A stretch of 64,000 bases of DNA from assembly GCA_001910725.1 (NCBI GenBank), contig MJGA01000027.1:1-64000 (forward strand). Direction: 5' to 3'. Shown piece by piece: positions 1 to 64,000 of this stretch; positions within the stretch are counted from its first letter, which is position 1; every line of letters begins with the position of its first letter. This DNA is from Phanerodontia chrysosporium. Taxonomy: Eukaryota; Basidiomycota; Agaricomycetes; Polyporales; Phanerochaetaceae. The position numbers were made by a program, and so were the translations under genes. The notes below the pieces were generated by a model. The model did not search any database, had not been told where the DNA came from, and was given only the letters and a program-made list of their open reading frames with translations.

Positions 1-887
1 CATACCTTGAACCTCTTTTTACCTGCCACCTCATAATGCTTCATTCACATGCTTCATTGATATTTGACAAGAGTTCACTTTGCTGCGCTTCGTGGGTCAG
101 AAGTGAGGCCTAGTGAGGGTCCGGGAAATGCGATGCAATATAACTATGACTACAACATCGTGATTGTGGTGTGCGTCAGAGCGCGGCACACGTGCGAGCT
201 GTCAGATTGAGGTGTAGGTAGTCACAGGCATGCCAAGCCTAGAGCAAGTTGGATCGGTCAATGACGAGTTCATGAGGAGTAGTATTAGGGGTCGCGGGCA
301 GGGTATGTAAGGAAGCGAGAGGGGCAAAGAAGCAGGACTAAGAAAAATTAAAACAGGGGTACTACTTTCAAGCCACCTGGTTAAATATATCATATCATGA
401 TGAAATGTATCATATCATTCCTGGTTAAATGTATGAGTAATGTATGAGTAATGTGAGTAATATGAGTAATAACCGTCTGTTGTATACCTCCCATGTAACC
501 ATGCTGGCTGCACAACATATGCACATTGCATCTACGGAGCTCTCATATGCCACTCTAAGCCCTTCGCTCTTCAGTTGTTATGTAACCTCTTGGAAAATGT
601 GCTTGTGTGATAAAATGCACGTTCAATACATGACAGTGGATTGAACGTTTGCGAAACGATGCAGGCACGTCAACAGCAGCCACACTGCATCCCTTTATGT
701 CCCATGACAAGACTGTAGGTGAGGTGATTCAATGACATGTCCACCCCAAGGAACTGGTGACGCCCCAAAACAGCGGAGTTTTTTCGAGGTTTCTGGGGTT
801 CGGATAAGGTGCCAGGGGTACAAGTGTCGGAATATTTAACATTTCCCTGCTCAGTTACTTGCGCCTGTATCCTCCTTCGCCCCCACC
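1..887. other. Intergenic, no gene recognised
   Basis: No reading frame here looks like a real gene; the short ORFs have no domain, no splice continuity and no recognisable composition. A few short AT-rich direct repeats are present, the clearest being the GAGTAAT tract at 431-471. The last part is presumably the promoter of the gene that starts at 888. Confidence 0.5.
431..471. repeat. Short GAGTAAT tandem tract
   Basis: Four imperfect copies of an ATGAGTAAT-like unit lie in a row in AT-rich intergenic DNA. It looks like a small degenerate minisatellite; no function is implied. Confidence 0.5.
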
Positions 888-1786
888 ATGTCGCCTTCAA
901 ACGAAGTCAAGCCCACAGGTGGGAAATGTCTGAAATGCGCAATATAGGGTCACTAATAACCTACTTCCACCAGCTGTCCGCGGGTTGGAGGCTTCGGCCG
1001 CCGATTTATCGGAGAAGCAGCGCAGGCTGGCAGAGCTCCGCGCACAGCTGGAGCAGAAGCGGAAGGAGCTTCGCTTGGCTGAGGAGCGGAAGCGCGACTT
1101 GGCTGCGCGGAAGATCGCGGCGGAGGAGGCAAAGGCCAAGGCGGAGCAGGCAAAGGTCAAGGCGGAGGAGGCAAAGGCCAAGGCGGAGCAGGCAGCGAAA
1201 GCAAAGGCAGACGTGCAGGCGGAGTCGTCGAAGCCGACGGCATGCGACACCTGCCGGAGGCACGACATCGACTGCTCATGGCGGTCTGGTCGTGCAAAGA
1301 CCTGCACGGAGTGCGCTCTCCACAAGCGTCTGTGCACCGTGAACGGGGTTGCCGTGAGCGGAATGCGCCCGCAGATTGCAAAGCCAGCAGACGCGAAGGG
1401 CAAAGCTGCCATGCCGCCGAAGACAAGTTCCGTCATCGACTCCGACGACGAGCCGCAGTTGGAGGCTCCGCAAGCAAGCATGGACCTCAACACCGACTGG
1501 TGTCATCGTTCTCGAAGTGGCCATCGATTGCATGACCGACACGATCAGAGCCCTCGGCAAGTTGATCGCCGGCGAGATCAGTCAATTCCGCGATGTGCAA
1601 ACCGCGATCGGGGAGAAGTTTGACCGACTCGCAGATGCGTTTGAGAACTTCGACGCCCACAGGCCAACAGTCAACCCGCACCCCGCGAAAGGAAAGAAGG
1701 CCATGGGTTCACTGGCGACTGGGTCCAACGAAAACGCCGCGGGTAGCGAGGAAAGGCGGGCGAAAAAGCGGCAGAGAAAGGAGTAG
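888..1786 (+). CDS. Coiled-coil protein with Zn2Cys6 cluster, frameshifted
   Basis: Two exons: 888-918 and 974-1786, with a 55-nt GT-AG intron; the frame joins cleanly (MSPSNEVKPT then AVRGLEAS). Residues about 20-85 are a long Lys/Glu/Ala-rich coiled coil with an AKAE-type repeat. They are followed by a cysteine array C-x2-C-x6-C-x9-C-x2-C-x6-C (from CDTC to RLC), which is the spacing of the fungal Zn(II)2Cys6 binuclear cluster used for DNA binding. The cluster lies in the middle of the protein rather than at the N terminus. After MDLNTD, near base 1495, the frame with the best protein character moves by one base and continues with GVIVLEVAIDCMTDT to a stop at 1784-1786; no intron of usable length fits. 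Either this is a frameshift mutation or a sequence error. The DNA-binding role is inferred from the Cys pattern only. Confidence 0.6.
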
Positions 1787-2590
1787 TCAGAGATGCGGCA
1801 CGCGCCTTCCTTCGATGATCGTTTTTTGTTTTTGTTTTTTCAATACATCACCTGTTTCGCATGCTCTCGCAGAGGCTCAAGTGGACAGAAATAGTGTGCA
1901 AGAATCGAATACAGTGCAGGTCTAGTGGTTGAGTCTGGGCCCGCGCAGACTCGACAAGCAGTGTTGCTCGTACGTATACATACTGTATGTACAAGAGGTG
2001 AACCGACATCGATCTTGAATGTATAGGAGTGTGAGAGGCTATTCCGAGTTTCATTTCATCAATGGAATGATTGAATTATAGTTGAATGTATAGAGATGGA
2101 TCAGTAATTGTAGAACTGGCTTAGTAACTGCTACGTCGTGGAGCGCTGGACACAGTTCGGGTATCAGGTCTGACTAGGGACATTCAGAGCTGGATACGTA
2201 GTTGCAGACATTATTGTATTCTAGTTTTACGACATGCCTTCAAAACGCGAACAAGTAAATATGAAGTCTCACAGAGAGTTCGATCTTCTGCTTCCACAGC
2301 TTTCTGAAATAATGGTGCTAAAAGGTCCGACAGTCCGATGCGTAAAGTAAAGTCCGATGCGTCCGAGCAAATATTCAGCCAAGTCCGTCTTCCCCTCCTC
2401 CCCGCTGACTGCTCGTTGAATGGTTCATCATCCTTATGCAACTTTGACCAGGGAGCACATGGAACAGTCACTTGGGAGGGGATGTGGTTGGGCAACGGAT
2501 GGTTTTAGGAGTTGAAAAGAATGGGAAGAAGTGGCCAAGAAGGGTGCAGTGTTGCAACTTTGAATGTGGGGTAGGAGGTGAACAGGGAAC
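1787..2590. other. Intergenic, no gene recognised
   Basis: AT-rich spacer between a plus-strand and a minus-strand gene, so it should hold both 3' ends. I see no conserved frame, RNA gene or repeat here. Confidence 0.45.
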
Positions 2591-3187
2591 TCAATGACTG
2601 TCGGTGAACGTTACCGAAGGTTGGACACGGGGCGGTGGTGGTATGAGCGGCAGAGGTCCAAGGCCAGATGGATTCTCCATGTACTCCCGGTATATGTGGT
2701 GTTCTTCCTGGTAGCGGGCCGCGAGATCTTGAGGGAGTGTAACGTAGCAGCGCCGAATGGTGAGGTAGAAGCCAATGGTCTTCTCGAACACATTGGCGAA
2801 AATGGTGAAGGTGACATGACGACGCCACAGCACGTGGACTTGGATGATCTGGCCAACACCCAAGCGGTAGTTCTCATTGTAGGTATCCCCCGAACCGTGC
2901 CAGAGGGAGACGAAGTCGCCGACCTTGAGCAATCCGTCATCGGGGTCGCAAAGAGATGCGAAGTGATTCTCTTGCTGCTCTGGGCAGTGAGCGATGCGGA
3001 GACGGCGGAAACCAGTTTCGCAACGGAACTTGACATCTTCTGACTTTTTGCGCCATTGGATGGGAGTGTGTCGGATGCGTGTAAGGACAGCTGCATGTTC
3101 TCTGGCATTGGCACTGGTGATACCTTCGCTTACAGATGGCCACCAGTCGATGGTCATGTCTGGGAGGCTATCGGCAGGGTGTGTCAT
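2591..3187 (-). CDS. Unknown protein, about 198 aa
   Basis: I do not recognise this protein. The frame is open from 3331, but the N-terminal part before MTHPADSLPD looks like translated 5' leader, so I place the start at the ATG on 3185-3187. It is a soluble, basic and aromatic-rich protein. A segment around residues 90-150 (KVGDFVSLWHGSG, then a run of beta-strand-like hydrophobic residues) vaguely resembles a BAH-type or SH3-like barrel, but this is only an impression. A Pro-rich tail (PLPLIPPPPRVQ) follows. No intron is needed. It could be an exon of a longer gene whose other exons I cannot see. Confidence 0.4.
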   Translation of the reverse strand: MTHPADSLPDMTIDWWPSVSEGITSANAREHAAVLTRIRHTPIQWRKKSEDVKFRCETGFRRLRIAHCPEQQENHFASLCDPDDGLLKVGDFVSLWHGSGDTYNENYRLGVGQIIQVHVLWRRHVTFTIFANVFEKTIGFYLTIRRCYVTLPQDLAARYQEEHHIYREYMENPSGLGPLPLIPPPPRVQPSVTFTDSH

Positions 3188-3730
3188 GATTTGGGTTGTG
3201 ATTAACAAGGAGCGACAAGTGGAGCGCAGCTTTCCGATAAAAAAATGGAGGCAATGGGCAGTGTTGACGAAGGGTAGTGGAAAGATATATGAAAGGCAGA
3301 TGGAGCCCATCAAGGGTCGCATTGATGACATGGCATCGCGACCCTAAGCGATGCGGAGGTGACCTACGCTAGACAAACTACGTACCAGGAAAGGCAAAGC
3401 CTAATGGCACGATTCCACTAGTGGGCGGGGTCTGAACTTTACTAGAAATGACACGTGTGCACTGATTTCTACGGGCCTAGCGATGACATAAACAGCTGTG
3501 TTCTAAGCTTGAGAGCGTTTCAACAGGCGTAAAGCTGGACATCGCAAAATCGGGGAACTTGGCAGCAGAATGGGCAGTCTTCCAGTCTACCAACATGATC
3601 CTGCCCTTGTGACATTGCCATGATGGCAATGAAATTAAATTGGAACAGAATCTGCCATAAATATCATTCATTGGCTGGAGATTAACAGTAGAGTGATGAA
3701 GGTAGTCGATGAACGGCCGCACCGCGAGAG

Positions 3731-3836
3731 TGGTCGCCACTGGCGTCCACCTGCACGGCAGCCCACTTCAGCGCCTCTGCCCAGCCAGCACCCACAGGAC
3801 CGTGCACACGCGTCGTGGTGGTCGCCCTTGGCGACC
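3731..3836. repeat. Pair of GGTCGCC..GGCGACC palindromes
   Basis: Two copies of the 17-bp palindrome family that recurs through the window lie at 3732-3748 and 3820-3836, about 90 bp apart. The second is nearly perfect (GGTCGCCCTTGGCGACC). The DNA between them has no gene. Together they resemble one unit bounded by palindromes. Confidence 0.7.
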
Positions 3837-3914
3837 ATTGCCGAGCAGCGATTCATTCATGACAATGCAGCCGATACAAAAGCCATTTGATGTACATGAC
3901 GATACAAAGGTAGT

Positions 3915-4945
3915 TTACGCTGCGATATCACAATCGTCGTTAGCAGCGAGAATCTGAAGGGCAGCAACGAAGGTCTCGTTGTCGGCAAAGGCCTGGTATC
4001 CCATGGCCTCCATGCAGTCCGCCAGCTCCGGGAGGTCATGACGTTCCACAAGGTGCAGAAGCCCAACAAAGGTGGCAGGCTGTCCGTGTTTGTGCATACA
4101 GTCCGACTGCGGATACATTGTTGATTAGTGTGGACCTTGCTGAGAAATAAGCAGCATCTGCATACAATGAATCTCCGCGCAGCGATCCAACCATTGCTCC
4201 ACGGCCCGTCGGAGATCAACTCCGAGATGACCTTGCAGGCGCGATCGGCCAAGTAACGCTCCTTGGAGCGACGGACAGCGACGCTGGGGTCTTCATCATC
4301 ACCCAGCAGAGTGTGGTCTATGACGAGGCGATCCGTGCGGTCGGAGTGCTGCACTCCACCCTCATCGACATTGTCGTCGCTAGATAGCGTCAGGTCAACG
4401 ACTTCGTGTTCTTCGTCCTCGTCCTCGTCGTCCTCGTCGTCCTCGTCCTCGTCGTCCTCGTCGTCCTCGTCCTCGTCGTCCTCGTCCTCGTCCTCATTGT
4501 CCTCGTCCTCGTCCTCGTCGTCCTCGTCCTCGTCGTCATTGGAGGAAGCATGCGTGGAAGGCTCGTGACTAATGAGCTCCTCTGTGGACATATCAGTGTC
4601 AGAGTCGCTCCCACGTCCGTCATCGGAGTCCTCTTCCCCATGGGAGTTCGAGTTTTCCTAGAACTGCAACTTGTACACCCAGTCACAGGCAGCGAGCAAC
4701 TCGCCAGAAGGAGATCCGTTTCTTGTGGTCATCAGCCTAGCGACCTCCTGAGCGTCCGGGTCTCCGCTGTGCGCCGCAATCACATCGCGCTACGAACGCA
4801 GATCAGCAATGGTCATAGAAAAGCTGCTGCATCGTACAATTCTCTTCAAGAGCACGTTATAATAAACGTTTCTGACTCTCTCTCGCGTCAGGAGGTCCTT
4901 GAGCTGAGATTTGAATGTAGCAGGGGCAGTGGGTTGCGAAGCCAT
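3915..4945 (-). CDS. Asp/Glu-rich acidic protein, function unknown
   Basis: Minus-strand gene with exons 4868-4945, 4166-4789 and 3915-4106. The last intron (4107-4165, GTATGC..CGCAG) joins in phase 0. The protein starts MASQPTAPATFK, has a central run of about 40 Asp/Glu residues coded by GAC/GAG repeats (4403-4540), and ends in a predicted helical region (VGLLHLVERHDLPELADCM). The first donor is uncertain (GTTTAT at 4867 or GTCAGA at 4876). An in-frame TAG at 4658-4660 separates CDWVYKLQF from ENSNSHGEEDSDDG, and both sides read as real protein. It is either a nonsense mutation or part of a 21-nt GT..AG micro-intron (4658-4678). Long acidic tracts are common in nuclear proteins such as histone chaperones, but nothing else supports that role. 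Confidence 0.55.
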
Positions 4946-5101
4946 GACGAGCTCACAGAGTCCAGCAGGTATCCTCAATCCTTTATATATTCCTCGAATT
5001 TGAATATGGTGCGATCAACGTTCATTCCATTGTCTACTGCGTCAACGTTATCAGATGTCACTGCAAGTTGCCGGACTGAGTACCATCAGAGGCACAGAGG
5101 T

Positions 5102-5174
5102 GGTCGCCATCGGCAGCCGTCACGACAGTGACGTACCCATGCAGGCCCAGTCCGCGCGGTCGCCTCTGGCGACC
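5102..5174. repeat. Pair of GGTCGCC..GGCGACC palindromes
   Basis: Copies at 5102-5118 (degenerate) and 5158-5174 (GGTCGCCTCTGGCGACC), in the spacer between the acidic-protein gene and helicase A. Same family as at 3.7 kb and in the 32.5-34 kb cluster. Confidence 0.65.
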
Positions 5175-5533
5175 ACTGCAGCGCTCGGCGCCCACAGCTG
5201 CTGGCTAAGCGATGCCCCCGGTTCAGTGCCCAGTGCTCTGGTAAGGCACGCATCACTGCACTAATGAGATGCTCGCAGCACGTCCCAGCGCTTCATGGCC
5301 ACCGATGGTCTTGCAAGGCCTGGTGATCTTATTTGCACGGATGAACCAGTAGGATATAGGAGTAACCAAGAGGTCTCATCAAAATCAGGGATTTTTTTTT
5401 CGTTTGACTAAATCCCATGAAGCAGATCAACGATGATGGTGGTGCGAGCATCGTACCCTTATATATGACCACAGACCTGTCGGTTGTGCCTCCCTTCCCA
5501 CCTTCACGAGAGAGCCTGGCGTACCTCAGCAAA

Positions 5534-8500
5534 ATGGGTGCAAGCTGGCGCAAGGTGCTCACGTACGCCCCTCTAGTTTGGACCATGGAGCAGTGGCAGG
5601 CAGCCACGGGTATCCAGCGTCCCATCTGGGACGACCATCCCCAACCAGACCTAATGCCAGTGGTAACTTTGAAGGAACGGAAAAGCATGCAGAACTTCAT
5701 CGCACGGTTATCCAGCTACAAAGGCAAGGCCCGCGAAAGATTTTGTCAAGGCAGTCATGCAGCGTGCACAGCTCAGGACAAGGAGGCTGTACGTCTCATC
5801 GAAGTATGGTTCAAACTTGTCCGATGTCGCGTCGAGTGGCAAGTCACGGACAGAGCAAACGCTCTCTTCGAGGAGCTTGGAATCGACTACCCAAACTTGA
5901 TGCGCAAACTGAACACCATGGACACAAATACAAGCGTACGTACTTTAATACTTGAGTGTTTACCTTGTCTGACCAAAGCACCAGAGAATTTCTGCGGACT
6001 TTATCGCAAAGACCCACAGTGCCCACATTGTTGCCCACCTTCTTGATCCTGACATCAGCCTCATGTTCCACGAAGAGGCCGAGCATCTCCGAGTTTGGGT
6101 CAGCACACTGTACTCGGTCATAATCAGCAAGGACAAGTCGGCCATGAAGCGGAGTTTGGACAGGATGCGTAGTCTTGAACAGAAAGTCGAGACCGCGAGG
6201 CATAGTGCGGACTTCCATCATGCTATCAGTGCATAAGTTTCTCACTGTATATCACAGAATTAGATACTCTCACAAAGGGGATGGGTCCGGGAGCCATTCA
6301 GGAGATTCGCACGATCACCAAGCACGCGCCAAAACTCCTACAACTCCGCGGGCTTGTGGCACTTGAAGAAAACATCCGCAAGAACTCGGAGTTGACAGAG
6401 TATCTCCGAAAGATACAGTCAGCACTCCACACAGAAAACGGCACAAGTAAGCAACATGAATTTTAGGGGATTTCCCGACTGAGTTTCTATACAGAGATCA
6501 ACAAAGACCTTGGTCTTCAGATATTTCAGCTGACGGACCCGGCCTTGAAGTCCGCGATCGATGGCGACATTGCTTCAGCGCTTGATGGCATAGATGAGGA
6601 CTCTCAGCCTACTCGTGTCTTCGATGCTGACCAGAACAACGGCGAATTGGTCTGGGATCTGGCGGCGGTGTCGGAGTTGAATCAGATGTCGCCAGGTGAT
6701 ATGTTCAAGGACCTCGGAATTCCGAGTGATGGACTTCCGACGCTGGTGAAGCATCTGGATCCGTACGGGGAGTTCAGCGAGGCGAACAAAGCCGACTGGC
6801 CAGAGGATCGAAAAGTCCCTGCGACGCTCAAGTACCACCAAGTCGTTGGCCTCTACCAGCTTTCAGAACAAATGTTCAAGAAGGATGCAATGTTGCTTCT
6901 CGACGAGGTCGGTGTCGGGAAAACACTGCAGATTATCAGTCTTATTGCATATCGCATTTGGGCGATTGAACATAAGAAACTGCAGAAGACTTATCCGGGA
7001 ATGTTCAGTGAGTTACATCTCCCACTCTAGTCTTTGTTGCCGCACGTCGTGGTCGCCACCAGCAACCACAACTCCGCAGAGCCAACCAGCAATGACAAAC
7101 GGCTAACGACCTTACAGAGGAAGCCCACACGGAGTTGGACGAGTCACGGCCCACGATTATCGTGGTGCCGCCTTCTCTACTCAACCAATGGCGGGAAGAG
7201 CTTGTCCGCTGGCTACAACCAGGGAGCGCAGACATTTTCGTCTACAGCGGCAAGTACGAGACAGAGAATCGGGGTGCGTTCTGGAACTCGATCTGGCAAG
7301 CGAGCAAGATGGAGCCGTACAGAAAAGTGATTCTTACTACGCGCACGGTGCGTACAACTGCATTCCGGCCTTTCCCACAGATGATCATTCTTGCTAGGCG
7401 CTATGGTCCGACGCTGAAGTCGCGATTACCGGCATCGGCACTATCTCATCAAGTGCCAAAGTGAAGAACACCTTATATCAGATCACCCCTGGCGTGTTTG
7501 TTATCGACGAGGTGCACGAAGTGCGGAACTTTGGACCGCGCCTCGATGCTCTGGTTCATTTTGTGGAGAAATCGGAGCTCACCATTACTGCTTCTGCGAC
7601 GCCCATCGTTACCAACTACCTAGTAAGACGGCTCTGCTATTACAAAACTTTGCTTACTACCAACTGTCTTTCAGAACACATTGACCCTCGCGAAGCTTAC
7701 GAAGCAGGGTCACCATGTCACGGACTCGTTAAAGAATTCCTGGGCAGCGCGTCTTCGTAAGGCAAAGAGGCAAGACAAGGATAGCGGCAGTGCAGATGCG
7801 GAATTCGACCGTGCAAAGGCTCAGCGCGGTGAGTTTGCAGAGGATGCGTCTCATCTTCGTGTCGTATCACAGGAACTATGCGGAACGATGCAGCAATGGT
7901 TTGTGGGGAGGGCCCTGCGAAGGACGATCTACAGCAAAGACAATGAAGGTCGCCCTGTTTGGGGTGCACCAGAGCCAATCTCCGTTGACCTGTATCTCAA
8001 GCTCCACAAACACGAGTCGGAGGCCCTGTCCACAATGATGACGGATGAGGACGTCGATGTTGATAACCCCCGGGACTCTGTCACCAATGTGTGTGCTCTC
8101 GTTTCCATGATTTGTGCCTGTGTGCACAGTGGCTGTTTTTGGTGACCGCGGGAGCGGAAGGGGCGTTACCTGCAAAGCGCCGCGAAGTGGTCGCCAGTGG
8201 CGGTCATTTGGGTGCCATCTCACAGACCCTTACTTTTAGTGCTTTTACCTGCTCTGTCGCAAGGCGCTCGACCATGTAAAGTTCCTAAAGAACTGGCATT
8301 GGGAGGGCCCAAGAACGCTGCAGGAGTGGAATGACATGCCGTCTACCAAGTTGCAAGCAGTCGTGAAGATTCTCAAGCATCACTTCTGGAAATCCCAACT
8401 TCCACCTCTAGTGAACAAGTGCCCTGATGGATATCGTCTGGTGAACTGCGACCCAGAGGACGATGAGTGGAGAGCATGGACTAACGACCTAGTTGCTGGA

Positions 8501-10286
8501 GAGCCATATCAGCAACCTCCACCTTACGATCCACGAGGCATCGTTGACGAGTACGACAAGTATCTGAAGCGTACGTCCTCCGGAGCCTCAAAAGCTGATA
8601 TTCCGGTCTCCCCGGAATTGCGTTTTTGGCTTGACCAGGCCCGCACGGTCGATAAGGCGGTCTTGTACGAACCCTTCACCTCGCACCACCCAATTGTGAA
8701 GAAGGTAAGCTAGTGACCGCTCATATAAGGTTATCCACCTTGTCTAACCAGCGTTTCTTAGGTGTTTGACCTAGAGGGCATCAAATACCTCTTTATCTCT
8801 GGTAAGGTTGCACCGAAGAAGCGAGCGAATATTTTGAAGGAGTTCCGCGAGTCGAAAGAGCCACTGGTGCTCGTCGTCTCTGGCGTCGCCCAGTCGGGGC
8901 TCAACATTGACTGCGCGAATATCGTCATTCTGAAGGTGAGGCAGATATTTATGGCATGCGGTTGAGACTAATCGAACAACTTTGTTTTTCGCTCAGTCTC
9001 CAATGTGGTCAGCACAAGAGGACAGTCAGTTTATCGGCCGTATGTGGAGGCGCCCACAAGTCAAGCAAGTGATAGTTTACCGCACTCTTGCTCTCGACGT
9101 TGGCGAACGGTCCCTGGCAAACATCGCATTCAGCAAGGAAGGAATGCAAGAGATGTTCTTTAAGCCCGCCATGACAACGCTTGTCCGTGAGTGCAACTCT
9201 CCTTATCTGCTAATGGAGTGAATTGCTCATGTCATTTGGGGGAACTTGAATAGAGCAAACCCTTGTGGCCGCTCGCGAGGCTGAGGAAGACGAAGGTATC
9301 GACAAAGAGGCAGATGTTCAAAGTGAGGAGGAGACGAAGGGCAGGGGTAGGGTGAATGTCAAGCAGGCTACGCTGAAGGAACCTGCTGCACCACTGAAGG
9401 TGAAGCCGAAACCTCGCAAGAAGGCAAAGCCGAGCATTCCTCAGCCTACTCCTGCCCCTTCTGAGATTGAAGACAGTTCACCACCCGTTGAGCTGGGCAA
9501 ACGGAAATGGGCGGAGAATTTAGATGACGCGATATCTATCGTGTCGGACTTTACTGTCGCTATGCCAGAGCCAACGTCTGTCTCCAGTCCACTGGCAACT
9601 GATGTGAGTGTCGCTCTACCTTTGAAAAAAGTGCTCAAAGTGTTCGCGCTCAATACTGTTCTCCTTCTCAGTCTGTGGTGGACACTCCGCCAGGTCGGAT
9701 TCGTAGCTTGGCTGTGCGCATGGAAGAGGAAGAGGAAAGTGATGAAGAGCCGGTGCGGCCAGAGCTCACAAGCGAGTGGTCGTTATCAGATCTGCCCCGA
9801 ACTCCGGTGCGGGCATCGAGTCCGCCGTCTCTTCCGTCTCCAACTTCAACAGACCTGGACTTTGTTCAGCCTGCACCCAAGATCGCCCTGCAACCAGAGC
9901 TGCCAATGTGTAAGTGGGATGCTGTCTATCTTAGCACATGCAGATACTGAACACGACCTTCAGCACCAGAAGATTTGGATGATGTCATGACTTCAAGGCT
10001 TCCACCTGCACATGAGTCATCTCCGCCTCTGCGCCTAAAGAAGAAAATGCGCATCAAGCCTTCCAAGGAGCATGCAGAGACATCCATCAAAGGCAATCGC
10101 CAAACGAAGGCTGACAAGGGAAAAGGTCAGGCTGTCATCGAGGACATCGAGGAGGACAGCGATGAGCCCTCCACATCGAAGCATCCCCGGAAGGCAAGTG
10201 CAGTCCTGGGCAAGGCGAGCGGAACACGCACGCAGAGGGTCGTCAGGGCTCCACCTTTGGTGTTCGATAAGCTACCGAAGTTTTGA
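5534..10286 (+). CDS. SNF2-like DEVH helicase, paralogue A (intact)
   Basis: Thirteen exons: 5534-5935, 5985-6204, 6258-6446, 6495-7007, 7118-7347, 7398-7622, 7675-8088, 8240-8704, 8762-8935, 8997-9186, 9254-9603, 9672-9909, 9964-10286; about 1310 aa with all phases consistent. The start is the ATG giving MGASWRKV, matching MGATWRTI in paralogue B. Superfamily 2 motifs: Walker A DEVGVGKT near residue 406, Walker B VIDEVHEVRNFG near 554, motif III TASATP near 582. The second RecA domain has SGVAQSGLNIDCA and motif VI QFIGRMWRRPQ near 955. This motif set belongs to SNF2-family DNA translocases, although DEVG/DEVH replaces the usual DEMG/DEAH. The N-terminal 350 residues are unlike anything I know; the C-terminal 300 are low-complexity, acidic and basic. 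Introns 4 and 7 each carry a 17-bp palindrome. The substrate is unknown. Confidence 0.85.
7051..7067. repeat. Palindrome copy in helicase A intron 4
   Basis: Degenerate copy (GGTCGCCACCAGCAACC) inside the 110-nt intron 7008-7117. Paralogue B has three copies in its own intron 4. Confidence 0.6.
8189..8205. repeat. Palindrome copy in helicase A intron 7
   Basis: Copy GGTCGCCAGTGGCGGTC inside the 151-nt intron 8089-8239, one of the longest introns of the gene. Paralogue B has a diverged copy in the equivalent intron. Confidence 0.7.
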
Positions 10287-11319
10287 AGATCTGTCGTTAC
10301 CGCAGTTCTTGTTCTGTAATGTCTGATTTTTGCCTCCTGTAGTAGTAGTAGTCATGACCTGTAATGGGTGACTTCCCATAAGGATTTGGGGACAGTTGCG
10401 TGTCTAGAGTAGAGGCGTGAGTGTGTGGGTGTGACGACAGAGCCACCTAGCTCGCGCATCCAACCCATAAGCCCAACTGCGGTGACGTTTAGACATGAAC
10501 GTCCCGAACCTGTCATTGGAGAACTGCCATCAGGATGTTGACTCGGAGTTGCCATAGAGTAAGGCCCGTATCCTTCACTTACCTTTCTTGGTCAACAAGA
10601 GGTACTTACCCTTGTCCAGATTTCGGACGGAAAGCAGGTCGGAAACAGTGGAGTTACCGTCTGGGAAGTGGGGTTCAACTGTGTCATGCTTTTCTTACGC
10701 AAACTTGGGAAAAGTTGTCTGAAGCGTCCAGTACTCCTTAAGTTGCTTATGGGAACTTGAAGTCATCCACATGATGCCCAGATTCACCAAGTTTCTAGTG
10801 GGATTCTGATTCACTATCAAGAACTGGTGCCTGGGGGGAGAGTGCCAGATAGGCGTTGGATGATTTTTGCTCGACCTCATTGGCCATGTCCTGAGCTGCG
10901 ATCCCATTGGCTCGCCCAATGCTGGCCAAGGGTGGGCGTCTAATTCCGCAGCTGCTATAACCCTCGCACCGCACTCTCTGCGTTGCAGTAAAACAAACTC
11001 CGACTGCGTCCAGGATTCCTATGCCCATGGTTGCCACTGGCGAGCACTTGGGCTCACTGCTAGGGTGTCAAGCGTTCTAGTCGGGCGGGGCAGACGATCG
11101 GCGTTTGGAAACCCCTGATCGTCTGGCTCTGCACACCTATTTTGATGATCTCCGCTCTTCCATGCTATCTGATGGTGATCAGATACGGGTTTCCATTTGC
11201 GCTGCGACAATGTAAAGAGCTCTGTGCTCCATATAAGACCCTCGTGCTCTGATCAGTTGAATACGCCCTTTGCCCTCGAAAACACTCCTCTTCAACTGAC
11301 CACATTGACATAGACTGCG
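10287..11319. other. Intergenic between helicase paralogues
   Basis: Holds the 3' end of helicase A and the promoter of helicase B. No conserved frame is seen. One palindrome copy (GGTTGCCACTGGCGAGC) lies at 11029-11045. Confidence 0.5.
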
Positions 11320-12663
11320 ATGGGCGCCACTTGGCGCACGATTCTCATCTCCCACCCTGAAATCTGGGAGATGCCGATTTGGAAAACAATCACAGGTGTC
11401 GAACGCCCGCTTTGGGACGACAATCCTTCGCCCGATGTTTTGCCCCTCACTCCAACACAGCGGAAGCTCGTAAAACGCTTCATTGCAGGCGTTTCAAAGG
11501 TGTCCGGAAAAAAGCGTGAAGCTTACTGCCTCGGGTCGCAGGGTGGCGCAGACGCGAAGGAAGCCAGCGGTTTTATCAAGGCATGGTATAAGGGAATCAG
11601 CGAGCGTCTGCAATGGCAGGTAACCCAAACGGCGTCAGAGGTCTTCCACGAGCTCGAGATGAACATGGAGGGGTGCATGAGGCGCAGGGAATCCATGGAT
11701 GTCGCTTTTGCAGTAAGCATTCAAAAACTTACACGTTATGTTACTGGTGCTTATCCGTGCTGTTGGTGCTATTATCTCTCCAGGCGAGCAAGCCCGCCCA
11801 GATGGTTCACCGGCATGGCACGGAGTTATGCAGCAGGCTGCTCGATCCCGACCTTGATCCGTTCCGTGGTAGTGGTGACATTCTCAATTGGCTCACGAAC
11901 CTCTACGTTGTTGTCCTCAGCAAGGAGAAATCGGCGATGAAGCGGAGAGTTACCAGGATCAAGAAGCTCGAGAAGGTCGTCGAGGACGCAAGGCACAGTA
12001 CGTTCTCTGGCATTCAAACAGGTCTATGCTATTCTGATTCTGGTTGCGCGTTTAGAGCTCGAGAAGGAGGCCCGGACTTTAACCCCGGCAATGCTACACA
12101 AGGAAATTCGCACCATCAGCAAGCACGCTCCAGATATCGTTCAATTTTACGACATTGTCCCGAGTCAGGAGAACATCGTCATCGTGAGGGAGCTGAAAGA
12201 GTACCTCGAAGAACTGCGGTCTGCTCTGGAGACGGAGGAAGGCGTTAGTACGTTGAGAGCTCGGATTGTAACATTGTCTTCTAAGGCTAAAGCGTATTAG
12301 AACTCAACAAAGACCTCGCCGTGCAACTCTTTCAGCTCACGGACAACGAGCTGAAGACATCCATCGAGATTGCCATTGCCTCTGCCCTCGAGGGGATCGA
12401 GTATGAGCCCCCGCAGGAGAACATATTGGGTAACGCGGCCAACATCGACGTTGCATGGGATATTACCTCGGAACAGGTTACGAGCAGCATGGTCCCTTCG
12501 GAGATGTGGGCGAACCTTGGTTTTCCGTCCGGCAAACTTCCGACCCTCGTCGACCACATCGATCTGTATGGCGAGTTCAGCGAGACGAACTCGAAGGACT
12601 GGCCAGAGGACCGTAAAAGTCCTGCCGCCCTGAAGTACCACCAGATCGTTGGGCTCTACCACC
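11320..12663 (+). pseudogene. SNF2-like helicase paralogue B, 5' part
   Basis: Exons 11320-11712, 11784-11997, 12056-12247 and the first part of exon 4 (12301-12663). Exon borders and phases match paralogue A one for one, and the protein is clearly homologous (MGATWRTILISHPE; RPLWDDNPSPD; LKYHQIVGLYH). In exon 4 the reading is broken by the LTR of retroelement 1, which begins at 12664 within the His-Leu codon pair just before the helicase core. The last five bases, CCACC (12659-12663), are the target-site duplication and reappear at 28466. Translation into the LTR would add only a few residues before a stop, so no helicase motif is left on this side. Before insertion the gene had no visible defect. 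Confidence 0.85.
12659..12663. repeat. Target-site duplication (left) of element 1
   Basis: CCACC directly before the left LTR; the same five bases follow the right LTR at 28466-28470. Five-bp duplications are typical of Ty3/gypsy integrases. Confidence 0.9.
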
Positions 12664-13357
12664 TGTCACGGATGTGACGGCACAGCCCTATTTTTCGCCG
12701 ATTTTCAGCTATTTTCCTCGATTAATCCAACGGGCGAGCAGCCCTCGCGCCGTCTGGAGTCCTAGCCGCCCACACTCAGCGCCTGGCCATTCAGCGCCAG
12801 CGCCCTGATGGCGCATCACCCAAAGACGCCAGCGCATCCTGCTGCGCGCTCAGACACTGCCCGGATCACCGGTCTGCCTTGCAACCAGTTCCCCGGATCG
12901 CCGAGGAGGCACTGTCATCCCTGATGACTCCCCTCGCCGAGACACGCCGAGCTGATCAGCCTGATGACACAGCCTCGGCCCGACGCAGCCTCGGACACTG
13001 CCAGCTGATACAGCCTCGTGACATAGCCCCCGCACAGCCTCGCCACGCAGCCCGCGTCGCAGCCTCGCTGGCTATGCCAAGCACTGCCCATCAGCTTAGG
13101 TAATCGTACAGCCTGCCCTAGAGTACTGTAGTATATAAGGGTAGCTCCCCTCGCTCCTGTCCGTCATCTCGACCTCTTGGTCAATACGGACAGGTAAGCC
13201 CGTTGTTTGTACAGTAGATACTATTGCTAATACCCCTTGGTCAATACGGACAGCTGCACAAGTTTGTTCGTCGCTGCGTGATTCGCTCCGCCGCACCTTG
13301 TCGTCGACCTCCCCATCTGCCCTCCCTCGTGCAGCGTTGAGCCTTTGCTCCGCGACA
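12664..13357 (+). repeat. Left (5') LTR of element 1
   Basis: Starts TGTCACGG and ends CCGCGACA. It contains a TATA box (13132-13138), a candidate transcript start about 34 nt later, an 18-bp direct repeat CTTGGTCAATACGGACAG at 13176-13193 and 13236-13253, and a strong splice-donor match (CAG|GTAAG) at 13194. Compared with the right LTR it has 14 substitutions and no indel by eye; 10 of the 14 are CG versus TG/CA. Confidence 0.93.
13132..13175 (+). promoter_or_regulatory. Element 1 promoter and self-primer
   Basis: TATATAA at 13132-13138. Thirty-four bases downstream, ATCTCGACCT (13166-13175) is the exact reverse complement of AGGTCGAGAT at 13360-13369, just inside the LTR. If transcription starts at or next to 13166, the RNA 5' end can fold onto the primer-binding site, as in the Tf1/sushi group. 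The start site is inferred from the spacing. Confidence 0.75.
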
Positions 13358-13359
13358 TT

Positions 13360-13369
13360 AGGTCGAGAT
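13360..13369 (+). promoter_or_regulatory. Self-priming primer-binding site, element 1
   Basis: AGGTCGAGAT, two bases after the LTR end, pairs perfectly with the predicted RNA 5' end (13166-13175). The usual initiator-Met tRNA complement is not present at this place. Confidence 0.75.
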
Positions 13370-13452
13370 CTCTTGGGTGCCCTAGGCAATTCCTTCCCTA
13401 CCGCTCCCCCAAAACACCGTTTAAAAAAGTTTATCCCCTCCGTTTAAAGCGA

Positions 13453-13513
13453 GTACGTCGTAGTCGAGCAGTCTGCTCACTCCGTGCACGTTGCTAAGGT
13501 CCTTACTTCACAG
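13453..13513 (+). other. Candidate 61-nt intron splitting the ORF0 start codon
   Basis: Donor GTACGT follows ..AAGCGA; acceptor TTCACAG precedes TGCCGAAAG. Removing it joins A (13452) to TG (13514-13515) and makes ATG in frame with ORF0. The length is normal for fungal introns. Another donor in the LTR (CAG|GTAAG, 13194) would give GTG instead. This is a prediction without transcript evidence. Confidence 0.5.
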
Positions 13514-14202
13514 TGCCGAAAGACGTCCGGCTCAAGGACCACATCCCCCAGTGCATCTTCGACCGCCTCCAACGTCGTCGCGAGGCCGGTAACCCCGTCA
13601 AGTGGACGGACCGCAAAGTTAAGGCGGTCGTCAAGTACGTCTCCACGCTCCCCCAGCCTCTGCCCTCTGTCCCCTCCATCAACTGGACTGCCGTCCGCGA
13701 AGCTCGTGAGGCCGAACAGCGCGTAGGCAACCGCATCCGCGAGCAGCGCCAACGCGAGGCGCAAGAAGCCCAGGCCGCCGTAGCCGCCTCCTCCTCCAAG
13801 CTCAGTTTGGCAGAGCGCCTCAGCGCCGCCCCGACGTACGAGCCCATCGCCCGCAAGCCCGTCGGCATCGACGTCCCCAAGTACTCCCCCACCGACCTCG
13901 TCGGCATCTTCACGTCCAAGCTCGACGCAACCATCAAGCGTCTCAAGGCCGTCGAGGAAGTCGACTTATTCCACCTCGTCAACAGCGATCGTGCACGCGG
14001 GGTCTGCCAGCTGTTCGAACGTCTTCAGCAGATCCGCAACGAGCTCAGCCGCCTCGCCCCCACGACCACGTTTAAGGAGTGGCACCAGTACGAGCTAGGA
14101 CTTGCTCAGATCGGTGACATTTCGTTTATCAGTTTAAGGCGCAACTTCTGCCGCATCGTGGGAGAGTTAGACGTTGTGTACCAGGCTGGATATTTTGATT
14201 AA
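13514..14202 (+). CDS. ORF0 of element 1 (start codon made by splicing?)
   Basis: An open frame of 229 codons lies between LTR and gag. It has no Met codon anywhere, and an in-frame stop at 13495-13497 leaves GTG (13513) as the only near-cognate start in unspliced RNA. The protein begins PKDVRLKDHIPQ, has a Gln/Arg/Ala coiled-coil-like middle, and ends with a block containing LFERLQQIRNELSRL, FKEWHQYEL and DISFISLRRNF. The same pattern (LFkeR..IR..L, EW....L, SF..L...F, EL) ends ORF0 of element 2, and both end in Asp just before the stop. That makes real coding likely. I know no name for this domain. It could be an N-terminal Gag-like or accessory protein. The next ATG after its stop is the gag start, 425 nt on. 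Confidence 0.6.
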
Positions 14203-14627
14203 ATAATACATCTTCCGTCGCTCTGGATTTCGACTGTTCGAACTGTCCGCACCTCTTTGGGCGAACCACAGAAAACGGAGTCACTGGTGCCGCTGATCTC
14301 CACGTCGAGGAGAGCAACGGGTCTCGAGAAGTCAGAGAGTGCAGTCAGCAGCCCTGCCCTCATCGAGAGACTGCCCCTCCGCTACTCCCGGTTCCGCCTA
14401 GCGACCGAGAAACACAGTTCGAGCGCCCTCGTTTCGCGCAACGGCTAGAATTCGCCCGCGCTTCTGCCACCACTCCGAATACTCCCGACCGCAGTCCCCC
14501 GGACAGCAGCCACCACTCGTCTCCCGAGACATCGCTCGGCTCTGCCCTCTCCGACCACGAACCCGCTCCTTCCCCGTTTAACCTCTCTCGCGCTCACTCA
14601 GGGGCAAACACTCCCCGTCCCCCCAAT

Positions 14628-15875
14628 ATGTCGAGCACTCCCGGTGGAGCGCCGCCCGGCCCGACTCCTCCTGACCCCATCTCCACTGCCCTCCTGCAAA
14701 TGGCCCAGGCAATGACGCAGCTCACAAATACGGTTAACACTCTGGCCCAGACTATCGGTGCCAATCGGACAACGGTCAACGCTACGGTCAACGCCAACAA
14801 GGAACTGCCCTTCGTCGAGAAGCCCGTCCCATTCAAGGGTAAAGGTTCTGACACGGCCCGTCTCTTCCGCGCCGCCTACCGCATCTACGCCGATGGACAA
14901 CCGGAGAAGTTCGGCAAGCGCGATGTCAACGGCAACCTCGAACGCGACCCCAACACCGGACAGATCATGGTAGACGGCCAGAAATGGATCGTTGGCGCCC
15001 TCTCCTTCATGCAGGACGAAGCCGCCGAATGGGCACGGCAGTACATCGAGCAAGCGGCAGACGGCACTCAGTTGTTCGGAGGTTCTCGTGCCCAATTCTG
15101 GGAGGCTTTCAAGAACTGGTTCGAGCCCGTCGACGAGAAGGCCGAGGCCCTCAGCAAGCTACAGGCATGCACGCAAGGCAATCGTCGGTTCGCGGAGTTC
15201 TTTGCAGAGTTCCAAGCCCTCGCCGGCCGCACGAAGCTCACCCCGGAAGACCTGGCAGCCCGGCTACAGACGAAGTTTAATAAGGACTACCTCGAGCGGA
15301 TCTCGTACATGGTCAACCCCGCTACCGGCAAAGGCCCCGAGACGTACGACGAGCTCAAGAACGCGGGTTTTGCCGTCGACCGGTCGAAGGACAAGCTCTC
15401 GCAAGACCTCCTGGCACAGCAAGGCAAGACGTCCTCGACTCCGGCTAGCTCGTCGGCGCGCGCCTTCCGCGACCCGAACGCGATGGACATCGACGCCGCG
15501 AACATAGACGAGCTGTTTAAAGGTCTCACCGGCACGGATCTCAAGCGCCAGTTCGACGCCGTCATGAAGGATCGCTGCAAGGTCTGCAGCTCAAAGTCCC
15601 ACAAGTCCACGGACCCCGTTCACCGCGACTCGGTCTGCAACCACTGTGGCAGGAAGGGTCACTGGTCTCGCGTCTGCCGCGCTCGCCTCGAGGGCAAGCC
15701 GAGAACTGCCCCCGCTACCGCCGCCGTCCGCGCCTCGTCTTCGGAAACCTCGCAGGACTCCTCGTCTCCGGCCTCCTCGTCTTCCGGCAGCTCGTCTGAC
15801 AACCAGAGCGCCGTGATCGCCGCCCTCCGTGATCAGCTGGCTCTGATACAGAAACAGCTCGGGAGTTTTGCTTAA
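14628..15875 (+). CDS. Gag of element 1
   Basis: 415 aa. The first 40 residues are Pro/Thr-rich, followed by a helical retrotransposon capsid region (FKGKGSDTARLFRAAYRIY; AQFWEAFKNWFEP) and a CCHC zinc knuckle CNHCGRKGHWSRVC at about residues 337-350, preceded by CKVCSSKSHK. It ends in a Ser-rich tail. The start at 14628 is the first ATG of any frame downstream of the LTR TATA box. The frame is open upstream to 14199 but without a Met. Gag forms the particle and the knuck binds RNA. Pol lies in the -1 frame and overlaps from 15833. Confidence 0.85.
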   Translation: MSSTPGGAPPGPTPPDPISTALLQMAQAMTQLTNTVNTLAQTIGANRTTVNATVNANKELPFVEKPVPFKGKGSDTARLFRAAYRIYADGQPEKFGKRDVNGNLERDPNTGQIMVDGQKWIVGALSFMQDEAAEWARQYIEQAADGTQLFGGSRAQFWEAFKNWFEPVDEKAEALSKLQACTQGNRRFAEFFAEFQALAGRTKLTPEDLAARLQTKFNKDYLERISYMVNPATGKGPETYDELKNAGFAVDRSKDKLSQDLLAQQGKTSSTPASSSARAFRDPNAMDIDAANIDELFKGLTGTDLKRQFDAVMKDRCKVCSSKSHKSTDPVHRDSVCNHCGRKGHWSRVCRARLEGKPRTAPATAAVRASSSETSQDSSSPASSSSGSSSDNQSAVIAALRDQLALIQKQLGSFA

Positions 15876-18800
15876 GGGGCCGGAGTGACGCCACATCGTC
15901 GGTCCCCGATTCGTCAAGCCCGGATTCAACTCCGGCGCCTTCGTTAGAACCACAGGACATTTCGGATACCATCCGCTCATGTACAATATCAGTGCTAGAT
16001 CCCTTCTCAAATCACTATCGTGTACCTGTAAAGCTCACCGGACTCAATAAAACTATTCGCACGCCCGCAATGATTGACTCCGGTGCGACTTCGCTATTCA
16101 TTCACGAGGATTTCTGTAAGCGACACAAAATCCTCACGGTACCGCTCAAGAAGGAGATCACACTATACAACATCGATGGAACCAAGAATGAAGCAGGGTC
16201 TATCACGCATCGTGCCAGACTCCAGCTCACTGTGGGTTCTTACACGTTTAAGGAGGAGTTTCTTGTCACAAACATCGGTCCGGAGGACGTCATCCTCGGA
16301 CTTCCGTGGCTCAAGAAATGGAATCCGAACATCAACTGGGAAACGGGAGATGTCCAGTTTCAGCTCCGCGGCGGAGTTGAGGACACCCCGGTTTTCGGTA
16401 TCCACCAGATTGACGCCAACCGCTCCGAGCACCGTGAATGGCTTCGAGCAGGCATTGTTGAGGATGCCAAGGACGAAGTCTGGATCCTCGCCGGCTACAC
16501 TTACTCGCAAGCGATCGCTGTCGAAGCCAACCGCGAGAAGTATGCCAAGACGTTTGAAGAGCTGGTCCCCAAGGAGTACCACCGACACAAGAAGGTGTTC
16601 TCCGAAGAAGAATCGCACCGCCTTCCGAAGCATCAGCCCTGGGACCACACGATAGATCTCGTCCCGGACGCCCCGGCGTCGATCAAATCGAAGGTCTACC
16701 CCATGTCCCCGATCGAGAATGAAGAACTACAGCGGTTCATCGACGACGCACTCGCCAAAGGATACATTGTCCCCAGCAAGTCTCCGATCGCTTCCCCTGT
16801 CTTCTTCATCAAGAAAAAGGACGGCAAGCTCCGGTTTATCCAAGACTATCGCAAGCTCAACGACATCACTGTGAAGAATCGGTACCCCCTCCCGCTCGCC
16901 TCCGACATCATCGGGAAGCTCCAGGGCGCTAAGATCTTCACCAAGTTCGACGTCCGTTGGGGCTACAACAACGTCCGGATTAAGGAAGGTGATGAGTGGA
17001 AAGCTGCCTTCGTCACCAACCGCGGTCTCTTCGAGCCCAGAGTCATGTACTTCGGTTTGTGCAACAGCCCTGCCACGTTCCAGGCCCTCATGAACCACAT
17101 CTTCGCCGACCTCATTGTCGAAAGCAAGGTCGCAGTCTACCTCGACGACATCCTCATCTGGTCGAACGATCTCGCTTCGCATCGGAAGATTGTTCACGAG
17201 GTCCTGGCACGCCTCGCCAAATACGATCTGTACCTTCGGCCCGAGAAGTGTGAGTTCGAGCGCTCAGAGATCGAATATCTTGGGCTCCTCATCAGCGAAG
17301 GGCAAGTCGGCATGGACCCCGGCAAGGTTAAGGCTGTAGCTGAGTGGCCGACCCGAAGAACCTCAAAGACGTACGAGGCTTCGTCGGGTTTGCCAACTTC
17401 TACCGCCGCTTCATCAAAGACTTCTCAAAGATCTGCCGCCCGCTGCACGATCTGACGAAGAAGGATACTCCGTTTAATTGGGGTCCCGCACAGGCAGAAG
17501 CCTTCGAGACGCTCAAGCGCGCTTTCACGACTCAGCCCGTGCTAGCCATGTGGAGCATTGATCGGCCAACTCACGTCGAGACCGATGCTTCTGGCTACGC
17601 CACCGGAGGAGTCATAGCCCAACGCAACCCTGACGATGGTCTCTGGCATCCAATCGCGTATCGCTCGCAGACCATGAGCCCCGCCGAGCGGAATTACGAG
17701 ATCTGGGACCGTGAGATGCTTGCAATCATCGAAGCTCTCAAGGACTGGCGCCAGTTCCTCGAAGGTCTCCCGGAGCCTTTTGAGATCTGGACCGATCACC
17801 AGAATCTCCAGTACTGGAAGACTGCGCAGAATCTCATGCGGCGACAAGCCCGGTGGGCCTCCTACCTCGCCGAGTACGACTTCCGCATCATCCATCGCCC
17901 CGGCAAGATGCATCTCCTCGCCGATCCGCTCTCCCGACCCTCCTCGCTGCATGTCTCTGATGAAGAGAACAATCGCTCACAGGTAGTATTGAAGCCAGAG
18001 CTGTTTAAGATAGCCGCCACGGCAGCTTTCGCGAACCCCTCCCCTCTCGAGAAGCGCATTCGCGACTGCTCCGAAAAGGAAAAGGAAGTCGCAGACGCTC
18101 TGCAGATTCTCCGGACCAAGGGGCCCCGCAAGCTGCACAACGGTGTCCTCGAATGGGAAGAGGATAACGGCCTTCTGTACTACCATGGGAAAGTCTATGT
18201 CCCGAACAGCGCCGCGCTGCACAACGACGTCATCAAGTCTTGCCACGACGCGCTGACCGCCGGACACCCTGGGAAATACACCACCCTCGAATTGGTCTCT
18301 CGGTACTATTGGTGGCCGCGCATCTCCGCCGACGTTAGCCGCTACGTGCTCGGCTGCAATCAATGTCAACGATACAAGTCCGCCCTGCACCCAAAGGCCA
18401 CTCTACAGCCCCACGATGTCCCTTCAGGGCCCTGGGAACATGTCGGCGTGGATCTCATCACACAGCTCCCGCGCGACGCCAAGACCAAGAAGGACTCGAT
18501 CGCGGTCTACGTGGACCACTATTCGGATCAGTGCCACCTTGTCCCCGTCGACTCGACGATCACCGCTGCCGGCATGGGCGACGTCCACTACACGGACATC
18601 TTCCGCCTCCATGGCCTCCCGTGCAAGATCTTCTCCGATCGCGGACCCCAGTTTGCTGCACAGTACATGCGAGCGCTATACAAGCACCTCGGCATCGCTA
18701 CTGGTCTCACCACGGCGTATCACCCAGAAGGCAACGGCAAGGTCGAGCGCAAGAACCAGGAAGTCGAGAAATTCCTGCGTCTCTTCGTCTCCCAGCGCCA

Positions 18801-19369
18801 AGATGACTGGGTTGATTGGCTCCCAATGGCTGAATTCACCCTGAATTCGCACGTGTCTAGTGCTACCGAGCGCACACCTTTCGAGATTGTCTACGGCTAT
18901 ACACCGGACTTCACGATCCCGGCCGGCAAACACACCAAGGTTCCTGCCCTCGATGAGCGTCTAGACCGCATGGCTCACGTTCGCAAAGAGGCCGAAGCCG
19001 CCCTGCGCCTTACCAAGGCTCGCATGAAAGAAGAATACGAGGCCGCGAAGAAACGCGCCCACTCCTTCAAGGTTGGCGACCAGGTTTGGCTCAGCACAAA
19101 GGACCTCAGCATCGATCAGCCCTCGCCCAAGCTCGGCCCTCGCCAGCTGGGTCCGTTTAAGGTTCTGGAAAAGATCGGCGATCTGGACTATCGGCTCGAG
19201 CTCCCGAGCTGGCTGAAAATTCATCCAGTTTTCCATGTCAACCGCCTCAGCCCGTGGCATGATCAGGGCGTCGAGAAGCCCCTGCCTCCCAAACCTGTCA
19301 AGGTTGCCGGCGAAGAGGAATACGTCGTCGAGAAGGTCCTCGACAGCCGCATATACCGCCGCCAACTCC
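15833..19369 (+). pseudogene. Pol of element 1, 5' part (frameshift, truncated)
   Basis: The -1 frame relative to gag is open from 15833; the gag stop is at 15873. A T-run in suitable phase (G AGT TTT, 15863-15869) is a possible slip site. Domains: aspartic protease (MIDSGATSLFIH), reverse transcriptase with VYLDDILIWS, RNase H (ETDASGYATGGVI), integrase with HHCC finger (H..GHPGKY..C..C), a DDE core, a GPF-type module (LGPRQLGPFKVLEKI) and the start of a chromodomain (EEEYVVEKVLDSR). Near 17350 one base is missing (AEWPT then PKNLKDVRGFVG), so reading must shift frame between reverse transcriptase and RNase H. At 19365-19369 (ACTCC) element 2 has inserted and cut the chromodomain. Confidence 0.9.
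19365..19369. repeat. Target-site duplication (left) of element 2
   Basis: ACTCC before 19370, repeated at 27472-27476 after the other LTR. The duplicated bases are element 1 chromodomain codons. Confidence 0.88.
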
Positions 19370-19970
19370 TATCACAAAAATGCGCTGCCCTAGCGCCTAT
19401 ACACTAAACCAACCAGCAATACTCACTGGCAAAGGTTTTACTTGGACTACAAAGGGTGTAGCCAGGCTTGAAGACGAGGTATAGAGGCTAGAGAGGTGAG
19501 ATGCGATGAGATTGAAGCTGGGGAGGCACCCCCAGCCCTCAGGGTTTATATACATGTGCACCAGGTCCCCAGGGACCGGTGTTCAGGGTCCTAGCTATCT
19601 AATACCTACTACGCTATTGGCTAGTGCCCTACAGGCATTCCTACATTCTCCTACACATTCCTAAATGTTCCTACGATGTCCCAGAAACCTCCAGAACGTT
19701 CCAGCACTGTCCGGACCTGTCCAGAGACCTCCAGGGCTTTCTAGTCCATTCCGGAGTGTCTCGGCGCTTCCAGACCCTTGCCTGCTTCTAGACCTTCGAC
19801 CATGTGACCCTGGGATACCGCACGTGTGCGCATCACGTGACCGCCGTATCACGTGACCAGCCCCGAGCCTAGGGCTGTCACTCCAGCGCTTCTGCATGTC
19901 ACAGTTCGGAGTAATCGCTTCTGTCACCTGCTGCCCCTAACCCTAAGGGTTGAGACGAAAAACTGTGACA
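19370..19970 (-). repeat. 3' LTR of element 2
   Basis: 601 bp, same sequence by eye as 26871-27471. The end next to the polypurine tract carries CCCTAACCCTAAGGGTT, a telomere-repeat-like stretch. Confidence 0.93.
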
Positions 19971-19983
19971 TTACCCCCAATTC
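19971..19983 (-). promoter_or_regulatory. Polypurine tract of element 2
   Basis: Reads GAATTGGGGGTAA in element orientation and directly abuts TGTCACAG of the 3' LTR. Element 1 has the similar AGGAGGGGGGTAA at 27759-27771. Such tracts prime plus-strand synthesis. Confidence 0.8.
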
Positions 19984-20005
19984 TAGCTGAACCTCCTGGT
20001 GAAGC

Positions 20006-23000
20006 CTAAATACCAGTGGAGCCAAAACCATCGCTGCTGCGAATGGTTGAGTCGAGGCGAGAAACCGGAGTTGGTTCGGCGTAGGAGATTCTTTCGAGCA
20101 CGAGTTGAGCGACACGATCACCCTTGTGGAAAGTAAAGGTGTCGGGCGAGTTGTTGATGAGTAGAATTTTGAGCTCCCCTCGATAATCTCGGTCAATAAC
20201 GCCTGCTCCTATGTCGATGCCTCTGAGGCTGAGGCCACTCCGTGGTGCGACTCGAGCGTAGGTACCTGGTGGAGTACACATTCGAAGGCCCGTTGACGCT
20301 AGCTTGCGATCATGGGGCTTGAGCGTAAGGTCTTCCGTGATGAAAAGATCCAACCCTGCACTTTCTGGCGAGCCACGTGAGGGGAGTTTTGCGTCCTTGT
20401 TCATGAGCTCGACCTCGAACTGGTCGTCTGCTCCCCAAGATTGGAGTAGCGCGAGTTCGCGCACGAAAAACTCATCCTCCTCGTCGTGGTGGCGTTGCAG
20501 AAGGGAAATTGCCTTCGGCGCATCTGGGTATTTCCTGTGGAATTGTTTGACCTTTGCCATAGCGTGCTTGAGATTGGGCAAGTATTCCCATGTGTCGCTA
20601 TGCTCATCGTAGCCTCTCCACCGTACTCGGTACATAACACGGCCTTTAGAGTCTGGCTGTGCATCTACGATCTGCTCGACCTCGTACTCCTCGTCATCAC
20701 CCACACGAATGGGTGGTAGGGGTTTGCGCGTGCGATTGGCAACCTCATCCTCGACGTGCTTCGTGAGCTTGCTTGCGTGGAAGACCGGGTGAATCTTCAC
20801 ATGGGCTGGTAACTTCAGCTTGAAGGTGACCGGTCCCAGCTGCTCTACGATCTCGTAAGGGCCTACTCGCTTTGGTGCCAGTTTCTTGGAGGGAACCCGA
20901 AGGTTCAGATCCTTTGCGTCAAGCCAAACACGGTCTCCGACCTTGAACAAGGGTTCTGATTTACCCTGGTCGTAGTACCACTTCATTCGCTCTGCAGCCA
21001 GCATGAGCGCGGCTTTCGCCTGATCTTGGGCCTCCTGTCTAAGCTTCGTCCAGTCGTCCAGTTCTGACAACCTTGTAACACGGTCCTGCTCTGGGAACAT
21101 GCGTGGATGACGGCCATATTCGACGAAGAATGGCGAGTTCTTGGTGCTTTCATGCGCCTGGTTGTTGTACGCAAACTCGGCAGAGGGCAAAAGGTACGCC
21201 CAGTCGTCCTGCCTGAAGCTTGTGTAGCAGCGCAGATATTGCTCCAATGACTGATTAACTCGCTCAGTCTGACCGTCTGCCTGAGGGTGAAACGCTGTAG
21301 TCATTGCTGACTTGATCCCCAGGAGTCTGCACCATTCCTGGAAGAGTTTCGCGGCGAACTGCGTTCCTCTATCCGAAATGATCTGTCTGGGTAGGCCGTG
21401 CAAAGGCCAAACACGCTCATAGAGCAAATTTCCCAGATCCTTGGCTGAAAACTCCTTGGTGATGGGGAGGAAATGTGCTCGCTTGGTTAAGCGGCAAACG
21501 ACTACGAAGATAGCGTTGTAACCGTCCGACTCAGGCAAGTCCGTGATCATATCGCATGAGATTATCTCCCAGGGTTCCGACGGAACCTCGTTCGGTTGTA
21601 GCAGGCCAGCAGGCTTCTGGTTGACGTTTTTATGCGACTGGCAGACTTCGCAGCCTGCGACGTACTTCTTGACGTAAACCGACATTCCTGGCCACCAGTA
21701 GTTGCGCGACAGCAACTCCAACGTCTTCCATCGTCCAGGGTGTCCAGCCCCAGGGAAGTCGTGGTGTAACTTGAGTAGATCCGCCCTAATCTTGTCGTCC
21801 TTGGGCACATACACCTTGCCTCGGTGCAGTAGTAGCCCGTCCTCGAGGTGCCATTCCGCTAAGTCCTTCCCGAACTCTCTTGGTCCTTTCAACATCAGGT
21901 CTTTGTACGACTTGGTGACTTCGTCGTCCAGCAGGGCTTTTCTGATCCTTTCTAGCAGTTTGCTATCGTCCACTATCGATGAATGGGTTGGTTGCATGGC
22001 TCGAATCGCGAAATATTCTGGCTTCAAAAGGACTTTTTCACGATTGTCGCAATCCACCCCCAATTCATGATCTGGCCTCCTGGACATTGGATCAGCCCGC
22101 TTCATCGTCTTTCCAGGCTTGTGCTCCAACTTGAAGTGGAAACGTGTGAGGAAAAGACTCCAACGTGCTTGGCGTCGCGTCAAGTCTTGCGCCTTGCGGA
22201 AATAGGTCAAATTCTGGTGATCTGACCATATGTCGAATGGTAGAGGGTGTCCCTCCAAGTGGTGGCGCCATTCCTTCAGTGCGCGGATGATGGCCAGCAT
22301 CTCCTTGTCGTATATCTCGTAGTTGCGCTCGTGTACGCCTAGCGCCTTGGAGTAAAACGCGACAGGGTGCCAGAGGCCATCCTCACCCAGTTGCTCAAGT
22401 ACAGCCCCCGTAGCAAAGTCTGACGAATCGCATTCGAGCCTAAAAGGGTGCTCGTCGTCCGGAATCTTGAGAATAGGCGCAGTGGTGAACGCTCTCTTGA
22501 GTGTATCGAAGGCATCCTGCTGCTCAGGCCCCCATTCCCACTCTTTGCCTTTGCGGGTAAGCTCTGACAATGGGCGAACAATCTTGCCAAAGTCTCGAAT
22601 AAACCGTCGGTAGAAGTTAGCAAAACCCAGGAAAGCCTGGACATCTTTGACCCTTTTGGGTATGGGCCAAGATAAAACGCCATCTACCTTCGATGGATCC
22701 ATCTGAACCGACCCCTTGCTGATGATCATTCCGAGGTATTCAATGCTATCCGTCTCGAAGAAGCATTTTTCTGGCTTAGCGAACAGGTCATTGTCGCGTA
22801 GCCGCTGCAATACCTCGCGAACTAATCGCCGATGGTGGTCCAAGTCATTCGTGAAGATGAGAATGTCGTCTAGGTAGACCATGACATGCCCTTCTCGAAT
22901 CAGATCGTCGAGAATATGGTTCATCATGCGCTGAAAGGTTGCTGGTGCATTGCTGAGGCCGAAGAACATCACTGTAGGTTCGTATAAACCGAAAGGTGTG

Positions 23001-24163
23001 ATGAAGGCCAGCTTCCACTCGTCTCCTTCCTTGATTCTGACGTTGTTATACCCCCATCTAAGGTCAATCTTGGTGTATATACTAGCCTTAGATAGTCGAT
23101 CTATAAGGTCTGAGATCTTGGGTATAGGGAAGCGGTCTTTCTTAACGACTTCGTTCAGCTTTCTGTAGTCCTGCACCAAGCGCAATGAACCGTCCTTCTT
23201 CTTCACGAAAAAGACTGGTGCTGCCAGCGGGGATTTACTTGGTCTGATGTATCCCTTGGCGAGATTCTCCTGAATCCACTCGTCCAGAGAATTCCTCTCT
23301 TCTGGCGACAGCGAGTAATTACGAGCTGGTCGAGGTAGGGTAGCTCCGTCGATAAACTCGACAGCGTGGTCGTAAGGCTTTCGTACGGGTAACCGTTCGC
23401 TTGCACGCTTCGAAAACACGTCCCCATAGTCTTGATACTGTGCAGGGACAAGCTGCTCCCAGCCCTCGATTCCCTCCAGCGAACGAATACTGCACATCGC
23501 TGCGATCTTCCGGCAAGTTAATGCCAAAACGCGGCCATCTGGGGTGGAAGGGTCGACCCACTGGAGCCAAGGCTCCTCTTCTTCCTCCTCGAAGTCCTCA
23601 TCCATAGGTTCTTCGAGCTCTGCTTGCGCTACTTGAGCCTTGTGGCTGGTAAAGCGACAAGAATCTGGGCATCTGGAGTACTTCCACTCGCCCTTATCCC
23701 AATCTATCTCGGGATTATGCTTCTTCAAGTAGCTAAAGCCGAGGAACATGTCCTTTCCACCCAGATCTGTAATGAGGCATGCTTGTCTGGAGACATGGTC
23801 CCCTACGGCTACGTCGAGCCAAGCGTACTCCTCAATACTGCCACACTTGTTCCTGGAGCCATCTGCGTTGTAAACGCGTATCTCCCTGGCCAGCTGGTTC
23901 GTCTTCAGCTTATGCTTCTTGACGAAGCGATGGCTAATGAACACAGCATAGGCCCCTGAATCAACCAGCGCGGTAGTCTGCACTCTGATTTCCTTACCCT
24001 GACTCAAAGTTACTGGAACGATAAAGCTCGATTTAGAGGGTAAACTAGAGACTTTTCTCGATTCCAAAACTGATCTAATACATTCTACTGAGTCGGGAGG
24101 GTAAAGGAAATCTAAAAACGGACCAGATGTCGCAGACTCTACATCGGTCCCTGCAGAAAATCC
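20006..24163 (-). CDS. Pol of element 2 with chromodomain and dUTPase
   Basis: The -1 frame relative to gag opens exactly at 24163 and runs to 20006; counted from the first Met at 24067 it is 1353 aa. Domains: protease LVDSGAYAVFISH (near residue 35), reverse transcriptase VYLDDILIFTND (near 395), RNase H (LECDSSDFATGAV), integrase HHCC finger (HHDFPGAGHPGRW..C..C, from about 765), DDE core (ISDRGTQFAAK; DGQTERVNQSLEQ), GPY module (APKRVGPYEIVEQLG), and chromodomain (about 1122-1180, YRVRWRGYDEHSDTWEYL). It ends in a full dUTPase (about 1220-1353, nt 20009-20410) with all five motifs: SAGLDLF, APRSGLS, GAGVIDRDYRGELK, GDRVAQLVLE and RSSDGFGSTG. The chromodomain should steer integration to marked chromatin; dUTPase would limit uracil in the cDNA. 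Intact. Confidence 0.93.
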   Translation of the reverse strand, partial: GFSAGTDVESATSGPFLDFLYPPDSVECIRSVLESRKVSSLPSKSSFIVPVTLSQGKEIRVQTTALVDSGAYAVFISHRFVKKHKLKTNQLAREIRVYNADGSRNKCGSIEEYAWLDVAVGDHVSRQACLITDLGGKDMFLGFSYLKKHNPEIDWDKGEWKYSRCPDSCRFTSHKAQVAQAELEEPMDEDFEEEEEEPWLQWVDPSTPDGRVLALTCRKIAAMCSIRSLEGIEGWEQLVPAQYQDYGDVFSKRASERLPVRKPYDHAVEFIDGATLPRPARNYSLSPEERNSLDEWIQENLAKGYIRPSKSPLAAPVFFVKKKDGSLRLVQDYRKLNEVVKKDRFPIPKISDLIDRLSKASIYTKIDLRWGYNNVRIKEGDEWKLAFITPFGLYEPTVMFFGLSNAPATFQRMMNHILDDLIREGHVMVYLDDILIFTNDLDHHRRLVREVLQRLRDNDLFAKPEKCFFETDSIEYLGMIISKGSVQMDPSKVDGVLSWPIPKRVKDVQAFLGFANFYRRFIRDFGKIVRPLSELTRKGKEWEWGPEQQDAFDTLKRAFTTAPILKIPDDEHPFRLECDSSDFATGAVLEQLGEDGLWHPVAFYSKALGVHERNYEIYDKEMLAIIRALKEWRHHLEGHPLPFDIWSDHQNLTYFRKAQDLTRRQARWSLFLTRFHFKLEHKPGKTMKRADPMSRRPDHELGVDCDNREKVLLKPEYFAIRAMQPTHSSIVDDSKLLERIRKALLDDEVTKSYKDLMLKGPREFGKDLAEWHLEDGLLLHRGKVYVPKDDKIRADLLKLHHDFPGAGHPGRWKTLELLSRNYWWPGMSVYVKKYVAGCEVCQSHKNVNQKPAGLLQPNEVPSEPWEIISCDMITDLPESDGYNAIFVVVCRLTKRAHFLPITKEFSAKDLGNLLYERVWPLHGLPRQIISDRGTQFAAKLFQEWCRLLGIKSAMTTAFHPQADGQTERVNQSLEQYLRCYTSFRQDDWAYLLPSAEFAYNNQAHESTKNSPFFVEYGRHPRMFPEQDRVTRLSELDDWTKLRQEAQDQAKAALMLAAERMKWYYDQGKSEPLFKVGDRVWLDAKDLNLRVPSKKLAPKRVGPYEIVEQLGPVTFKLKLPAHVKIHPVFHASKLTKHVEDEVANRTRKPLPPIRVGDDEEYEVEQIVDAQPDSKGRVMYRVRWRGYDEHSDTWEYLPNLKHAMAKVKQFHRKYPDAPKAISLLQRHHDEEDEFFVRELALLQSWGADDQFEVELMNKDAKLPSRGSPESAGLDLFITEDLTLKPHDRKLASTGLRMCTPPGTYARVAPRSGLSLRGIDIGAGVIDRDYRGELKILLINNSPDTFTFHKGDRVAQLVLERISYAEPTPVSRLDSTIRSSDGFGSTGI

Positions 24164-25719
24164 TCATCGTCTGAGAATACCACGCGGTTAATCTTCTGCG
24201 CCTTCTCCTTCGAAGACGACTTCTTCTTTTGCTTGGTCTTGGGGGTATCTTCTTCTTCTGAGCTATCTGAGCTCGATTCCTCATCAGAGGCTACCTCCTG
24301 GAATCTCTCCGAGTCGCTGGCGTACACCTCGCGCACGCTGTTCTTCGTGTGGCGAGAGCCCTTATCCTTCTCCTTTCCCTTTGGAGGCGAAGCCTTTGAC
24401 GAACTGGCCACCGGTGCATTGGTGGTTTTACTCGACGACGTCGAAGAACCTGAGTTGTTCTTCTTCGATGGACACTCCTTGGCGATGTGGCCTTTGCCTC
24501 CACACTGAGCGCAGCAGCCTTTCTTCTTCGCCTCCTCGAACGACATGGCAACCTTCTGAACTTTGGCTGTCTTGCCTTTACCCTGGGCTGAGCCCTTCTT
24601 CAAGGCGTCGACATCCATAGCGTCAGGGTCTTTCGACGACTGAGGCTGTCCAGAGAGTACGGTGCCCGTCAAGAGACGTTGATCCTGCAGAATCTCCTGA
24701 ACATCCTTCAACCAACCATCCCAGGTCGTAGCCCACTGAGCACGACCACGGGCTGCCAGTACATCGGCGGCGGCACGAGGGGTATGGGCATAGGCTTTGA
24801 CCAACAGTTCCTCGTTGGAGAAGCCAGTTTGGCGAGCCAGCGAACGGAAACGAGCAGCAAACTCATTGAAAGTCTTCTCGTTCGTTCCTTTCTTGCTGAC
24901 AAGCTGCTCAAACTCTGCCCTTGCCCTGTCCTTCTTGTCGGTCTGTTGGAATCCTTTCTGGAGTTCGTTCACAAAGTTGGTCCAAGTACCAAGGGGCTTT
25001 GAGTCTGCCACCTTGTCGAAGTACTCTTGCATGACCTTCTTTGCTGAACCTCGCAGGTAAGTCATCGCCGTCTCTATCTTCTTTTCGTCGTCCATTACGC
25101 CACGGTGGCGCAACCAGAGTGCCATCGACTCGAGCCAGTCATCCAGCTTACTAGCCTTATCACCATTAAAGGTGTCAGGCTCCTTCATGGTAGGGAACAA
25201 AGACTGAGACAACCCAACGTTGCCTCCACTAGTGCCTTGCTGAACCAACACTTTCAAGCTCTCGTTCTCCTGCTTCAGCACCTGCATAGCGTTCTGCAAA
25301 ACGCGATTTTGGTTCTGAGCCTCTGCTATCTGCGCAGACAAGTGCTGTCTAGTCTGCTCAAGAGTGTCTATCTGCTCCTGAAGTGTCTTGGCCTCAGTTT
25401 TGCGTTTGCGAAGGGCTTCCTTCAAGCGAAGGACTTCTGAACCCATTTCCGACCTTACTTGAGCTATCTCAGCCTTTACCCAGTTACCCAGGCTGTCAAC
25501 GAGGGCCTTGAAGTCGCCAGGAGTCAGTCCTTCCTGAGCGGCTTGTACCCATGACTGGCTGTACTCTTCGTAAGAGGTCGAAAGCGGCGCAGCGGCCAAA
25601 ACTGGGGTAGGGCCTCCCTCAGCCATAGAGCCGAGTTCTAACGCTCCCCAAGGGTCCATACCACTTGAACTCGCAGCAGAACGCAAACCAAAGTCAACAG
25701 GATTTGAATTGAGCGACAT
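24139..25719 (-). CDS. Gag of element 2
   Basis: 526 aa from the ATG at 25717-25719, which is the first ATG after the ORF0 stop 29 nt upstream and the first in the entire predicted RNA. A coiled-coil region (about residues 90-175) is followed by a retrotransposon capsid domain (DTFNGDKASKLDDWLESM; FAARFRSLARQTGF), a CCHC knuckle (CAQCGGKGHIAKEC, about 400-415) and a Ser/Lys/Asp-rich tail. The last codons overlap pol in the -1 frame. GGATTTT (24157-24163) lies in the X-XXY-YYZ phase and resembles the GGAUUUA slip site known from a mammalian betaretrovirus. Where the -1 frame opens coincides with this heptamer. Confidence 0.88.
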   Translation of the reverse strand: MSLNSNPVDFGLRSAASSSGMDPWGALELGSMAEGGPTPVLAAAPLSTSYEEYSQSWVQAAQEGLTPGDFKALVDSLGNWVKAEIAQVRSEMGSEVLRLKEALRKRKTEAKTLQEQIDTLEQTRQHLSAQIAEAQNQNRVLQNAMQVLKQENESLKVLVQQGTSGGNVGLSQSLFPTMKEPDTFNGDKASKLDDWLESMALWLRHRGVMDDEKKIETAMTYLRGSAKKVMQEYFDKVADSKPLGTWTNFVNELQKGFQQTDKKDRARAEFEQLVSKKGTNEKTFNEFAARFRSLARQTGFSNEELLVKAYAHTPRAAADVLAARGRAQWATTWDGWLKDVQEILQDQRLLTGTVLSGQPQSSKDPDAMDVDALKKGSAQGKGKTAKVQKVAMSFEEAKKKGCCAQCGGKGHIAKECPSKKNNSGSSTSSSKTTNAPVASSSKASPPKGKEKDKGSRHTKNSVREVYASDSERFQEVASDEESSSDSSEEEDTPKTKQKKKSSSKEKAQKINRVVFSDDEDFLQGPM

Positions 25720-25748
25720 CTTGATTCAAAAACGCGCAGATACAAAAA

Positions 25749-26479
25749 CTAATCGAGGTTCTTCTCCAAAAACAACCAATCTTCACCCAACTCCTGAATC
25801 AGCTCCCTGCAATGCTCAGCGAAGCGTGGCTTAAGCTCAGCGAAGCTATGTGCGCCTGCCTTCTTCAAATCCCTCGAAATCTTCTTCCACTCCCTCGTGG
25901 TGTACTCCTTCGTCTCGACGATGGTCTGAAGGTGTTTGCGAATGTTGTCGAACCTCTCCTTGAACAAGCCCAAGGTGTAGAGCTCGTGTTCAGTCAACCC
26001 AACTCGAAAACGCTGCTCGTCTAGCTTCTGAAAGAACGGACCCAAGTGGTTAAGGGCGCCGTTGAACTTTCGTCCGTAGTCGCGCAGCTGATGGACCTGA
26101 GTGTTGGTGTGAAAGCGAAGGTCTTTGGGAATGGGTTTGACTTCGATAGGGGGAGTAGGGGGAGGTTCAATACGTTCGATGAGGGGTAGAGGGGGAGGGG
26201 CGTTCGCGATGCGATCGAGTAGGCGGCGCTTGCGCTGTTCGTTGCGATAGTCTTCGAGCTGAAGCTGGTGCTTGAAGTCGTTCAAGTCTGCTTCACGAGC
26301 AAGCCTTTCACGACGACCAGGGACAGGGGTGTAGGGTGTAGTGCGAGGTTTGTACGCAGGGCGCGGCTTCCCAACGTCTTTGAAGCGGTGAAGGTTCGAG
26401 ATCTTGATGCGCTCAAGCAAGGGTTTGCCAGAGCTCTCGTCCTTAGCAAGGACAAAACGGTTCCTAGCAGCTTTAGGCA
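25749..26479 (-). CDS. ORF0 of element 2 (start codon made by splicing?)
   Basis: The open frame runs further up (to a TTG near 26561), but the part alignable with ORF0 of element 1 starts just after an acceptor with good branch site and tract (GCTGACCCGTGTTTACTAG) at TGCCTAAAG, position 26479. A donor GTGAGT preceded by A lies in the LTR (intron 26480-26927, 448 nt) and would create ATG CCT AAA. Another possible donor, GTAATA, lies near 26588. The protein (about 243 aa if so) contains no Met after that. It has an Arg/Glu/Gln-rich middle (LNDFKHQLQLEDYRNEQRKRR), a Pro stretch, then the shared C-terminal block (LFKERFDNIRKHLQTI, TREWKKISRDLKK, HSFAELKPRF). Its function is unknown. Confidence 0.6.
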
Positions 26480-26857
26480 CTAGTAAACACGGGTCAGCCT
26501 GTATACACAAGCCAGAAAACTTCTCCACACAGGCAAAGCGCAAGGCTTTCCTGCCAGCCAACCCTCAACGAAGAGAAAGGGGTATTACTGCGGGTTTCCA
26601 CGCCACGCAGCTAAAACTGGTTGGACAGGGTATTACACCCTTAGTCCAGCACTACAACAGGGGTTACTCGTCCGCAGGCAAAGCCCTCTGAGGTGGGTTA
26701 CACCACGTTCCCCTGTCTGTACCTAAAAAGGTACTATAGTGCCCACTTACGCCTGTGGATCGGCAGAAAACTGAACAAAGCGCAAAAGCACTTGTTCAAA
26801 CAAGCCCCCAGAACCCAAAGCAATAACCTAGGCCACCAAAGGTGGAGTAGGTTGGCT

Positions 26858-26868
26858 AGCTTCAATCT
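26858..26868 (-). promoter_or_regulatory. Self-priming primer-binding site, element 2
   Basis: Reads AGATTGAAGCT in element orientation, two bases inside the 5' LTR, and is an exact 11-nt complement of AGCTTCAATCT at 27010-27020, the predicted RNA 5' end. Confidence 0.8.
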
Positions 26869-26870
26869 TC

Positions 26871-27471
26871 TATCACAAAAATGCGCTGCCCTAGCGCCTA
26901 TACACTAAACCAACCAGCAATACTCACTGGCAAAGGTTTTACTTGGACTACAAAGGGTGTAGCCAGGCTTGAAGACGAGGTATAGAGGCTAGAGAGGTGA
27001 GATGCGATGAGATTGAAGCTGGGGAGGCACCCCCAGCCCTCAGGGTTTATATACATGTGCACCAGGTCCCCAGGGACCGGTGTTCAGGGTCCTAGCTATC
27101 TAATACCTACTACGCTATTGGCTAGTGCCCTACAGGCATTCCTACATTCTCCTACACATTCCTAAATGTTCCTACGATGTCCCAGAAACCTCCAGAACGT
27201 TCCAGCACTGTCCGGACCTGTCCAGAGACCTCCAGGGCTTTCTAGTCCATTCCGGAGTGTCTCGGCGCTTCCAGACCCTTGCCTGCTTCTAGACCTTCGA
27301 CCATGTGACCCTGGGATACCGCACGTGTGCGCATCACGTGACCGCCGTATCACGTGACCAGCCCCGAGCCTAGGGCTGTCACTCCAGCGCTTCTGCATGT
27401 CACAGTTCGGAGTAATCGCTTCTGTCACCTGCTGCCCCTAACCCTAAGGGTTGAGACGAAAAACTGTGACA
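26871..27471 (-). repeat. 5' LTR of element 2
   Basis: 601 bp. In element orientation TATATAAA is at 27053-27046 and the 11-nt self-primer at 27020-27010, about 33 nt later. A strong donor (CCA|GTGAGT) is at 26927. Identical by eye to the 3' LTR. Confidence 0.93.
27010..27053 (-). promoter_or_regulatory. Element 2 promoter and self-primer
   Basis: TATA box at 27046-27053, predicted transcript start at 27020 with RNA 5' end AGCTTCAATCT. No ATG occurs on the sense strand from the TATA box down to the gag ATG at 25719. Confidence 0.75.
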
Positions 27472-27733
27472 ACTCCAATACAAGGTTCACTGGAAAGGCT
27501 ACGGCCAAGCCGGCGACACGTGGGAAAAGGCAGACAACCTCAAGCACGCCAAGGCCCTGGTCAACAAGTTCCATCGCGAAAATCCGGAAGCACCCCGCAA
27601 GCTCGCTGCCACCGCCTTCGAAGCCCTCGCCGCCTCTTTTCGTCCGTTCGTCACTGAAGTCGACGTCTCTCACCTTTCTGCCTCCGATCGCGCTAAGGCC
27701 GATCTCGATTGGGAGGAGGGACGCCACGTCTAA
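27472..27733 (+). pseudogene. Pol of element 1, 3' remainder (chromodomain half)
   Basis: Starts with the duplicated ACTCC and continues the second half of the chromodomain (VHWKGYGQAGDTWEKADNL), then a C-terminal tail ending in GRHV and TAA at 27731-27733. It has no start of its own and is separated from the rest of pol by element 2. Element 1 has no dUTPase after its chromodomain. Confidence 0.88.
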
Positions 27734-27758
27734 CGACCTCGCGAGGACGCTCGGTTTT

Positions 27759-27771
27759 AGGAGGGGGGTAA
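27759..27771 (+). promoter_or_regulatory. Polypurine tract of element 1
   Basis: AGGAGGGGGGTAA immediately before the right LTR start TGTCATGG. Confidence 0.8.
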
Positions 27772-28465
27772 TGTCATGGATGTGACGGCGCAGCCCTATT
27801 TTTCGCCGATTTTCAGCTATTTTCCTCGATTAATCCAACGGGCGAGCAGCCCTCGCGCCGTCTGGAGTCCTAGCCGCCCACACTCAGCGCCTGGCCATTC
27901 AGCGCCAGCGCCATGATGGCGCATCACCCAAAGATGCCAGCGCATCCTGCTGCGCGCTCAGACACTGCCCGGATCACCGGTCTGCCTTGCAACCGGTTCC
28001 CCGGATCGCCGAGGAGGCACTGTCATCCCTGATGACTCCCCTCGCCGAGACACGCCGAGCTGATCAGCCTGATGACACAGCCTCGGCCCGACGCAGCCTC
28101 GGACACTGCCAGCTGATACAGCCTCGTGACATAGCCCCCGCACAGCCTCGCCGCACAGTCCGCGTCGCAGCCTCGCTGGCTATGCCAAGCACTGCCCATC
28201 AGCTTAGGTAATCGTACAGCCTGCCCTAGAGTACTGTAGTATATAAGGGTAGCTCCCCTTGCTCCTGTCCGTCATCTCGACCTCTTGGTCAATACGGACA
28301 GGTAAGCCCATTGTTTGTACAGTAGATACTATTGCTAATACACCTTGGTCAATACGGACAGCTGCACAAGTTTGTTCATCGCTGCGTGATTCGCTCCGCT
28401 GCACCTTGTCGTCGACCTCCCCATTTGCCCTCCCTCGTGCAGCGTTGAGCCTTTGCTCCGCGACA
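27772..28465 (+). repeat. Right (3') LTR of element 1
   Basis: 694 bp with intact TATA (28240), predicted start (28274) and donor (28302). It points into the downstream half of helicase B. No ATG lies between its predicted start and the exon remainder. Confidence 0.93.
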
Positions 28466-28641
28466 CCACCTCGCTGAACAGCTTTTCAAGCACGATGCGA
28501 TGCTGCTTCTCGATGAGGTTGGCGTCGGAAAGACCCTTCAGGTGATAGCCCTTCTCGCATACCGGATTGCAGCGTTGGAGAACATGAAAGTGAATCATCG
28601 GTATCCCGGAAAATTTGGTGAGTGGATGCAGTCACTACAAT

Positions 28642-28853
28642 AGTCGCCATTGGCGGCCATGCGCGGGCAGAGCGTTTGGCAGAGTGGGTGCGGAGTTGCT
28701 ACTCCACCAGCTTCGCAGTGCAGAGTCCTGCTGCAGAGTGGTCGCCACTGGCGACCACGCGCAGACAGAGCACGCATCGGGTGGATGCGTTTGTTACTCC
28801 ACGAACCTGGTGGTGCAGCGCCTCCCATCGAGCAGCGGTCGCCACTGGCGACC
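28642..28853. repeat. Three palindromes in helicase B intron 4
   Basis: Copies at 28642-28658, 28740-28756 and 28837-28853, spaced 97-98 bp, the last two perfect (GGTCGCCACTGGCGACC). They fill a 268-nt intron (28618-28885). The regular spacing suggests a tandemly duplicated unit of about 97 bp. Confidence 0.8.
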
Positions 28854-29883
28854 ACCTCGCGTGACCTGTCCTCATCACTTCATAGCCAACGTCGACAAGG
28901 ACCACCTCCTGGACCCCAATCATCCAGCTCTCATCATCGTCCCGCCTTCACTTCTGAGTCAATGGAAGGAAGAGCTCAATCGCTGGCTGAAGCCCGAAAC
29001 GGCCGACCTCTTCACCTACACCGGTAAATTCGACATGAACAATCGGAAGGCCTTCTGGACGCGTGTTTACTCTGCCAGTCGCATGCCGGCTTACCGCCGG
29101 ATTATCCTCACGACACGGACAGTGCGTTGAGCAGTATTGATAGCAACTCTGTTACTGACAATTCACGCGCCAGGCGGTCTGGGCTGATGCTGACGTTGGG
29201 CTCAATGGGAAAGGCGAACTCAGCATGTCGCAGTGCGCGAAGACGACTCTGTACCACCAGATCAAGCCCAGCGTCATTGTCATCGACGAGGTCCACGAGG
29301 TGCGGAATTTCGGTCCACGGCTGCAAGCCCTCGTCTATTTCGTCGAGCGTTCAGAGCTCACTATCACGGCATCTGCGACACCGATCGTCACGAATTACCT
29401 GGTAAGCCTCCCCCAGACTCTGTGGACTTGTAGTACTCAGCATGGATTCAGAACGCACTCACCCTCGCCAAGCTCAACAAGCAAGGTTTCCACGTCACGG
29501 AAGACATCAAGAAGGACTGGGGGATGTGCCTCCGCAAGGCCAAGAGTGAAGACAAGGCGAAGGCGGACTCTATGGACTTCCATCGGGCTCGAGCGTTGCG
29601 CGGAGAAGACATGGAGAACAGCCAAAAGCTCGTGGAGGTCTCCAAGGAGCTTTGTGCCATAGTCCAGAAATGGTTCGCAGGGAGAGCGTTGCGGCGTACG
29701 GTCTACAGCAAGGACCACGAGGGTCGCTCGGTCTGGCATGCACCGGAGCCCATCTCCGTCGACATCTATCTCAAGCTTCAAGATCACGAAGCTAAGGCTC
29801 TGGACACGATGATGCACAACGACGACTACGAACCCGACGTGCCTCCGGGATTTCCGTCAAATGTGAGTACGAGGCTCAATGGT

Positions 29884-29900
29884 GGTCACCTCCGGTGACC
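29884..29900. repeat. Palindrome in helicase B intron 7
   Basis: GGTCACCTCCGGTGACC, a diverged but still self-complementary copy, in the intron (29863-29952) equivalent to the one that holds a copy in paralogue A. Confidence 0.6.
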
Positions 29901-31881
29901 GCCCTGCTTTCACAAGCTCTGCTCCGATAACTGCGCTGACTGCTGTTTTCAGCGATTCTACTTGCTGTCACGTACTGTCCTCGATCACGTCAAGTTCTTG
30001 CAGGACAAGCTGTGGAGAGGTCCGGCGTCGCTGGAGGAGTGGAGGGAACAACCGGCTACGAAACTCCAGGCTGTGATCAAGATCCTGAAGTACCACTTCT
30101 CCAAGCCCGGTCTCCCGCCCCTGGTGAACAAATGCCCTGGAGGTGATCGGTTCATCGACATCGACGAGGATGATCCAGAGTGGCAGGCTTGGACCAACGA
30201 CCTCGTACCTGGTGAACCGTACTCTCATCCACCACTGGACGATCCCCAGCTAGCTCAGGAGTACGAAGAGTACCAGAACGCGAAGGCATCAGGCGCGGAG
30301 TTCTCCCCGTCCACGGAACTTCAGTTTTGGCTTGACAAAATCCACGCTGTCGACAAGGTCATCCTCTACGAGTCGTTCACCTCGCACCACAAGATGGTCA
30401 AAAGGGTGAGTTGATAAGCTTGCCACTGACCGACACACGCACTGACTATGCCCTGTGACACATTCAGGTCTTCAACTTGGAGGGCATCAAGTCGCTCTTC
30501 ATCTCCGGCAAGGTTTCCCCAGCCAAGCGGGCTCGAGTGCTCAAGGAATCCCGCGAGTCCAAGGAGCCTCTCGTCCTCGTCGTCTCGGGTGTCGGTCAGT
30601 CTGGGCTGAACATTGACTGCGCAAACATCGTCATCCTCAAGGTATGTGCCTCTGCTTTCGCGTGTAGCATCCTCATCGCTCACTTCTCTGCATCTCAGTC
30701 CCCTATGTGGTCCACTCAAGAAGATCGGCAGCTAACTGGTCGTGTCTGGCGTCCGCCTCAGGCGAAGCAGGTCATTCTCTACCGGCCCCTTGCACTTGAC
30801 GTCGGCGAATGGTCCATCGCCAACATCGCGTTCGGTAAGGCTCGCATGCAAGAGATGTTGTTCAAGCCGGTCATTACGCCAGTCGTCAGTAAGCCTATTG
30901 GTGGAATTCACACACTTGTGACATATCCTAACGAATGCTTTGAACAGCGAAATCCCTCAACGCTCAAGCGGGTCACCGTGAGAACGAGATCGACTTCGAC
31001 CATGGCTCAACTTCGGACAATGACGACAACGACGACAACGACGAGGTTCCCGATACCACTCGGCACGACAGCGAGGCAACGAGCACAGGCAAGGGCAAGG
31101 GCAAAGGCAAGGGCAAGGGCAAGAGCAAAGGTAAAGGCAAGGGCAAGGGCAAGGCTCAGGAGACTGAGACCGAGCCGAACGTGGACAACGATCCAGCTCC
31201 GTCGCCTGGTCCTGAATCGGAGGAGGGCGGAGAATGGCGAGTCGTTCCCCCAAGGCGGAAGCGGAAGTCCGGGTGCAACTCCACTGTCGCACCACCTCTG
31301 AAGCCTGAAGACATGGACATCGACCCCACGGAGCCGTCGAACTCAATCTCTGCTGGTACCATACCCTCCGACAATCAGGGTGACGAGCAAGACCAGCTTG
31401 ATCCCAGCGACAATGAGGATGAGCCACGTCAGCCGAGTTACAGCAACGACGACGAGGACGAGGATGACGAGCAGGAGCCAGGTCAAGGGGATCGCATGGA
31501 TGAGGATGAGAACGAACCCTCGACGCCTCCTCCAGTTGACCCTGATGTGAACATGGACGAGCTCCAGCAGCAGTTCTCGAACATGGCCTGTGAGTTGTTA
31601 CACGATCTTTGTGACCAGCGCACTCATCGGTCCAACTAGCTCCGCCCCGTGTCACGAGTTCTATTCGTGACAACTCTCCGTTGAGTTCACTGCCTCCCTC
31701 CCAGCGGAGTCCAAGTCCAGCGCGTCCACCGGCCAAGAAGCCCCGCCGCGATCCCAAGAAAGCAGAACAGGTGAAGCCCAAGACCAAAAAGACACCTTCC
31801 CAGCCGTTCGCTTCGTCGTCACGCGACTCCGCCGAGCCGATCTCCGCCAGAACCCGCAAACGGGGAAACCCGACTCGCTAA

Positions 31882-32520
31882 AGAGGCTTGTCACCTGCAG
31901 CGTCGCCTCCACTGACATCCGTCCGCATATCCCTCCCCTCCCTCCCTCGTACATGTCAGCTGGTTGGTTTTTCGCAGGTCACCTTTGCTCGGCAGGTCGT
32001 GGACGTTGTTTTTGTGTTATATTACAAGTAGTATCCAATAAGCATTCACCTTTCTATCTATCAATGAAATGCGTGCAGTTATATAGCCTCAAAGGTGGAG
32101 AATGCAGGTGAAGAATGCGGAAGAGAAAGGCAGAATTCAGTGTAGTTTTTTTTCAAACTGACATATTTGCATGCAAAGAACAGAGTTCAGTTGATATCTG
32201 CAGTTAAGCTTGGAAGTGCAGAAACGTGAACTTCTTGCATAAGGAGCTTGGTGAGTAGAAACACACAGAACTCTACGGAACATGTCATGCTGCCTATTTG
32301 GTAAAGATCTTCAATTAAACTAGTGGCGAAGGAATCGTCACAATGTTCCAACTTCAGAGAGCAGACTCGAGTGCGGAGTGGACTTGGATTTTATCTCCCC
32401 TGCTTGGACATGCTGTCGACTTCTTGGCTGTGTGTGTATGTATGATTTTCATTGTAAAGGACTTTGATTGATTTTGATTCCAAACCTGTGATAGATATGT
32501 GCAGTTCTGTTGGATCAGTG
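31882..32520. other. Intergenic, no gene recognised
   Basis: 3' flank of helicase B. AT-rich, with no conserved frame or repeat that I can identify. Confidence 0.45.
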
Positions 32521-32523
32521 TCC

Positions 32524-33989
32524 AACTGCCAGTGGCGACCACATTTGGGACCTTGGCACCTTGGAGCAATGCTCAGTCGAGCTGGTCGCCACTGGCGACT
32601 GACAGGCACCCAACGCAGCTCACCAGATGGCCCAGGATAACATTTGCATGGTAATCTGCTCTGTTTGTGATCGATTCGTATTGTAACTACTCACCTTAAC
32701 CACTCACTCTAGTAACAACGTGGGTCGCCACTGGCAGCCAGCATATCGTGCTCAATGTAATAACCCTAAGCTTGGGTTTGTGCATGTGTGGAACTTGTCG
32801 GTCGCCATTGGCGACCTGCCTGACCAAGTCGAGTCAATCGTGCTACCCATGGCACGGCTTCCAAACAACACCACAGATTTGGGAATGAAGCAAGTTCAGA
32901 AGAAGGCTGTAAGGGCATGTTTGACAAGTATATAGTCAGCAAGCCTAAACAGTAATCTCTGTACATCTGTCAGGTCAGCTTTATAAACAATGTGCACTTT
33001 TGACTTAAGTACTTTGGCTGAAGTCTAGCTATCAGGTAACCCTGATATAAGTTATTTTGAGTGTTGGTCGCCAGTGGCAGCCAACACGTCACGCTCTACT
33101 AACCCCTATATTTGGGTTAAATTCACTAAAGCCAGCTGCCAGTGGCAACTGCTTCAACATAGATTTTTGCTGAGGACACGATTAATTTCATGGTTTTGAC
33201 AAGTGGTCGCCACTGGCAAGCATAATGCTAACAGCCACCTTGCCCTATGCTAGGGTTGGCTACATGCTAATTCTGGTTGCCAGAGGTAACTAACTAACTA
33301 ACTCGCTTGCTTGAGCATCTCTCGTTGCCAGTGGCGACTGACAAGCCCCCGTTCTCTCAACAACAGAAGGCATGGAGGTTTTCTCCATGTATGAGACCGC
33401 TCTCCGATGTGGTTGTTGCCAGTGGTGCCCTACTTGGCGTGGATGACCTGATCTCAGCGTATTGAAATCACAGTATAGCAACAACAACAACACCAGCCGC
33501 CATTGGCAACCAGCGCACCATGCTCAATGCAACCCTACCTGTCAAGATCACGAAACCAACCCTAGAATAAGTGGTCACCACTGGCGGCTGGCTTTCGTGG
33601 CAGAGTTTGAACCCATACTAGGGGTAAACCGAGCACAGCATCGTGCCAGCTGCCACTGGCAACCGATGTTGAATGAGCACTTTATGATTCAACAGAACAA
33701 GACCACACTATCGATGGCAATACAGAGCAAGTCGCCAGCAGCAACCCACATGTTTCACACATGCACAAACCCAAGCATAGTCGCCACTGGCATTCGCATT
33801 AGCACAGTGCAGTGTGTTCAATCAAGGAATTCACCTGCAAGGTGTGCAGCACACTCACTTGCACATTTTGGGGTTTCTGGCTGCTCTGAACAGGTGGTTG
33901 CCAGTGGCAGGCAAAATGCTGGCAACCATCACTTGACCCTATGCTAGGGTTGATTTTATAGTCCTGACAGGTGGTTGCCAGTGGCAGCC
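32524..33989. repeat. Cluster of alternating short palindromes
   Basis: About 17 copies of a GGTYGCCASTGGCRACC-like palindrome in 1.47 kb. Clear ones are at 32524, 32583, 32723, 32800, 33066, 33134, 33205, 33275, 33323, 33496, 33573, 33649, 33895 and 33973. Between many of them is a second palindrome with CCCTA..TAGGG arms (32762, 33099, 33242, 33611, 33935). Spacing is irregular, and the DNA between copies is not conserved like a CRISPR or satellite. No protein frame spans it. Confidence 0.75.
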
Positions 33990-34009
33990 ATGCTAATAGT
34001 GTGGTGTCC

Positions 34010-34162
34010 TAGCAAGAATTTCAGCTGCAAAGTATAAGGCTCTCTTTTGCATGCAGCTAAAAGACACAGGGCTAGCACACGGCCATAAACAGCTGTGGCT
34101 AGCCAAGGCCTTGAGCATGCAAGCAAGCATGCTGCAACACTTTGCAGCTGAAATCCTTGCTA
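34010..34162. repeat. Foldback element with 24-bp inverted repeats
   Basis: TAGCAAGAATTTCAGCTGCA.. (34010-34033) is the reverse complement, with one mismatch, of 34139-34162. The interior has further self-complementary words (CTTTTGCATGC, GCATGCAAGCAAGCATGC). The size (153 bp) and termini resemble a MITE, but no clear target duplication is seen. Confidence 0.65.
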
Positions 34163-34281
34163 GAATGCACTGTGCCAGTGAACGCTCTTCTGCCAAGGGG
34201 CTAGGCACCTAGCACCAGAATTGGATGCTTGGCTGCAGGTAGCAGTGCTTGAGGTGCATCCTAGTGCATCCTAGAGGCCAT

Positions 34282-34300
34282 CATAACCCTAACCCTAAAC
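34282..34300. repeat. Short telomere-like tract
   Basis: Contains CCCTAACCCTAAACCCCCC, two and a half units of the TTAGGG-type repeat, directly next to the broken end of a solo LTR. Confidence 0.5.
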
Positions 34301-34306
34301 CCCCCT

Positions 34307-34859
34307 AAGCACCAGTGCCCTGATGGTGCATTACCCCTAGACACCAGCACATTCCGCTGCACACTCGGACACTCCCCGGATCACTGGTCTGCCTTGCAAC
34401 CGGTTCCCTGGATCGCCGAGGAGGCACTGTCACCTCTGGTGACTTCCCTCACCAAGACACGCTGAGCTGATCATTCCAATGACACAACCTCGGCCCGATG
34501 TCAGCCTCGAGACACTGCCAGCTGACACAGCCTTGTGACATAGCCCCAGCACAGCCTTGCCACACAGTCCGTGTCACAGCCCTGCTGGCTATGCTGAGCA
34601 CTGCCCATTAGCTTAGGTAATCATACAGCCTGCCCTAGGGTACAGTAGTATATAAGAGTAGCTTCCCTTGCTCCTGTCTGTCATCTCGACCTCTTGGTCA
34701 ATACAGACAGGTAAGCCTCCATTTGTATAGTAGCATAGTTTGCTAATATATCATGGTCAATACAGGTAGCTGAACAAGTTGTGCACTCCACTGCACCTCA
34801 TCATCGTCATTCCCATCTGTCCTCCCTCATGTAGTGTTGAGCCCTAGCTCTGTGATACA
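34307..34859 (+). repeat. Decayed solo LTR of the element 1 family
   Basis: Aligns by eye with the last 550 bp of the element 1 LTR: CCCTGATGG, GGTCTGCCTTGCAACC, TTAGCTTAGGTAATC, the TATA region, the self-primer ATCTCGACCT at 34683-34692, and the end TGTGATACA. The first 140 bp are missing. Many CG sites of the intact LTR are TG or CA here. No internal element sequence follows, so it is a remnant of recombination or truncation. Confidence 0.85.
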
Positions 34860-35741
34860 TTGCGCACAGGTGGCGTTCACGATGCTGGCGCAATGCAGTT
34901 TGTCTGTGCGGCAGACCTCTGTGTCACTGTCTCGTCTTGTTCCTGTGGCAAGTAGAAGGTGAGCATGTGGTGGCAGCAGCTGCAGCATTCAGCATGACTC
35001 ACGTTGTTGCCCACTAGGGCACACTCAGGTGCAGATGCTTTTGTGTGGTGTGGCGACCGCCTTTAACGGTCGCGGTGCAGATCACGGTGACACCGTGCTG
35101 CACAGTCCAGTTGCTGGAAGGTGGAACAACAGGGCTTCGCCACGATCATGTACACGGAACACAGCAGGGAGGGCTCAGTCAGGGCGGGGATCACGGGCAG
35201 ATTACTGATCTGCACGACCTTCGATCTCGATGCAGAGCAGCGGCTGGTTCTTCTTGCAGTGCTGCAGTCAAGGCAGCAGCCTCAGTGGCGTGCTTCTCAA
35301 CTGGGTTCCAGGTGTGTTGGGTAGGTGGCGGGGGTTCCGAGAGCAGCAGGGGTGGTGTTAAGCAAGCTATTCAGGGTCTGCCAGTGGTGGATGGATTAGG
35401 GAGTTGGGCTGTTAGAGTATGTATTTAGGCAGTGCAGTACAGTACAAACACTAGTCGAGCATAGAGTATACAGGGAGGGAGAGGTGGGGATGCAGCTGCC
35501 ATTGTCATTGTCATTATTAACAGCAGACAGGACACGGCTGGGGCTTCGCGAAGGCATGCTTCAAATTCCCAGACGGGCACCTCGCAGAGGTCATGCGCGG
35601 AGACAGCCCTTGGCCCCTATTCATTTGCATTTCACATGGCACAGGCAGGGACTCGGCGGCAGGGCTCTTGGCACCTCAGCTGCACAGGTTATCCAGCTTG
35701 GCATGCCTGGTGACGACAGGGCGTGTACGCAGGTGGTGATC
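34860..35741. other. Intergenic, no gene recognised
   Basis: No convincing frame. One hairpin-like word, GCGACCG..CGGTCGC, lies near 35050 and may be a relic of the palindrome family. Confidence 0.4.
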
Positions 35742-36139
35742 TCAGTTGCTTCTGCCCGGGGTCACCAGCGAGGTCATCAGCGCAGGCGGGCGACCGGGCA
35801 TATACTCTATGTAGGTCACATTCAATGGTACGTATCTCTACAGAGCACATGCCCACGTCAACTCAACTGTTTTCTTGTAGAGATGTCGAATATCTTACCC
35901 TGTCTGTCCTTATCACGCAGAACATCACTTTCACCTGCAGTGTTTGACCCATTTTGCTCTTGGGCAAGCTCTGGATCCTGGCTCTGCTGAGATACAGCCA
36001 TGTTCACATATGGAACAGGAGCATTGGGGTGATCCAGCATGTAGTTTGCAGCAGCAACAGCAATGTCCATAGGACGAGGCTGTGAAGCAGGACCGGCTCC
36101 TAGAAGGTAGGCGTTGATTCCATAGGCACGAGATGACAT
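35742..36139 (-). CDS. Small unknown protein, two exons (tentative)
   Basis: I do not recognise it. Exon 1, from the ATG at 36139 (or 36220 if the upstream Met is used), codes MSSRAYGINAYLLGAG and an Ala/Asn/Gln-rich stretch. It ends at 35899 with a strong donor (CAG G|GTAAGA). A 61-nt intron and the acceptor CTCTGTAG lead to a short second exon (35837 downward) whose reading frame is uncertain. Composition looks protein-like, and the splice signals are better than chance, but nothing else supports it. It might be a fragment of a longer gene. Confidence 0.3.
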
Positions 36140-37210
36140 ATTGTAGAGTTTTACAGGTGCAAGATTGCTACGATAGAGTGTACTCGAAGGAGAGGAGTTG
36201 AGAGCGACGAGAATAGTCACGAACTTCCCTGTGGACGCTTGGTGGTGCCTGAGAGCACCTGCCTACCTTCCTGGGTATGCCGAGGTGCCGGTTCAAGGTT
36301 CGAATTGTTTACTCTCGATGCACGCATGATCATAGTTTTGTCATTAGCTGTAAATGTCGTAGTCCTGAGAGACCTTGACAAGCAAGGTAACATCTGAGGT
36401 GTAAGTCTGCATACCCAAGGTTAGGGTTTCATCCATTGGCCAGACTTTCCCAGACAAGCACGCCGAAGGAGGCGCTTCACGAGTCCGGTTCGAACTCAGC
36501 TTTTCTCTCGGGGAACCTGCGCGCGACTATCATTTTTGGTGCAGCTGTAACTGCTGCAAGTGCCGCAGCCGAGCGGCGCCGTCGCGAACGAAGCCGGTTC
36601 GTTTCATGCCTGGCGAGATCACACAAAGGCTCAATTGTTCACGGACAACATTGGTATTAGGCTAGACGGAACGGGAGACTGGATACACAGGGAGAATAGA
36701 CACCGACCGTACTCTGCGCGGGTGCGCGGACGACAAGCTACAAGTTACAAAATAGTGATAGAGAACGTGTTCCCGCACCGCAAGTGAACGTATGCCCGAT
36801 GCTTGCCGCAGGTTCGATGACGACGGGAATTGGAAGGGGGTGGATGAGTACGCCGCTCAAGAACGGAGACAGAACACAACGGAGGGACGGACTGGTGATT
36901 GCCGCTCTCCTTCCCGAACGCCCCGCGACAGCGCGCACATCGACGGCTGACCTAGCATATCTTCAACTTTGCGGACACTTATGCGCACACGCACCATTAC
37001 GACTGAGGCGAAGTCAGAATGGCCGGTGCAGGGATAATAGTGGACGCACCTTTCGCTACGATGGGACGCACACTACAAGAAATCCTCCGCCCTGGCACGC
37101 TTCTTACCCCGGGACTCGCCTTCTTGGCTCTGACTCTGGCTCGCAGCTTGCTGATTAGCGGTATCCTTTGTCACATGGTACTTCGGGTGGATTGCACGGT
37201 GCTCCTCCTG
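36140..37210. other. Intergenic, no gene recognised
   Basis: Several short open frames exist, but none has domain character or splice continuity. Two tRNA-B-box-like words (GGTTCGAAT near 36300, GGTTCGAAC near 36490) lack a matching cloverleaf. Confidence 0.4.
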
Positions 37211-38564
37211 TTAATTACGATAAGTAGCCGTACGATTAACAGATGTTCGCGTAGTAATCACCGGAGAGAAGTTTGGGTCCGACCACTTGAGGACCGTTGG
37301 CTTCTTGAATGGCGCATACGTCTGCTCGAGTTTCGGGTCTGGGAGCTTCAGTTGGGGTGCTGGGGTGTTGCTCGTCGTACCGGGCGCGGATGGCGCAGAT
37401 GAAGGAGGGACGCTGCCACCAGCGCTAGGCGTGACACTCGCGGGAGGCGGCGGCGGCGGGGGCATGCCACCAGCAGGGACGAAGGTAGGCGGCGCGGGCG
37501 GAGTGCCGGCTGATGGAGGGGGAGAGAAGCCTGGCGGCGGGGGCACACCAGGAGGCAGGAACGGAGGGGGTGGGAATGGCGGGCGCATGCCGGGCGCAGG
37601 CGGGAAAGGAGGAACGGGCGCACCAGGAGGGAGCATGCCCGGCGGAGGCGGGAACGGCGGCATACCAGGGGGAACTGGTGGGAAACCTGGCGGAGGGGAC
37701 GCACCGGGAGGAATCCTACGCATACAAGTGAGCAAATGGTCGCTTGTTAGAGAGCACCAACTTACGGAGGCATCATTCCGGGAACGGGGAAGGGCGGCAC
37801 TGGGTAAGGTGGGGCAAAAGCAGGAGGCGCACCTGGAGGAAGCACCGGTGGGATACCGGGAGGCGACATGACGGGAGTCGGGACGGCGGGGACCGGTGGA
37901 GAAGCGTAGGCTTGGGGCGGCGCACCGTAGACGGCAGCCGAGCTCTGTTCAGCAGCGGGAGCAGCGTTCTCGGAGGCACCCATGAGAGCCTTGTGCGCTT
38001 CGAGCTGAGCGCGCAGCTCCTCTTCGGACAACGGGCGGTTCTCGATCTTGGGACGCTTGTTCGGGGGCGCACTGATGGTTCCAGGGTTGAGGCCAAGCTC
38101 GATCTCCTTGCGACGCTTGTAGTCGGCGACGTCGGGGGCGGGGATGCCTTCCATACCGAAGATTTCGACTTCGTAGCCATCTCGGCCTGGGAGCGCGTTT
38201 TCGATGCGGGGAAGGCTGTACGAAAAGATGAGAGATTATGGAAAGCGAGGATATATGCTACGCACTTTTCCGGCTCCAACTTGTGCACCTGCTGGATGTG
38301 AACTGCTAGACCTCCTGCAGTATTGAGGCGCCGAGGACAGAGATTACACTTGAAATGCTTGGCCTTTTGGTGCTGCATTAGAACTACGTCCCCGACGTTG
38401 TCAGCATCGCAGAGGGTGTACGGACGCGCATACATACCCTTCTCATCTTCAAACTCCCGCTCACAGTACCAGCACCAGGGCCGAAGGATCTAGGAGGGGG
38501 ATGAAACGGCTGCGCAGGCAGTCAGGAGAGGAGAACTTGCCTGCTTGTTTTTCTTCTTTGCCAT
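37211..38564 (-). CDS. BuGZ/ZNF207-like C2H2 zinc-finger protein
   Basis: Five exons: 38541-38564, 38438-38489, 38266-38383, 37766-38215, 37211-37715; 382 aa. It starts MAKKKNKQ, then two C2H2 fingers: RPWCWYCEREFEDEK..VLMQHQKAKHF and FKCNLCPRRLNTAGGLAVH. These are the hallmark of the BuGZ/ZNF207 family, as is the following EIFGMEGIPAPDVADYKRRK. The remainder is a very Pro/Gly/Met-rich low-complexity region, as in animal BuGZ where it drives phase separation. Animal BuGZ binds spindle microtubules and the checkpoint protein Bub3; the role in fungi is less clear. Intron 1 (38490-38540) has a GC donor (CAG|GCAAGT). The gene shares a 274-bp divergent promoter with the hydrolase. Confidence 0.85.
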
Positions 38565-38838
38565 GGCGAAAGGAGACCTGCGACGTGGGTGTAGTGCTAA
38601 GTCCCTGGGTGGCGGACGAGGGGACGGTGCTGGCCTTGCGAGTCTCGTGAGATGAGAGTTCGGGACAAGTTTGCGTGCGTGGGCGACCGCAAAGCCCGGC
38701 GCCGGCCGGCCCCCGGTGATGGCTCTCGGCGACACTGGCAAGCGCGAGCGTCATGCGCGCTGGGCTCCTTCAGCGAGGACGCGGTGGGGAGGACAACGTC
38801 GATGACTTTGCCCTCGTCGCCTCGCTAGACTCTCGCAG
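38565..38838. promoter_or_regulatory. Divergent promoter region
   Basis: 274 bp between the start codons of the BuGZ-like gene (minus) and the alpha/beta hydrolase (plus). No TATA box is evident; the sequence is GC-rich. Confidence 0.55.
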
Positions 38839-40486
38839 ATGATTGGACACTCTCTCCCGGAATACATCTTCATTCGCATTTGCATCGCCTGCCTTCGTCT
38901 CCTCTCACCGCTCAGCATACTCTACCTTGCCGCAAGCCAGTACGCAGGACACTGGCTCTATTCGCGCTGGCTAGGGTACTATGCATGCACAGAGGCTGCT
39001 TTCTACCTGCTCGTGTTTGTACCACGAAGCTACTGGTTGCAGAAGGTGAGTGGCGGGTTCATGAGCGTGTGGGCGCGGTGAAGTCGCATGTTCCCTTTGC
39101 CCTATATACTGACGCATGGCGTAGACTGCGCAACACCCGGAAGCCCTCACGAGAGAAGAGCGACAAGCCTTGTTTGCAAAGTGCTTTTCCCGCGTGCGGG
39201 ACACCGACCTCGCCACAGGCTGGTTTTATTTCTCCGCACCGCATGCCATTCGCCGCGAAAACGTCAAAGAATGGATCCTCTGGGCCTTCTTCTCGTCCAC
39301 GCGCGACCAGGCCGTCGAAGAATGGCATGACGAAATTGAAGACTACATACATGCGCTAGAGCAGCTTCTGGGCCGCAATATCGAGCCCGGACGAAACGAC
39401 GAAATAAACTGCATGAAGGTCTCATTAGACCCTGTTCATGCTCTTCACCGACCTCTGATATGGTATTGTGTGAGTAACTGATAGTTTCTCTCGCCCTTTA
39501 TCTTGCTCACACTCCGTAGATTGTCTGGATAGTAGATCTCTACACGACATTATACCTTGCCTACCATGGCTTCAAGCACTATACCCTCCATAGATGGTTC
39601 TGCTATTTTCCCACACGTATACACAGCACCTTCTGGGCCCCTTCTCCGCACCCGAAGCTGTCCTACTGGTATCGTCCGCACCGCTCGCGAAGCAAGAAGC
39701 CTATCGTCTTCTTCCACGGAATTGGGGTACGTAGAACTTATCACAGAAGGAGAATACCGGCTGACCAATCCGTAGATCGGTCTTTGGCCCTACGTCCAGT
39801 TCCTACAAGAGCTCGCCGTGCAAGACCCCGATGTTGGCATCATCGCCTACGAGAACTTGCCCATCAGCATGCGCATCTCTCCACCGCCGCTCGGAAGGAC
39901 CGCCATGTTAGACGCCATCCAGACCGTCCTTGCGCACCACGGGATCAACGAGTTCGTCGTCTGCGGCCACTCTTACGGGACGGTCGTCGCCGCACACATC
40001 ATGCGCTCACCCGAGCTCTCGCAGCGTGTCACGGCGTGGCTCCTCGTCGACCCGATACCCTTCCTACTGCACCTCCCCGCGGTGGCGTACAACTTCGTGT
40101 ACCGGACACCGCGCACTGCGAACGAGTGGCAGCTATGGTACTTTGCCTCGCGCGACCCGGACATCGCGCGCGTGCTCGCGCGGCACTTTTTCTGGTCGGA
40201 GAACATCCTCTGGCGTGAGGACCTTGCGGGGCGCCGCGTTGGTGTCGTGCTCAGCGGCCGCGACCAGATCGTCGATGCCGACGAGGTGCGACGCTACCTC
40301 ACGGGCGACGCCGACGTGCAGTTCCGCTGGGAGTCTGATGACGGTTTGCTTGAGGTCCTTTGGTACCCCGACCTCGACCATTCGAAGGTGTACGATACCG
40401 CGAGCGACAGGAGGCCGATGGTGGAGATGATGAAGCGGTTCGTTGAGGCGGATGCACCGAGACCGAAGCCGGATCCTGTGACCTAG
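38839..40486 (+). CDS. Alpha/beta hydrolase with N-terminal membrane segment
   Basis: Four exons: 38839-39045, 39125-39469, 39520-39726, 39776-40486; 489 aa. The first 60 residues hold hydrophobic segments (IRICIACLRLLSPLSILYLAAS and YLLVFVPRSYW), suggesting membrane anchoring. The catalytic domain has the oxyanion motif FFHGIG, the nucleophile elbow CGHSYGT, an acid in SGRDQIVDAD and a His in PDLDHSKV, the order expected for Ser-Asp-His hydrolases. The last intron falls right after HGIG. The substrate cannot be told; lipases, esterases and serine peptidases share this fold. Nothing looks broken. Confidence 0.82.
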
Positions 40487-41025
40487 GTGCGAGTGCGCAC
40501 GCCTGACTAGACTCGAAATGTTCATATACGCGTTGCTGAATCTATGACGCTCGATAGCTTGCGTTCAGCCCCAGTCAGATACTTGTGCACGCTCCCTGTC
40601 CACATCGACGTTTTTCAGCTGTCTTTCTCAAGCTCCCCCAGTTCCTTTGCGTAACTCTCGTCGCTTTTTTGTCTGCATGGCCTTATCTTCTGGTTCTGTA
40701 TCTCTTGACATGTGCACAAGGTCTTCCTAAGAAGGGCGCACCTAATCTGGGTAGAGGTCCTGCTCGACTGCTGCCGATACGTTGATTTTGCAATCTTTAC
40801 CGTATGACTGCTCGAAACAGGTTCGTATAGAGTAAACCTCCTCTAGTACAAGCCGTTGACGGCTGCTTCCACAGGTCGCAGCCTGGGAAATTCGGACGAG
40901 GAAGACCTCACGCCAGACCGAGACTGCGGATCACACGACAAATCGAACCATGCGGGCGTGCGCCGCACGGGACTTATATAACCATACCAGAAGACGTCCG
41001 TGGCGCAGTCCTCCGCCCGACGACC
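40487..41025. other. Intergenic, no gene recognised
   Basis: Holds the 3' end of the hydrolase gene and the promoter of the monooxygenase gene. A short AT-rich word (TTATATAACC) at 40975-40984, about 45 bp before the ATG, may serve as its TATA element. Confidence 0.45.
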
Positions 41026-43176
41026 ATGGCCGACGAGGAGGCCATCGCTGCGACATGGCTCGCCGACTTCGCGCATGCCATCTACCAGGGCGACGCGCAG
41101 CAGGTGTCGGCGACATTCCTGCAAGAGGGGTGGCTGCGCGACGTCTTGACCTTCTCATGGGACACCCGCTCTCTGCGCGGACGCGAGGCCATCGTGCGCT
41201 ATCTCACCGATGGCGGTCGTCTTGCCGAGGCCGGCGTCACCAACATCGTCCTCGAGGCAGACAAGTTCTTTGCTCCGCGTAATTCGTTCACTCGGCAAGG
41301 CGAACATGTCGGGGTCGAAGCCGGATTCACGTACGAGACGGTTCATTGCGTGGGGAGAGGGTACGCGCATCTCCGGCTGTCCACAGACGGGACGTGGAGA
41401 GCCATTACCCTCGCTATGGTTGTCTTAAACTTGAAGGCGCACCCAGAGCCGGGGAACGTCGCGGCTGAATGGGAGTCGAGGGGAAAGTCATCGACTGAGC
41501 TCGAAGCAGAACGGACAACGCACATAGAAACGAGCCCGCAAGTGCTCATAGGTAAGCCCGTCAAGCTGTTCGATGGAGTTTACACTGATACATTCTTCGC
41601 AGTTGGGGCAGGGCAATGCGGGTTGATGACCGCGGCCAGGTTTCGACAGATGAACATCCCGGCCTTGGTCATAGACAAGAACGACAGAATCGGGGACAAT
41701 TGGAGAAAACGGTACAGGAGCCTCGCCTTGCATACCCCAAATTTCTACTCTCCCAGTGAGTACAAGATAGGTTAGCGTACACCGAGGTATATTGATGAAG
41801 CACAGTGCTCTACCAGCCGTTCCCAACGCACTGGCCCGTCTACGCTCCCAAGGATCCAGTCGCAGACTGGTTTGAATCCTATGCGCAAAATCAGCTGCTC
41901 ACCGTATGGACCAAGAGCACGTTTGCCGAGCGGCCAACTTACGATGCGAAGAGGGGCGTGTGGCGTGCCGTGGTGGATCGCAACGGCTCTCAGGTCGAGC
42001 TATACCCGAAACACATTGTACTCGCGACAGGTACCCTTGGCCAACCACGGATCCCAGTCTTGCCCGGGAGGGATGAATATGGCGGCACAGTGATACATGC
42101 GGCAGATTTTATTGAACCTAGTCCGTTCGTGGGCAAGCATGTCATCGTCGTAGGGGCTGGCAACTCCTCGATCGACGTCTGCCAAGACCTGGCGACTGGC
42201 GGCGCTGCGTCGGTCACAATGATACAGCGTTCACAGACGGTCGTGGTCTCGCGGAGCTCGGTACAGGAAGACCTGCGGCATTTCTGGAGACCGGGCGAGC
42301 CAGTCGAGGTCGGCGACTTCAAATATTCGGCAGTCCCTCTAGGGTATTTCAAGGAGGTGAACCAGAGCATGACCGACGCTCTCTGGGCGCGCGAGACGGT
42401 GCTTCACGAGAAGCTGCGCAAAGGTGGGCTGAAGCTTCATCAAGGACCCGAGAACGAGGGTCAATTTCTGATGTACTTTTCGCGGAGCGGTGGTGAGCAG
42501 TCCGTCCGGAGACTCTTCATGTAGTAACTGATAGGAGGTTCTCCAGGATATTGTACGTCTTCGAGCGCGAGTATTGATTGGGAAGCTTACACCCCGAAGG
42601 GCTAGACAAGGGTGGAGCTGACCTCATCGCCGACGGTCGTATCAAGGTTAAGCAAGGCTCGAGTCCAACTGCGTTTACGTCCGATGGTTTGGCCTTCGAC
42701 GACGGGTCCACCATGCCCGCGGATGCCATCATCTTTGCGTACGTGCGCCATTATTGCTAGCATACAGACTGCTGAAGCAGGACTTAGCACCGGCTACGAC
42801 CTCATTCGATGTGTTACCAAGCGTACTTTTGGCGAAGAAGTCATTGACCAGACTTGCGAGGTTTGGGGCTTCGACAGGGAGAGCGAGATCCAGGGCTGCT
42901 TTAGGCCAACAGGTCACCCTGGCGTAAGTTAATCAATATCACAATTGTTCAAATAGCTGAGTGCGAGCAGTTATGGTACGCCGTCGGCGATTTCTTCAAC
43001 TGCCGATTCATGTCGAAACAGCTGGTAGGTCTGCGCCACACACCTTCCAGCAACGACTGATAATTGGTACTCTCCAGGCCATACTAGTCAAGGCAGCTGA
43101 GCTAGGCTTGTACGATGTTACGAAGGTACAACAGGGGGTATCCAAGAATGTTCCAAATTGTACTGCAAAAATATAG
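41026..43176 (+). CDS. Flavin-dependent monooxygenase with NTF2-like N-terminus
   Basis: Eight exons: 41026-41551, 41603-41755, 41806-42492, 42547-42552, 42600-42738, 42788-42923, 42962-43024, 43078-43176; about 602 aa. Residues 1-150 resemble an NTF2/SnoaL-type fold (MADEEAIAATWLADFAHAIY). Then come the FAD Rossmann motif VGAGQCGLMTAARF, the NADPH motif VVGAGNSSIDVCQDL, and the ATGYD segment typical of flavin-binding monooxygenases, made by joining exons 5 and 6. The fourth exon is only 6 nt (GATATT) and is needed to restore GYWLDKGGADLI. The enzyme would oxidise a small molecule with NADPH and O2; the substrate is unknown. Similar fusions are common in basidiomycetes. Confidence 0.8.
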
Positions 43177-43220
43177 ACAACAGACCCGGTCAGTCCTTCC
43201 TGCGCCTCTGCTGGATTATC

Positions 43221-45131
43221 CTAGCAAATCGCAGAACATAGCCAATGAAACCGGCTCCGCGTTTCGACATTGTCGTCTTTATCCGCGGGAGCCTCGTTGT
43301 TCTCTAGCCGCCCCCGGAGTGCATCGAGCAAGGTGGCGTCCAGCTTGCGCAGCTCCTCCACCGGGATTCCGCGCGCAGCGACCCAGGGGCGAACGATACC
43401 ATGCGTGCCGGATAGGATAATTTGTAATCCTGTCTTCTTGGCGATGTACTCCGCGAGCGTCCAGCAGCAGAAGCAACAGTTGTGTGTGCTGCCGATGGAG
43501 ACGTAGCCCTGCTGCAAACCCGCGACCCTGTCAGGAACGGCTTAGCACATCGGGTAGAGAGCCTTACGGGAAATATTGAACCAATGTCACGCAAAGGGTA
43601 GTTCGCGTACTCGAAAATTTTGTGGACGTCGGGCACCGCGTCTTTGGTCTCGTCCATAAGTATACCCAGGAGAGCAGACTCTGCGTGTATGGAGTCCGAC
43701 AGTGTTCGTCGTCGATGTTGTTGTACATCGAAAAACGACTGCGCGCGAGTGCAAATAGGGTTGTCCTCGGAATATCGCCCGAGGATGTCCTGCCTGATGG
43801 ATTGTAGGGCAGAAAGATCGGTTGTCGTCTCACTTGGCAGGTGGACATGGAATACTTCGACGGGTGTCCCATGTCGGAACACCTCGTGTTGGGCGACCGC
43901 GAGTATCGCAGAGACCCATGAAACAACGGCGCGTAAATAGCGGTAGACATGTTCGCCTTCTGTCTCCACTTCGCGGTGCGGAGCTTCATCTAAAGGCACA
44001 CCCTGCGGAGCAGCTGCCACAGAAGTTGGTTCACAGTGTCCGCCAAGGTCGGAGAGTACACACCTGGGTTGGTACTTGATACCGATTGGTCCTGCGCAGC
44101 TGCGTCTGCAGTTACTGGACGCGCTGGCTGTAGCATTGATGTGTACGACTTGTGCATCAGAATAGCCTGTATTGGTGGGAGGTCTAAGAGCACAGAAAAG
44201 GTATCCAGATAGTCCGCAACTACATTGATAGAGTCGACGTCCATGGTTGCGCGAGGCATAAACTTGATTTTGTCTCCGTCAAAGAACGGTGTGAAGAGCC
44301 GTTTGGATAGCATTTCGTAGAGTGCGCACGTGACCTGCGCCCACTGTCCGGCATTGTCAGAGGCAAAGTAGAACGTCTTGCGGTCGCCATGATCTTTGAT
44401 GGGGGAGAGTCCGTACAAGGACATTGTCGCCTCGAGAATCTGGTGGTGCACGGTAAACTCTTCGCGTTCAAAGCGTGCGCCGCTGGAGTGCCAGTCGCGC
44501 AGGACGGCCATGGGATGTCGCCTCCAGATCTTATCACCATTGGACATGCGTTCGGCGATCTTGCCGTGGCATCTGCGCACGATGAAGCGTAGGAAATACC
44601 AGTACGGCGAGGTTTGGCTCTCGTCGTGGAGGGTGTCGTGAAAGGTTCGCAAGGCATGTAAGAGGTCTGCGGCATGGGTTTCAAAGTCGATAGTCGCCGA
44701 GTCCGATCTAGTGCCAGGTTGGCTCAGTATGTACAGACCAGCGGTAGCACTCACGGCAAGGAGCCTAGCGTCTGCAAGTCAATCTGCCGCTCCTGTACCC
44801 GATGAACCTTCGCCGGCGTGCGAGGAGCTGGCGCTCGCGCACTCTCCTGCCGTGCCTCTCCGGTATGAACAAGGATGCATCTGACGAGACCAGGTAGCAA
44901 GATCGCGGTGACGGCGCAGTTTTGGTCGAGGGACCCGGTAGTCAGGAGCGTCGCGAGGTAGTAGTAGAACCGCAGCTCTTCGTTTTCCTCGATATCCTCG
45001 GGGTCGAGGTTGGAGATGGGGATATGGCATGGATATTTGTCCAGGAGGTGTGTGAGTGTGCGGATGCGTGCCTCGTAGTGCGCGAACGCGGCGGTCGACT
45101 CTGTGCCCTTAAGCGGGTCGAGCTGTTTCAT
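43221..45131 (-). CDS. OTT_1508-like deaminase-family protein, 5' end unsure
   Basis: Exons 44755-45131, 44064-44707, 43568-44013 and 43221-43511 join in phase. The C-terminal part has the cytidine-deaminase-like signature pair: HAE in SDSIHAESALLGILMDE, and C-x2-C in HNCCFCCWTLAEY. This fits the fungal OTT_1508-like deaminase family, expanded in basidiomycetes and of unknown substrate. Further exons lie upstream: 45135-45420 codes DAVHCFRLDYDAAPSLEL and ALDAEKLFM on the same strand, but I could not join them to MKQLDPLK with standard donors in frame, so the true start is probably near 45.4-45.5 kb. The 3' ends of this gene and the monooxygenase gene converge 44 bp apart. Confidence 0.65.
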
Positions 45132-45548
45132 CTGGAACGTGCTGAATTGCAGAGAGGGTCAGCGACGGGTATGTGAGGAGACAAAGGACGCACGCCATCT
45201 GTATACGGGCATCCATCCAAGGTCGTCTGCAGAACCTAATGCGAGTGCTGATGTCATAGGAGGCCGCGCGGATCACTCATAAAGAGTTTTTCGGCGTCCA
45301 GAGCATGCACATTATCTAGCACTATCTGTGGTTCAGAGATAGCGAGCTCGAGACTCGGCGCGGCGTCGTAGTCGAGGCGAAAGCAATGAACCGCGTCCTA
45401 CATCCGACACAGAACTGTAGGCGCCCACATTGTCTACACAGATGCGGAGGTCAACTCCTTGTGCACTTGAATTCTTTAGACAACGCTGTACTCTTCTACA
45501 TACAAGTGCAAGTATTACAGTAGACTATCCAAAACATCAAGAAAGCGG

Positions 45549-46550
45549 TCAAGGGTCCAGTCCGAAATTGAGGGGCTCAGCTTGGACTGCTTCTAGCTGC
45601 TGCTTCTTGTTCATAAGCTCTTCCCGCTCTGCGACAATCACCGGATCCTCTGCAAGGTACATGGCGCAGCGGGCACTCGAATTCGGTCGGCCAATACCAA
45701 GCTTCGCGAGGAGGAACTCCTGCAGGCGCTCGCTGAACGCGGCTAGGAACTTGTCGTCGATGGCTATTGGAACATCGTCAATGACACGTATCAGAATACA
45801 ACGAGGGCAGCAGAAATGGCGCACCCACCTTGTAGACGACCTTGAAGTACGCCCGGACCTCTGCCATGACTTCGAGCTCCTCCTCGAAGACGTCTGGGGG
45901 GAGGAGCTTCGCAAAGTCTTCGACGGTGAGAGTGCGTCCGAACAAGACCGTGAGCGCCGTGGTGACTTGCTTCTCATGCTGCGCCTGCTCCTCGTCTAGC
46001 TGTTGCCGCTCCTCTAGCCGGCGTTTCTGCAACACGGTCGAGTCGGACAGCCGCGCCTCCAGCGGCTGTCTGGACGTCGATGCCTGCGAGACAGCCGTGG
46101 CTGAAGCTGTAACTTTGCTCGCCGGTGGGCGGGCAGCCAAACAGCTGCTCGAGGACGATGTCGCTCTGGCGGCCGTCGGTCCAGCGGATCTAGAGCTGGC
46201 GCGTCCAGGGCTGCGTGGACGACGCGAGGCGACATTCCATCATTGATCTGGCAGGCTCACGCTCGTTCAGCAGTGGCAGGCAGGGCAGCTCGCGGTGCAG
46301 CGCATTCCCGAGATGGCCTCGACGAGGCTGGACTTGCCCGCGGACTGGGTTCCAATGACAGCGATGCGGGGGAGGTCGAGCTCGGTCTGCGCGCTGGGAG
46401 AAAGGTTGAACACGCTTAGTCGCGCCAGAACTGCACGCGGTCTGCTTACCCTATGGCCCGCAGCTGGTTTATGAGGCCGAGGTGCTGCTTTCTGCGTTGT
46501 GCATACTCGGTGTCGGCGCCGGTCAGGGTAATACCAAAGGCTACGGACAT
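45549..46550 (-). pseudogene. Gutted dynamin-family GTPase pseudogene
   Basis: The 5' end reads MSVAFGITLTGADTEY and, after an intron (acceptor before 46393), LPRIAVIGTQSAGKSSLVEA, the dynamin G1 motif. The rest of the GTPase domain and the whole middle domain are missing. A remnant MMECRLASSTQPWTRQL is followed by an in-frame TAG. The 3' half is a dynamin GTPase-effector domain (RLEERQQLDEEQAQHEKQ; VPIAIDDKFLAAFSERLQEF; YLAEDPVIVAEREELMNKK). The intron between KVVYK and RVIDDVP has a donor (GTGGGT) but no AG where the acceptor should be (near 45789). A normal fungal dynamin of this type is 700-900 aa, so well over half is gone. Not functional. Confidence 0.8.
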
Positions 46551-47022
46551 GATACGTTGCGGGGACGTTGAGCCTGCAAGAGGCGTCGAGGTGGACAGGA
46601 AGGTCGTTGCAGCCAAACACGCGCGCGGCGCCGGACTGACGCGACCTCGAACAAATGAGTCACGTGTTCACGTTTTCCGAGCGTAAAAAGCACATTCAAG
46701 CATTAGAGATTGTACACATGAGAACGAAAAGAAAGATGAAATTCATGAGGAGATCTAGCTATGTAATATATGAGTCCATTGGCATTGCAGCAAAGAGAAG
46801 AAAAGGCAAGGGATGAACTGGAACGGGTGGCGAAAGCGCAAATAACGGACAGAGGACCGAGAAGGGTAACATGCGCGTCCGAGAGACAAACCGTAGTGCG
46901 GAGAGAGATCCGGGGGATACATGAGTGAGCGCGCGAAGCGAGATCCAGGAGGGGAGGTCCACGGGCGGGGGCGTCAGCGGCACATGTTCACGCCCCGCCT
47001 CTGCTGCTCTGGGCAACATGTC

Positions 47023-48332
47023 TCAGCAGATCACACAGCAGCCGCCCTTGGTCTGCTCCCACTCCTCGCCGGTGCGGCCGCTGCTCTTCCGCCGGTGGTG
47101 CGCCGCAGTGGGGACGCCCTCGCGCATGAGCATGGAAGCGCGAGTGGCGGCCTCGAACACGTCGTCGACGCCCTCGATCTTGAGCGCAGAGCACTCCTTG
47201 TACGCGCGCGCGCCGATCGCCTGTGCGACTTGCTCGGCCTGTGCGCGCGAGACAAAGTTGTGCGAGTTCGGGCTGCCCTCCGGCGGCCGCAGGTCCGACT
47301 TGCAGCCGACGAGGATGACGGGTATCTGGGGACCACAGATCGAGCGAACCTCTTCTATCCACTGTGGCAGGGATGTCAGAGGAGGCTTCATGTGGCGTGC
47401 CGGGGTGACATACCTTGACAGAGACATTGTCCAACGAATCAGGCGTGTCGATGGCAAATGCAATGAGAATCACATGTGATTTCGAGTAAGACATGGGTCG
47501 TAGCCGCTGCGCAAAATGGTCAGTCTCGTTGTCTCCTGTGCCTGTTGTTCGAGGAGTGGAACTTGCCTCGTATTCTTCCTGGCCCCTGCAGTGATGTGAT
47601 CAGCAACAGTCAGCATATGTTTTGGCGACATTTAGTCTGGTGGAGCAGACGGCCAGGGCAACCTGGCCGACATCGCGCTCCAATGGCATGCGCTGCAGCA
47701 GGGAGCCCACGCATGCTGGGACCGGGCATGAACGACCGTTCTGAGTGCCCCCAGCTCAGGGCGCTTGGAGGGCAAATAATGGAACGCGCGCAGCAGCCCA
47801 TGCAGAGACTGGGCGAGCGCGGGAGGCAAACGAGCTACTCACGCGGTATCCCACAGCGCCAGCTGTACAGGTTTTCCATCCAGCCTGATCTCGGCTACGT
47901 AGTTCTCAAAGATGGCTGACGGGGTGGTGCTTCAGTGACTGTTGCGCCCGGCGGTGCGAGCAGAGGAACATACTAGGTTGCTGTTCGGGGGCGCACTCCT
48001 GTCAGACTCACATTGCAAAAGGCAGTCGGCAGACTCACGTATTCCTTTGGGAACTCTCCGAGCGCAAAGGAGCATAACAATGACGTCTTGCCGCAGGCGC
48101 CTTCAGAGTCGAGGATGGTGGTTGCCAGAGCGGGAGATAAGCAGAATGGACGGAGGCGAGGCGGCGCAAGGGGGACGCAGGAAGCACAGGTCAGCCTGGG
48201 GCGGCGCAATGCAGACATGTCTGGACGTACCGTCGCCAACGATGACAAGCTTCCGACGAATCTGCGGGGCACGATGAGCTGGCGCAAGCAGAGGCGGACG
48301 CAAGGGTGACGCACCGGGTTTTGCGAAGACAT
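47023..48332 (-). CDS. RHO2: Rho2-type small GTPase
   Basis: Eight exons: 48315-48332, 48231-48261, 48039-48100, 47974-47980, 47843-47915, 47567-47585, 47414-47506, 47023-47361; 213 aa, all in phase. G1 GDGACGKTS, switch I QPTIFENY, G3 DTAGQEEYERLRP, G4 VGCKSDLR, G5 ECSAL, the Rho insert, and C-terminal CVIC, a CAAX box for prenylation. [19 protein letters not shown] and [15 protein letters not shown] match fission-yeast Rho2, a membrane switch acting on cell-wall glucan synthesis through PKC. Exon 4 is only 7 nt (CAACCTA, supplying the Q-P-T of switch I) and exon 6 is 19 nt. The intron after exon 6 begins with GC (GAG|GCAAGT). Confidence 0.85.
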
Positions 48333-51300
48333 GGCCGTGGGGTCGTAAGAGGCAGTGTGGACTCAGCCGGGGGGCTCAGAGGATGAGGCCGTGCGCAGTC
48401 GAGCGGCTCCTGTCGTGCAGCAGACGGGTGGTGCAGCGAGGTGCGCGCGTGCGGTGCGACGTCGTGGGCGAGGACGACGACAGCGAAAAGGGATGGGAAG
48501 ACGAGGAGGAAGAAAAAGGACCGCTGCCGGGGGCGGAAGATGTGAAGGAGACGCAGTGGAAGTGAACAAGAGATGGGACAACGAAATAAACCCAGGAAAT
48601 TGTACGAATATTCCGCCGCCGGAGTCGCGCCGACCGCCACCTGCTTATGTAAGCGGCCAGGGCTGTGTTCCCGTCCGTCGTGCGCAGAGCGGTGTCTGCT
48701 AAACACCGTCGCTTCCCTCCTCGCTCCCGCCTCCGCTCCTGCTGCGCTTTCTGTACACCCCGACGCTCTCTCTCACGCTCAGCCGACGCATGCGTGTACG
48801 AACCACGACAAACGACGCCAAGAATCGCACAGCTGGAATAGCTGCACGTCGACCTCCTGCCTGTGCACCGCCACCTCTGTCATCCTTCAGACGCGAACCG
48901 TCGAGACCCTGTGTCCCTTTTCGCTCTCCGGTGTAATCTCTCCGCACGCATGTCTTGAACGCGCACAAGCCTACCCTGATGCACCGGTGCCCCAAGCCGT
49001 CCACCTCCTGTCCTGCCGCGCCTTCTGGACTCGCTTTGCAGCAGTCTGCGCCAGACGCACACGCGGTCTCGGACACAGGGTGGCCTTCCTCCTATCCCGC
49101 GTCGGGTGATGTTCTTGCAGACGAAAATACCGGCTAGCTCAAGGTTTGCATCTCGCGGTCATCAGCTTCATGTGCCTCGCTGGTGATCCAACGGCCCTGT
49201 CTCTGGCGACTGTGGTGGTGGTTTTGTGCCCTTCGTAGCAGGATGTCAGTCCAGCGCGATCCTATGCACTGATCTTCGTGCACCACACCTGTACCTGGCC
49301 GTGCGGGGTGTGTAATTCATATTCATGCATTTCCTAATTGGCCTTGGCTTTAGGCAATACCGTTTGGCCAACTAGCATAAAAATGCTGCACGTCTATCTT
49401 GGATTGGCTCCGCTTGCATAGGTAGTCCCCGTGCTGACAGAACCTGGGGGCAACGCGACTTACAGCTGTCAGCATGGCTGTTGGCCAGCATCGTGAGCAT
49501 TCGATGTGCAGACTCTATTCAGAATCATGACGGCTGACCTTCTTCGATCCGGCAGTCAGTCACCAGGAGACGAGACTCGCCACTGCCCGGTGGCTGTGAC
49601 GGACCCTGGGGCCTGGTAGCACCTTTGGACATGATTCTGTCGTCTGTCCCTTGCGGCTTCCCACACGGACAAGACGGCAGCGATAAAGTCCATGTGGGGA
49701 AGCCCATTCTGCGGGAGTAGCGGCCGGTCTTCTCGTGGCACGAGGCATGGCCAGGTATGGCTTCCGTGCATACCAGCGCGAAGACAATGCGGTAGACGTA
49801 ACACCTGAAGACACCTATATGCGTCAGATCGCCTTATGGTGCCATGCGTACTACGATATCCGCCACTTTCCCAGTCCATTGTCTGCCCGACGGCCGCCAG
49901 GACAGTTCACGGTGTCACTTCTCGCGCACCCTGGCCGGACCCTTGATTCCTAGTACCGGCTTATCGATGGGTCCCGCCGCCGCGAAAGGGCGCGCTGCAA
50001 GAGTGGCGACAGACCGACCATAGTGGACAAACTGCTTTGGCGTTGTGTCGTCTCCGTTGCTCCGCGCGACTTCGGGATTTGACTGCTAGGGCCGGTCGCA
50101 GCGTCTATTAGGCTGTCAGGTCTTCGGTCCGGAAACAGGGGCTGTGGTTTGCCTTCCGGACACGCGCATATAGCGACCCATGAGACCCTCGACTCAGCTC
50201 CCCGGCCTATAAGTAGTCTTGGATCAACATACAACGACGCACCTTGGCCTGATCTACCCATGCATCCATTTTCCGCTCTCTTGGGGCCAGTTCAAAGAGG
50301 TGAATGTTAGCATTGATGCTCGAATTGATGCTCTAAGGCGATTTTGCTCAGGATGATCGGCTTGTATGCGCGCTCATATCGCCCGATGTCTTTCGGGTAG
50401 CAGAGATTGCTTTTGCGGGACATGTTGGTGTTTTTTTAGCGTTGCGGTCTCGTGAATAGACATGCATGTCCTGAGGCACGAGCGGAGGACATGGTGGAAG
50501 GGTGAAGAGGTAGGGGGTGCTGAACTCGGTGCGAACGACGGTACTTATAGCCATGGGCTGATAGTCAGGATCTGGCAGCGTCATCGTCATGCCTGATGTC
50601 ACGACCGACCTCTCGTCGCCGATCGTGAGGCGAACAAGGCGCGATCGGCGGAGGAAGGGTCCGCCACTGGACCGCCGAGGCACGACGCGTCGCGAGTCGC
50701 GACGTGACAGACAAACGCACGTGCCAAGCCGGGCCTCCGCGTCTTGTGCCGCATCTTCTCCCACGCCATCGAGCCTGACACCCTCCGGCCAACGCAGTCG
50801 TAGTCAAGAACTATTGCCACGGTTTCGTCGGTGCCAACTCTCGTGCCGCAGCCTAGCGATAATCAACGCCACTTCATTTTCTTCGTTGTCCCAGGTCGAA
50901 TATCACGTCAGGTATCGCGGTGACTACTAATGATTTACCGCGTCCGTACATCACGCACCGGCCGGCCGCAGGCGTGCACAGTTGGGCAGAGATGGGTAAG
51001 TCCGCTGACGACACAAACGACCGTCCTTACCCAGTCCCGAACGTTCCGCCGCGTGTAGAGTTGCGACAATGTACGCACAGTTTGCCGTGTCTTACGCATG
51101 CTACGCATTGGAATATGCCGACGTTATGTAGGCCCAATATCGACCTCCTTTGCTAGAGGTTTGGATGTCACCGGCTAGCCATGTATAACCTCGCGAATAT
51201 TGGGGGAATCGGGAAGCGAGTGACCGAGGACTGAAGTTAAGACTCAGAAGTCTCGAGAACGGAAAGTCACGTGGTTTGACGTCAAAGGCCGACGAGCCGA

Positions 51301-51406
51301 AAGTGTCCGCAACATCATAAAGCGTGCTGCACGTCAGTTCGACGCTCTCCCACCTCTCCAGTCAACGTTCAACACACGCTCGACGTTGTACCAAAAGCCA
51401 TCCACA
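48333..51406. other. 3-kb region without recognisable genes
   Basis: The first 300 bp are the CT-rich 5' flank of the Rho2 gene and the last few hundred the promoter of SOD2. In between are only short ORFs on both strands, with Ser/Arg/Pro-rich composition typical of chance frames in GC-rich DNA. I see no RNA gene, repeat or relic. Confidence 0.45.
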
Positions 51407-52359
51407 ATGTTCGGTCTCGTTCGTGCTGCTGCCCGCCCAACCCGCCTTGCGAGCTCTTTCGCGCGCGCTGCTGCGTCGGTGCACACACTCCCGCCCCTCG
51501 ACTACCCCTACGATGTGCGTCCCGACGTGTCGCTCGCATATGCTGAGGTTAGATGATGATGCTAACGACGCATGGGATTAGGCCCTTGAGCCACACATCT
51601 CGGGCGAGATCATGAACCTCCACCACACCAAGCACCACCAGACGTACGTCAACGGCTTGAACGCTGCTGAGGAGGCGTACGCCAAGACTGAGTCGCCCAA
51701 AGAGCGCATCAAGCTCCAGGCTGCGCTCAAGTTCAACGGCGGTGGTGCGTTGCGGTATTTGTTCGACGCAGCAAGCATGGTGCTCACGCTCCTGTCCAGG
51801 TCACATCAACCACACTTTGTTCTGGAAGAACCTCGCGCCCGAGTCGCAGGGTGGAGGCAAGCTCGCCGACGGCCCGCTCAAGCAGGCCCTCGAGCGTGAC
51901 TTTGGTTCGATTGACAGTATGTGCTCTCTTTGTGAGAACGACGCGCGTGTAGCTCACCTCCGAGTGCAGAGTTCAAGACCAAGATGAACACGGTTACCGC
52001 GGCCATCCAGGGTTCCGGCTGGGGCTGGCTCGGCTACAACCCCGAGACGGGCAAGCTCGAAATTGTCACGACGCCCAACCAGGACCCGCTGCTCTGTGAG
52101 TAACTCCTAGCTCTGTAGCACAGAGAGTGTCTTGCTGACTGAGTTTGTGCAGCGCATGTGCCCATCATCGGCATTGACATCTGGGAGCACTCGTTCTACC
52201 TCCAGTACAAGAACGTCAAGGCTGACGTGAGTACATGTCTCGTCTGTGCTAAGGGTGGCGTGCTGACTGTGTAAACAGTACCTCAAGGCCATCTGGAATG
52301 TCATCAACTTCAAAGAGGCCGAGAAGCGCTTCCTCGAGGCGACCAAGCAGTCCGCTTGA
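51407..52359 (+). CDS. SOD2: Mitochondrial Mn-superoxide dismutase
   Basis: Six exons: 51407-51514, 51582-51744, 51800-51916, 51970-52095, 52153-52226, 52279-52359; 222 aa. The first 26 residues ([20 protein letters not shown]..) are an amphipathic, Arg-rich mitochondrial presequence. The mature part has metal ligands in [25 protein letters not shown] and the C-terminal signature [20 protein letters not shown] also fits the family. It converts superoxide to peroxide in the matrix. An intron right after PYD removes the frame seen at 51515-51555. The gene looks normal. Confidence 0.93.
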
Positions 52360-52866
52360 AAGGACTATATATGCTGCACAATCTGTACACTAGTCACGTC
52401 TGCCTAAATCCATTATATTTGGAGCGTTGTACTCACGAATGACCGTCTGACTGGCCTACCGACCACCCCTAGCTCGGCCGCAACTGGTGCTTTCTTACTC
52501 ACCACTCCTGTGTCCCTTGGAAAGTGTAGAAGCGGAGCAGAGCATGTCATAGGGTAAGTATGCATGTTCTGGAGAGGTCGTCGAAACGAGAGGTGCAGCT
52601 CGGTAGAGACTATGACGCCTAGAAGGCTCGGTAAGAATAGTAATTGAAGCATCGTAAGACGAAAGTGTTATGAAGTAACAACCAGCGTGAAGCCAGCCTG
52701 GAAAGACAATTGTATTCACCGGCAGCAGCCTTTGTAAGAACTTAGACGCTCAGCTGAGTGGACTCTGGAGGAACAAACTGAACCTTGGATTCATCTTTCT
52801 TCTCGCCCATTTCTCTGGTCTGCTTATTTATCGTTCGTCGTGGCCTCGACAACGCTCTCCGATGCC

Positions 52867-55800
52867 ATGACGATGGTGAACGATGCCACCGAAGCCGCAC
52901 TGGGTCTACTAGGTCTCACTGGCAGCATCGACTTCACAACAACATCGACGATCCCCCTCAAACGAAAGCCGTCGACCTCTTTCCTTCTTCCCGACGACGA
53001 CCCCGACTCGTCCAACAACAGCTCTGACTCCATAAACTGCATATGCGGCTATAGCTACGACGACGGCTTTTCTGTAGCATGCGACGACTGCTCGCGCTGG
53101 GTCCATGCTGCCTGCTTCGACATCAGCGAGGGCGAGGTCCCTGAAGAATGGCGATGCTGGGTCTGCGAGCCAAGAAAGGTGGATAGGGAGCGGGCTGCAA
53201 GACTACAAAGGCAGAGGCAGCGAAAACTACAGGAGGAGGCAGAGGGGAGAAGCAGAACATACGAAGGCGAGTGAGCAGTCCTGGTGTCGAGAGGAAACGT
53301 CGCGCAAGCGCAGCCGCCATCGACGGCAGCTCAGCCACGAAACGGAAGCGGCGGTACTCGGTCTCGACGACGCAGGCTATGCAGCAGCAGCACTCGGAGC
53401 GGCAGCACTCGGGCGGGCACCAACAGCAGGCCTCGCATCAGCACCCCCACTCGCCCGCCGAGGACGAGCACATCGACATCGACGAGCCGGCAACGCACAG
53501 CTATGTGCACATCGAGAAGGACATCATCCCACATCAGTACACGCGCGACAAGCTCAAGAGGCTCGCCCAGCACTGGCGTGGCGTCACCGCGCTCGATGCC
53601 GCCACCGCCGACGACCCGACTGTTCCCGTCCTGCTCACACCAGAAGAGTTCCCCTCGACACCGCAGACGTCCCTGCACCCGCTGCCAAGATCGTCGTACT
53701 CGCACCCGACCCTCTCGTCTCACATGAACCCCTCTGTCCGCCCACCTTCCTACACTGTACGCACGACCCAACCGATCCCGTCCTCAGGACTGATCGCACC
53801 ATACACCTCCACCATCATTCCGTCGACAGTGTACCTGTCCGACCCGCTGAACTCGTATGCGCACCTCGGTATGCCCAAGCCCTTTGTCCACCTTATGGGC
53901 CCTCCGCTCGACCTCGCCCTGGACGCCCGGCTCGCAGGGAACAGCTCGCGATATGTGCGCAGTGGATGTCGGCCGAATGCAGTTCTTCGCCCGATGCTGT
54001 GCCGACGGTCGCGCAAGAGCGCCGTCGACGACGACACCCTCACGTTCGGGGTGTTCGCGCTGCGGGACCTCAAGGCACACGAGGAGGTTGTGCTTGGGTG
54101 GGAATGGGACGATGGGAGCGTGATTCATCATCTTCCGGCGCTGATAGACAGTCCGCATGTTTTTGCGTGCGTCTCCTCTATCCTTTGTCTGTGGGTATCG
54201 GTTGCTGATGGGCTGTGCTTTGCTGTGGCGTATGTTACAGACCGCCGCGCTTCCAGCAGTTCCGCCACCAGATGACCTCAATGCTGCATGCGCTCTCGTC
54301 AACGTTCACAACATGTGCGTGTGGCGCCAGAACAAAAGACTGTGCGCTCAATCGACTTGCCGAGTTCGTCGATGGCCAGACACCCCCGACACCCTCTCCG
54401 TCGCCTCCGACACACCATGCCGAGGATCCGCTTTCACGGTCGGACGCTCGGGATAGGGATGAGGGCCCGCGAAGCAGCAGGGCGGATCTAGGGCCGTTGA
54501 TTGGCGTGGAGAGGGGCTTCAGGACGAAGGAGCGAGTGCCGATGTCGGGTGGGATGAGTGGCGTCGAAATGGTGACCCCCGCCAGAGGCTGGGGAAGTGG
54601 CTGGCACGACGACCAATTCCCAGATACCCCTGACGCGGGGCCTTCGCGTCTGGCTCATACTGATATACAGACTCCTTTGTCACCGAAGTCCACAACATCC
54701 AAGACATGGGATCGGAAGGGCAAGGCCAGGGCAACCGACGACGAGATGGAGGTGTTCGAGCCTCGCCGAGACGCTGCGACTAAGCGCGCAACGAAGAGTC
54801 GATCAAAGCGCAAGAATGGGGCGGTCAAGCCGACCTCGGCGTCGTCTGCGTCGTCGTCGTCGTCTCCGCGCACGCTGCCTGTACCCCAGCTCGTACCTGA
54901 AAACGAGGAGAAGCTGCCGCCAAAGTTTCGCAAGAAGTGGATACACGAAAAGTCAGACTCGCTTTCGGAATCGCCGACTTCGCCGACAGCCCCAGCACCT
55001 ATACGGAGAAGAGGGAAGGGTGAGGGAAGGATAGATGGTACCGATGTCGAAGAGATGTCCGATGGTGCGTACTTGTGATTTGGAGACCAAACCTCTCCTG
55101 AATGCTTCGACTTTGCAGATGCTCAGGTCATGCCGCCACCATCTCTACCGCCACCGTCTACGACCTCACCACCCAGTCGTCTTGACCGTCTTCCGAACCT
55201 GTCTTCCCCCGTTCCCGGCCACACCTCTGATCCAACCTCTCCCACTGCCTCATTCGCCAACTTATCCCTTTTGTCTCCTGCCGTCAATGAGACGCCGGGT
55301 TCCTCGAATTCCAAGTCTCCACAGTCCGAAAACCCTGTCCGTACCAAGACAGAGGTCGTGGATGACATTGAGATGAGAGACGAACCTTTGGTGCTCCCAT
55401 CTACCATGTCTCGCCGACCCTCCTCCCCTTTACACGCACCGCTCGTACCAACTCTTCCGCGACCCTCGTCACCGTCAGAGGAGCGGCAACGGCGACGAGC
55501 TGCAGCGCTCGCACAAGATGTAACGGCGTCGGGATCGCAACAAGTGGGTGATAACGTCTTGGCTGCCGTCGCTCCTGTCGGAGATATGGAGCCCGAACAG
55601 GAAGCGCACGTAGCTCCGGCTGCGGCACCCTCTGCCGCAGAAGGGTCTGCGGACCCTATGCACCTATTCGACAACCCACAGGTTGAGGCTGCAGGGTACA
55701 CTGAGCCTGCAGCGAGGCAGCCTTCTGAGGACCACGAGGCAGTCAAAGTTGAGCCGTCAAAGACGCCGCCACGCTCAGCTGCCGAGGAGCCGCCGCCACA

Positions 55801-56857
55801 GAAGGTGAAGCTGTCGCTGAAGGACTTCGCCATGCGCAAGCGGAAGCAGCGCGAGGAGGAGAACAAGGCGAGCGCTTCGCCGTCTGTTCCTGCTGTACCG
55901 CTCGCATCTGAACCAGATGTGACTCACGCGGAGGCGGCGCACAAGGACAAGGAGGAATCGGTGCTGCTATCCGAGTCGCTGCCTGACAGGTCGGAGCCGA
56001 TCAGCGATGCCCTACCCTCAGATCCCAACAGTAGTACTGCAGAGGAGAAGCCATCCGAGCAGGTCGTACAACACGATCATTCCGGGGTCGATGAGAGGCC
56101 AGCTCCAGCAGACGGCTCGCCGAAGCCTCAAGCTACCCTTGCAGAAGTCCCTGTCAACGTCGCCTCGCACCAGACCTATGTGGCGGATGTCAGCATGGAT
56201 ATTGATGACTCCTCGTCATCGCTCATGGCAAAGGTTGAGTTGGCGGAGACAAGACTTCCTAGCCGTTCGCCTCCGAGGATTGTCGTAGATCATTCCTCGC
56301 AATCTCCTGCACGACGAATTGAGCCTCCCGCAGACCCTCCGCTGTCTCCGCAGACCAATCAGGAGAATACGGAGCCTCTCCGTGTGGAGGTTCGCTCGCC
56401 TGCTTCGTCGCACACACTCGCGCGCACAGTGTCTCGGGAAGACGGCGAGATATTCAGTCCGCCGCCGCCGAAACCATTGCCTCTGGCGCCGCGTGCGCAC
56501 TCACCTCCAACACATCCTCGATCATTCCACTCAGGGAGCACATCGCCCGTGCGACCTCCGCCACCGCCGCCACCGCCTCGCCGGCCGCTCCAACCTGCGC
56601 CGCACCGGTCTCAGTTGCAAAACGGGCCGCCTAGCAGCAGGCCGTTGCCCAGTGGACCCCGCGCGCTGCGCGGATTGAGTGGCAGTGGCAGTCATTACTA
56701 CCCACCTTTCTCTGGAGGAGGAGGCGCACCACGTGCGCCGTCTGCCGACAGGGACCGGGACCGGGACCGGGACCGGGACCACCGCATGGACTGGGATCGC
56801 GATACGCGCCGAGGGAGCTCTTGGGGCCGTGGGCGCGGCGGTGGTTGGGGACGGTAG
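52867..56857 (+). CDS. SET3: Set3-like protein: PHD finger plus SET domain
   Basis: Start at the first in-frame ATG (52867). PHD finger at about residues 55-105: INCICGYSYDDGFSVACDDC then WVHAACF and CWVC. A SET domain follows (LGMPKPFVHLMGPP; RYVRSGCRPNAVLRP; FGVFALRDLKAHEEVVLGW), then CACGARTKDCALNRLAEF, as in fungal Set3, then over 800 disordered Pro/Ser-rich residues ending in an Arg-Asp repeat and RGRGGGWGR. Later exons: to 54166, 54241-55064, 55119-56857. Yeast Set3 scaffolds a histone deacetylase complex and reads H3K4 methylation. Between the PHD exon (stop at 53272-53274) and the SET frame (open through RRRVSSPGVERKRR, 53260 on) the frame changes with no usual-size intron. A 32-nt intron from GTGGAT at 53179 would solve it, or there is a frameshift. 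Confidence 0.78.
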
Positions 56858-57469
56858 CCTTGAGGCCGCCGCTTGTTTTTCTCTCACTTGCACATTGACC
56901 TGCTCTTGATTTCTGAATTCCCCTCTCTTCCTTATCGTGCTGCAGGCACTCGCACCACTCCCGCTGCTCGCTGTAATATCCCTGTGTCATACCATACGCC
57001 TGTGTTAACCTTCCAGTCCCTTTTAATTGCTCATCGTCGATGTTTTCCTGATTCCCTCTCTTGCTGCAGTACTTTTACATACCAGTAGACGTGTAGTTTG
57101 ATATGTCCTTATGTGTCTGTAAGTCAACGACATGCAATGCAATGCGATATGCAGTCCGCCTTGGAGGCGCTCGCGCTCTCTTGCCCACCGCCACCATCTT
57201 CCACCTGGACTTTGTTTGTCCCAGATGCATATGACTGACCCCCGGTTTGCCTTCTACCTCTTTCTGTCTTGAATGACCACATAGATCCAATGACAGCTAT
57301 GTGCGGAAGTGCGGATTGCCCCCAACCAAGTTGCGCAGAATGGTCCTGACTTTCCCATAAATACTGAGATCGTTGACGGAAATGCAGACTGTAACCGAAA
57401 GACGTATGTACTCGAGCATCTTTCTGCTTTTTGCGCTGCACACGAGCACAGGCATGCCTGTTCGAGCTG

Positions 57470-58118
57470 AGCGCTGAACAGCGAGCCCGCGCCTGTCAAC
57501 GGTTTGAAGCCCTCTTCCAGATGATCCGGGGCACGTTGTGGCCCATGTCGAGAAACTGGGTTTTCCGGCCGATGCCGTTAAGTGGTTCTCAACGGTATGT
57601 TTGTCTGCGCTTGCTTCACCGTCAGTTCTGCTGACAGCATGCACAAAATCTGAATCACAATGTCCCAGGTGGGAGGCTATATCGCGGTCTTACTGTCCTG
57701 GAAACCGTTGAGATACTCAAGGGACGCCCTCTCATATATGAGGAATATTTCCAGGTGGTGCGTCGAGCTGGTAAGTAGCTTCGAGTAGTACACGTCGCGG
57801 CAGGCCATGCTAGTACCGTAAGCCCGATGTAGGCCTTATTGCTATTGATGATGCTTTCATACTCGAGAGTGCCACCTACTGGTTGTTGCAGAAGCACTTT
57901 CGCAAGGAGCCATTCTAAATGGACTTGGCAGGTCTCTCTCATGACATGCATGACTCGGTGAGGCGTTGGCATCATGGACGGTGTGCCATGATAGCAATTC
58001 AGGAAGTGGTCGGGTCGAGCACAATTCTAGACAACCTTTTCCACTTGTGGAGATGCGGTCAGGAAGATATCATTGAACACGATGGCTGGCATGCCCCCAT
58101 GCACACTGCAGATCGCTG
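57470..58118 (+). pseudogene. Gutted farnesyl-diphosphate synthase pseudogene
   Basis: Fragments in order: LSAEQRARACQRFEALFQ, then after a frameshift VAHVEKLGFPADAVKWFST, then (intron) VPGGRLYRGLTVLETVEILK, EEYFQVVRRAG, then [20 protein letters not shown] and KHFRKEPF. These match the N-terminal third of eukaryotic farnesyl-PP synthase (Erg20). The exon with the first Asp-rich motif (DDxxD) is missing, KHFRKEPF is followed by a TAA where Tyr is expected, and the second half of the enzyme is absent. The downstream open frame to 58118 does not look like the family. A dead partial copy; a functional gene must exist elsewhere. Confidence 0.75.
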
Positions 58119-58120
58119 AG

Positions 58121-59678
58121 ACATGGAGTATATTGAATGTGTCCCGAAGAATGTCTCTGCATGACTGGGGTGCATCTTCTGTAGTGACGTAAAATCTGTC
58201 CACGTAGCGTAATCACTTCGGCAATGCTCGATCTGCTTTGGAGGTGGTCCATGCAAGCTTTATGGAACCTGTTTCTGTGCCTGTTAGTAAGGACTGCCAC
58301 CGTGCCTGCCTTCGCCAGGGAGGACTCACATTCCACACGGCGAGAATGACCTGAGCTTCCAACACAAAATGCGGGACATAAGTAGACAGTTGACGAACTC
58401 AGTACAGCTCGAAACTTCGACCATACATACACGGTTCACCAGCACGAAGTCGAAGGCCAGAAGACAGCTCCGCTATCTCGCATGGGACGGGGCGTCGCAG
58501 GCACAAGATTAGCAGGAGCCGTTCCGGAACGAGCGCAAATTAGATCACATCTCGAGTATGGAGGCGGAACGCGGGGCTTAGGACCTGACTGTAACTGTAC
58601 GAAGGAGGCTTGCAAGTATGAGTTGTGCACAGGTGCACGACGTACTCACAAGGTAATGTATGCCGAAGTGCACGGTCGCTTGCCCACTTCTGCCACATTG
58701 TGGAGGCAATTCCTCGCGCTTTATACCCTTCGGTTGCTGACGCCACCTGAGCAATTCTGCGCGTACGTCGGCAAGACGATGCGCGTAACGTATCTTTCAC
58801 CGGCCGCCGTCGCTTTCCAGGGCTACATGCACCCGTGCGCGGCGCCGACGATCGCGAGAGAGCACGATTTGGCTGACTGAAAAAGCCACCCATTGCCGAG
58901 AATCTCGACTGGCCTGGCTTGCGGCGCCGCCTCCAGGTATGGGCTGGTGCTTTGTGAATCTGTAATTGGGTTGATGGTGAGATTAACCAGCGTGAGTTAG
59001 CTTAATGAACGGTCAACTTCCCGAACAACGGATGAAGTTGAGGCAGGCGCTGTGAACTCCTCGGGGGCGTTGAGAAGCTGGCTCTGCAAAGTCGACAGGT
59101 ACTTCTTAGAGATCGCATGCCGAAAGGGGACCGACTGCACAGACTATGGGCAATACGATGTCAATAGAGTATTCAAAGAAGAGTGATGCAATGCGCTCAT
59201 ACCAGCAGCAGCTTCCCAGCTCGCCCGCTCGACATAGTATCATGACTTTCGGTTCCAAGGTAACACTACCACAGCACCATATAGCACACGGGCCGGTGCG
59301 GTCCAACGCGCGAACATCGCCCAGCGTGTCACTCTTTTCCCAAACAGAGTGTCGCTGGTGATTTTTGCGACGTCCGACGTGGCCCACGCACCGCCCAGAT
59401 GCAAAGATGCCGACGGCGCTCTCATCGGAAGCCGGGCGCGTTGTCGGTAGCTTCCCACACTGTCAAGGCAACGCAAGACACGGGTATTTGCTGGGAGTAT
59501 GTTGTCGGATAGTCGTCGCCCCGCGGAAGGTCCGGCACCGCTGCACTCTCAGGAGCGGTGCCCCCTGGGAATGTCGTACTCGACATGCCTGCGCCATATA
59601 TGACACGTTTGCGTCTGCGCCCGCATTGAGGCACCCAACAGACCCCATATCCATCGTCTGGACCTGGCAAGGGTATAG
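58121..59678. other. Intergenic, no gene recognised
   Basis: Contains an ORF at 58482-58880 and several overlapping short frames, none convincing. TATATGACACG near 59598, about 80 bp before the next start codon, may belong to its promoter. Confidence 0.4.
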
Positions 59679-60639
59679 ATGGATCAGCGCACGGAGACGA
59701 CGCTCGAGCCCAAAGACTCACGGAGCACGCTTGTCGACGAGGTCGACAAGCCGACCCGCTCAGAGACCCCGCACCCGCTCACAAACGGCAGCACTGCGAC
59801 GACACCGGCTTCTCCGTTCAGCGCATCCTTCGACCCGAATGGCCCGCCGCCCCAGACGCCGCCTGTTGGCGGGCTGCACTCATCCATGGTCGCCGCGCTA
59901 GCGGGCCCTGCGGCGGATCCGCCGGCGATGGCGCAAGGGAACGCAGAGGCCTGGAGGAGCAGCGTCGCGTCGTCGCTCAATGCGCTTGCGGCGCACTTCA
60001 TGGTGGCTTCCCAGGCACTGGCTACGCTGCCTACGCCCGAGCGCGAGAGCCCCTCGTTCAGTGCAGCACTGGCGGTCGTTGAGCAGACGCAGGCGCGTTT
60101 GCGGGAGGAGCTTGACGGCCTACGCGAGCAGGTCGAGTTTCTGCGCGTGCGGGAGAAGGGTGCGGCTGAGAAGGGCCGTGAGCGCGAACACGCAGACGTG
60201 CCAATGGATGCATACGAGGTGCGCTTACAGGCGGTTGAGAAGAAGGTCGAGGAGCTTGCGGAGACCATCCGGCTCGAGTAAGTATCGGGGCTCTTCGTAT
60301 TTGGTCGATGGTAAGCTAAACCAGTAACGTACAGCCAAGCCCGCCTGTATGCCCGCCTTCTAAACTCGACGGTCACCACGAATAAGATGGCACTTACTCC
60401 GCCGGTCATGGCCAACGGCAAGACGCCGCAAAATTTCCCGGCCACCAAGGGCGAGTTTGAGCACCTGACAAGTGAGCGAAAATGGTACTGTCAAAGCCGC
60501 GCGCTGACCGATTTTCTGGCGTGCAGAGGAGCGCTACGAGTTCTTGCTGAAGTCATATAACGTGCCTCTGAAGGGCGACACTGCGGCGAAGAGGCAGCTC
60601 TTGCGAGAATTCATCGGACTGAGCCCGGCCAAGCCCTGA
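59679..60639 (+). CDS. Coiled-coil protein of unknown function
   Basis: Three exons: 59679-60277, 60335-60471, 60527-60639; 282 aa with consistent phases. A disordered Ser/Thr/Pro-rich N-terminus (about 75 residues) is followed by an Ala-rich helical stretch, a long coiled coil (VVEQTQARLREELDGLREQ; YEVRLQAVEKKVEELAETI) and a compact C-terminal segment (LKSYNVPLKGDTAAKRQLL). I do not recognise the family; the tail recalls fungal Mug135-like proteins but I cannot confirm it. No signal peptide or membrane segment. Nothing is broken. Confidence 0.65.
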
Positions 60640-61084
60640 ACTCTATGTTGGACGGTCGCTGTAGGTACGAATCACAATCACAGTGAGGCGCATGGTGTTG
60701 CAGGCCATATGCTAGATGAACAGCTTTCTCAGTTTTGCACTTTCCAAGTCATGTAGAGCGACACTTACATTCAGACATTTTGCACATCGGCCTGAGGTTA
60801 CAGTCAATACCCATGATTATACGAAGGACCACCTTTGAAGGTCATCCTGTCTGGGGCGACGGGTTTTGATCTACATCAGTGCTGTTCACCGCACTCATGG
60901 CTGCGCTAGTTTCTAATGGTGCTTCGAGTTTGGGTCAAGAAATATTTGATAACGTCCGCACGTAGACGAGAACATGCAGATGGCGATTATGCGAAGCGCG
61001 AAGCCCTAGATGCTATACGTAGTGAACCCTTGCAAGAGAGACCCCGACGTGGCCTGAACGAGGAATCAAACTTGACATGCACGC
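60640..61084. other. Intergenic between convergent genes
   Basis: 3' regions of the coiled-coil gene (plus) and CBP3 (minus). No feature recognised. Confidence 0.45.
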
Positions 61085-62374
61085 TTACTCGCGAATCTTC
61101 CCAAACTTCAGCAACTGGACCGACTCCGGACCACCCTTCATGATCTGCTCGTCGGGGATCTTCTCTAGCCGAACGAGCTCGCGATGCACATATTGCACGA
61201 TGTCGGCCATGAGCTCGGGGTACCGCACGTACTTGTCGGCCTCGTCGGGCGCGAAGTCGTGGACACCGGAGCCATCGTCCCGCGCCTCCTCGACCTCGAG
61301 GCCGACCTTGTCGATCTTCGCGACCTTCTCGACCTCGCCACCAACGAGGTTGACGCTGCGGCGGAAGTAGGGCTTGTCGCCGCGCGCCTCCGGGGAGGAC
61401 GGGTACACGATGCCGCGTGCACCGCGCGCACCGAGGAAGTTGCGCCAGACGGCGGCCGCCATCTCGGCGTCGCCGCGGATGAGCCCCATGTCGAAGGACA
61501 TGCCGAGGCCAGCCCATTGCTCCTTCAGGATCTTCATCTGACGCGTCACGAGCCGCTCGGGAGCCTTGCCCTTTGGCCGCTTGTCGGCGTTTGCGACAGT
61601 GTAGAATGTCGTGGGGATGGTGTATGTACTCTGCGGCGCGGGCTCTGGCGGCGCGTTTTTGGGTGGGGTTGCAGGCTGCAACACTTGTCGGATGCGGTCT
61701 TCGACGTCGAGGAAGAAGTGATCGACCAGGGCTTGAATGTAGTACTTGCCCACCGGATCAGGCAGAGCACGGAAGCGTACGGTGAGTAGCCAGATGTGCA
61801 GGTTTGTGATAGAAAACCAGGATTGGAACGTTGGTGGAAGGCTGCACTCTGAAAAGTAGGTCAACACTAGTTCAATACTAGGAGGAACGAGCATATGCAG
61901 ATGGAAGCATAACAGACGTCGGATTCACACACGACATCCGAGACGCATACATAGACCGAATGCATGAAGCTGCAGACCTCCCAGGTCGCTAACATACACG
62001 AATTGCATAAAAGGGCTCGCAGAAGGGGAAAACGCACCATTTTGCCAGAACGCACTCTCCTCCTCCGCCTTCGGTACACACAGTTGCTCGTACATCATGA
62101 ACGCGCGCCGCCCCGCGATTTGCTTCGGCGAGTTGAAGCCAAGGAGCGTCGCGAGGTTCAACACGAACTTCTTCGCCGTTGGTGACTGGATAATCTTCTG
62201 CTCTATCCATGACCGCTTCGGTTCGGGTTTGCGTAGCGGAGTCGGCGGCGGAGCCTGCGATGTAGACGGCTCGGTTTTTTGGTGAAGGAGCGGAGTTGTC
62301 GAGAGAGACCGACGTGCAATGTTTTGGAGGTTGGCTTGCCGGAGGCGGCGAGCGAGGATGGACCGAGCAACCAT
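61085..62374 (-). CDS. CBP3: Cytochrome bc1 assembly chaperone Cbp3
   Basis: Two exons: 62038-62374 and 61085-61848; 366 aa. The N-terminus MVARSILARRLRQANLQNIA is an Arg-rich mitochondrial presequence. The ubiquinol-cytochrome c chaperone domain follows: MMYEQLCVPKAEEESAFWQN, SLPPTFQSWFSITNLHIWLL, YYIQALVDHFFLDVEDRIRQ, TRQMKILKEQWAGLGMSFD, and MAAAVWRNFLGARG. With its partner Cbp6, yeast Cbp3 binds mitoribosomes and newly made cytochrome b for complex III assembly. A linker of about 40 residues inside the domain (ATPPKNAPPEPAPQ..) and a long tail are typical of fungal versions. The sequence looks normal. Confidence 0.88.
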
Positions 62375-62664
62375 GCTGGGAGGAAAAGGCGAAGATGAAC
62401 GCGGTGAACCCGCGAGCTAACGGCGCGCGTCCAGCCTTCGAAGCGCGTCGTATTCCAATCAAAACTCATTCATTACGATTGTAACTCGATAACAAGCAGA
62501 AATAAGCCGGGTAAGCAATGAATGTATGCATCAGATCGAATGGTCCGCTTTGAGCACTGTAATCCATATCCGAGGGTACAACACGGCCAAGAAAACAAAC
62601 TACTCCAACATACACAAAGCATATTGACTGTCTGGATAGGAGGGTAGTAGAAAGGATCTTCAAA

Positions 62665-64000
62665 CTATTCAACACCCTCGAACCAGGGATCTCGGAGCAA
62701 ATCTTCTGCGCTTGGACGGTCGTCCGGGTTCAAGCATAAGCATCTATGCAGAAACATAGCAGTCGAGTGGATCTGATCTGCGGCAATGAGACCGCTCTGT
62801 CGGAGATATCGCTTGAAACCGATAGGATGTGGCGGTGGGGTAGCTCGGAGTTCACCTAACGCAAGGGCTAGCTCAATGATATGACTCGGCAATGGCGTAA
62901 GTTTATGACTCACACGTTTCTTCGAACCACATCGATGCGTTCTTACTGACGTTGAGCTGCTCTGGAGAGATATCCTCACCCGTAAAGCTCATCATCTGAT
63001 ACAACATAGCCTCGTCGGGGTCTGCAATGGCAGCAGGCTCACTCATTGCCTCATGTCTGAATAGTGGTTCGCCTATCAGAAGCTCATGGGCCTTCACGCC
63101 CGTTTATATGAGACGCAAGTCTAGCGCGAAGCATGCGATACTCACCATACACCCGACCAACCATATATCCACCTTCTCATCCCATGAGCCGCCAAGAATC
63201 ACCTCGGGTGGTCGCAGGTGAGCAGGTGTGCTGATTTCAAGTATTCGCTTTTCCTTGCTAATAGGTTGAGCTTGTATGTGAATTGATTAGCATCCTTGGC
63301 GCAGTGACGACCTGGAACATACCGAAGCCAAAATCTGCGAGCACGAATGTGCGATTCATGACATGGTTCAGTGAGCTGGGAAGCGGCACTGGGTGCGAGA
63401 CCACGCTCTGCACTGTGCAGCCGTCCGAGACTTCCGGCGGATTATGTCTCGGCGGGTCAGATGCCATCCATTCGGTCACTTCGCCCACCTTGAAGCCTTG
63501 TCGCAGCGAGAATAGCACATTGCTGGGCTGGACATCCGTGTGGACGAATCCGCTCCGATGGGTGTGCGCGATCCCGCGCAGTACGTGTAGCAAGATGCGC
63601 TTGCTGAGGTCGATAGGCAGCGGGCGAGGGTCATCATCTGCAGCATTCTCCGGCTTGCTTGGAGGCAAATTGCGGAGATTTTCGACAGTCCCGCCGTGGG
63701 GGTCCGTGACTAGGCACAAGTGCTCGCCGTCGCTCTCCTCCTTGCCTCTGAGCAGGATCTCGTCGCGCAGCTCGAGAGCATGGGCCGAGTACGGCGACGA
63801 GGTGCACTTTAGGGTGCGCATGGTTGCAGCCTCCCAGTAGCGTTCGTACTCGTTCATCTTTGTCGCAAAGCCCGTCAGGACCTTGAGCGCCACGTACGTG
63901 CCCTCGCTGGTGTCCATCTTTTAGCAGCGGCGTCGCGCAGGGTGGACAGCGCGGACATACGTGTTGCCTGCGAGCCAGACGCTGCTGTGGAGGCCCCAGC
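62665..64000 (-). CDS. SRPK-like protein kinase, partial at window edge
   Basis: Exons 63961-64000 (runs off the window), 63323-63917, 63146-63270, 62914-63091, 62665-62855. The edge exon codes the Gly-rich loop (GWGLHSSVWLAG), the next the VAIK-type lysine (VALKVL). Then comes the catalytic loop HTDVQPSNVLF, FVLADFGF with the exon junction giving DFGFAQPI, the APE-like HLRPPEV, DIWLVGCM, and the C-terminal lobe ending in RPSAEDLLRDPWFEG. SR-protein kinases read HTDIKPENVL; here the loop Lys is Gln, which may weaken catalysis, though many fungal members of this expanded group vary there. The MDTSEG start is only an exon start, not the true N-terminus. Substrate unknown. Confidence 0.8.

What the first reader, a model, noticed from the sequence alone, without database searches (positions are those of the whole stretch)
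13452..13515. Start codon of ORF0 may be created by splicing (A|TG)
ORF0 has no ATG. In element 1 a 61-nt GT-AG intron (GTACGT..TTCACAG) ends exactly before TGCCGAAAG and is preceded by A, so splicing yields ATG CCG AAA in frame. In element 2 the acceptor TTTACTAG sits at the same place before TGCCTAAAG, and the LTR donor CCA|GTGAGT also ends in A. Unspliced RNA would give Gag as its first product and spliced RNA would give ORF0: an RNA-level switch like that of retroviral accessory genes, built into the start codon.
Basis: partly seen in the sequence, partly recalled or inferred. Interest (0 to 1): 0.9.

Follow-up and report, generated by a model that had tools for sequence, protein, structure and literature searches.

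The report
Start codon made by RNA splicing
Two related families of jumping genes in a probable fungal genome carry an extra protein gene with no start signal in the DNA; sequence evidence suggests that cutting a piece out of the RNA creates the signal, so that one RNA could switch between making this protein and the particle protein Gag.

Summary
In element 1, A13452|GTACGT…CACAG13513|TGCC frames a 61-nt GT-AG intron whose removal creates ATG in frame with ATG-less ORF0. Element 2 has GCCA26928|GTGAGT and TACTAG26480|TGCC. Copies support it: donor and acceptor are kept in 48 of 48 element-1 copies examined, though the 13 intron columns before CAG all vary (45 aligned). A 16-mer with CAG|TGCC occurs 115 times in the genome, its plain-ATG form never. 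ORF0 is under protein-level selection (dN/dS 0.09; other frames 2.5-2.8), yet it and 12 database relatives have no internal Met. From inferred cap to gag ATG neither element has any ATG, implying that ribosomes scan unspliced RNA through ORF0 to Gag. The exception is a 60-nt intron-like stretch in element 1's LTR, with ATG in 21 of 46 copies. Both elements look self-priming. Splice-made start codons are known (gypsy env, AT|G), as are AUG-free upstream ORFs (rice tungro virus); combining them for an ORF upstream of gag looks like a new variant. Not shown: any RNA. No genomic copy carries the spliced ORF0 junction. GUG initiation is the main rival.

The parts
12664..13357 (+). Element 1, 5' LTR (TGTCACGG...CCGCGACA); target-site duplication CCACC at 12659-12663 and 28466-28470
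   Evidence: 98% identical to the 3' LTR 27772-28465; equal 5-bp flanks
13166..13175 (+). Inferred start of R / self-primer ATCTCGACCT, downstream of TATATAAG at 13132
   Evidence: exact reverse complement of 13360-13369; present in 48 of 48 copies; TATA position. The transcription start is inferred
13176..13193 (+). LTR exon 1 after the primer: CTTGGTCAATACGGACAG, first copy of an 18-nt direct repeat
   Evidence: two exact repeat copies in 46 of 48 element copies
13194..13253 (+). LTR intron-like stretch, 60 nt: GTAAGC...GCTAATA..., ending in the second copy of the 18-nt repeat (13236-13253)
   Evidence: donor GTAAGC in 45 of 46, CTRAY in 41 of 46; ATG inside in 21 of 46; 341 genomic sites with it (up to 1 mismatch), 9 exact sites without it
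13360..13369 (+). Putative self-priming primer-binding site AGGTCGAGAT, 2 nt after the LTR
   Evidence: complementary to 13166-13175; invariant in 45 of 45 aligned
13453..13513 (+). ORF0 intron (GTACGT...CACAG); splicing would join A13452 to T13514 to make ATG
13514..14202 (+). ORF0 of element 1 (MPKDVRLK... once spliced), ATG-free in all frames; stop TAA 14200-14202
   Evidence: dN/dS 0.087 over 47 copies, other frames 2.5 and 2.8; no ATG
14223..14627 (+). AUG-less N-terminal extension of Gag, in the gag frame; CTG at 14223-14225 (GCNCTGGA) is the proposed start
   Evidence: dN/dS of the whole spacer 0.36 in the gag frame, 1.4 and 1.1 in the other frames; GCNCTGGA in 48 of 48 copies, in the gag frame in 43 of 48
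14628..15875 (+). Element 1 gag from its first ATG (MSSTPGG...)
   Evidence: PF03732, E 1.2e-07 for the stop-to-stop ORF 14199-15875; ATG position
15833..19407 (+). Element 1 pol region (PR, RT, RNase H, integrase), in two frames in this copy (15833-17455 and 17344-19407); the last ORF runs into the nested element 2
   Evidence: Pfam
27772..28465 (+). Element 1, 3' LTR, also carrying the LTR intron-like stretch (28302-28361)
26871..27471 (-). Element 2, 5' LTR (TGTCACAG...TTGTGATA); target-site duplication ACTCC (plus strand) at 27472-27476 and 19365-19369
27010..27020 (-). Element 2 inferred start of R / self-primer AGCTTCAATCT
   Evidence: 11-nt exact complement to 26858-26868; the transcription start is inferred
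26858..26868 (-). Element 2 putative self-priming primer-binding site AGATTGAAGCT
26480..26927 (-). Element 2 proposed ORF0 intron (GTGAGT in the LTR ... GTGTTTACTAG), 448 nt, which would remove the primer-binding site; joins A26928 to T26479
25749..26479 (-). ORF0 of element 2 (MPKAARNR... once spliced), no ATG in any frame
   Evidence: C-terminal part related to element 1 ORF0 by profile comparison
24139..25719 (-). Element 2 gag from its first ATG (MSLNSNP...)
   Evidence: PF03732, E 4.3e-08 for the stop-to-stop ORF 24139-25725
20006..24163 (-). Element 2 pol: PR-RT-RNase H-integrase-chromodomain-dUTPase
   Evidence: Pfam
19370..19970 (-). Element 2, 3' LTR

Best explanation
Two related Ty3/Gypsy-type LTR retrotransposon families carry, upstream of gag, a conserved protein (ORF0) whose start codon is not in the DNA. 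A GT-AG intron ends exactly before TGCC and its 5' exon ends in A, so splicing creates AUG in frame (context GCG-AUG in element 1, GCC-AUG in element 2). In RNA that keeps this intron the scanning ribosome meets no AUG from cap to gag, passes ORF0 and starts Gag. In RNA that loses it, ORF0 is the first AUG ORF. Retention or removal of one intron thus chooses the product. Element 1 has a second intron inside the LTR, with a better branch-point match, that is probably removed before scanning, because ATGs are common only there. Shown: the sequence anatomy, its conservation, selection on ORF0 as a protein, the absence of ATG, the relatedness of the two ORF0s. Inferred: splicing, scanning, the role as a switch, and what ORF0 does.
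For: A|GT...AG|TGCC kept in 48 of 48 copies with intron length 59-61. In 45 aligned copies the donor hexamer and CAG are invariant while the 13 columns before CAG all vary; 9 of 9 splice-site columns invariant against 37 of 61 overall, hypergeometric P 0.007 (sites named beforehand by the finding, copies not independent). Pairwise distances of different blocks are weakly correlated (Spearman -0.10 to 0.47), so shared ancestry alone explains this less easily. Plain-ATG junction 0 sites against 115. ORF0 dN/dS 0.087. No ATG from inferred cap to gag in either element; 2 ATG in 61,938 nt of leader+ORF0+spacer from 44 unique copies, against ATG in 13 of 32 unique 60-nt LTR introns. No internal Met in 12 database relatives, 2,907 residues. 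The two ORF0 families are related (hhalign probability 95%, E 2.8e-08, 123 columns) and both start (A)TGCC(G/T)AAAG. The spliced AUG has G at -3 in 48 of 48 element-1 copies and in element 2.
Against: No RNA was available. No genomic copy with a spliced ORF0 junction was found (0 for element 1, 0 for element 2, up to 3 mismatches); for element 1 this is informative, because its intron lies downstream of the primer-binding site. The ORF0 intron of element 1 has no CTRAY branch motif (0 of 48), only looser YTNAY matches (48 of 48). Zero ATG in the ORF0 intron is uninformative (0.06 expected per unique intron). Within each ORF0 alone, synonymous shuffles give P(no ATG) 0.09 and 0.10. LTR introns, too, have fewer ATG than shuffles predict (0.41 against 0.90 per unique intron), and 17 of 21 of these ATGs are one recurrent motif, CTAATG. 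Element 2 has a competing GTAAGT donor at 26750, and its copies are too alike for conservation to say much. The DNA behind the 11 of 12 database relatives written with M could not be read, so a plain ATG there is not excluded.
Confidence: 0.75

Rival explanations
1. ORF0 starts at a non-AUG codon, the GUG of A-GUG-CC, on unspliced RNA; most ribosomes leak past it to Gag, as at the AUU of rice tungro bacilliform virus ORF I. The GT-AG frame would be coincidence.
For: An AUG-free ORF0 and leader are what leaky scanning needs (PMC5902531, passages). In element 1 the GUG has a purine at -3 in 48 of 48. No spliced genomic copies.
Against: It does not explain the invariant donor, the invariant A before it, or the invariant CAG behind 13 variable columns. 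The element-2 GUG has C at -3 and C at +4, a poor context.
Confidence: 0.15
2. Splicing at this acceptor is real but uses another donor (in element 1 the LTR GTAAGC at 13194, in element 2 the GTAAGT at 26750), giving an mRNA whose ORF0 start would not be AUG.
For: Both sites exist and look closer to the recalled general donor consensus than the proposed ones.
Against: Joining either to TGCC leaves G-TG or C-TG, not ATG. In element 1 the LTR donor has its own acceptor 60 nt downstream, and the invariant A|GTACGT would be unexplained.
Confidence: 0.06
3. ORF0 is part of a longer fusion made by readthrough or frameshifting, not a separately started protein.
For: In 21 of 48 element-1 copies the gag frame is open back to exactly the ORF0 stop.
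Against: This concerns the ORF0 end, not its start. The frame between ORF0 stop and Gag differs among copies, with 22-29 nt of variable sequence before the conserved CTG where one search gave its place. Upstream, intron length is 59, 60 or 61, so no one frame continues into ORF0.
Confidence: 0.03
4. ORF0 is not translated; the open frame is chance or structural RNA.
For: No start codon in DNA; no Pfam match.
Against: dN/dS 0.087 in frame against 2.5-2.8 in the other frames; a related protein in a family about 20% identical.
Confidence: 0.01

Closest known systems
Drosophila gypsy (errantivirus) env mRNA
   Different: There the ORF is env, expressed from an mRNA lacking gag and pro-pol (PMC4276936, passages), and the split is AT|G. 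Here the ORF is upstream of gag, matches no known family, and the split is A|TG. PMC2585583 also reports that the splicing was not detected in the species it tested.
Rice tungro bacilliform virus and badnavirus leaky scanning
   Same: Upstream ORFs kept free of internal AUG so that ribosomes reach the main ORF (900 nt scanned in RTBV; PMC5902531, passages read).
   Different: RTBV ORF I starts at AUU on the unspliced RNA; here splicing appears to supply a true AUG, and the ATG-free stretch is 1.3-1.5 kb.
Tf1-type self-priming LTR retrotransposons
   Same: The first 10-11 nt of the inferred transcript are complementary to a site just after the 5' LTR.
   Different: In element 1 an intron-like stretch sits in R just after the primer. 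The Tf1 mechanism is recalled; PMC2864245 passages only mention self-priming in general.
Fungal chromodomain Ty3/Gypsy elements with dUTPase (Postia placenta PosPlaTy3)
   Same: dUTPase at the C-terminus of Pol in PosPlaTy3-4 (PMC2864245, passages), as in element 2.
   Different: A figure legend there names an 'add. ORF' of unknown function; the passages read do not say where it lies, and 'start codon' does not occur in that text.
ORF0 of rice Retrosat2/RIRE3/RIRE8
   Same: An extra ORF upstream of gag-pol (PMC3485330, passages).
   Different: Plant elements with LTRs over 3 kb; that text holds 'splic' once and neither 'intron' nor 'start codon'. Sequence relatedness to the present ORF0 was not tested.
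Murine leukaemia virus glyco-Gag (recalled)
   Same: CUG-started N-terminal extension of Gag; element 1 has a conserved AUG-less extension beginning near a CUG.
   Different: Analogy only; start codon use is untested here.

Membership tests
Ty3/Gypsy LTR retrotransposon | Paired LTRs with short target-site duplication | tested here: met
   CCACC and ACTCC duplications; LTRs 694 and 601 bp
Ty3/Gypsy LTR retrotransposon | gag and pol with PR-RT-RNase H-integrase order | tested here: met
   Pfam
Chromodomain subgroup | Chromodomain after integrase | tested here: inconclusive
   Element 2: PF00385, E 1.6e-11. Element 1: not found in the pieces scanned, but this copy is interrupted at the end of pol by element 2
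Tf1-type self-priming | 5' end of transcript complementary to the primer-binding site | tested here: inconclusive
   Complementarity met: 10 nt in element 1, 11 nt in element 2; that these letters are the transcript's 5' end is inferred
Tf1-type self-priming | Cleavage of the transcript end and its use as primer | not testable with these tools
   needs biochemistry
Gypsy-type spliced start codon | Start codon absent from DNA and assembled across a splice junction | tested here: inconclusive
   DNA side met; junction RNA not observed
Gypsy-type errantivirus | The spliced ORF is env, located 3' of pol | tested here: not met
   ORF0 lies upstream of gag and has no Pfam match
RTBV-type leaky scanning | Upstream ORFs free of internal AUG | tested here: met
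RTBV-type leaky scanning | Upstream ORF initiated at a non-AUG or weak AUG codon on the unspliced RNA | tested here: inconclusive
   GUG present; purine at -3 in element 1, poor context in element 2
Plant Retrosat2-type ORF0 | Sequence relatedness of ORF0 | not tested
   no Retrosat2 sequence was fetched

The most novel reading that the evidence does not exclude
Element 1 runs two introns with opposite fates. The ORF0 intron is a switch. The LTR intron is removed from most RNA and copied back at each reverse-transcription cycle: after self-primer removal, the minus strong-stop DNA made on spliced RNA ends in the complement of CTTGGTCAATACGGACAG plus exon 2; that exact 18-mer is also the 3' end of the intron in the unspliced 3' R, so first-strand transfer can land beside the intron and re-copy it. 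The repeat unit runs precisely from the end of the self-primer pairing to the 5' splice site; two exact copies are present in 46 of 48 element copies while the intron core between them differs by 34% on average. Occasional failure would give LTRs lacking exactly the intron: 9 exact sites against 341 with it, and what appears to be one element has lost it from both LTRs while keeping its ORF0 intron.
Probability: 0.4. Interest if true: 0.82.

Novelty: new variant of a known kind. Interest (0 to 1): 0.66.

Why it matters
If true, compact fungal retrotransposons use intron retention as a switch between an accessory protein and Gag, with the switch built into the start codon, much as retrovirus-like elements of animals use splicing. 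Gene finders that look for ATG or for single-exon ORFs would miss such proteins; absence of Met across a whole conserved ORF is a simple search signature for more. The LTR intron with its exon mimic would answer how an element that copies itself from RNA can keep an intron in its LTR. Both points can be tested with ordinary RNA sequencing.

Tried and rejected
Search for relatives in IMG/VR by ORF0 profile: 37 pattern matches, none confirmed; by LTR-exon pattern: 0. Solved structures by profile: best E 0.21 and 0.055, not trusted. AlphaFold models of ORF0 are helical and of low confidence (mean pLDDT 54 and 68); Foldseek with the better one gave no match with E <= 0.001 in PDB or BFVD, so no fold is claimed. 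A wider protein search by profile gave 8 hits, one of them new, P0014.

I first took the gag-frame spacer of element 1 as possible readthrough or frameshift from ORF0; the link of variable length and frame argues against it and CUG initiation is now preferred. Against that: 12 of 47 spacers hold at least one stop in the gag frame, two of them four, and the CTG is out of the gag frame in 5 of 48. I considered that zero ATG in the ORF0 intron shows its retention in Gag mRNA, but only 0.06 per intron is expected, so this is dropped. The 20 host or unassigned ORFs gave a few host domains and no introns to calibrate splice sites against; the fungal intron consensus is recalled, not measured. I did not identify the species.

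Rows dropped before counts: one search used 45 of 48 copies (L013 and L026 lack two exact repeats, L025 has a shortened ORF0); one search used 47 of 48 (L025 out). The count of ACAG ends of the LTR intron (46 of 46) holds by construction, because copies were chosen by the exact repeat that ends so. One search looked at 23 element-2 loci; L073 is deleted across the acceptor and L084 is mutated there; for L079 and L080 the junction shown, also, belongs to a neighbouring copy, the copies asked for lacking the first 25-30 codons. Among the 35 rows, L060 and L090 repeat the places of L053 and L058. L002-L008 repeat places of L009-L015, and L001 the window; they were not counted again in the 48.

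Full report
What is there. The window lies in contig C66 of an unnamed 39-Mb genome, G000. Two LTR retrotransposons are nested. Element 1 (plus strand) has LTRs 12664-13357 and 27772-28465 with CCACC duplicated on both sides. Element 2 (minus strand, LTRs 27471-26871 and 19970-19370, duplication ACTCC) sits inside it. Both encode Ty3/Gypsy-type Gag and Pol; element 2 Pol ends with a chromodomain and a dUTPase. That the host is a fungus, probably a basidiomycete, is inference from genome size and element type.

The observation. At 13452-13514 the sequence reads A|GTACGT...CTTCACAG|TGCCGAAAG, a 61-nt GT-AG frame whose removal makes ATG in frame with ORF0. In element 2, GCCA26928|GTGAGT and TTTACTAG26480|TGCCTAAAG do the same over 448 nt. 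Neither ORF0 has a Met.

Conservation. The DNA searches scored 40 places each (a cap): element 1 at 92-96% identity beside the window itself, element 2 at 99-100%. Protein searches gave 147 and 120 match rows to the two ORF0 types, broken copies counting more than once. In 48 element-1 copies (40 of subfamily A with the window, 8 of subfamily B) A|GTACGT and AG|TGCC are present in 48, the intron being 59 nt in 3, 60 in 25 and 61 in 20. In 45 of these aligned, GTACGT and CAG never vary, but all 13 columns just before CAG do; the chance that nine positions picked at random are all invariant is 0.007. Distances between copies in different blocks are weakly correlated (U3-ORF0 0.01, U5-ORF0 0.14, leader-ORF0 intron 0.47), which points to frequent recombination among copies. 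Genome-wide, CAGTGCCRAAAGACGT occurs 115 times and CAATGCCRAAAGACGT never. Element-2 copies keep acceptor and donor in 34 of 35 rows each, but they are too alike for this to weigh much.

ORF0 is a protein. Across 47 copies dN/dS is 0.087 in frame, and 2.5 and 2.8 in the shifted frames. The ORF0s of the two elements share about 20% identity, but profile comparison relates their C-terminal parts (probability 95%, E 2.8e-08, 123 columns). No Pfam family, and no convincing solved structure or fold, was matched.

ATG avoidance. From just before the inferred cap to the gag ATG, element 1 has 0 ATG in 1465 nt (6.9 expected); element 2 has 0 in 1291 nt (9.0 expected); none of 1000 shuffles reached 0 in either case. 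Over 48 copies of element 1, four ATGs were found in leader, ORF0 and spacer outside the LTR intron (L026 two, L041 and L045 one each); in the 44 unique copies with both repeats exact, two in 61,938 nt. Twelve database relatives contain no internal Met in 2,907 residues; ten begin at the residue of the splice junction in the alignment, P0014 begins MPKD, and P0013 begins later. One (P0003) is written with V and eleven with M, which may stand for GTG or ATG. Results that weaken this: within ORF0 alone, synonymous shuffles give P(no ATG) of 0.09 and 0.10, so the effect rests on the absence of Met codons and on the leader; old, decayed element-2 copies (L081, L084, L085) do contain ATGs, as expected once selection has ended.

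The LTR intron, not in the finding. Element 1 has a 60-nt frame in the LTR, GTAAGC...CTAAT...ACGGACAG (13194-13253). Its core differs by 34% on average between copies, yet the donor is GTAAGC in 45 of 46 and CTRAY is present in 41 of 46. ATG occurs inside it in 21 of 46 copies (13 of 32 unique sequences), though hardly anywhere else in the leader. Two cautions: LTR introns still hold fewer ATG than shuffles predict (0.41 against 0.90), and 17 of the 21 ATGs are the motif CTAATG. The simplest reading is that this intron is removed before ribosomes scan, while the ORF0 intron, lacking CTRAY in 48 of 48, is removed less often. The genome holds 341 LTR sites with the intron (up to one mismatch) and 9 joined exactly without it, plus two one-mismatch sites of which one may carry an intron. 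At C2:164172 and C2:171114, which by spacing and shared U5 sequence look like the two LTRs of one element, both lack it, and the ORF0 intron there is retained. That is what a reverse-transcribed LTR-spliced, ORF0-unspliced RNA would leave; recombination between the 18-nt repeats during copying would give the same DNA.

Self-priming and the repeat. In element 1, ATCTCGACCT (13166-13175, downstream of TATATAAG at 13132) is the exact complement of AGGTCGAGAT (13360-13369), 2 nt after the LTR. In element 2, AGCTTCAATCT (27020-27010) is complementary to 26868-26858. In element 1 the 18-nt repeat begins just where the primer pairing ends and stops exactly at the 5' splice site; its second copy is the 3' end of the intron. 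From this I infer the copy-back model given as the novel case.

Gag start. Between ORF0 stop and gag ATG, element 1 has about 425 nt that are mostly open in the gag frame and under constraint (dN/dS 0.36; other frames 1.4 and 1.1; 12 of 47 copies with a stop). The stretch is ATG-free in the window copy; L026 and L045 have one ATG each. GCNCTGGA is present in 48 of 48 copies, in the gag frame in 43, after a stretch of variable length and frame. A CUG-started longer Gag is the best guess.

How it most likely works. Unspliced at ORF0: scanning without AUG to Gag. Spliced at ORF0: AUG appears and ORF0 is made. Element 2's intron would remove the primer-binding site, so its spliced RNA could not be copied, which fits 0 spliced copies. 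Element 1's would not, and 0 spliced copies means that spliced RNA is rare, not packaged, or not made. RNA is needed to decide. What ORF0 does is unknown; I think an accessory role, as with retroviral regulatory proteins, the most likely, by analogy only.

Known and new. A start codon produced by splicing is in print for gypsy env (PMC2585583, passages). AUG-free upstream ORFs with leaky scanning are in print for RTBV and badnaviruses (PMC5902531, passages). ORFs named ORF0 upstream of gag are in print for rice elements (PMC3485330, passages). My searches for a spliced or split start codon in retroelements, for an upstream ORF in fungal elements, for self-priming with an R intron and for CUG or leaky-scanning retroelements listed no paper that I recognised as describing this arrangement; most hits were seen only as listings, and the library lacks most subscription journals. 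I therefore file it as a new variant of a known kind.

Noticed in passing
window 13194-13253 and 28302-28361: A 60-nt intron-like stretch in the element-1 LTR, ending in a copy of the 18 nt that precede it; 341 genomic LTR sites with it (up to 1 mismatch), 9 exact sites without it.
   Followed up: yes
window 14223-14627: AUG-less, conserved N-terminal extension of element-1 Gag beginning near a CUG with G at -3 and +4.
   Followed up: partly
window 20006-24163 (-): Element-2 Pol carries a dUTPase domain after the chromodomain.
   Followed up: partly
window 19365-27476: Element 2 is nested in element 1; 40 scored matches to its ORF0 region at 99-100% identity in the genome indicate a recent burst.
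   Followed up: partly
window 15833-19407: Pol of this element-1 copy is split between two frames (overlap 17344-17455), so this copy looks broken.
   Followed up: no
window 34250-34860: A decayed element-1 type LTR still showing the LTR intron between diverged repeat copies.
   Followed up: partly
L084, L085, L081: Old element-2 copies look as if decayed by many C-to-T / G-to-A changes, perhaps a RIP-like process; judged by eye only.
   Followed up: no
L009-L047, L064-L071: Element-1 copies look like mosaics: pairwise distances in U3, LTR intron, U5, ORF0 and spacer are weakly correlated.
   Followed up: partly
window 26750 (-): A full GTAAGT donor-like site in the element-2 leader just after CCACAG-GC; its role is unclear.
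   Followed up: no
window 61085-61924 (-) and 41799-42524 (+): Host genes: ubiquinol-cytochrome c chaperone domain and a flavin monooxygenase domain.
   Followed up: no
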